This document shows positions 1 through 35,406 of a stretch of DNA of 35,406 nt, piece after piece; within the stretch, counting starts at the first letter, position 1, and the number at the start of each line of letters is the position of its first letter. The notes under the pieces are model-generated. The model did not search any database and was not told the DNA's origin. It was given only the letters and a program-made list of their open reading frames with translations. The translations under genes and the position numbers were made by a program. Origin of the DNA: Pseudomonadota bacterium. Lineage in GTDB: Bacteria; Desulfobacterota; S145-22. The stretch is from contig WGDA01000125.1 of NCBI GenBank assembly GCA_015493505.1, forward strand, positions 1-35,406. The letters are read 5' to 3'.

Positions 1-1409
1 ACCCCAAAGAAGTCATCGCATACAGCAAAGAACAGGGCGTCAGGATGGTCGACTTAAAATTCATGGACTTCCCTGGGCTGTGGCAGCATTTCAGCGTCCC
101 CATCTCCCAGCTTGACGAGCAATCCTTTGAAGAGGGCTATGGATTTGACGGCTCCAGCATCCGGGGGTGGCAGCCCATCAACGCCAGTGACATGCTCGTC
201 ATCCCGGACCCGGCCACCGCGCAGTTGGACCCCTTCACCGACGTCCCCACCTTAAGCCTCATCTGCAACATCGTGGACCCCTTAACCAAAGAGAAATACA
301 GCCGGGACCCCCGGAACATCGCGCAGAAAGCCGAAGCCTACCTCAAATTCACCGGCATTGCCGACACCGCCTACTTCGGGCCCGAAGCCGAATTTTTCAT
401 CTTCGACGACATCCGATTCGACCAGAACGAGCACAGCGGCTACTATTTTGTGGACTCCGTGGAAGGCAGATGGAACAGTGGGCGGGAAGAAAACCCCAAC
501 CTGGGCTACAAACCGAGATACAAAGAAGGCTACTTCCCCGTCTCCCCCATCGACAGCTACCAGGACCTGCGGACCGAAATGGTCCTCACCATGGAAGACA
601 TGGGCATCGAAGTTGAAGCCCAACATCACGAAGTCGCCACCGCGGGGCAGGCCGAAATCGACATGAAATACGCCCCATTGGTACACATGGCCGACCAGCT
701 CATGCTCTTCAAATACATTGTCAAAAACGTCGCGTTAAGGCACAACAAGACCGTCACCTTCATGCCCAAGCCCCTGTTCAACGACAACGGCACCGGCATG
801 CACGTGCACCAGAGCCTGTGGAAAGACGGCAAACCCCTATTCGCGGGCGACCGGTATGGGGGACTCAGTGAGCTGGCCCTGTACTACATCGGAGGCATTT
901 TAAAACACGCCCGGGCCCTGTGTGCCTTCGTGGCGCCCACCACCAACTCCTACAAGCGGCTGGTACCTGGGTTTGAGGCCCCCGTCAACCTGGCCTACTC
1001 CAGCCGGAACCGGAGTGCCGCCGTACGGATTCCCATGTACTCCGTCAGTCCCAAGAGCAAGCGGATCGAAGTCAGATTTCCGGACCCCTCCTGCAACGGG
1101 TACCTGGCCTTTGCGGCCATGCTCATGGCGGGGCTGGATGGCATTGAGAACCGGATAGATCCGGGAGAGCCGCTGGACAAAGACATCTATGGATTGAGTC
1201 CGGAGGAGTTGGAGAACGTGCCCTCCACGCCGGGGAGTCTGGAAGAGGCACTGGAGGCCTTGGAAGGGGATCATGAGTTTTTGATGAAGGGAGACGTTTT
1301 CACGGACGATGCCATCTTCACATGGTTAGATTACAAGCGTGCCAACGAGGTGGAACCCATCCGCCTCAGACCTCATCCCTATGAGTTCGCTTTGTATTAC
1401 GATATCTGA
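1..1409 (+). CDS. glnA: Type I glutamine synthetase, 5' end cut by the window edge
   Basis: Makes glutamine from glutamate, ammonia and ATP in the cytoplasm as a dodecamer. The reading frame is open from base 3 ([18 protein letters not shown]), which matches the usual GlnA N-terminus, so only one or a few codons lie outside the window and the ATG at 45 is internal. Visible family motifs are [11 protein letters not shown], the metal site [11 protein letters not shown], the active-site segment [28 protein letters not shown] and a C-terminal NRSAAVRIP block. The Tyr in [10 protein letters not shown] sits where GSI-beta enzymes are adenylylated, and the length (about 470 residues) fits this class, so control by adenylylation is plausible. 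A hairpin follows 31 bp after the stop. Glu codons are mostly GAA up to about base 1080 and mostly GAG after about 1140. The gene is unrelated in function to the flagellar genes that follow. Confidence 0.97.
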
Positions 1410-1440
1410 TATAGAGAATTCCAGATAATTTGAAACACAG

Positions 1441-1468
1441 AAGGCGGAAGGGTTTTCCCTTCCGCCTT
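1441..1468 (+). terminator. Hairpin terminator of glnA
   Basis: A perfect 12-bp inverted repeat (AAGGCGGAAGGG, loop TTTT, CCCTTCCGCCTT) lies 31 bp after the glnA stop. The downstream bases (ATCATTTG) are only weakly T-rich, so it may be a partial intrinsic terminator or an mRNA-end stabilising hairpin. It separates glnA from the flagellar operon. Confidence 0.75.
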
Positions 1469-1576
1469 ATCATTTGAGGTGAACGGGGGCAAAAACTTCC
1501 ACTCAATTCATGAAGGGGAAAATATTACCTTTATAAATGTTCTTAGAAAACCCATGAAGATAGAAAATAACATTGA

Positions 1577-1589
1577 TATCAATAAGTTA
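1577..1589 (+). promoter_or_regulatory. Putative IHF site upstream of the fliK promoter
   Basis: TATCAATAAGTTA matches the published IHF consensus WATCAANNNNTTR at every defined position. It overlaps a 12-bp palindrome ATTGATATCAAT (1572-1583) and is centred about 48 bp upstream of the predicted start of transcription, within the range where IHF bends DNA at sigma-54 promoters. No binding data; assignment is by consensus match only. Confidence 0.5.
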
Positions 1590-1604
1590 TCATGCGTCCT
1601 GAAG

Positions 1605-1621
1605 TGGCACGAACGTTGCTT
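1605..1621 (+). promoter_or_regulatory. Sigma-54 (RpoN) promoter for fliK-flgD-flgE
   Basis: TGGCACGAACGTTGCTT is a near-perfect match to the sigma-54 consensus TGGCACN5TTGCW. The invariant GG (1606-1607) and GC (1618-1619) are exactly 10 bp apart. Transcription would start near 1631, about 19 bp before the GTG chosen for fliK. This position argues against the longer fliK reading frame that begins at 1479. Confidence 0.88.
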
Positions 1622-1649
1622 ACACAGGGATGGCAAAGGAGGAATCAAG

Positions 1650-3023
1650 GTGGCTTCTGGATTCGCGTTTACAATCCCTGCTTCGATGGTTGCCATGACG
1701 CAAGGTGGCGGCGGAAGCAGAAATGTTCAGACAAAAAGCGCGAGCGCAGGGAAACTCGGCAAAAAAATTAGCGAGCTTCCTTTCCAAAAGGTATTAAAAA
1801 ACGAGGCACGGAAAGATAGTCAGGGTGCTTCCTTGCTGGGGTGCAACGCGACGGATAAACCTGGTACAGGCATTATGAGAAAATTGGAAAACGAAATACA
1901 AGGTGGGGCCGTGAATATTAAAGACCTGCTCATGTTTTTGCAGCAGTTGGCCCAGGCCAGCGGAATCGATCAGACCCAGCTGAAGAGTTTTTTGGCGGAT
2001 AAAGTAATCCCCGCGTTGGAAAAGGGCGGAAAAGATTTACAGGAGCTTGCGAAGCTTCTGAAACAGGCGATCGCGTCGACGGGAAAGGGAACTCCCTTGG
2101 AGTCGGAGAGGAAAATAAAGCCGAATCCGAATGAAACGACTGAAATGTTGGGAAAAAAGGCAGACGGCTCGAAGGCTTTCGGGAATCCAAGGCATGTCCA
2201 AAAAGTTGAGAAAATGGGAGTCGTTTCTCATGAAATCGAGAAGGCCTTCAAACTGGTAAAACAGGACAAGGCGAAAGAAGGGGTAAATCCGGAACCCCAG
2301 CGCCTTTATGAAACAGGCAAGGAGTTGGAACAAAGTTCTCTCGGCGGAAAGACCGCCAAAGGCATGGGCGGGGCTCAGGCGAATGCGCCCCATTCATTGA
2401 AAGATTTGATCAATTCTTTGAGCGACTTAGAGAAAGAAGAAGGGGAGTCAAAATCAATTCGTAAAGGGAATCTCAATGGCGTTAAAGGTGTTCAAACATC
2501 CGTGGGTCCGCTTGAAAAGGGAGGCCAGGTCTTGGCGTCAACGGGTAACAACACGGTGTCCCGGGCTCAAAATGCGGCCGTGGTGGAACAGATTGTCCAG
2601 AAGGTCGCGGTTTTTCGTCATGATGGCCATTACACCATGCGCATTGCTTTGAAACCTCCCCAATTGGGGAATATCGATGTGGCCCTGACGGTGCGGGGAC
2701 ATCATCTTCAGGCGAATTTTTCAGTTGAGAGTCCTGTTACACATGAAATCTTGACCCACCAGTTGCCAGAGCTTCGCGCTCAGCTCGCCCAGCAGGGGTT
2801 GACCATGAAGGAAGTCTCCGTGCAGGTTGGTGGCGGGAATCCTCAAGGATTCAGGCCATTTGGTGGTACAACACAAGAATTTTCTGGCCGGAGCAAGGGC
2901 CGGGGTCTCACGTTGTCCCCGATTGAGGAAGTTCGCGAAGAGGGAGCGGAGCTCGTTAGACTGTCAAAAATTGAAGAGACCCTTTCCAGGACCTCGTTAG
3001 ACCGTATCAATATTTTCGCGTAA
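1650..3023 (+). CDS. fliK: Flagellar hook-length control protein FliK
   Basis: FliK measures the hook during assembly and switches the export gate from hook to filament substrates by acting on FlhB. The frame is open from 1479, but the sigma-54 promoter at 1605-1621 lies inside that extension. The GTG at 1650 has a strong AAAGGAGG (1635-1642) seven bases upstream, so I start there, giving 457 residues. The N-terminal two thirds are low in hydrophobicity and rich in Lys, Gly and Gln, as is usual for the variable ruler part. Roughly residues 318-396 form the conserved C-terminal hook domain, with LKPPQLGNIDVAL, a following QANFSVESP strand and LPELRAQLAQQGL. A 60-residue tail follows. First gene of a three-gene operon with flgD 11 bp downstream. 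Identification rests on the C-terminal domain and the flgD-flgE context. Confidence 0.9.
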   Translation: MASGFAFTIPASMVAMTQGGGGSRNVQTKSASAGKLGKKISELPFQKVLKNEARKDSQGASLLGCNATDKPGTGIMRKLENEIQGGAVNIKDLLMFLQQLAQASGIDQTQLKSFLADKVIPALEKGGKDLQELAKLLKQAIASTGKGTPLESERKIKPNPNETTEMLGKKADGSKAFGNPRHVQKVEKMGVVSHEIEKAFKLVKQDKAKEGVNPEPQRLYETGKELEQSSLGGKTAKGMGGAQANAPHSLKDLINSLSDLEKEEGESKSIRKGNLNGVKGVQTSVGPLEKGGQVLASTGNNTVSRAQNAAVVEQIVQKVAVFRHDGHYTMRIALKPPQLGNIDVALTVRGHHLQANFSVESPVTHEILTHQLPELRAQLAQQGLTMKEVSVQVGGGNPQGFRPFGGTTQEFSGRSKGRGLTLSPIEEVREEGAELVRLSKIEETLSRTSLDRINIFA

Positions 3024-3034
3024 GGAGTGAGGAA

Positions 3035-3787
3035 ATGATTGCCACAACCGCGATAACCGCTTCGGATCCTCAGGGCGCTTCGGATAAAACCAAGAGCATG
3101 GGCTTGAACCGCCTTGGAAAAGATGACTTCTTGAAGCTCCTTGTTCAACAGGTTCAGCATCAAGATCCATTGAACCCGATGGATTCTACCGATTTCACGG
3201 CGCAATTGGCCGAGTTCAGCCAGCTGGAGCAGTTGACACAGGTCAACGATAAGCTGTCGGATCTGAAGCTTTACCAAGAGACTATCAATAACGCCCTGGC
3301 TATTTCACTGATAGGAAAGGATATCAAGGTCAAGGGGGATCAGATTTCGCTGGAAGAAGGGAAGCCAGTCAAGCTTGGATATTCTTTAGATAAGGACGCG
3401 GCGTCCGTCGTCGTTGCCGTGACAGATGGGAACGGCCGTCAGGTCGCTTCTCTTACCGCCGGGAATCAAAGAGCCGGTTACAATGAGATGAGTTGGAACG
3501 GGAAGGATGCTGACGGAAACTCTCTACCAGGCGGGACGTATACCTTTAGCGTGTTAGCGAAAGATAGTGACGGGAACACCATCAACAGCTCGCCCTTTAT
3601 GTTTGGAAAAGTTAATGGCGTTGAATTTGTTAACGGGAAGCCCTACCTGACGACTGATTATGGCAAATACGCCATGAGCGATGTGATTTCTGTCCAGGCT
3701 GGTGAGAATCAGCAGCCTGACCAGCCATCAGCCTCCATGGCGGATACGAATATCCCAGAAGAAACGGATAACACTCAAAACGGATAG
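3035..3787 (+). CDS. flgD: Hook-capping / hook assembly scaffold protein FlgD
   Basis: FlgD caps the growing hook and lets FlgE subunits fold at its tip; it is shed when the hook is finished. The N-terminal signature is clear at about residues 29-70 (GKDDFLKLLVQQVQHQDPLNP, then a DFTAQLAEFSQLEQL segment). Residues about 110-195 carry the Ig-like region with GYNEMSWNGKDADGNSLPGG and GTYTFSVLAKD, typical of the FlgD C-terminal part. The Gln/Asp-rich tail after the core is unlike the conserved family and may be disordered. Start: ATG with an AAGGAGTGAGGA Shine-Dalgarno region overlapping the fliK stop. 250 residues is a normal family length. It lies between fliK and flgE, and all three should be co-transcribed from the sigma-54 promoter. 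Confidence 0.95.
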   Translation: MIATTAITASDPQGASDKTKSMGLNRLGKDDFLKLLVQQVQHQDPLNPMDSTDFTAQLAEFSQLEQLTQVNDKLSDLKLYQETINNALAISLIGKDIKVKGDQISLEEGKPVKLGYSLDKDAASVVVAVTDGNGRQVASLTAGNQRAGYNEMSWNGKDADGNSLPGGTYTFSVLAKDSDGNTINSSPFMFGKVNGVEFVNGKPYLTTDYGKYAMSDVISVQAGENQQPDQPSASMADTNIPEETDNTQNG

Positions 3788-3798
3788 GAGGGGACAAA

Positions 3799-5070
3799 AT
3801 GCTTTCATCACTGTGGACCGGAATCAGTGGTTTGGACGCCAACGGCGCGGCGATGGGGATTATCGGGAATAATATTGCCAACGTGAATACGGTTGGTTTC
3901 AAAGGAAGCACTGCGGCGTTTTCGGATATTCTCAGTCAGACACTGACCGGTATGAACGGTACCAACCAAATCGGAAGAGGCGTGAAGCTCGATGCCGTGC
4001 AGACGCAGTTTCTTCAGGGGTCGTTTGAAACCACTGGCAGCGCTACGGACATGGCCATCGATGGGAACGGCTTTTTTATTGTTAAAAAGCCGGACGGTGG
4101 ACAGTATTATACCCGGGCCGGACAATTTACCATCGACAACGACGGGTATTTGGTCAACCCGGACAACCTGGTGGTTCAGGGATACGCCATCGACGCCAAT
4201 GGCAACGTATCGACACAGTTAAGCGATATCAACCTGTCCAAATCGATTTCAAACCCTAAAACGACCTCTAAGGTGAACCTCTCCGTTAACCTGGACGCGA
4301 CATCGCAGGTCCCCACGGTCGCGTGGAATCTGGCGAATTTGAATTCAGACATGTATAATTATACGACTTCTGTGACGGTTTATGATTCTCTCGGTGGTGC
4401 GCATCCCGTTTCCATCTATTTCGTCAAGACAGGCGCGAACGCGTGGACAGCGCATTACGTTTACACTGACAATACCGGGGCTCAACAGGAAGCGGGGACC
4501 CAAGATTTGTCTTTCGGGACGGATGGGTCTTTGACAACCGATAACGAAGCCCCAATCAATTTTACCAATCTCGCAGATGGCGCCACGAGCCCTCAGGCAA
4601 TTACCTTCGATTTTGGAAATGGAACGGCAGGCGGAGGCACTGGGCTGGATCAGACCACGCAGTTTTCCTCCCCGAGCGTGACAAATATGGTGAATCAGGA
4701 TGGATACCAATCGGGTTCTTTGCTGAGCGTGACAGTGGATCTGGATGGGGTGATTACGGGGCTTTTCTCGAACGGACAAACCCGTCAGGTTGCCCAGATG
4801 GCGCTGGCCGATTTCGCTTCCCCTTGGGGGTTGACGAAGATGGGTGGGAACCTTTACGCGGAATCGCATGCCTCTGGCCAGCCGGTCATTAACAAGCCAG
4901 GCACGGGAGGCGTCGGGACGATTCATTCCAACGCGCTCGAACAGTCCAACGTGGACTTGGCCGCTGAGTTCGTGAAGCTGATTACCACTCAAAGGGGGTT
5001 CCAGGCAAATTCTAAAATTATCACGACGAGCGATGAAATGCTCGCGGATGTGGTGAACCTCAAGAGATAG
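3799..5070 (+). CDS. flgE: Flagellar hook protein FlgE
   Basis: FlgE polymerises into the universal joint outside the cell. The N-terminus (MLSSLWTGISGLDANGAAM, then NNIANVNTVGFKGS) and the C-terminus (ALEQSNVDLAAEFVKLITTQ, then NSKIITTSDEML) are the two heptad-rich helices of the rod/hook family. The centre holds FlgE-type beta domains with the flanking ATDMAIDGNGFFIV segment. 423 residues is close to the usual FlgE size, so this is the hook protein rather than the shorter FlgF or FlgG. A GGAGGGGAC Shine-Dalgarno precedes the ATG. Like other exported axial proteins it has no cleavable signal. It is the last gene of its operon: a terminator begins 63 bp after the stop. Confidence 0.96.
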   Translation: MLSSLWTGISGLDANGAAMGIIGNNIANVNTVGFKGSTAAFSDILSQTLTGMNGTNQIGRGVKLDAVQTQFLQGSFETTGSATDMAIDGNGFFIVKKPDGGQYYTRAGQFTIDNDGYLVNPDNLVVQGYAIDANGNVSTQLSDINLSKSISNPKTTSKVNLSVNLDATSQVPTVAWNLANLNSDMYNYTTSVTVYDSLGGAHPVSIYFVKTGANAWTAHYVYTDNTGAQQEAGTQDLSFGTDGSLTTDNEAPINFTNLADGATSPQAITFDFGNGTAGGGTGLDQTTQFSSPSVTNMVNQDGYQSGSLLSVTVDLDGVITGLFSNGQTRQVAQMALADFASPWGLTKMGGNLYAESHASGQPVINKPGTGGVGTIHSNALEQSNVDLAAEFVKLITTQRGFQANSKIITTSDEMLADVVNLKR

Positions 5071-5132
5071 CGAAGCCTGGGGCGTCAATCTCCTGACTCG
5101 AGGAACGAAACTTTGACATTTGTCCTCCCCCC

Positions 5133-5181
5133 GGGAAGGAGAAAGCGCTGGAAGCTTTCTCCTTCCCATTTTACCTTTTTT
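5133..5181 (+). terminator. Intrinsic terminator after flgE
   Basis: A perfect 14-bp stem (GGGAAGGAGAAAGC and GCTTTCTCCTTCCC, seven-base loop, 5133-5167) is followed by ATTTTACCTTTTTT. This is a strong rho-independent terminator for fliK-flgD-flgE and separates that operon from motA. Confidence 0.9.
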
Positions 5182-5343
5182 ATGTGTTTTTTCCGCCAAA
5201 GCATAGAATAATCACATTAATATACTATTATTTCAATAAGTTATATATCAATATTCTCGCGACGCGCCCCTCCTTTGGCCACTGGGGAAGCCATATCAAG
5301 GAAGACCCCTTTGGGATTGCCGCCGAAAATAACCTCGAAAATC
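5182..5343. other. Gene-free AT-rich leader upstream of the motA promoter
   Basis: The space between flgE and motA is 326 bp. After the terminator it holds a strongly AT-rich block (about 5200-5258) containing TTTCAATAAGTTA at 5231-5243. That differs by one base from the IHF consensus and shares a 12-mer with the fliK upstream region. I see no reading frame worth calling. A role as a bent-DNA or activator-binding region for the sigma-54 promoter at 5344 is an inference. Confidence 0.45.
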
Positions 5344-5359
5344 TGGCATAAAACTTGCG
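5344..5359 (+). promoter_or_regulatory. Sigma-54 promoter for the motA-motB-fliL... operon
   Basis: TGGCATAAAACTTGCG fits the sigma-54 pattern: GG at 5345-5346 and GC at 5357-5358 are exactly 10 bp apart, with TGGCAT and TTGC elements. Predicted transcription start is near 5370, which gives a 27-base leader before the GTG of motA. It is the only promoter I can see ahead of the long run of stator, switch and export genes. Confidence 0.82.
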
Positions 5360-5396
5360 CTACAGTTTTACAAAAAAAACATAAAGGGGTCTTTCG

Positions 5397-6161
5397 GTGG
5401 ATATCGCAACCATTATTGGTTTTGTCATGGCGTTTGGACTGGTCGTCGCGGGAATTCTCCAGGGGGGAAGTCTCGGGACCTTCATTGATCCACCTTCCCT
5501 CCTGATTGTCGTGGGTGGAACCATTGGGGCTACCCTGATAAACTACTCCCTGCCAAAGGTCTTAGGACTGGTGGGAATTTTAAAAAACGCGTTCTTTTCA
5601 CAATCGAACAACCCGGATCAGTGGATACAAATTCTGGTAGAGTTCGCGGGAAAATCGCGCCGGGACGGTATCCTGGCACTGGAATCATCACTTGGCGAAG
5701 TCAAGGATGAATTTCTGAAAAAGGGAATCCAGCTTGCCATTGATGGCCTCGAGCCTCAGGTCATACGGAACATTCTCGAGACCGAGATTGATCACATTGA
5801 CGAGAGGCATAAAGACGGTAGCGACATCTTTATGGCGATGGCCGCTTTCGCCCCCGCGCTTGGCCTCATCGGCACACTGATTGGTCTGGTCATGATGCTG
5901 CAGAACATGGATGACCCCAGTTCTATTGGTCCTGCTATGGCGGTCGCGTTGCTGACGACATTTTATGGAGCCATCATGGCAAACCTGATATTTACACCAC
6001 TGGCTGGAAAACTAAAGGTGAAAAGTAAGGAAGAAATTCTGACGAAAGAGCTTCTTCTGGAAGGGATTTTATCCATTACGGCGGGTGATAACCCGAGGGT
6101 ATTGGAGCAGAAACTGCACGCGTTCCTGGCGCCTAAGTTGAGAAAGTCGAGCTTCGAATAA
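5397..6161 (+). CDS. motA: Flagellar stator protein MotA
   Basis: MotA forms the pentameric ring of the stator in the inner membrane and pushes on FliG as ions pass. Four hydrophobic segments are visible (about residues 3-22, 33-52, 150-170, 182-205). The hallmark FAPALGLIGTLIGLVMML and GPAMAVALLTTFYG blocks carry the conserved prolines of TM3 and TM4. The cytoplasmic loop has the charged KSRRDGILALE stretch that contacts the rotor in the family. Start is GTG with AAGGGG at 5384-5389, 27 bases downstream of the predicted sigma-54 start site. 254 residues is standard. Two motB-type genes follow. Whether the motor uses H+ or Na+ cannot be settled from the sequence alone. Confidence 0.95.
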   Translation: MDIATIIGFVMAFGLVVAGILQGGSLGTFIDPPSLLIVVGGTIGATLINYSLPKVLGLVGILKNAFFSQSNNPDQWIQILVEFAGKSRRDGILALESSLGEVKDEFLKKGIQLAIDGLEPQVIRNILETEIDHIDERHKDGSDIFMAMAAFAPALGLIGTLIGLVMMLQNMDDPSSIGPAMAVALLTTFYGAIMANLIFTPLAGKLKVKSKEEILTKELLLEGILSITAGDNPRVLEQKLHAFLAPKLRKSSFE

Positions 6162-6172
6162 GGTGGTAAGTG

Positions 6173-6910
6173 ATGCCACGGAAGAAGAAAAAACAGGAAG
6201 AAGAAGGAGGGGATCCTTTCGTGGTCATGATGACTTCCCTGAGTATGATTCTCCTCGCCTTTTTCATTGTTATGTGCTCCCTTTCCGTGGTGGACGCGAG
6301 GCGGGTCAAAAAAGCCCTGGGCTCCCTGATAGGAAGCTTTGGACCGCTTCCTGGTGGAACCATGGCGAGCAAAGGGAAGAGCGCCCCCTCAAAGGTAATC
6401 GGCGCTGGCCCATCGCAAAAAGCGGCCAAGAATGGGTTGCCTGGACATTCCCTTGGCGCGGCAAAGGTTTCACTTGAAAAGATGGAGACCCTTTTTATGC
6501 AGGAAGGCCTTGGGAAAAAGATGCGTGTGAGCGTGACGACAGAGGGGGTTAAGGTCGCCTTTACGGGAGATGTTCTCTTTAAATCCGGAAAGGCGACGAT
6601 TGATCCTAAGATGCGTCCCATCCTTGACCTTCTGGGAAAGGCGATTGAAGAAGCGAACCGACCCGTTCGCATAGAGGGGTTCACGGATAATGTCCCGATT
6701 CACACAAAAAGGTATCCGTCCAACTGGGAATTGTCCGTTGCGAGGGCGGTGAATGTTCTACGTTATCTTGTCAGAAAGGGATATATCTCTTCCGATAGGG
6801 TCTATGCGGTTGGATATGGGCCTTACCGGCCTGTTGCGCCGAACGATACGCCGCAGCATCGGGCGTTGAATCGAAGGATTGATGTCGTTTTCTTGGGGAC
6901 TTACCTTTAG
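6173..6910 (+). CDS. MotB-type stator protein lacking the ion-binding aspartate
   Basis: This has the MotB layout: a basic N-terminal tail, one membrane helix (about residues 17-38) and a C-terminal OmpA/MotB peptidoglycan-binding domain with GFTDNVPIHTKRYPSNWELS, ARAVNVLRYLV and ALNRRIDVVF. Aligned to the neighbouring MotB on the shared FF of the helix (SLSMILLAFF against DLLTLLLTFF), the essential Asp is a Ser (Ser22). It should therefore not bind the driving ion by itself. Start is the ATG at 6173 behind AAGGTGG (a GTG at 6170 is in frame just before it), 11 bp after motA. The 81 N-terminal bases encode a Lys/Glu-rich tail. It is likely to pair with the second MotB or to serve as an anchoring subunit; this is inference. 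Confidence 0.88.
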   Translation: MPRKKKKQEEEGGDPFVVMMTSLSMILLAFFIVMCSLSVVDARRVKKALGSLIGSFGPLPGGTMASKGKSAPSKVIGAGPSQKAAKNGLPGHSLGAAKVSLEKMETLFMQEGLGKKMRVSVTTEGVKVAFTGDVLFKSGKATIDPKMRPILDLLGKAIEEANRPVRIEGFTDNVPIHTKRYPSNWELSVARAVNVLRYLVRKGYISSDRVYAVGYGPYRPVAPNDTPQHRALNRRIDVVFLGTYL

Positions 6911-6921
6911 CGGAGGCAGAA

Positions 6922-7710
6922 GTGGCAGACGTTGACCCTAATGCGTGGATGATTTCATTTTCGGATCTCTTGACCCTGTTACTGACCTTTTTTGTGCTGA
7001 TTTTTACCATGTCTTCGGCGGATAACAAGGCTGTCAAACAGGCTTTTGGGTTCTTCAACGCGGCGTATGGTCCCCTTGAAATGGGATCCGGTCCGTCTCC
7101 CTATCCCCCATCAACAGTCAAGGAGCTTAAGCGTTTCAGGCAAACGGCTGTAATTATCCCGGGAACCCTCGCGAACGAGGCATTCGAAGGCACCCTTGAT
7201 TTTGGGAACCCGAAGACGCATGTGGGAAACGTTGGAAAATTCCAGGCCGCCAGGCTTTTGCGGAAGGCCATCAAAGAGAGTGGCTATAACCTTTCCCAGA
7301 TCCAGGTAAGGATGGAAGGGAACAACCTTTTGGTCCGTTTGGGAGAGCGATTTCTTTTCGATTCTGGCAAGGCTGCTTTGAAGCCTGAAATTTATCCCCT
7401 CTTGAAAAAAATCGGGATGGTTATCAAAAAAACCCCTTTTGATGTCCGCGTCGAAGGGTTCACGGACGATGTGCCTATTCACACGGATATCTATCCATCC
7501 AACTGGGAGCTTTCCGTGGCACGTGCCGTGAATGTGCTGCATTATTTGGTGAGGGTGGACGGCATTTCGCCCGCTCGAATGTCCGCGGCCGGATATGGTG
7601 CAACCCATCCCATTTCGAGAAAAAACACCCCGGAGGCAAGGGCGCTGAATCGCCGTGTGGAAATTATTTTAATAGATAGAGGAAAAGGAGAGACTATCAA
7701 TGGCCGATGA
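6922..7710 (+). CDS. motB: Flagellar stator protein MotB, canonical aspartate present
   Basis: MotB anchors the stator to peptidoglycan and carries the ion-binding Asp. Residues 8-31 form the helix PNAWMISFSDLLTLLLTFFV, with Asp15 in the FSDL context conserved in the family. The C-terminal OmpA-like domain has GFTDDVPIHTDIYPSNWELS, ARAVNVLHYLV and a closing ALNRRVEIILID. That domain is very similar to the one in the MotB-type protein just upstream, pointing to tandem duplication. Start is GTG at 6922 with GGAGG at 6912-6916; 262 residues. The 3' end overlaps the fliL start by 11 bp, so translation is probably coupled. With motA this gene should supply a working stator. Confidence 0.94.
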   Translation: MADVDPNAWMISFSDLLTLLLTFFVLIFTMSSADNKAVKQAFGFFNAAYGPLEMGSGPSPYPPSTVKELKRFRQTAVIIPGTLANEAFEGTLDFGNPKTHVGNVGKFQAARLLRKAIKESGYNLSQIQVRMEGNNLLVRLGERFLFDSGKAALKPEIYPLLKKIGMVIKKTPFDVRVEGFTDDVPIHTDIYPSNWELSVARAVNVLHYLVRVDGISPARMSAAGYGATHPISRKNTPEARALNRRVEIILIDRGKGETINGR

Positions 7711-8203
7711 AGAAAAAAACCAGGAAGAAGAACCCAAGAAGAAATCGCCTTTGAAGCTGATTATTATTCTGGTCCTTGTCCTGGCTATTTTGGGGGGCGG
7801 TGGATTTTTCGCCTACAAGAAGTTCCTGGCTCCCAAACCGAAGGCAGCCAAACAGGAAATTTCTGAGCAAGAAGCGCCACCTCCCGGACAGCTTCCAAAG
7901 CTGGGTCAGATCTTTGACCTGGACCCGTTTATCGTCAATCTTGCAGACCAGAAGGAGATTCACTACCTGAAGGTCAAGATCAGTCTGGAGGTCAAAGGGA
8001 AGAAGATTGTCGATGAAATGAATAAACGGCTTCCGCAGATAAGGGACATCATCATCGAATTGTTGAGCAGTAAAACCTTCGAGGAGCTCGCGACGCTGCA
8101 CGGGAAGGAACATCTGAAGAATGAAATCATGATTCGGCTGAACAGTATTTTGACGACAGGGACAGTCGAGCACGTCTACTTTACAGAATTTGTGATGCAA
8201 TAA
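7700..8203 (+). CDS. fliL: Flagellar basal-body-associated protein FliL
   Basis: FliL is a single-pass inner-membrane protein whose periplasmic domain forms a ring around the stator and supports high-load torque. It has a charged Glu/Lys-rich cytoplasmic start, one membrane helix at about residues 19-42 (LIIILVLVLAILGGGGFFAY), a Pro/Lys linker, then the FliL domain with FDLDPFIVNLADQ, LKVKISLEV and a C-terminal VYFTEFVMQ. 167 residues is typical. It starts inside the end of motB (11-bp overlap) with AAAAGGAGA upstream, and fliM follows after 12 bp. A second, more divergent FliL-like protein is encoded at 19350. Confidence 0.94.
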   Translation: MADEEKNQEEEPKKKSPLKLIIILVLVLAILGGGGFFAYKKFLAPKPKAAKQEISEQEAPPPGQLPKLGQIFDLDPFIVNLADQKEIHYLKVKISLEVKGKKIVDEMNKRLPQIRDIIIELLSSKTFEELATLHGKEHLKNEIMIRLNSILTTGTVEHVYFTEFVMQ

Positions 8204-8215
8204 CAGGACAGCGAA

Positions 8216-9199
8216 ATGAGCGAACAGATCCTGACACAAGAAGAAGTCGATTCTCTTCTGAGAGGGATTTCCGGGGGAGAAATCGAAACCGAGACAGATG
8301 TCGAGCAGGATGAGTCCGGAATCGTTCCCTATGACCTGACCAGTCAGGATCGGATTATCAGGGGGAGGATGCCGACCCTTGAGATTATTAACGATCGTTT
8401 CGCGCGTTTCTTGAGAAACTCCTTCACCTCCAGCTTGCGCCGGATCGTGGATGTTACGTCTCTATCCATAGACATGGTGAAGTTTGGTGAATTTATGAAA
8501 ACACTTCCCGTGCCCACCAGTATTCATCTGTTTCACATGGACCCCCTCCGGGGAACCTCCATTTTCGTAATGGAAGCGCCTCTCGTTTTCTCACTGATTG
8601 ATATCTTTTTGGGGGGAAATGGTTCGTCACATTACAAGGTCGAGGGGAGGGATTTTTCTCCGATTGAGATGAAGATTATCATGGAAGTTGTCCAGACGGC
8701 ATTCAGGGAGATGGAAAAGGCCTGGGCTCCTGTGTATGAGATAAAACTGAGCTATATCAGGTCGGAGATAAACCCCCAGTTTGTAACCGTTATGCCCATG
8801 ACGGATGTGGTCGTGGTCTCAAAATTCGGTGTGGAGATGGAATTTTCATCCGGAAACATCATGATGTGTTTCCCCTATACCATGTTGCAGCCCATTAAAG
8901 AGAAGCTGTTGGCCAGCTTTCAAAGCGAGCAGATGGAGCAGGACACGGGCTGGCTTAGAGAGTTTCGGAGAGGATTGCTCAAGGCGGAGGTCGAGCTGAC
9001 TGTGGAACTGGGGACCACAGAGATCAAGGCCAGCGACCTGGTGGGGCTGAAGCGGGGGGATGTCATCCGGTTGAATCGCTATGTCTCGGAGCCTGTGGAG
9101 ATCAAGGTGGAAGGTGTCAAGAAATTCCTTGGCACGCCAGGTGTTTACAAAGGAAACAAGGCCGTTCGAATTGTTTCTAAGGTTCAGGAAAGTTTTTAA
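8216..9199 (+). CDS. fliM: Flagellar motor switch protein FliM
   Basis: FliM is the middle layer of the C-ring; it receives phosphorylated CheY and transmits the switch signal. Residues 5-17 ([13 protein letters not shown]) are the N-terminal CheY-binding peptide. The central CheC-like domain follows ([19 protein letters not shown], the [19 protein letters not shown] region) and the C-terminal SpoA domain runs from about residue 245 ([29 protein letters not shown]). 327 residues is the expected size. The intact CheY-binding peptide fits the CheY encoded at 17961. It sits 12 bp after fliL and 11 bp before fliN. Confidence 0.97.
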
Positions 9200-9210
9200 G
9201 GGAGGATAAG

Positions 9211-9681
9211 ATGGCGGAGATTACGGAAGAGGAAAAGACGGGTCAACCCCCCGAAGACACGACTGGGAGTGAATCCGCCGAATCGGCCGAGGCGGTGGAT
9301 GAGATTTCGTGGGATGACGTCCAGGAAGATCTCGAAAAACAGAAGGAGATGATCCGGGAAGAGCAGAAGACGCAGGCGGGCGATGTCGGCGAAAAACCCA
9401 AAGTGGATGAAGATGAAATCCAGAAAAACCTGGATTTTATCCTTGATATTCCCTTGCAGGTTTCTATTGAACTCGGGAGGACCAAGATGGTGATCAATGA
9501 TATGTTGCAGCTGGGCCAGGGGTCAGTCATAGAGCTGAACAAACTGGCTGGGGAGCCGCTGGATGTCTATGTCAACGGTAAACTGGTAGCCCGGGGTGAG
9601 GCGGTAGTTGTTAACGAGAAATTTGGGGTTCGGCTGACAGACATCATTAGCCCGGCTGAAAGGATTAAACAGCTATCCTGA
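9211..9681 (+). CDS. fliN: Flagellar motor switch protein FliN
   Basis: FliN makes the base of the C-ring and docks the export ATPase complex. The C-terminal SpoA domain (about residues 76-152) is plain: [51 protein letters not shown] and [11 protein letters not shown]. The first 70 residues are very acidic and probably disordered; they resemble the extended N-termini of many FliN proteins and lack the CheC-like phosphatase domain of FliY. Shine-Dalgarno GGGAGGA precedes the ATG. It is followed by fliO after 13 bp. Confidence 0.96.
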
Positions 9682-9694
9682 CGGGAGAGAGAAA

Positions 9695-10111
9695 ATGATT
9701 GGCTTGCTAATGGCCACAGCTGTGACGCCAGGCGCGTTTCAAGGTTCCGTTGAAGGGTGGGCGCCCATCATCAAAATGTTCAGCGCACTCCTCATCGTTC
9801 TTGGTGTCATGGGGCTTTTGACCTACCTTATCAAGAGGTACTATCCCGGCATGAGGAACGCGCGGGGGGCGAGGCCAGTCATTCATGTTCTGGGGACGGT
9901 ATACCTGGGGTCAAAACGAAGCATCGCGCTGATAGGGGTTGGGAACAAACAACTGGTTGTGGGAATGACCCCATCTTCCATGACGTTGCTGGCTTCACTG
10001 AAGGAAGATGAAGTTTCTTCCCATCTTGAATGGGCGGGGAATAAAGAGAAGCAGCCGCTGTCTTTTTCCAAGATTTATCAATTTCTGAAAAAGGCTGAGA
10101 GGGTTTCATGA
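9695..10111 (+). CDS. fliO: Flagellar biosynthesis protein FliO
   Basis: FliO is a small membrane protein that helps assemble the FliP ring of the export gate. One membrane helix lies at about residues 22-44 (WAPIIKMFSALLIVLGVMGL). The short cytoplasmic domain has the family pattern VLGTVYLGSKRSIALIGVGN with QLVVGM. FliO is poorly conserved, so the call rests on this pattern and on the place between fliN and fliP. 138 residues. Its stop overlaps the fliP ATG by 4 bp (ATGA), which implies translational coupling. Confidence 0.88.
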   Translation: MIGLLMATAVTPGAFQGSVEGWAPIIKMFSALLIVLGVMGLLTYLIKRYYPGMRNARGARPVIHVLGTVYLGSKRSIALIGVGNKQLVVGMTPSSMTLLASLKEDEVSSHLEWAGNKEKQPLSFSKIYQFLKKAERVS

Positions 10112-10863
10112 AAGCGGTTCGCGCGTTTCTGCCTTTAATCATTTTAGGGTGTTTGGCCGCCCTGCCGCACCGGCTGTTCGCGGCGGACCTTCCCCAGGTG
10201 ACCCTTTCAATCGGGGATGCCGCTCAAAAGGGAGGCGGCCTGTCGGTTAATCTCCAGATACTGTTTATTCTGACCCTCTTGACGTTCGCGCCGGCCATCC
10301 TGATACTTCTTACTTCTTTCACGCGGATTCTGGTGGTCCTGTCTCTTTTACGCCAGGCGCTGGGGACGCAGCAACTGCCCTCCAATCAGATTCTGATTGG
10401 CCTGGCGCTTTTCCTGACCTTCTTTATCATGACACCGGTCTGGCAACGCGTGAACAGCCAGGCCCTGCAGCCCTATCTGAACCATCAGATTAGCGAGAAA
10501 GTAGCCGTGCAGCGGGCAATCAAGCCGGTGAAGCAGTTTATGTTGAAACAGACGAGGGAAAAGGATCTGGCGCTTTTTGTCAGCTTTGCCAAAAACAAAA
10601 AACCAAGGAATATTTCCGATGTGCCACTGACGGCAATCGTGCCGGCTTTTGTCATCAGCGAGTTGAAAACGGCGTTTCAAATAGGGTTCATGCTATATAT
10701 CCCGTTCCTCATCCTGGATATCGTTGTTGCCAGTATCCTGCTGTCCATGGGGATGATGATGCTCCCGCCTGTCATGATTTCCCTGCCGTTTAAGCTGATG
10801 CTTTTTGTCCTTGTGGATGGCTGGTATCTGATTGTCGGATCGCTGGTGAAGAGTTTTATGTGA
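10108..10863 (+). CDS. fliP: Flagellar export gate protein FliP
   Basis: FliP forms the core pentamer of the type III export gate. Residues 1-25 look like a cleavable signal peptide (hydrophobic LPLIILGCLAALPHRLF then AADLP), as known for FliP. Family blocks are clear: TFAPAILILLTSFTRILVVL, LLRQALGTQQLPSNQILIGL, FMLKQTREKDL and VPAFVISELKTAFQIGFMLY. Four membrane segments can be seen. 251 residues is normal. The ATG overlaps the fliO stop. Confidence 0.97.
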   Translation: MKAVRAFLPLIILGCLAALPHRLFAADLPQVTLSIGDAAQKGGGLSVNLQILFILTLLTFAPAILILLTSFTRILVVLSLLRQALGTQQLPSNQILIGLALFLTFFIMTPVWQRVNSQALQPYLNHQISEKVAVQRAIKPVKQFMLKQTREKDLALFVSFAKNKKPRNISDVPLTAIVPAFVISELKTAFQIGFMLYIPFLILDIVVASILLSMGMMMLPPVMISLPFKLMLFVLVDGWYLIVGSLVKSFM

Positions 10864-10874
10864 AGGAGGTCGAA

Positions 10875-11144
10875 ATGACGGTTGATTTTCTGGTTGGATT
10901 CGCGAAAGAGGCGATCAGGGTATCGCTGCTTTTGTCCGCTCCGATGCTGGGGTTCGGGCTAATCGTGGGATTGCTGGTCAGTATTTTTCAGGCGGTTACA
11001 CAGGTTCAGGAAATGACCCTGACGTTTGTCCCAAAAATCGTCGCTGTCATGGTTGCTATTCTGATTTTCCTGCCGTGGATGCTGAACCTGTTCGTTGATT
11101 ACACGAGAAATATTTTCGTGAATATCCCCATGTACATCAGGTGA
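10875..11144 (+). CDS. fliQ: Flagellar export gate protein FliQ
   Basis: Small two-helix subunit of the export gate that packs around FliP and FliR. Residues about 17-40 and 52-75 are membrane helices, with the GFAKEAIRVSLLLSAPMLG and QAVTQVQEMTLTFVPKI blocks of the family. I use the ATG at 10875 because AAGGAGG (10863-10869) sits six bases before it. The frame is open to a GTG at 10860 that overlaps the fliP stop and has no ribosome site of its own. 89 residues matches the usual length. fliR follows after 4 bp. Confidence 0.95.
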   Translation: MTVDFLVGFAKEAIRVSLLLSAPMLGFGLIVGLLVSIFQAVTQVQEMTLTFVPKIVAVMVAILIFLPWMLNLFVDYTRNIFVNIPMYIR

Positions 11145-11148
11145 GTGT

Positions 11149-11922
11149 ATGATAACCATCAACCCTTCCGACCTGATAAAATTTACGGTTGTGATCCTGC
11201 GAGTGGGATTTATCCTGATGCTGGTTCCCGTTTTTGGCAGCAGGATGGTTCCGAGAAGGGTTCGAATAGGCCTGGCGCTGCTGATGAGTATTTTAATCTA
11301 CCCTTATGTGTCTTTCAGAATGCCGGTTTCGCTCGATTTTCGCGGGATGATACCGGGCTTTTTCACGGAAATGTTTATCGGGTTGACCATTGGGTTTATC
11401 ACGCAGATGATGTTCGCGGGGGTGCAGGTGGCGGGGCAGATCGCCGGGTATCAGATGGGCTTCGGGATCGTCAATGTCATTGACCCCGTGACCAGCCAAC
11501 AGGTGTCGATTACGGCGCAGTTTTATTATCTTTTCACGGTATTGTTGTTTCTCGCTACGGGAACGCACCGAATCTTTATCCAGGCGTTAATCGAGAGCTT
11601 CAGGCTTATCCCGCCCTTTGAAGCGCATTTGTCTGGGTGGAGCATTAAAAAAATAATCGATTTGTCGTCCAACATTTTTGTACTGGCGGTGAAGGTTGGC
11701 GCCCCCGTGCTGGCGATTACCCTGTTTGTGCAGGTGGTGCTTGGGATCGTGGCAAGGACGGTTCCACAGATCAACGTGTTTATTGTCGGGTTTCCTCTTC
11801 AAATCGGTATCGGATTGATTGGAATTGGATTGTCCCTTCCCCTTCTCGCGTCGCTGATGACTTCAACCTTCAAGGGATTGGGGGGAGATATTTTTTCCGT
11901 GATACGGATGATGGGGGTTTAG
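11149..11922 (+). CDS. fliR: Flagellar export gate protein FliR
   Basis: Single-copy subunit that completes the FliP5-FliQ4-FliR1 export gate. About six hydrophobic segments are visible. Family segments include LRVGFILMLVPVFGSRMVPR, ILIYPYV and the MFIGLTIGFITQMMFAGVQV to MGFGIVNVIDP stretch, ending in ARTVPQINVFIVGFPLQI. 257 residues, standard. It starts 4 bp after fliQ. Confidence 0.96.
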   Translation: MITINPSDLIKFTVVILRVGFILMLVPVFGSRMVPRRVRIGLALLMSILIYPYVSFRMPVSLDFRGMIPGFFTEMFIGLTIGFITQMMFAGVQVAGQIAGYQMGFGIVNVIDPVTSQQVSITAQFYYLFTVLLFLATGTHRIFIQALIESFRLIPPFEAHLSGWSIKKIIDLSSNIFVLAVKVGAPVLAITLFVQVVLGIVARTVPQINVFIVGFPLQIGIGLIGIGLSLPLLASLMTSTFKGLGGDIFSVIRMMGV

Positions 11923-11943
11923 GGCTGAAAAAGGAAAACGGGC

Positions 11944-13062
11944 ATGGCTGAGGAAAGTTTTCAGGAAAGAACGGAAAAAGCCACACCGAGAAGGCGTCAG
12001 GAGGCTCGGGAGAAAGGGAATGTCGCCAAGAGCCGTGAGGTCCCCTCGGTTCTCGTCCTGTTGTTCAGCTTGCTGGTATTTCATTTCACGGCTCAATGGA
12101 TGTATCGGGAGTTCGCAGGATTCATGCGTTTCTTCTTCGGTCACGCGTCAGAATTCACCCTTTCTCTCATTGGCGCGCGCCACCTTATTCTCTTCACCAT
12201 GAAATTCATGACCGTTTTCATGTGTCCCATTCTCCTGGCAGTGATGATCGCCGCCTTGGTTGGCAATATCCTGCAGATTGGTTTCTTGTGGACGGCCGAT
12301 CCCCTGACCCCCAAACTTGACCGGCTAGATCCCATCAAGGGATTTAAACGTCTTTTCTCTGTCCAGGCTTTCGCGGAACTGATGCGTTCGGTCTTGAAGA
12401 TTCTTATCGTGGGTTATGTGTCTTACCTGACGGTGAAACATCAGTATAACCGCATGCCTCAACTGGTTGTGATGTCCGTGGGGGATATCATGAAGTACAC
12501 CCTTTCCGTGAGTTTTGAAATCCTGTACCGGACCTGCTGGGTGCTCGTCGTTCTTGCCATTCTGGATTACGGTTTTCAGAGGTGGCAGTATGAAAAGGAT
12601 CTGCGGATGTCCAAACAGGAAATCAAGGATGAATTCAAACAGAGGGAAGGGGACCCGCTCATCAAGGCGCGGATTCGCAAGATGCAGCGGGAGATAGCGA
12701 GACGGAGGATGATGGAGGCCGTTCCCAAGGCTGACGTGGTTATTACCAACCCAACGCACCTTTCAGTGGCCCTGAAGTACAGCCAGGAGGAAGGCATGCG
12801 AGCGCCAACAGTGGTAGCTAAAGGGGCGGGGTTTATCTCCGACAAGATACGGGAAATCGCGCGGAAACATCATGTCCCGCTGGTGGAAAACAAGCCGCTG
12901 GCGCAAACCTTGTACAAAGGGGTAGAGATCGGTGAGGAAATTCCAGAAGCGCTTTATCGGGCGGTAGCGGAAGTGCTTGCTTATGTTTACAGGCTGAAAC
13001 ATCCCCGGCTCCAGGGCCCTGCGGGCGGGGGAAAAACTATTCCGGGGGAGGCGACAAGGTAA
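11944..13062 (+). CDS. flhB: Flagellar export switch protein FlhB
   Basis: FlhB closes the export gate and changes substrate specificity after self-cleavage. The N-terminus ([20 protein letters not shown] then GNVAKSREV) is diagnostic. Four membrane helices follow to about residue 210, then the cytoplasmic domain. The autocleavage motif NPTH is at residues 269-272 in [13 protein letters not shown], the same place as in well-studied homologues. The [17 protein letters not shown] helix before it is also conserved. Its partner FliK is encoded at the start of the cluster. 372 residues. The stop codon abuts the flhA start with no intervening base. Confidence 0.97.
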
Positions 13063-15153
13063 ATGGCAAGCATAGCCGAGCAGCTTCACATAAAAAGTTT
13101 TTCTGAAAACAGCGATGTTCTGATCGCCCTTTCGGTAGTGGGAATCCTCATTTTAATGATTATTCCCCTGCCTCGCTTTCTGCTCGACATCCTGCTTTCA
13201 TTCGATATCACCCTGGCGGTCATCATTTTGCTGGTCGCCATGTATGTGTTGAAACCCCTTGATTTTTCCATTTTCCCATCACTGCTCCTCGTGGCGACCT
13301 TGTTTCGTCTTTCCTTGAACATCGCCTCGACCCGGCTGATTCTTTTACACGGTAATGAGGGTCCGGACGCGGCCGGAAAGGTCATCAAGGCGTTTGGGGC
13401 GTTCGTGGTAGGCGGGAATTACGTGGTTGGGATGATTATCTTTTTCATCCTGGTGGTGATTAACTTCGTGGTCATCACCAAAGGCGCGGGGCGCGTCTCG
13501 GAAGTAGCTGCCCGTTTTACCCTCGATGCCATGCCGGGTAAGCAGATGAGCATCGATGCGGATTTGAATGCCGGATTGATCGACGACCAGGAAGCGCGCC
13601 GGAGAAGGAAAGAGATTGAGAGAGAGGCCGATTTCTATGGCGCGATGGATGGTGCCAGCAAGTTTGTCCGGGGAGACGCCATCGCTGGAATCGTCATCAC
13701 CCTCATCAACATCCTTGGGGGGTTGATTATCGGAATCGCGCAGCAGGGAATGCCCCTGGCCGAGGCGGCACGGACTTACACACTCCTGACCGTTGGGGAT
13801 GGCCTTGTCTCGCAGATACCCGCCCTGATTATTTCCACCGCGGCCGGCATGGTCGTCACCCGGGCGGCGGCGGAATCAAACATGGGAAAGGAGATGGTAA
13901 GCCAGGTTTTGTTCCAGCCTCGCGCCATTTCCATCGCGGCAGGGATAATCCTGTTTTTCGGGCTGGTGCCGGGGCTTCCGGGGATCCCGTTTTTCACATT
14001 GGCCGCTGTGATGGGGGGAGTTGCGTTTGCCGCGCACCAGGCTGCCAAAAAGGCGAAAGCCGCCGAGGTTCTTGAAGCGGGCGAAGCGCAAGCGCTTCCC
14101 CCCGAACCGGTGGAAGCGCTCTTGCCATTGGATATTCTGGGCCTCGAGGTGGGATATGGTTTGATCCCCATCGTTGATAAAGAGCAAAATGGGGAGTTGC
14201 TGGACCGGATACGGTCTATCCGGAACCAGTTCGCCGTGGAAATGGGGATTATTGTGCCCCCCATGCATATACGGGATAACCTGCAGCTCAAACCGGGAGA
14301 ATATGTGATTCTCCTGAAGGGGAACGAAGTGGGGCGGGGGGAACTGATGCTCGGGCATTATCTTGCGATGGACCCCGGAACCGCGAAAGGTGAGCTGCCG
14401 GGCATTCCGACCCGTGAACCTGCTTTTGGACTGCCGGCTTTCTGGATTGAAGAGAAAGATAAGGATCAAGCGCAGTTTCAGGGATACACGGTGGTGGACC
14501 ATTCGACCATTATAGCGACGCATATTTCTGAAATCATTCGCCGTTACGCCCATGAGCTGCTTGGACGACAGGAAACGCAAAGCCTGATCGACAATCTCGC
14601 CCGACAGTACCCCAAAGTTGTCGAAGAGCTTATCCCGGACCTTCTCTCTCTCGGAGAGGTTCAGAAGGTCTTGCAAAACCTGCTGAGAGAACGGGTCTCT
14701 ATCCGTGATATGAGGACCATCCTTGAGACACTGGCGGATTACGCCCCCATGACGAAGAATGTGGTTCTTTTGACGGAATATGTACGCCAGTCCCTCGCGC
14801 GGTCGATTACGCGTCAGGTGCAGCAGCCTGATGGGACCGTTAACGTGATGACCCTGGATCCCGCTCTTGAAGAAAAGATTGCCGCGAGCATTAAACACAC
14901 GGAGAGGGAATCCTATCTGGCTCTTGACCCGAAGACGTCAGAGGAAATCATCATGAGTCTCCAGAAAGCCATGCAGACATTTGCCGTGCATAACCTCCCA
15001 CCCGTGATTCTGTGCTCTCCCGTTGTGCGGCCTCACCTGAAACGCCTGGTAGAACGTTTTATACCGGACCTGATGGTGCTTTCACATAATGAGTTGTCTG
15101 ACACATCAAAGGTAAAGTCCTTGGGAGTCGTTGGAGGTCACGATGCGGATTAG
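13063..15153 (+). CDS. flhA: Flagellar export protein FlhA
   Basis: FlhA forms the nonameric ring that couples proton flow to export and docks chaperone-substrate complexes. The N-terminal half has eight predicted membrane helices. The FHIPEP signature (VAARFTLDAMPGKQMSIDAD then LNAGLIDDQEAR, about residues 150-180) is intact. The cytoplasmic half from about residue 345 has DILGLEVGYGLIPIVD, the MGIIVPPMHIRDN block and the PVVRPHLKRLVE C-terminus. 696 residues is the expected length. It starts on the base after the flhB stop and ends 11 bp inside flhF. Confidence 0.98.
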   Translation: MASIAEQLHIKSFSENSDVLIALSVVGILILMIIPLPRFLLDILLSFDITLAVIILLVAMYVLKPLDFSIFPSLLLVATLFRLSLNIASTRLILLHGNEGPDAAGKVIKAFGAFVVGGNYVVGMIIFFILVVINFVVITKGAGRVSEVAARFTLDAMPGKQMSIDADLNAGLIDDQEARRRRKEIEREADFYGAMDGASKFVRGDAIAGIVITLINILGGLIIGIAQQGMPLAEAARTYTLLTVGDGLVSQIPALIISTAAGMVVTRAAAESNMGKEMVSQVLFQPRAISIAAGIILFFGLVPGLPGIPFFTLAAVMGGVAFAAHQAAKKAKAAEVLEAGEAQALPPEPVEALLPLDILGLEVGYGLIPIVDKEQNGELLDRIRSIRNQFAVEMGIIVPPMHIRDNLQLKPGEYVILLKGNEVGRGELMLGHYLAMDPGTAKGELPGIPTREPAFGLPAFWIEEKDKDQAQFQGYTVVDHSTIIATHISEIIRRYAHELLGRQETQSLIDNLARQYPKVVEELIPDLLSLGEVQKVLQNLLRERVSIRDMRTILETLADYAPMTKNVVLLTEYVRQSLARSITRQVQQPDGTVNVMTLDPALEEKIAASIKHTERESYLALDPKTSEEIIMSLQKAMQTFAVHNLPPVILCSPVVRPHLKRLVERFIPDLMVLSHNELSDTSKVKSLGVVGGHDAD

Positions 15154-16303
15154 ACAATTTGAAGCGACAAGCGTCAGGGAAGCGATGTCGAAGGTAAAGG
15201 AAATCATGGGGCCCCAGGCGCTTATCCTGACAACTTCCGAAGAAAAGACAGGGGGGAAGCCACGGGTCGTTGTGACGGCGGCTGTTGACCAGGATGACTC
15301 TTCTTACCCACCGGGAGTGGACGCGGACCATCGGATGGAAGAGACAAGGGATGGAACAGGGTGGAGTGATCGTTTAGAGATTCCTGAGGTCTGGGATGAA
15401 GACGACGCGCAATTGAAATCAACGCTTGTTCTGCTGAGGGAGATGATTGATCACGCGGTTCATGGTCGCGCGCGGGGTCCAAAAAGCCTAACTGACCAGT
15501 GGATAACCCTGTTGCTGGACAGGGGGGTTGAACGTTCCACGGCCTACACGATTGTTTACAGACTTTTTTCACGCTTGAAGAGGCTGTCGCGACAGGAGAA
15601 AGTGCCTGGAGACCTTCTCGAGGAGGCCGTGGCAAGAATCTTTAAGGTTACAGGCGAGATAGAGTTGAAGGAGAAGTCTCCCCGTTTTGTCGTGTTCCTG
15701 GGCCCCCCCGGGGTTGGTAAAACCACCACCCTGGCCAAGCTGGCCGCGCGTCTGAAGAAGAAAACCACCCGCCCAATCATCTTACTGGGAACAGATGTGT
15801 ATCGGATAGGCGGAATGGATCAGCTTTTTATCTATGGTAACCTTATGGGCGTCCCTGTTGAAACCGTCCGCTCGAAGCGTGATTTCAGGCAGGCGCTTGC
15901 ATCCTATCCATCGAACGCACTCTTTTTGGTGGACACCACAGGGAGAAGCCACATGGATGACCAGGGCCTCATGGAAATCAAGTTGCTGATTGACCACATG
16001 GCCAAGGAGATGTGGGCGTATCTCTTACTGGACGCGGGGAAGAAGCGTGAAAATCTCCTGAAAGAGATCAAGGGATACGCTTTGTTTTCTTTTCATTCGT
16101 TGATATGGACAAAGGTCGACGAGGCGGAGATGCCAGGCGAAATCATCAATGTCATGCTCAGGACAAAATTTCCCGTGTCCTACGTCACAACCGGGCAGAA
16201 TGTTCCCGGAGATATCGAATTGGCGCGCCCGCGACGCCTGTCTGAGATTATTTTAACAAACAAGGAATCAAGGAGATTTCTATGGACCAAGCGGCAGAAC
16301 TGA
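15143..16303 (+). CDS. flhF: SRP-type GTPase FlhF, flagellar placement
   Basis: FlhF is an SRP-family GTPase that marks where the flagellum is built, usually the pole. The N-terminal B region starts MRIRQFEATSVREAMSKVKE. A four-helix N domain lies at about 90-170 and the G domain follows. The P-loop GPPGVGKTT is at residues 187-195, with G3 DTTGRSH (often DTAGR in relatives) and WTKVDEAEMPG for guanine recognition. I start at the ATG at 15143 with GGAGG (15133-15137) upstream; an in-frame TTG at 15131 is less likely. 386 residues. The 5' end overlaps flhA by 11 bp and the 3' end overlaps flhG by 22 bp, so the pair is translationally linked. Confidence 0.95.
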   Translation: MRIRQFEATSVREAMSKVKEIMGPQALILTTSEEKTGGKPRVVVTAAVDQDDSSYPPGVDADHRMEETRDGTGWSDRLEIPEVWDEDDAQLKSTLVLLREMIDHAVHGRARGPKSLTDQWITLLLDRGVERSTAYTIVYRLFSRLKRLSRQEKVPGDLLEEAVARIFKVTGEIELKEKSPRFVVFLGPPGVGKTTTLAKLAARLKKKTTRPIILLGTDVYRIGGMDQLFIYGNLMGVPVETVRSKRDFRQALASYPSNALFLVDTTGRSHMDDQGLMEIKLLIDHMAKEMWAYLLLDAGKKRENLLKEIKGYALFSFHSLIWTKVDEAEMPGEIINVMLRTKFPVSYVTTGQNVPGDIELARPRRLSEIILTNKESRRFLWTKRQN

Positions 16304-17157
16304 GGTTTTCCAAAGACCCCATCCCCCCCGTTCCAGAGGTGGGCCATCAAGTGAGGGTCGTTTCCATTACCAGTGGAAAGGGGGGGGTTGGAAAGACCAA
16401 TATCGTGGTGAACCTTGCCTACGCGCTGTCTCAACGGGGTAAACGTGTGATGATTTTGGACGCGGACGTGGGGCTGGCCAACGTGGATATCCTGCTGGGG
16501 CTGACCCCAAAATACACTATTCAGCACCTTCTCAGTGGAGAGAAGCAGTTTTCCGACGTTATTGTCAGAGGGCCCGGGGGGATTCTGGTCCTTCCGGCAA
16601 GTTCCGGCGTTCAGGAACTGGCGGAACTCACACGTGAACAGCGGTTACAGCTTTTGACCGCCTTTGAAACCATGGATGAGGAGCTTGACGTGCTCATCAT
16701 CGATACGGGGGCGGGGATCTCTTCCAACGTGATGTATTTTAATATGGCTGCGCATGAAATTATCGTAGTGGTTTCTCCAGAACCTACTTCTATCACGGAC
16801 GCCTACGCCTTGATGAAGGTAATGTCTCTGCGGTACGCTGAACGGCACTTTTCCCTCCTCGTGAATGGGGTAAAAGGTAAGGAGGATGCCGATGATGTTT
16901 ACAAGAAATTGAGCATGGTCGCGGACCGCTTTCTGGATATCTCTATCGCCTATCTTGGCTACATTCCTCATGACAACCACGTGAAGAAGGCAGTCAGACG
17001 CCAGAGGATTGTGATGGAATGTTTCCCGGACGCACCTTTCAGCAAGGCATTTCAGGAGGTGACAGATACTTTTTTAAAAACGAAAGTGCATCTGAATTCG
17101 AATCACGGAAATGTAAAGTTTTTCTGGCGGCAGCTGTTGGATAGGAAAGAGCAATGA
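16282..17157 (+). CDS. flhG: MinD-like ATPase FlhG (FleN/YlxH), flagellar number control
   Basis: ParA/MinD-type ATPase that limits flagellar number and stimulates the FlhF GTPase. Residues 2-8 are DQAAELR, an exact match to the DQAxxLR activator motif known to act on FlhF. The deviant Walker A GKGGVGKTN is at 32-40. MILDADVGLANVD and the IDTGAGISSNVM switch follow. The C-terminal end has a basic amphipathic stretch suitable for membrane binding. Start ATG has AAGGAG six bases upstream, inside the end of flhF. 291 residues, typical. fliA follows after 22 bp. Confidence 0.95.
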   Translation: MDQAAELRFSKDPIPPVPEVGHQVRVVSITSGKGGVGKTNIVVNLAYALSQRGKRVMILDADVGLANVDILLGLTPKYTIQHLLSGEKQFSDVIVRGPGGILVLPASSGVQELAELTREQRLQLLTAFETMDEELDVLIIDTGAGISSNVMYFNMAAHEIIVVVSPEPTSITDAYALMKVMSLRYAERHFSLLVNGVKGKEDADDVYKKLSMVADRFLDISIAYLGYIPHDNHVKKAVRRQRIVMECFPDAPFSKAFQEVTDTFLKTKVHLNSNHGNVKFFWRQLLDRKEQ

Positions 17158-17179
17158 CTCGAGTACTTGAAGGGCTGAA

Positions 17180-17944
17180 ATGTATTCCATGAGGCGAAAA
17201 AATAAAAAACAGCACCCCTCTGTTCATTCAATTAGTCGAAAAGAGGAGCTGATACAGGAATTTGCCCCGAACATAAAATACATCGCGCAACGTTTCATCG
17301 CCAAGCTGCCCGCCTCTGTTGAGATTGGAGACCTCGTTGACGCGGGGGTTATCGGGTTGCTGGATGCGGCGGAAAAATTTGACGAAAGCCGGGGGATACA
17401 GTTCAAAACCTACGCGGAATATCGTATCCGGGGAGCGATGCTGGACGAGTTGCGCCGGAATGACTGGCTGCCCAGATCTGTGAGAAAGAAATCCAATCAG
17501 ATTGGTAAGGTTTACAAAGAACTGGAGAAAAAGCTTAAACGCCCACCGCGCGCTGAAGAGATTGCCGAGGTCTTGGGGATGGAAATGGAGGAATATTATG
17601 ATTTTTTGAAAGACGCCACGACGGGATCCGTTATCCAGCTTGAGGAATTAGGCCGGGTTGTCGAAGGGAATACGGGATGGGAAGAGCACCTGTATCGGCT
17701 TGTGAAGGCGACCAAGCAGAACGATCCTTATCTCTCCGTTCAGTTCAAGGATCTGATCGCTTATATCTCGAAATTTATTGAAAAGCTTCCAGAGAAGGAA
17801 CGGCTGGTTATAACGCTTTATTATTACGAGGAATTGACTATGAAAGAGATAGGTTATATATTAGGTATTACGGAGTCGCGGGTGTCCCAATTGCGATCAC
17901 AGGCCATTATGAGGCTGCGTGCGTGGGCAAAAGAGGACGAATGA
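17180..17944 (+). CDS. fliA: Flagellar sigma factor FliA (sigma-28)
   Basis: Directs RNA polymerase to late flagellar promoters and is normally held by the anti-sigma FlgM until the hook is complete; no flgM is visible here. Region 2 is clear ([51 protein letters not shown]). Region 3 has [16 protein letters not shown], and region 4 has [20 protein letters not shown] with the helix-turn-helix [20 protein letters not shown]. 254 residues. Start ATG is preceded by AAGGGCTG; an in-frame ATG three codons later is possible. I saw no clear sigma-28 promoter (TAAA-N15-GCCGATAA) in the gaps of this window, so its targets are probably elsewhere. Confidence 0.95.
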
Positions 17945-17960
17945 CGAGAAGGAGGGCGAA

Positions 17961-18344
17961 ATGGCTGCAGATCCAAAAATGAGAATTTTAATAGTGGATG
18001 ATTTTGCCACTATGCGAAGGATTGTCAAAAATATACTGAAACAATTGGGCTTCGAAAATATTGTTGAGGCCGATGACGGCAAGGCTGCCTTGAGGGTCTT
18101 GGAATCGCAGCATGTCGATTTCATCATCTCCGATTGGAACATGCCAAACATGACTGGATTAGAACTTTTGAAAGCCGTTCGATCCAATGAAAAATTCAAA
18201 GACATCCCCTTCCTGATGGTGACGGCGGAAGCGTTGAAAGAGAATATTGTAGCGGCTGTTAAGGCGGGCGTAAGCAACTATATCGTCAAGCCCTTCACGG
18301 CGGAGACCCTGAGGGAAAAAATAGAAAAGATTTTTGCTGATTAG
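17961..18344 (+). CDS. cheY: Chemotaxis response regulator CheY
   Basis: Single receiver domain that, when phosphorylated by CheA, binds FliM and changes motor rotation. Key residues are present: the acidic pair Asp13-Asp14 ([10 protein letters not shown]), the phosphate-accepting Asp58 in [11 protein letters not shown], Thr88 in MVTAEA, the switch aromatic Tyr107 and Lys110 in IVKPF. 127 residues with no output domain. The frame is open further upstream into fliA, but the ATG at 17961 has GAAGGAGGG just before it. Placement directly behind fliA rather than in the cheA cluster is consistent with co-expression with the motor. Confidence 0.96.
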
Positions 18345-18356
18345 AAAGGGAAATCG

Positions 18357-19328
18357 TTGGATAAAGAGCTTAGAAAGACCGTTGTCAAGGCTTTGCGGGA
18401 CGACAACCCGAATATACGCCGGGGCGCGGCCATTGCCGCAGGTGAGGAGAGAATCCCGGAAGCCGCCCCGGGCCTGGTGGCCCTGTTGAAAGATCCCCAG
18501 TGGCAGGTCAGACAGGCTGCCGCTTACGCGCTGGGGCTTCTGAAAGAGAAGAGAGCACAACCCTTCCTGAGAAAAGTGATTGGTGCGGACGAAACCAATG
18601 AGCGGGTGCGAATCATCACGATTTTGAACCAGAAAGCGAAAAATCTGGCCGAGGCGAAGGAAGCCATCGTCCGGATTTGGGGGGAGGATTTTAAAGAGAA
18701 AGAGGTTCATCTGCCCGTTTTACGGACGGCGGCGTGGGCGTTAAGCCGCGTACAAGAAGAAAGGATTATTAACCCGCTTATAGAGATTATCAAAGGGGGT
18801 ATCCAGGCGCAACTCATTCCTGCCCTCTCGGGATTAACCGCCCTTGGGGTTCATGAAGCGGAAGAACTCGTGATTGATTGTTTGAAACACGAGCAATGGC
18901 GTGTGCGCCAAACAGCCGCTATCGCGTTGGGAAAGATTGGTTCAGAAAAGTCAGTGGCTCCACTGCTTGAAGCCTATGGTGACGCCAGGTGGGAGGTTCG
19001 CCTTGAGGTTGTCATCGCCCTCAACAACCTCAAGGCGAAAGAGTCGAGAGACCTTTTTGTGCGAGCTTTGGAGGATGAACGCGCGGAGGTCCGGAGGGCG
19101 GCGGCTATCGCCTTGGGGAACACGAGAGACGAAAATGTGGCGGAGTCTTTAAAAAAGGCGCTTTCAGACAAAAGTTGGAGCGTACGAAAGGCAGGATACG
19201 CTTCGTTTGGAAACCTGAAAGTCAAGGCACTGAAAGAGGATATTTTGAAAGGCCTTACGGATGAAGACGAAGAAGTGCGTCAGGAAGCGGCCTTGGCATA
19301 CGCGCGGTGCGTTCCCATAAACGTGTAA
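18357..19328 (+). CDS. HEAT-repeat protein of unknown function in the flagellar operon
   Basis: A 323-residue soluble alpha-solenoid. At least seven HEAT (PBS-lyase-like) repeats can be read by their D-x-x-VR-x-AA-x-AL-G core, for example NIRRGAAIAAG, WQVRQAAAYALG, WRVRQTAAIALGKIG, AEVRRAAAIALGN, WSVRKAGYASFGN and EEVRQEAALAYA. No signal peptide, membrane helix or catalytic motif is seen. The start is a TTG at 18357 with AAAGGG six bases upstream; no ATG or GTG fits near it. It lies 12 bp after cheY and 21 bp before a FliL-like gene, so it is probably co-transcribed with both. HEAT proteins usually act as protein-binding scaffolds. A link to CheY or to the motor is inference from position only; a role in phycobilin-lyase chemistry is unlikely here. 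Confidence 0.85.
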   Translation: MDKELRKTVVKALRDDNPNIRRGAAIAAGEERIPEAAPGLVALLKDPQWQVRQAAAYALGLLKEKRAQPFLRKVIGADETNERVRIITILNQKAKNLAEAKEAIVRIWGEDFKEKEVHLPVLRTAAWALSRVQEERIINPLIEIIKGGIQAQLIPALSGLTALGVHEAEELVIDCLKHEQWRVRQTAAIALGKIGSEKSVAPLLEAYGDARWEVRLEVVIALNNLKAKESRDLFVRALEDERAEVRRAAAIALGNTRDENVAESLKKALSDKSWSVRKAGYASFGNLKVKALKEDILKGLTDEDEEVRQEAALAYARCVPINV

Positions 19329-19349
19329 AAATGGGTGGGATCTGCGGGC

Positions 19350-20099
19350 ATGGATAACGAAACTCCGGGAGAAGGGAAACGAACGGCGCGACCGGACGGG
19401 ACGGAAGATAACAACGCTCAAACACCAGATGAAAAGATTTCCAAGCGTCCTCTTTTTGATGAGCCAGCGAAAGAGGAGCCGGGGATAGAAAGTACGACGG
19501 GTGGAGGAGAGGAACCACAAAAGCCAAAAGCCGATGTAACGACAAAGGAGCCTCCCACTCCAGGGAAGGACCAGCCGGAGTTAGAGGAAGACCTTGAGGC
19601 TATTGAAGAACCGACTTCGCGAAGGAACCTGTTGAAATGGGTCGTCATTGGAGGCGGTGGTTTTGTTTTGGCTTTAATGATCGCCTTCTTTTTCGCGTCT
19701 CTTTACCTCCATAAAAAAAAAGCCACGTTGGCAAGCGTGAAATCTCCAAGAGTTTACATCCAGCCCGTGCTGAAAAAGAAAAAAAAGGTCGTGATAAAAC
19801 AGTACGTGTTTCAACCCTTCTTCTTGAGGCTTAAAAATAATCGGACCGGTGAGGATAAATTTCTGTCCGCGCAAATCTATGTTGAATTTGTTCGTGATAA
19901 GCTGCCCAATGAAATTCATGCCAAAAGGGAAATCTTGAGAACCCTCATTTATAAACAGCTTCTGAAACATTTCGCGGATGGAAAAGACACTCCCAAAAAA
20001 GAGAAGAAATTCGAAGATGAGCTGATTGCCGCCTTGAATACCTTTTTCCATGGGGGGGGGGTGTATGATATCGGTTTCAAGGAGCTGGAGATAAGGTAA
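19350..20099 (+). CDS. Second, divergent FliL-like membrane protein
   Basis: 249 residues. Residues 1-92 are polar, acidic and Pro-rich (disordered, cytoplasmic). One membrane helix spans about 96-120 (KWVVIGGGGFVLALMIAFFF). A Lys-rich linker is followed by a periplasmic domain whose pattern follows FliL: FQPFFLRLKNNRTGEDKFL for FDLDPFIVNL, AQIYVEFV, REILRTLIYKQLL and a closing VYDIGFKELEIR. It is clearly more diverged than the FliL at 7700. The ATG at 19350 is chosen; a GTG at 19335 is in frame. It follows the HEAT gene by 21 bp. A role at the stator or in a surface-attachment complex is possible but unproven. The FliL relationship is my reading of the pattern and needs a profile search. Confidence 0.65.
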   Translation: MDNETPGEGKRTARPDGTEDNNAQTPDEKISKRPLFDEPAKEEPGIESTTGGGEEPQKPKADVTTKEPPTPGKDQPELEEDLEAIEEPTSRRNLLKWVVIGGGGFVLALMIAFFFASLYLHKKKATLASVKSPRVYIQPVLKKKKKVVIKQYVFQPFFLRLKNNRTGEDKFLSAQIYVEFVRDKLPNEIHAKREILRTLIYKQLLKHFADGKDTPKKEKKFEDELIAALNTFFHGGGVYDIGFKELEIR

Positions 20100-20126
20100 A
20101 AAGTGATTGGCAATCAAGAAATTTAT

Positions 20127-20146
20127 CGGAAAAAGCGGTTTTTCCG
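20127..20146 (+). other. Intercistronic hairpin before the 101-residue gene
   Basis: CGGAAAAA and TTTTTCCG form an 8-bp stem around GCGG in the 65-bp gap after the FliL-like gene. There is no T-tract, so it is more likely an mRNA processing or stability element than a terminator. It may set the expression of the following genes relative to the flagellar genes. Confidence 0.3.
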
Positions 20147-20164
20147 GAAGGTTAAGGGAGGGCA

Positions 20165-20470
20165 ATGCAGAAAATTTCCATAGAGCAGGCCGCCGAAGGC
20201 ATGATTCTGGCTAAATCCGTCAAGAACAGCAAGGGAATTACCCTGTGTGGGGAAGGGACCAAGTTAACGGAAGGGCTTATCAAGCGCCTAACTAACATGG
20301 AAATCACCAATATTATCGTTGAAGGGCATCCCGTCGACGATGGGACGGAGGAAGATTCCCCTGAAACCTTTCACGAAAAGCTTGGAGAGCGTTTCCGGTA
20401 CGTTACGAATCAGCCAATCCTGATGGCTGTGAAAGAGGCCATCTGGGAAACGGTCAGAGATGGAGAATGA
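20165..20470 (+). CDS. Small protein resembling the N-terminal domain of HD-GYP proteins
   Basis: A 101-residue cytoplasmic protein. Its first 60 residues (ISIEQAAEGMILAKSVKN, GITLCGEGTKLTEGLIKRL, ITNIIVEGHPV) resemble the short beta-rich module found at the N-terminus of many HD-GYP phosphodiesterases. Here it stands alone and is followed 92 bp later by an HDOD gene, an HD-related domain. The last 40 residues are helical and polar. Shine-Dalgarno AGGGAGGG lies just before the ATG. Function unknown. The pairing with HDOD suggests a two-gene version of a normally fused arrangement, which is inference. Confidence 0.7.
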   Translation: MQKISIEQAAEGMILAKSVKNSKGITLCGEGTKLTEGLIKRLTNMEITNIIVEGHPVDDGTEEDSPETFHEKLGERFRYVTNQPILMAVKEAIWETVRDGE

Positions 20471-20483
20471 AAAGGATAAACAT

Positions 20484-20579
20484 ATGAGAGACTACTTGAG
20501 GCAAGAGGGACCTTTCACCTTCATGAAAAGAGAAAAAGTTTTCATGGTTATCGAGGAAAAAGATGCGCGGGGAGAATAA
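20484..20579 (+). CDS. Possible 31-residue small ORF overlapping the HDOD start
   Basis: ATG at 20484 with AAAAGGA (20470-20476) in a good position encodes 31 residues (MRDYLRQEGPFTFMKREKVF and 11 more) and ends 17 bp inside the HDOD gene. It is highly charged and matches no family I recognise. It could be a translational coupler for the HDOD gene, or chance. Low confidence. Confidence 0.3.
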   Translation: MRDYLRQEGPFTFMKREKVFMVIEEKDARGE

Positions 20580-21411
20580 AGACAGGCGTCCAGATATCCG
20601 AAAAAGAATAGAGCGCCTCAAGAGTCTTCCGACTCTGCCTTCGGTTGTCGCGAAGATTAGCCGCATGGTGGAGTCGGCTGACACCTCCGCGGAGGAAATG
20701 GGCAAGGTGATTTCAACGGATCAGGCTCTGGCCGCGAAGGTGCTTCAGTTGATTAATTCACCAATTTATGGTTTCCCGGGGCGAATCTCTTCGGTAACGC
20801 ATGGCGTCGTGCTTTTGGGGTTCAATGTGATTAAAAGTCTTGTCCTGACCGCGTCTGTTTTTCAAATTATGATTGAACAAATGCGGGGCCTCTGGGAGCA
20901 CTCCATAGCGTGCGCGGCAATTTCGGCCCGATTGGGGAGGAGATTCCCGTCCCTGGATCCGGAGGAAGTATCCACGGCCGGATTGCTTCATGACCTCGGT
21001 AAGGTGGTCATCAGCTCACAGCTCCCTGAGGAATACCAGGAAATCGTTGCCTGTGCAGAGAAGGGGAAACGTTTTTTTATAGATTGTGAAGAAGAGATTC
21101 TGGGAACGAATCACGCTAAAATTATCCGCTGGGTCGTCAAGGACTGGAATTTCCCCATCACACTTGTGGAACCTATTCTTTATCACCATTCGCCTGGGCT
21201 ATCCCGGAACGCGCCATTGCAAACCGCCATCGTGCATTTTGCGGATATTCTCGTAAAGGCGTGGGGATACGGATTCAGCGGCGACATTTATGTCCCCTCG
21301 CTGGATGCACGCGCGTGGTCCCGCCTTGGGTTTTCTGAAAAGGAATTAAAAGATATCGTTATGGAAGCAAAGGAAGAAGTCGATTCGGTGAATACGTTCG
21401 ACCTGGTGTGA
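20563..21411 (+). CDS. HDOD-domain protein (first copy)
   Basis: HDOD is a catalytically quiet relative of HD phosphohydrolases, found as an output module in signalling proteins. The domain fills most of the 282 residues: LKSLPTLPSVVAKISRMVES, STDQALAAKVLQLINSPIYG, then GLLHDLGKVVIS with His143-Asp144 retained, and YHHSPG near residue 207. HDxGK is intact, so residual metal binding is possible. There is no attached receiver or GGDEF domain. Start ATG at 20563 is preceded by GAGGAAAAAG. It stands between the small HD-GYP-N-like gene and the REC-GGDEF gene. In other bacteria HDOD proteins affect motility and surface behaviour; the partner here is unknown. Confidence 0.9.
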   Translation: MRGENKDRRPDIRKRIERLKSLPTLPSVVAKISRMVESADTSAEEMGKVISTDQALAAKVLQLINSPIYGFPGRISSVTHGVVLLGFNVIKSLVLTASVFQIMIEQMRGLWEHSIACAAISARLGRRFPSLDPEEVSTAGLLHDLGKVVISSQLPEEYQEIVACAEKGKRFFIDCEEEILGTNHAKIIRWVVKDWNFPITLVEPILYHHSPGLSRNAPLQTAIVHFADILVKAWGYGFSGDIYVPSLDARAWSRLGFSEKELKDIVMEAKEEVDSVNTFDLV

Positions 21412-21430
21412 GGGTCAATAGGGCGAAACA

Positions 21431-22366
21431 GTGGGCAAAAAGAAAAGAATTCTCTTGATTGAGCCAATAGGCAAAACATCTTCGAGTGTCGTGTCGATTC
21501 TCGAAAAGCAAGATTTCACGGTAAATTTTGCTGAAGAAGGCGAGCGTGCCCTTAGTATGATCTATAACGACCCACCTGATTTGATTCTGGTGGATATGGA
21601 TTCGGACAAGGGGCATTTAGGGGACCTGTGTGTGGAGATCAAGTCCGACAGCATTTATGGACATCTCCCGCTTGTTGCGATGTTTCAAAAGGGTGGATAT
21701 GCGGACGGGGAGGTCATTCGATGGAAGGTGGATGATTTTGTATTTAAACCTGTTGATCCTGATGAAATCCTGTTACGGATCCAGTTGATTTTTGACAGGG
21801 GAGAGAGAAACCTGGACGCCAACGCGCTGACGAGGCTTCCCGGCAACAATACGATTATCAGCCAGATTCAGTCCAGAATTGACAAGAAGGCCTCGTTTGC
21901 CCTCGCTTATCTTGATATAGATAATTTCAAGCCGTTCAATGATCGGTACGGTTTCAGCAGGGGAGATGAGGTGTTGCGCATGACTGCGCGCCTGATCGGG
22001 AACGTGGTTACTTCGGTGAAAGGTTCTGATTCCTTTGTCGGTCATGTGGGGGGGGATGATTTTGTTTTTATCGTTTCTCCGGGTGTTGTGAAAGAGGTTT
22101 GTGAAAAGATTATCAGTAATTTTAATCAGATAATCCCGATTTTTTACGATGAAGAGGATCGCACCAATGGGTATATCGAATCTATCGACAGACAGGAGCA
22201 ACGATGCCGCTTCTCGCTCATGACGGTCTCCATTGGCGTGGGACTGAGCGACAATTTTTCTAAGTTGTCTCATTATGGAGAAATTGCCGCGGTCGCTTCC
22301 GAAATGAAAAAATTCGCCAAGAACCAGGGTGGGGGTGGGTACCGTGTGGACAGGCGGAAACACTAA
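21431..22366 (+). CDS. REC-GGDEF protein with degenerate receiver and GGDDF motif
   Basis: 311 residues: a receiver-like domain (about 5-122) then a GGDEF domain (about 130-308). In the receiver, the phospho-acceptor candidate Asp55 (LILVDMDSD) and Lys106 (FVFKPVD) are present, but the acidic pair at the first strand is reduced to one Glu (LLIEPIG). The cyclase domain starts NALTRLPGN, has YLDIDNFKPFNDRYGF, and carries GGDDF at 207-211 in place of GGDEF. The inhibitory site reads K-x-x-D (KGSD) instead of R-x-x-D. The catalytic Glu is thus replaced by Asp, so diguanylate cyclase activity is uncertain; it may be a GTP or c-di-GMP sensor. GTG start at 21431. It is followed by cheX. Confidence 0.88.
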   Translation: MGKKKRILLIEPIGKTSSSVVSILEKQDFTVNFAEEGERALSMIYNDPPDLILVDMDSDKGHLGDLCVEIKSDSIYGHLPLVAMFQKGGYADGEVIRWKVDDFVFKPVDPDEILLRIQLIFDRGERNLDANALTRLPGNNTIISQIQSRIDKKASFALAYLDIDNFKPFNDRYGFSRGDEVLRMTARLIGNVVTSVKGSDSFVGHVGGDDFVFIVSPGVVKEVCEKIISNFNQIIPIFYDEEDRTNGYIESIDRQEQRCRFSLMTVSIGVGLSDNFSKLSHYGEIAAVASEMKKFAKNQGGGGYRVDRRKH

Positions 22367-22372
22367 GGTTTT

Positions 22373-22403
22373 TTGTGGCAAATCCTATGGATTTTGATAT
22401 AAT
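22373..22403 (+). promoter_or_regulatory. Possible sigma-70-type promoter upstream of cheX
   Basis: A perfect TATAAT (22398-22403) lies 85 bp before the cheX start in an AT-rich gap. The best -35 candidate, TTGTGG at 22373-22378, is spaced 19 bp away, which is poor. If real, it would give cheX expression independent of the long flagellar transcript. Confidence 0.3.
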
Positions 22404-22488
22404 TGTCTGGTAAAATACACCATTATGGATAAGCCTACACAAGCTTTGGGATTGCGTGAAAGACGTTGTAAGAAAGGAGAGATTAGCC

Positions 22489-22953
22489 ATGAATGCTGAA
22501 TTTATCAATCCGTTTATCAACGCGACCATCAGTGTGGTGGAAACCATGTGCATGGTTAAATCCGTTCCGGGAAAACCTTATGTCAAAACAGGGACCAAGG
22601 CGGTTGGAGATGTCTCCGGAATCCTGGGCCTCGCGGGTGAACAGACGGGTTCTTTTGCGGTGAGTTTTTCCGAACCCTGTATCTTAAGGATTGTTTCAAA
22701 CATGCTGGGCGAGGAGATTACGACGATCAACGAGGAAGTTGAGGACGCCGTTGGTGAGATCACAAACATGATATCGGGTGCCGCTCGAAAAGAACTCGCG
22801 GATATTGGGTTCAATTTCGATATGGCACTTCCAACGGTTGTTGTGGGGAAGAACCATTCCATCAGCCACATGGGGAGAGGTCCCACGACAGTGATACCTT
22901 TTTCGACAGAAGTAGGGCCCTATGCCGTGGAAGTCAGTTTTACGGAGAAATAA
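22489..22953 (+). CDS. cheX: CheY-P phosphatase CheX
   Basis: CheX is a cytoplasmic dimeric phosphatase that removes phosphate from CheY. Start (NAEFINPFINATISVVETM) and the body (GEEITTINEEVEDAVGEITN) fit the CheX family, with the single active-site E-x-x-N motif at Glu90-Asn93. The end (GRGPTTVIPFSTEVGPYAVE) is also typical. I use the ATG at 22489, which has AAAGGAGAG upstream; an in-frame start at 22456 adds 11 residues with no ribosome site. 154 residues. It is the last plus-strand gene and meets the minus-strand HDOD gene end to end. No cheZ or cheC is visible, so CheX is probably the phosphatase of this pathway. Confidence 0.9.
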   Translation: MNAEFINPFINATISVVETMCMVKSVPGKPYVKTGTKAVGDVSGILGLAGEQTGSFAVSFSEPCILRIVSNMLGEEITTINEEVEDAVGEITNMISGAARKELADIGFNFDMALPTVVVGKNHSISHMGRGPTTVIPFSTEVGPYAVEVSFTEK

Positions 22954-22979
22954 CGCTTGCTAACGGGCGGGCTGTTTGT

Positions 22980-23855
22980 CTATATTCCGATGGTGGTAAG
23001 GAGGAGAGATTCTTTCGATTTCTCCCTGACTTTCTCAAGCATTTTGGGAACTTCTTCAATATTGAGTCCCAATTGCCACCACGCGATTTCTGAGAATTTG
23101 TAAATATTGATTTCTCCACTAAACCCCAGACCTTGGTTGTTACAGATAAAATCCGCAATGTTGACCACCTGCGCGAGTCTCCAAAAGGCGTCTGGAGACC
23201 GTTCCGGTTCGTGGTGAAAAGCGATCATGGCGACCACGGATTCAGGAATGTTCCAGTTTGTAGCAAGGGTTGCGCCTATTTCCGCGTGCGTCGTCCCAAG
23301 AAGCTCTTTCTCTGTCTCGTATAGACTCGCGTCGCTCGCTTCACAGATAATGATGACCTGTTCATATTCCGCGCTGAAATGGTGGCGTAACACGAGCAGC
23401 CCAATATCGTGAAGGAGACCACCGACGAAGAGGTCGTCTTTTGCCGGATCGTGAGATTCGATGGGGTTTTTTGAAAAGGAATTTACCACGTCCGCCATGA
23501 GTGCCACGGAGACGCAATGCCGCCAGAAAAGGCGGCTTTCTTGTCTGGTCATCCCTTTTATTTCTTTCATAAGGGAAAGGGACAGGACGATCTTTTCAAG
23601 CTCCGCCAAACCGAGACGTGAAGCAGCATAATTAAGGGACGTGATCTCCGTAGTCCCACGGTATAAGGGAGAGTTGGCTACCTGCAGGACCTTCGCAGTG
23701 ATGACGGGGTCTTCTTCAATGTATCTGGTAATCTCGGAGATGCTGGTGCTTGGATCTTTGATCAGCCTCAAAACCTGGAACACGATCTCTGGGATCGTAG
23801 GGAGATTTTTAATCTCTCGAATACGTTCCAACAAATTTTTGCCCTTTTCAACCAT
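22980..23855 (-). CDS. HDOD-domain protein (second copy)
   Basis: 291 residues, mostly one HDOD domain: REIKNLPTIPEIVFQVLRLI, EEDPVITAKVLQVANSPLYR, GGLLHDIGLLVLRHHF with His149-Asp150, and FHHEPERSPD. The Lys of HDxGK is replaced (HDIGL), so it is more degenerate than the plus-strand copy at 20563. The two are related but clearly distinct in sequence. Shine-Dalgarno GAGGGG precedes the ATG. It lies 26 bp after cheA and is the last gene of the minus-strand chemotaxis run, so it is probably made together with CheA. Function unknown. Confidence 0.9.
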   Translation of the reverse strand: MVEKGKNLLERIREIKNLPTIPEIVFQVLRLIKDPSTSISEITRYIEEDPVITAKVLQVANSPLYRGTTEITSLNYAASRLGLAELEKIVLSLSLMKEIKGMTRQESRLFWRHCVSVALMADVVNSFSKNPIESHDPAKDDLFVGGLLHDIGLLVLRHHFSAEYEQVIIICEASDASLYETEKELLGTTHAEIGATLATNWNIPESVVAMIAFHHEPERSPDAFWRLAQVVNIADFICNNQGLGFSGEINIYKFSEIAWWQLGLNIEEVPKMLEKVREKSKESLLLTTIGI

Positions 23856-23881
23856 GCCATGTCCCCCTCGGTTAGGAAAAA

Positions 23882-26800
23882 TTACGCCGCGGACGCGCGC
23901 TGTTTCCGCGTAAGAAGTTCGTGAACCTTTGTAAGGACGCGCGCCTTGTCAATTTTTATTTCATAGTCATCGAAGCCAAGCCTTAACCCTTTCGCTCGGC
24001 TTTTTTCATCAGACAGGGCGGTGAGTGCCATCACCGGGAGATCCTTGAATTTCTCACTTTTCCGGATATTCTGAATGAGTTCGTATCCGTCCATCACGGG
24101 CATCTCGATGTCACTGATGACAAGGTCGACGGGTTCACTGTGTAGGATGGACAAGGCCTTGACCCCATCCATTGCTTCGAGAACTTCATATCCCGCGGAT
24201 TCGAGATAGCTTCGTGTGAGCTTCATGAAAAATGGGGTGTCTTCCACAATTAGGATGCGGGCATTGTGAACCTCCCCGCTGACCGAGTCGATGATTTCCT
24301 TCTGTTCCGGATCAACCATTTCGAACAGAGTGAAAAGGTCCAGCATCGGCATGGTGCGGCCCGCGATGATGACGGTTCCCAGGAATCCTCTATCAGTCAT
24401 GGATTCCGTGTCAAGCTCTATTGACGTTTCCAGAACATCAATGACTTTCGTGGCGATAATTCCCATCGGATGTCGGGACATTCTCGGCACAATCACAAAA
24501 AGTGTTTCGTGTTCCTTCTCAGGTGGTTTGATGGAGAGATATTTTTCCAAACGTATTAAAGGCAGGCTGGAGCCTCTCAACTGCACGAATTCCCTTTCGC
24601 CTACCGTTTCAATCTTTATTGTTTCAATCTTTTCCAGGCGGGCAACCATGGACATGGGAAGGGCGAAGGCTTCATGTTCGTTGACGGAAAAGAGAAGCAC
24701 GTATTGTTTTTCCATCATACCTTTTCTCGCAAGGTTTTCCTCTTCCGCCTTGGAGATTTCTTCTATGTCCGCGAGTTTCAGGTTGGCGATACGGGCGATT
24801 CCCTGCACATCGAGGATCATGGCAACCTTTCCGTCACCCATGATGGTGGTACCAGAAAAACAGGCAATGGATTTCAGATAATTCGATAAAGGTTTTACCA
24901 CAATTTCTTCCGTATCAAGAACCTGATCCACGATAAGCCCATATCGGCTGCCGCCCAGTTTCAGGACAAGAATGTTTAAAATCTGTGGGTGGGTTCGCCG
25001 GTCTTTCAAAGCCCGTCTTTCTTTATTATTTCGCGAAGGGGGATCGCTGTCGCGGCGATCCAAAATATTTACCCTTCTATCCGGAAGGACTTCTTTTGTT
25101 TCCGGATGCACGAATGTCCTCGGGATCTTCAGGACGTCCGCCAGACGGACAAGAGACAGGAGGTGCCCGCGAAGGCGCAACACCTCGTACCCTTTCACCC
25201 TCTCGATCCTGATTTTTTCGTTTTCTCCCTTAACACGGACGATTTCCTCCAGGTTGACCTGGGGAACGGCGAAACGGTGATCGCCTACCTTGGTGATGAT
25301 GGAGGGGATGATGGCCAGGGTGAGCGGAAGCCGGACGGTCACGGTGGTTCCTTTCCCCTTTTCGGAATTAATTTCCACCACCCCGCCAAATTTTTCGAAG
25401 TTTGTCTTGACCACGTCCATTCCGACACCACGCCCGGAAATGTCGGAAATTTTCTCGGCAGTTGAAAAGCCGGGCAGGAAAATGAGGTTAGTCAGCTCCT
25501 TGTTCGACATATTCTCAGCCTCTTCCGGCTTGATCAGTCCCTTTTCAATGGCTTTTGCCCGGATTTTTTCCGGATCGATCCCCTTTCCGTCATCCTGGAT
25601 TTCGATATTGACCTGCCCCCCTTCCTGGTAGGCACGCAGCCAGATCGTCCCCTCGGCTTCTTTCCCCGCCCGGATGCGTTCTTCCGGGGGTTCGATTCCG
25701 TGATCCACGCTGTTGCGAATCAGATGGGTCAGGGGGTCGCTGATGACCTCGATAATGGAACGGTCGAGTTCCACTTCGTTCCCTTCGATAATCAGCTTTA
25801 TCTTTTTATTGACCTTTTTGCTCATGTCCCTGACGATGCGCGGGAATTTGTTGAAGACATTCCCCACGGGCTGCATTCGTGTCTGCATCACGTGTTCCTG
25901 CAACTCTGTGACACGCTGGGATAGAGTATGCAGGATAGGCAGGTCCCGATCCCTGTCCTTAAGGGCCTGCATGAGCTGGTTCCGGCCCAGGACCAGCTCT
26001 CCGGCCAGATCCATGAGGCGCGTGAGGAGGCGCACGTTGACACGGATGGTTTCCTGCTGTTGTGTTTGCGTCTTGGGTTTCTTTTTGGGCGACGAGAGGG
26101 GCTTCTTTTCTTCAGGAGCGGCTTTTTGCCCGGAGTCCGTTTCTTTTTTCTCAACTTCTTTTTCTTCTTCAGGGGGTGAAGATGCTTCCTTCGTTTCGAT
26201 AGCCGGTTCTTTTTTCGGTTCTTTAGTTTCCTGTTTGGGGATGATCACTGGTTGGATGGCCTTTTCGTCAAGACCAAGGGTTAAAGCCAGGACATCAGGT
26301 TCCAGGATGGTTGAATAGAAGACCTCCACAGAGGGAGAATAAGGGCTCTCTCCCCTCTTGATGGTCGAGAGCTCCGGGTTGGAAAAGATGACCTCGCCGG
26401 TTTGAGAGAGGACATCCATCAGGGTGTCCCCCTCCTTTTCCTTTTCGAATGCTGTCGTGATAGCCGAATCATCCATGATGAACCGATAGAGGGAAGCAGG
26501 GCCTTTTTTAGATGCCGCGGCGATGACTTCCGGAGGTAACTGTTCTTCCATTTCCTGGGAAGAGGCGGATTCTGTTGATTCGGAAGGGGGTGCCTGGCCT
26601 TCCTTCTTTGCCTCTGCCGATGGTTCTTTGCCGCTCAACGCGGCTTCGAGCACGGCAATGGCTTCATCGATTTCGAAAGATTCGCTATTATCGACGTCGT
26701 CGATCATTCCTTTCAGGATATCCGAGGCATTGAGCAGCGCGTCGATCCGCTCAGAGGTAATGGAAAGTTCCCGGTCGCGAATCTTCATCAATAGGTTTTC

Positions 26801-27013
26801 CATGGTGTGGGACAGCTTGGCGATTTTCTGGAGCCCGAAAAAGCCGCTGGCGCCCTTAACGGTGTGAATCGCGCGAAATACCCGGTTGATGAGTTCATCA
26901 TCCGCGTCATCTCCCGCCTCTTCCATGGCGAGCAGGTCGCTTTCGATGTCCGCGAGGTGTTCCCGGGACTCCGAGACAAATTCATTCAGGATCTCTCTGT
27001 CTTGAGCGTCCAT
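23882..27013 (-). CDS. cheA: Hybrid chemotaxis histidine kinase CheA with C-terminal receiver
   Basis: CheA takes receptor input via CheW and phosphorylates CheY and CheB. Order of domains: HPt (about 1-110, His50 in IHTVKGASG); an unusual 175-260 segment (LYRFIMDDSAITTAFEKEKE, VEVFYSTILEP) in the P2 position; a long charged linker; the dimerisation helices (about 322-390, NVRLLTRLMDLAGELVLGRN); the ATPase (N box HLIRNSVDHG with Asn434, DDGKGID, GRGVGMD); two CheW-like domains (about 575-745 and 770-900), the first with an Arg-rich insertion; and a receiver (about 918-1038) with Asp968 in ISDIEMP. At 1043 residues it is far longer than the classical 650. The ATG at 27013 has GAGGGA seven bases upstream, overlapping the previous stop; an in-frame ATG at 27028 is less likely. 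The receiver may act as an internal phosphate sink. Confidence 0.95.
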   Translation of the reverse strand: MDAQDREILNEFVSESREHLADIESDLLAMEEAGDDADDELINRVFRAIHTVKGASGFFGLQKIAKLSHTMENLLMKIRDRELSITSERIDALLNASDILKGMIDDVDNSESFEIDEAIAVLEAALSGKEPSAEAKKEGQAPPSESTESASSQEMEEQLPPEVIAAASKKGPASLYRFIMDDSAITTAFEKEKEGDTLMDVLSQTGEVIFSNPELSTIKRGESPYSPSVEVFYSTILEPDVLALTLGLDEKAIQPVIIPKQETKEPKKEPAIETKEASSPPEEEKEVEKKETDSGQKAAPEEKKPLSSPKKKPKTQTQQQETIRVNVRLLTRLMDLAGELVLGRNQLMQALKDRDRDLPILHTLSQRVTELQEHVMQTRMQPVGNVFNKFPRIVRDMSKKVNKKIKLIIEGNEVELDRSIIEVISDPLTHLIRNSVDHGIEPPEERIRAGKEAEGTIWLRAYQEGGQVNIEIQDDGKGIDPEKIRAKAIEKGLIKPEEAENMSNKELTNLIFLPGFSTAEKISDISGRGVGMDVVKTNFEKFGGVVEINSEKGKGTTVTVRLPLTLAIIPSIITKVGDHRFAVPQVNLEEIVRVKGENEKIRIERVKGYEVLRLRGHLLSLVRLADVLKIPRTFVHPETKEVLPDRRVNILDRRDSDPPSRNNKERRALKDRRTHPQILNILVLKLGGSRYGLIVDQVLDTEEIVVKPLSNYLKSIACFSGTTIMGDGKVAMILDVQGIARIANLKLADIEEISKAEEENLARKGMMEKQYVLLFSVNEHEAFALPMSMVARLEKIETIKIETVGEREFVQLRGSSLPLIRLEKYLSIKPPEKEHETLFVIVPRMSRHPMGIIATKVIDVLETSIELDTESMTDRGFLGTVIIAGRTMPMLDLFTLFEMVDPEQKEIIDSVSGEVHNARILIVEDTPFFMKLTRSYLESAGYEVLEAMDGVKALSILHSEPVDLVISDIEMPVMDGYELIQNIRKSEKFKDLPVMALTALSDEKSRAKGLRLGFDDYEIKIDKARVLTKVHELLTRKQRASAA

Positions 27014-27017
27014 AACA

Positions 27018-28931
27018 TTATCCCTCATCTGGAAGGTTGAACTGTTTCACGATATTTTTTAACTCTACTACCGCGTTGGAAAGCTGCAGAGCTTGCGTGG
27101 TCACGTCTTTAGACTGGTCTTTGACTGTCGTGATGACCTTGTGAACGCCCTGTACACTGGATGAGATTTCGTTAGCGCCAATGGAAAGTTCGGATGTCTG
27201 TTTCGCGATTTCGTTCAGGCCCAGGTTCATCTCATTGATGTTGACAGCCATCTCCTGTGTCCGCGTTGCTACCTCTTCAATCGCGCCGGCGATCTCATTC
27301 GTCTGGGTTGACGATTCCTTGATTTGCCTTGACGATTCTTCTGTGGCCGAAACCTGTTTGTTCACGAGAGCGAGGATGGTGTTAAAGGTTTCGTTTATCT
27401 CATTGATAATGTCCACGATAGATTGAATCGCTTTGGTTGCCGTGTAGGTCTGGTTCTGGATTCCAGCAATTTTCTCCGTGATGTCCTGTGTGGCTTGAGC
27501 GGTTTGTTTTGCGAGTTCCTTGACTTCACCGGCGACCACGGCGAATCCCTTCCCGGCTTCGCCCGCCGATGCGGCCTCGATCGTGGCGTTGAGCGCCAGG
27601 AGGTTGGTCTGGTCAGCAATATCCGTGATGACATTGACAATCTTTCCGACCTCTTTTGCCCGACTCTCCAATAGCTTCATGCCATTTGTGGTTTCTTCCG
27701 AGGCGGCTTTTGCTTTGTGGATAATCCCAGCCGCGTTGTTGGAGTTCTCGGCGATGACATTGAGGGAATGTTCCATGTCATTCATCGTCATGGCGATGGC
27801 GCTGACGTTTTTGGACAGGTTGTCCGCGCTTTCCGAGATCATTCTGACATTTTCATTGAGGGTTTCCATCCCTTTGGAAATGCTCGCGCTGTTGCTGCTC
27901 GCTTCCTCATTGCTGCTCGCGACGGTTGAGATATTGACTGATATCTCTTCCACGGCTGAAGCCACGGTATCAATCTGCTCTGAGGCTTCATCCGATTCTC
28001 CCGAGAGGGTCTGGGAAATCCGTTCCATGGTCTGGGAGGAAGCGGCGAGGTTTTCAGCGGCGTTGTTTAGGGTGACAATCTGTTTTGAAAGTGTTTCAAC
28101 GAAGTTGTTGATGGCTCGGGCCATCTGCCCGATTTCATCCTCATAGTCGATGGTGAGCCGGGAGCTCAAATCCCCTTTTTCCAGTTTTTTTGAGAATTCA
28201 ACAACCCTTAAAACGGGGCTCAGGACCATCTTTCTCACGAGGTAAAGGGTAATAAGAAAGATGACAATGCCCGCGAAAAATGAAGAGACAAGGAAGATCT
28301 GGGTATGGATGACCCGCCGCTTGGACGCCTTCGCGAACATGAAAACAGCCTTGTTCATGGTGGATAGCAGTTTGAGATTGTGCTTAAGTACCCAGTCGTA
28401 GTCTTTGATCAGTTTGTCGGAAGGGAGTTTTGTGAAAAGAAGCGTTTCAAGTTTTGGCCGAAAAGACTTCCATATCATTTTCACCTTCATGAGCTGTTTT
28501 CTGATGGCAGGATCCTGGCATGGAGGCATCGGCGCGGTTTTGACTTCTTTCTTCGTTTTTGGATCTATCGTTGGAGCGGGACCTCCGTCAATCAACGCCT
28601 GTAGACTCGCGTCGAACCACCGGATGGCAGTTTTCGCCTCCTTAAGGGTGTTATGTGTCAGAGCTGTTTTTCTTAACGCCTCGGAGGAGGAGAAACGTGA
28701 CAAAGCCACATCCAGCGCCGATTTTGTCATCTTTTGGGTGAGCATCCGCTGTCGTCCCGCAATGTTGATGACAAGGCCGTCTGTTTGGGCGCTTCGCGTC
28801 ACCACAATATTTTGGACGAGAATGGCGATGAAGAGCGCGAGATTGATACCGACAATAAGGCCTATTTTCCAAGACAGAGAGAGAGTTCGCCATCTTTTTT
28901 TGATGTTCAGCGTCTCTTTCGAGGTTCCCAT
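27018..28931 (-). CDS. Methyl-accepting chemotaxis protein with PilJ-like sensor
   Basis: 637 residues in the inner membrane. TM1 is at about 20-42 and TM2 at about 212-232. Between them is a helical periplasmic domain beginning [20 protein letters not shown], the hallmark of the PilJ / type IV pili MCP N-terminal family. HAMP follows (about 233-285), then the signalling hairpin with [20 protein letters not shown] at the tip. No C-terminal CheR-binding pentapeptide is present (ends FNLPDEG). The ATG at 28931 has AAAGGAGGG five bases away; an in-frame ATG at 28961 overlaps the end of cheR and lacks a ribosome site. Its place between cheR and cheA makes it the likely dedicated receptor of this array. 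Ligand unknown; homologues with related domains sense small anions or work with pili. Confidence 0.92.
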
Positions 28932-28957
28932 TTTTTCCCTCCTTTCTCGATGATTCA

Positions 28958-29791
28958 TCACTTGGCGCGATAATAAAATGACTGTTTGTGTTGCAACGCT
29001 TCAAAATCCTCTGAAAACCCTCGCAGGTTTTCCGCGCTCCCCAGAAAGAAGTACCCGTGAGGATAAAGGGCCTGATGAAACTTCTTGAACAGTTTCCTCT
29101 TGAAATCATCGCTGAAATAGATGGCGACATTTCGGCAGAATATGACGTCAAATCTGCCCAGGAGCGCGAAGGAATCCTGCAGATTAAGTTGCTTAAACTT
29201 TACAAGGGCCTTAACTTCTTTTTTAATCTCGTAAGTCCTGCCATCTTTGTCAAAATATCTTGTCAGCAGTGATTGGTCCATTCCCCTGGAGATGGAGAGT
29301 CCTTCATACCTGCCCGCGATGGCGGTAAAGAGCGCTGAAGGGGAAATGTCGGTGCCAAGTATTTCAAAGCGGCTGGGGGTAGCCTCCGGGTGTTTTTTGC
29401 AGTATTCAAAGATGGTGATGGCAATGGAATAGGGTTCCTGCCCAGTGGAGCAGCCGGCCGACCAGAAACGTATTTTTCTTGTCTTGACGGATTTCAGGAG
29501 TTCGGGAAGAATGACCTCATCGAGAATAATGAAGGGGCTTCGGTCCCGGAACCACAAGGTTTCGTTGGTGGTCATGGCGTCGATAATTTTCTCGAGCCAT
29601 CCCGATTTCCTGTCGAGAGTTTTTTGATAAAATTCCTTGTATGTGGCGCTGCCAGACGCCTTCAAAAGAGGGCGAAGCCGGCTTTCCACGAGATAGCTTT
29701 TCGCGTCACCCAGGGTAATCCCCGAGTACTTTTTGATAAGCTCGCGAAAAAGCTCGAATTCTTCTTTTGACAGAGACACGTCGGCACTCAT
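28958..29791 (-). CDS. cheR: Chemotaxis protein methyltransferase CheR
   Basis: Uses S-adenosylmethionine to methylate glutamates on receptors. Residues 5-70 form the helical N-terminal domain ([20 protein letters not shown]). The SAM-binding domain follows, with [51 protein letters not shown] and [12 protein letters not shown]. 277 residues is standard; there is no extra C-terminal TPR. The ATG overlaps the cheB stop by 4 bp, so adaptation enzymes are made in step. Confidence 0.97.
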
Positions 29792-30861
29792 GCGACACCC
29801 GCTAATTGATTGATGCGTTTTGCCATTTCTTCAAGGGAAAGGATTTCGTCGGCAAGGCCATGATCCACGACATATTTAGGCATTCCGTAAACAACACAAC
29901 TTTCCTCGTCCTGTGCCAGACAGTAGGCGCCTTTGCGCTTCAGGGCCTGAACTCCCTTGAAACCGTCGGATCCCATCCCTGTCATGATGACCGAAAGAAC
30001 CTTTTCTGACGGAAAATGCGAGGCGATAGAACGAAAAAGGACATCCACAGACGGGCGGCAACTGTTCTCCGGCGGGTTGTCATTGAGGCCGATGACGTAG
30101 GCCTCATTCGCCTTGCGAATGACCATGTGCCGCCCACCCGGGGCAATGTAAACCATGCCCGGTTTTATGGGTTCGTTCTCTTCCGCCTCTTTTACGTTTA
30201 GCCGGGTATGTTTGTTGAGATTCTCCGCAAGCGATTTCGTGAAGATAGGTGGCATGTGCTGGACAATCAGGATGGGGGGGAGCTTTGGAGACAAGTTGGG
30301 CAGCAGTTTTCCGAGCGCCTTGGGCCCACCCGTGGAGACTCCGATGGAAATCAGCTCGATCTTCTTGGGAGGGGCCGCGGGGTGTGCCATCTCCTTTTGC
30401 GTGGGGGGAGGGGTTACCCTAACCCGTGGCATGGGCCGCGCGGATAGTTTCTTCTCAAGGATGGCGGAGATATGTTGTCTCAGGGCTTCCGAGAGTTCAC
30501 GGCGCGCCTCTTCTGCGGAGGAGGAGTCTGGTTTGATAATAAAATCAAAGGCACCGGCCTCCAGAGCCTTCATAGTGATGTCAGCGTTCTTCCGGTTGGC
30601 GCCTGACACCATGATAACCTCAATGTCAGGATGCCCCGCTTTGATTTTCTTCAGGGCCGTCAGGCCATCCATAACCGGCATCTCCACATCCAACGTGATA
30701 ATGTCTGGATGGTATTCGGGGATTTTATCCAGGGCGTCCTGGCCGTTTTTGGCGGTCCCGACGATTTCCACGTCTTCAAAAGTGCGAAGAATACTCGACA
30801 GGATGATGCGATATGTCACCATATCGTCTGTGATGAGGACTTTTGCCTTTCTTTTATCCAT
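29788..30861 (-). CDS. cheB: Chemotaxis response regulator and methylesterase CheB
   Basis: Receiver plus methylesterase/deamidase that resets receptors. The receiver (1-125) has Asp12-Asp13, acceptor Asp58 (ITLDVEMPVMDG), Ser86 and Lys110. A Pro-rich linker spans about 140-166. The esterase domain carries the catalytic triad Ser176 (GVSTGGP), His202 (QHMPP) and Asp299 (MTGMGSDG). 357 residues, normal. It starts 27 bp after the cheW stop and overlaps cheR by 4 bp. Confidence 0.97.
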   Translation of the reverse strand: MDKRKAKVLITDDMVTYRIILSSILRTFEDVEIVGTAKNGQDALDKIPEYHPDIITLDVEMPVMDGLTALKKIKAGHPDIEVIMVSGANRKNADITMKALEAGAFDFIIKPDSSSAEEARRELSEALRQHISAILEKKLSARPMPRVRVTPPPTQKEMAHPAAPPKKIELISIGVSTGGPKALGKLLPNLSPKLPPILIVQHMPPIFTKSLAENLNKHTRLNVKEAEENEPIKPGMVYIAPGGRHMVIRKANEAYVIGLNDNPPENSCRPSVDVLFRSIASHFPSEKVLSVIMTGMGSDGFKGVQALKRKGAYCLAQDEESCVVYGMPKYVVDHGLADEILSLEEMAKRINQLAGVA

Positions 30862-30888
30862 ACTTTTGCCTTTACGTTTTATGTTTGG

Positions 30889-31380
30889 TTAGATCTGGTT
30901 TTGATTTTCATTCCCGCCTTCCACACCAAGCAACTGATTCAGGTTCAAAAGGGTAAGGAGATCGCTTCTTGTTTTGGCAACCCCCCTTACGTATTTTAGG
31001 TCGTTGATATCCATGTTGGCCGGAGGCGGTTCAATATCGTTCTCCTCCGCCGAAACGACATCTCCAATTTCATCGATAAGGAGCCCGACCGGATCATCGG
31101 AGGTTTTGATGCCCTTTTCCAGGGCGAGGTCTGAAAGTTCGGCGTTCGGTTTAATAATCATGAGCCTGGTCCTTTCCTGACTATCCCGTCTTCCAACACC
31201 CAGTTTGATCCCCAAATCTATAATGGTTACTACCTGTCCCCTCAAGTTGACAAGCCCCCTGATGAAATCGGGGGCGAGAGGAACGGGTGTCATTTCGATC
31301 AGTGGGTGTATCTCCCGTATCGTTAGAATGGGTATCCCAAACAGGGTATCATTTAGATAGAAAGTTGCGAATTGTTCCAT
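30889..31380 (-). CDS. cheW: Chemotaxis coupling protein CheW
   Basis: Adaptor that joins MCPs to CheA. One CheW domain fills the 163 residues: FATFYLNDTLFGIPILTIRE, FIRGLVNLRGQVVTIIDLG, DPVGLLIDEIGDVVSAEEND and YVRGVAKTRSDLLTLLNL. The end (about 150-163) is polar and Asn-rich. The sequence upstream of the ATG is purine-rich (GGAGAAGAGAG). Flanked by a receptor gene 82 bp upstream and cheB downstream. Confidence 0.95.
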   Translation of the reverse strand: MEQFATFYLNDTLFGIPILTIREIHPLIEMTPVPLAPDFIRGLVNLRGQVVTIIDLGIKLGVGRRDSQERTRLMIIKPNAELSDLALEKGIKTSDDPVGLLIDEIGDVVSAEENDIEPPPANMDINDLKYVRGVAKTRSDLLTLLNLNQLLGVEGGNENQNQI

Positions 31381-31462
31381 CTCTCTTCTCCGGATTTAGG
31401 TTTTTGTTGCCTTGTTCACGTCTTTAGCCGGAAGAGGCGAACCACAGACTGCGCTCTTTTTC

Positions 31463-33490
31463 TTATCCCTGAAATTTCCTTGCTGATTCGAGCAGTTCCT
31501 TGGACAGTTGCGTCAATTCATTTGCCGCGCGGGCAGATTCTGCAATGCCTTGCGCGGTCTGCTGGCTGACGGTCATGATGCCATCCACGTTCTTGCTGAT
31601 TTCATTCACAGCGGCGGATTGCTGCTGCGCCGCTGCTGCGATACCCGCAACCATCTCGGCAGCGTTTCCCGTTTTGTCCACAATCTCCTCGAGGGAAGTT
31701 CCAGCCTTGCCCGATAATTCCGTGACTTCCGATACCTCTTTGAGTGTTTCTTCGGTCATTTCCACCGATTGACGGATTCCTTCCTGAATCTGTTGGATGG
31801 CCTCCCCCACACTCTCCGTCGATTCCGCTGTTTGTTTTGCCAGTTCTTTCACCTCGCCCGCGACCACCGCGAACCCCTTTCCCGCTTCACCGGCTGAAGC
31901 GGCTTCGATGGTGGCGTTGAGTGCCAGGAGGTTGGTTTGGTCGGCAATGTCGCTGATGACTTCGATGACCCTGTCAATCTCTCGGCTCTTTTCCGCCAGG
32001 GCCTTTATGGAATTTGCGACGTTTTGTGTAGTGTCAGCAAGAAGTTGTATTTTCTTGATAGATTCATCAACCACCTCGTTGCCTTGCTTAGCGACTTCCC
32101 GGGCTGCCTGGGAATGATTTGCCGCTTCCTGCGCGTTTTTTGCCACCTCGGCGATGGTAGCGTTCATCTCCTCCACGGCCGCCGCCACCTGGTTTGCCTG
32201 AGCCGACTGTTCCTCCGCGCCCGCCGCGATTTCGTTTGATTGAGAAGAGAGAAGTTCCGCCGCCGTGGCAACCTGATTGGCGATCTCCTGAACCTCTTCC
32301 GCCACCCTCAGGAGGAGCTGGCGGTTCTCCTCGATTGTCTTTTGGCCTTTCTTTTCTTCCGTGATATCTATCAGGGTTTCAGCCGCTCCTAAGATGTTTC
32401 CTCGTAGGTCCTTGAGGATGTTCGCGCTCATATCAAGCCAGAGTTTTTCTCCATCCTTTTCTACTTCGCTTATGTCGTGGATGATGTCTTTGCTTGCAAG
32501 CGCCCGTTTGATAAGGCATTGTTGCGTATTGCATTGCTGGGCTTTAACCATCGACCCGCAATAGTGTCCAAAAACCTCTTCAGACGGTTTCCCGACCATT
32601 TTTAAGAATTGATCATTTGCGTAGGTGATTTTTAGTTCATTGTTGGCAGTGAAAAACGGGAAGGGGAGCCCTTCTCTAAATGAGTGGGCTTCTCCAATCA
32701 CGCCGTTCAACATCTTCAGGAGGCCCTGAGCCATCTCGGTGATAATATCTTTGCCCTTGAAATTTAAGTTGTCGGTTACTTCCTCGCTAAAGTCCCCTTC
32801 AGCCATAAGCGTGATTGCGTCACGGATTCGCTTTATCGGCCTGAAGACGGTAGAGCCGATGAGAAAGGCGATTAGAATGCCTAAAAGAATGCCTCCAATC
32901 GTGAGAGTGACAGAAAGCATGGCGCTATATCGGGCTTCATCGAAGACCTTTTTCTGGACCTTTTCTAACCGAGGGTCAATTACCTCATCCATATTGGTGC
33001 CTAAATTTTTTATAACAGCATCTATCTCACTTGTGAGAGCCTCCACCATGGACGTTAGCTTCTTTTTTTCCGCCTCGGTGCAAGCCCCCCCTTTACCGCA
33101 TTTTTCAGAAAAATCCAGAAAGCCCTTTACCCTGCTGTCAAGTTTCCGGCCAGCCGCCTGCATCGTGAGAGCGAACTTCTCCAGGGCGGGAAGGTTTTTC
33201 ACCTGCCCCTTCCACTTGTCGATGCCGATTTTACACTTTTTTAAAGAGGTAAGTATCCTCTCCCGGGCTTCACTGGAAGGCTTCCGCATATACTCATTGA
33301 GGGCAATACCTAATTTCATCAGGGGTTGGGTCACCTCTTCGTTCGAAACGTTGTTAATTGCAGTCCAGTGGATATATTGATTAAGGTTTTGACGAGCCTT
33401 GTTTGTGTACATATAGTTTATGCCTCCAACGATGCCCATCATAAGAAGTATAACCCCGAATCCGAGCGTAATCTTTGTTCTGAACTTCAT
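31463..33490 (-). CDS. Methyl-accepting chemotaxis protein with helical sensor and Cys-bearing PAS
   Basis: 675 residues. TM1 at about 7-27; a helical periplasmic domain (28-185) of four-helix-bundle type with two cysteines at 131 and 137; TM2 at about 191-214; HAMP (215-268); a PAS domain (about 272-380) with Cys311, Cys320 and Cys325 in [15 protein letters not shown]; then the signalling domain with [20 protein letters not shown] and [10 protein letters not shown]. It ends ESARKFQG with no CheR-binding pentapeptide. Shine-Dalgarno AGGAGA lies before the ATG. From the PAS onwards it is closely similar to the receptor encoded next to it, while the sensor part is unrelated. Ligand unknown. Confidence 0.93.
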
Positions 33491-33497
33491 TTTGTAT

Positions 33498-33707
33498 TCA
33501 ATCTCCTATACTATTGATTTTTTCCTGCGGCGAAAGGCCGACGTAGTGGCTTTCCGCCTTGCATGAGATGATTTTCCTGGCGCCCCCCAACAATTGTTTC
33601 CCATTATAATGGATTGGTGACACCGGTGTAAAGCGCGCGTGCGCGTCTACCCGTAATCCTGTCCCGGATATTTCGGTAACCTTATCATGAATATCATAAC
33701 ACCGCAT
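33498..33707 (-). pseudogene. Possible PilZ-domain remnant between two receptor genes
   Basis: A 69-codon frame whose middle reads VTEISGTGLRVDAHARF, followed by KIISCKAESHYVGLSPQE. These resemble the D-x-S-x-x-G-L-R/xx-G strands of PilZ c-di-GMP-binding domains. The N-terminal RxxxR loop needed for ligand binding is missing, the frame opens only nine codons before the ATG, and no ribosome site precedes it. I read it as a possible truncated or decayed PilZ gene in the 216-bp gap. It could equally be a chance frame, since the same stretch holds several palindromes. Confidence 0.25.
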
Positions 33708-35406
33708 TAGCTTCGTTGAAACTGTTTCACGGTTTCAAGCAGCTTTTCGGAAAGGCGGGCCAGTTCCCTGGCGGCCTTGGCCGATTCGGTGATTCCCTCC
33801 GCGGTCTTCTGACTCACCGTCATGATGCCGTCCACGTTCTTACTGATTTCATTCACTGCCGCAGACTGCTGTTGCGTCGCCGCCGCTATCCCGGTAACCA
33901 TCTCTGCCGTGTCCCCGGCCTTCGCCACGATCTCCCCGAGGGAATTGCCCGCCTCTCCCGCCAACGCCGTGGCCTCCGAAACCTCTTTGAGCGTTTCCTC
34001 GATCATCTCCACCGACTGACGGATTCCTTCCTGAATCTGTTGGATGGCCTCCCCCACGCTCTCCGTCGATTCCGCCGTTTGCTTGGCCAGCTCTTTTACC
34101 TCGCCCGCCACCACGGCAAAACCCTTGCCTGCCTCTCCCGCCGATGCGGCTTCAATCGTGGCATTGAGCGCCAGGAGATTGGTCTGATCCGCGATGTCGC
34201 TGATGACGTCGATGACCTTGTCGATCTCGCGGCTCTTCTCTGCCAGCGCCTCCACCGATTCAGCCACCTTTTGGGTCGTCTCGGCGAGGTTCTGTATTTT
34301 CCTGATGGAATCCTCCACGACCGTGTTCCCCCGAGTGGCCACGTTCCGGGCCTCCTGGGAGCGGTCGGCCGCCTCCTGAGCACTCTTGGCCACCTCGGTG
34401 ATGGTCGCGTTCATCTCTTCCACGGCCGCAGCTACCTGGTTCGCCTGAGCCGACTGTTCTTCCGCGCCTGTCGCGATCTCATCGGATTGAGAAGAGAGGA
34501 CCTCCGCCGCGGATGCGACCTGATTGGCGACCTCCTGAACTTCTTCAGCCATCTTTAACAAAAATTTGTGATTTTCTTCAATTGCCTCTTGGGCCTTTTT
34601 TTGCTCCGTGATGTCGAGCAAAACCTCGTAGGCCCCATAGATATTTCCCTTCAGGTCTTTAAGCACACTTGCCGCCATGTCGAAAAACCGTTTTTCGTCC
34701 CCTTTCCCCATCTCGGCGGTGTCACGAATTGCCTCACCACTCTCCAGGGCGCGCCGAATGAGGCAGCTTGCCGTTCCGCACTGGTGAAACTGCACCATCG
34801 AGGCGCAGGGCTGGCCGATGATCTCGTCCCGGGGTTTTCCGACAAGTTCGGCGAAGTGGGTATTTGCGTAGGTGATCTTTAATTCCTTGTCAGTGATGAA
34901 AAATGGGAAAGAGAGCCCTTCCTTAAATGACTGCCCCTCGCCGATGACCACAATGAGCTCATTAAGCATGTCTTGAAGCGCCTGGGCCATCTGGCCGATT
35001 TCGTCTCCACTTTTTACGGCAATTTCCTTGGTATAGTCACCCGTTGAAATGGCTTTTGCCGCCGCCACGATATGCTTGGTGTTTCTGGAAATTCTGACGG
35101 CGATTACGATGCACAGGAGAAGGCTGAAGATTGTGGCTACCAGGATGACCTTACCGGATTGCCATATAACACTGTTTATGGCGCTTTTGACATCGTCAAG
35201 ATAAACCCCGGACCCGATAATCCAGCCCCAGGGTTTAAAGAGTTTGACGTAGGATATTTTGGGGACGGGTTTTGAGCTTCCCGGTTTGGGCCACATGTAT
35301 TCAACGAATCCGGCGCCGTTTTTTTTGCAGACCTTTACGAATTCCACAAAGAGGTGTTTGCCATTGGGGTCTTTGAATGTTGTCAGGTCCTTTCCGTCGA
35401 GCGAGG
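33707..35406 (-). CDS. Methyl-accepting chemotaxis protein with Cache sensor, N-terminus outside window
   Basis: The frame is open to the right edge, so the start and TM1 are missing. Visible from the edge inwards: the end of a single-Cache-type periplasmic domain ([33 protein letters not shown]), TM2, a HAMP domain, a PAS domain with three cysteines in [15 protein letters not shown] (codons at 34763-34807), and the signalling domain with [20 protein letters not shown]. It ends VKQFQRS without a CheR-binding pentapeptide. The cytoplasmic part closely matches the neighbour at 31463. Such Cache domains bind small carboxylates or amino acids in other bacteria; the ligand here is unknown. Confidence 0.93.

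Follow-up and report, generated by a model that had tools for sequence, protein, structure and literature searches.

Tandem MotB proteins with a single ion-binding aspartate: a candidate heterodimeric flagellar stator in several bacterial phyla

In the 35,406-nucleotide stretch of DNA analysed here (the window), one motA gene is followed by two motB genes, and only the second of the encoded MotB proteins carries the ion-binding aspartate. Because this aspartate always resides in the second copy, because the first copy appears ion-dead while retaining a helix suited to contact MotA, because the pair recurs in at least five phyla and because the peptidoglycan anchors may be split between its members, we consider it probable that the two MotBs form a heterodimeric axle in one sodium-type MotA ring, giving a MotA5-MotB1-MotB2 unit that has one ion site. 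The initial annotation had raised the possibility that the two MotBs pair up and have one ion site between them; this has become the best-supported explanation, while the sharing of one complex by the two proteins is something we infer from comparing sequences. The evidence tilts slightly in favour of a broader proposition, namely that an obligate heterodimeric stator MotA5-MotB1-MotB2 constitutes an ancient and widespread class, in which the ion-dead partner is the main peptidoglycan anchor in some lineages and about five ions drive five 72-degree steps per turn.

The motA-motB1-motB2 locus

The features of the locus are as follows, with helix positions counted from the ion site (position 0).

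5397..6161, + strand: motA, PomA-like, with a sodium-type triad equivalent to PomA T158/T185/T186 (Pfam MotA_ExbB, 1.1e-31)
6173..6910, + strand: motB1, the Asp-less MotB (ATG at 6173; GTG at 6170 is also a possible start)
6215..6286, + strand: motB1 transmembrane helix with Phe-6, Met-3, Ser0, Met+3, Phe+8 and Phe+9 (from the predicted model and the 129-pair comparison)
6236..6238, + strand: motB1 codon TCC, Ser22, at the ion site
6296..6340, + strand: motB1 plug helix (second helix in the predicted model; MotB_plug match)
6575..6874, + strand: motB1 OmpA-like peptidoglycan-binding domain, contact Asp and Arg kept (Pfam OmpA, 1.7e-19)
6922..7710, + strand: motB2, the Asp-bearing MotB
6964..6966, + strand: motB2 codon GAT, Asp15, the sole ion-site Asp of the pair
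7354..7653, + strand: motB2 OmpA-like peptidoglycan-binding domain, contact Asp and Arg kept (Pfam OmpA, 1.9e-20)
7700..8203, + strand: fliL, overlapping the end of motB2 (Pfam FliL, 3.2e-30), with fliM, fliN and export genes downstream

One motA followed by two motB genes is what the initial annotation had described. Indeed, the open reading frames lie where it placed them, and both MotB products exceed the Pfam cut-offs for MotB_plug (34.3 bits for MotB1 and 48.9 bits for MotB2; cut-off 24) and OmpA (70.4 and 73.4 bits, respectively; cut-off 27.2). The best NCBIfam model for the motA product is PomA (4.3e-88). The three genes are part of a flagellar operon that runs fliK, flgD, flgE, motA, motB1, motB2, fliL, fliM, fliN, fliP, fliR, flhA and further genes, and the motB1 stop is separated from the motB2 start by 11 bases with GGAGG in between. 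Whole-genome searches of the host returned exactly two MotB_plug proteins, the motB1/motB2 pair, and one MotA_N protein. MotB2 displays all the marks of a MotB/PomB protein: the ion-binding Asp, the plug, the OmpA domain and a position downstream of motA. MotB1 also has the MotB_plug and OmpA domains and is encoded directly downstream of motA in the flagellar operon, but it lacks the ion-binding Asp in the transmembrane helix. Judged by domains and descent, MotB1 is a member of the MotB family, yet it lacks the ion residue that defines the family. In its predicted structure (mean pLDDT 83), a transmembrane helix and a plug helix are followed by a disordered linker and a confidently modelled OmpA fold; the prediction matches the periplasmic structures of MotS, PomB and MotB. 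Of 50 relatives, 49 match MotB_plug and 48 match OmpA (E 0.001).

Past the flagellar genes (18357-33490), the window encodes a HEAT-repeat protein and an HDOD protein, followed by a minus-strand chemosensory cluster that includes a CheA-like kinase with a receiver (23882-27028), a PilJ-type receptor (27018-28961), CheB (29788-30861) and a PAS receptor (31463-33490).

The ion-site helix and its MotA partner

The helix strings quoted in the initial annotation, SLSMILLAFF for the first MotB and DLLTLLLTFF for the second, are correct, and so is the replacement of Asp by Ser that was read from them: alignment with Clostridium sporogenes MotB (6ysf) puts Ser22 on the Asp column. No alignment placed an acidic residue of MotB1 at the ion site, and its helix contains none. 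Positions 0, -3 and +3 correspond to D24, T21 and S27 of Vibrio PomB. In the Vibrio PomAB structure, sodium is coordinated by T21 and D24, with S27 right above D24 (PMC10374538), and S27 has been ranked second in importance among the channel residues of PomB (PMC6677748). MotB2 of the window resembles PomB in having Ser-3, Asp0 and Thr+3. However, PomB forms a homodimer with two Asp residues, whereas in the window the adjacent first copy is devoid of both the Asp and its companion residues.

We screened 395 genomes of the host's phylum with a profile built on the Asp-less helix and plug, and genome samples around named records with a second profile. In the loci retrieved, the ion-site residue of each MotB was noted and 129 tandem motB pairs were classified. 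The second MotB has Asp in all 129. The first has Asp in 44 pairs, Ser in 37, Ala in 20, Glu in 10, Thr in 9, Gly in 4, Gln in 4 and Asn in 1; Asp is thus absent from 85 of the 129, a ratio that is not a prevalence, since both profiles were built from Asp-less proteins. The neighbouring residues differ as well. Counted over related sequences, which are not independent events, Trp-6 is present in 7 of the 85 non-Asp first copies versus all 236 Asp-bearing MotBs, Thr/Ser-3 in 6/85 versus 234/236 and Thr/Ser+3 in 4/85 versus 213/236, while the part of the helix that contacts MotA is kept, with Phe+8 in 84/85 and Phe+9, Val/Ile/Leu+10 and a small residue at +14 in 85/85 each. In PomB, the hydrophobic interface for A-B assembly extends from S27 to S38 (PMC10374538). 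Since the ion-contact residues have been lost as a set and the MotA-contact positions preserved, MotB1 looks specifically disarmed for ions, yet still built to fit the MotA ring.

The MotA partner is similarly uniform. The motA gene is found within the locus in 84 of the 85 non-Asp pairs (the remaining one is truncated at the end of its contig), and in 84/84 of them MotA has the sodium-type Thr triad (TTT), with the equivalents of T158, T185 and T186 all present in the window MotA. Among single-MotB loci of the same set, the triad occurs in 37 of 56 MotAs, and proton-type MotAs are found there. By this signature, the MotA of the window and of the non-Asp pairs is sodium-type. The window thus resembles Vibrio PomAB (PomA5-PomB2) both in its PomA-like MotA with the Thr triad and in having one MotA-MotB operon unit. 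The nearest motB2 start lies within -30 to +40 bases of the motB1 stop in 79 of the 85 pairs. No MotB1-MotB2 fusion was seen in these loci; the long open frame of L219 arises because the frame stays open upstream through motA. In 26 genomes, including that of the host, no MotB_plug proteins other than the Asp-less/Asp pair were found, with the caveat that the MotB_plug model can miss divergent copies.

Non-Asp first MotBs are present in at least 56 of the 395 genomes of the host's phylum, which may be Thermodesulfobacteriota, given that relatives of the host group with a Desulfobacteraceae record. Samples built around records of Nitrospirota (L141, L149-L156), Sumerlaeota (L038, L165-L168), Myxococcota (L184-L188, L191) and Pseudomonadota (L169-L183) contain them too, so that the pair spans at least five bacterial phyla when each sampled locus is given the phylum of the named record at the centre of its sample. 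The pattern is widespread and extends beyond the one locus, which the initial annotation could not see. In these Pseudomonadota, whose genomes are small (about 1.3-2.5 Mb), Gln or Glu occupies the ion site, the helix reads LFL[QE]LMM..AFF and all the companion ion residues are lost. Among close relatives of the host without the pair, two (G002, G003) lack fliM, and in a third (G001) fliM is cut at a contig edge.

Descent and peptidoglycan anchoring

The two OmpA-like domains had been described as near-duplicates, a view that did not survive comparison: those of MotB1 and MotB2 are only 55% identical, a value no higher than in comparisons with MotBs from other genomes (L130_B2, 56%; L009, 55%), which rules out a recent duplication of the domain. 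The motif VPIHT..YPSNWELSVARA, taken as a sign of such duplication, is a general MotB signature.

In a careful tree of MotBs (132 rows), 40 non-Asp first copies from five phyla form one clade together with the Asp-bearing L115 (bootstrap 99, SH-aLRT 94), and 52 second copies form a separate clade (bootstrap 99, SH-aLRT 93), so that first and second copies descend in parallel. Asp-keeping first copies, those of Pseudodesulfovibrio and of a flgI-linked group, make up a clade adjacent to the Asp-less one. The non-Asp first copies of L117, L122, L130 and L135 branch elsewhere with the Asp-bearing L120, beside the second copies of their own group, and look like an independent origin of Asp loss; a strictly single origin is doubtful on this account. 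In L115 and L120, Asp-bearing first MotBs inside or beside Asp-less groups, the residue was either retained or regained. When the ion helix is left out of the alignment, the free tree is noisier (8 label changes). Nevertheless, the tree that holds the home-phylum first copies together has the higher likelihood, and a single first-copy clade is not rejected (p-AU 0.93), which speaks against the ion-helix residues alone having shaped the tree. Given the separate clades and the saturated synonymous change (dS) alongside a dN of about 0.2 for both motB1 and motB2, the two genes are ancient paralogues under purifying selection and not a recent duplicate.

OmpA-like domains bind peptidoglycan through a contact Asp and a contact Arg, and 58 of 61 single MotBs keep both. 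Among 82 non-Asp pairs, these residues are kept by both members in 49, by MotB1 only in 16, by MotB2 only in 15 and by neither in 2; in the window, both MotBs keep them. The 16 pairs anchored through MotB1 only come from family f82, L118, Sumerlaeota, Pseudomonadota and Myxococcota, and the losses were confirmed in the aligned segments. In about five lineages the ion-binding MotB2 has lost its peptidoglycan Asp and MotB1 has kept its own. Because here the sole ion-binding subunit has lost contact with the wall and its ion-dead partner has not, the simplest account of the split anchoring, and the one we infer, is that MotB1 and MotB2 work in one complex. The anchor losses are phylogenetically clustered, and although the negative association within pairs hints that double loss is avoided, it falls short of significance (p 0.34).

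Tandem MotBs with Asp in both members, unlike the window pair, are of two kinds, and their second copies share the clade of the window motB2. Pseudodesulfovibrio (L142, L199-L218) has the order motA-motB1-motB2, and its first copies mostly have Ser or Ala in place of the peptidoglycan-contact Asp. In the other kind (L081, L083, L097 and similar loci), the pair sits between flgI and flgJ with no motA nearby, in the order flgA-flgH-flgI-motB1-motB2-flgJ. A short YKGFxFxL-like tail follows the OmpA domain in many first MotBs, Asp-less and Asp-bearing alike (L016, L027, L055, L081, L083); MotB1 of the window has no such C-terminal tail.

Stator composition and its implications

In the mixed unit that we favour, MotB1 and MotB2 would dimerise, MotB2 supplying the only ion site and MotB1 contributing a second, passive helix to fill the MotA ring, together with a plug and a peptidoglycan anchor. 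In the published 5:2 rotary model, with its two equivalent Asp residues, each turn takes 10 ions and proceeds in steps of 36 degrees (PMC9389320). By extension of the same model, a turn of a mixed unit would take about 5 ions and proceed in steps of 72 degrees, and the unit would reach half the maximum torque. The gene content suggests something other than two identical Asp-bearing B chains per unit, the arrangement of PomAB. On the other hand, MotB2 alone could make an ordinary homodimer, and the window pair keeps both anchors. Moreover, in E. coli, mutations at MotB D32 are dominant to the wild type, which suggests that one-Asp dimers work poorly, at least in the unadapted E. coli motor, and counts against the mixed axle.

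The main rival is a separate ion-dead unit, in which MotB1 homodimers would form MotA5-MotB1(2), a brake, spare or regulator in stator positions, with MotA5-MotB2(2) driving rotation. With its MotA-contact helix and plug retained, and in most cases its wall anchor too, MotB1 could assemble alone with MotA. However, every carrier would have dead units competing for its MotA and rotor sites, the 26 genomes have no further stator, and a MotB2 homodimer would be poorly anchored in the roughly five lineages whose MotB2 has no wall Asp; we regard this reading as unlikely. Still less probable is that MotB1 stays outside the MotA pentamer, near FliL and the stator ring, where it would be anchored to the wall and serve in structure or assembly. 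Its OmpA domain, the gene position beside fliL and the first copies that adjoin flgI with no motA nearby would all fit such a role, but the near-invariant MotA-contact residues would then have no reason to persist, and the flgI-linked first copies still bear Asp. That MotB1 conducts ions through another residue at or near the site is scarcely credible: Glu does occupy the site in 10 of the 85 non-Asp copies, but these too are without W-6, T-3 and T+3 (0/10 each), and most of the others, the window included, have Ser, Ala, Thr or Gly in an acid-free helix. Equally implausible is a decaying, functionless duplicate. Decaying genes typically lose catalytic residues, but purifying selection (dN about 0.2 with saturated dS) and parallel clades speak against such decay; the frame is also open in at least five phyla, the predicted fold is intact, and one Asp-less clade has been maintained together with its partner.

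The mixed axle can be set beside known systems. Aquifex aeolicus likewise has one motA followed by two motB genes in a single operon, but its MotB helices are 97% identical, and each of them, fused to the periplasmic domain of the E. coli protein, conferred motility on its own (PMC4525482), whereas the first helix of the window is predicted to be ion-dead. The Myxococcus AglR-AglQ-AglS system resembles the window in combining one A subunit with two MotB-like partners but, unlike it, is not a flagellar stator. No ion-dead partner is known in that system. AglQ and AglS pose the same heterodimer question (PMC9389320).

The ion-binding Asp has been described as universally conserved among stator families (PMC10374538). 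In the open-access papers we found no published account of a conserved Asp-less/Asp MotB pair, and a term search of the text of a 2025 survey of MotAB diversity, which was based on the B gene next to each A gene, likewise turned up none (PMC12505986). If the mixed axle is real, ion conduction and wall anchoring would be divided between two B subunits, and a natural, conserved one-Asp pair would offer a ready-made test of the 5:2 rotary model: whether one active helix is enough, whether the steps are of 72 degrees and whether the torque is halved.
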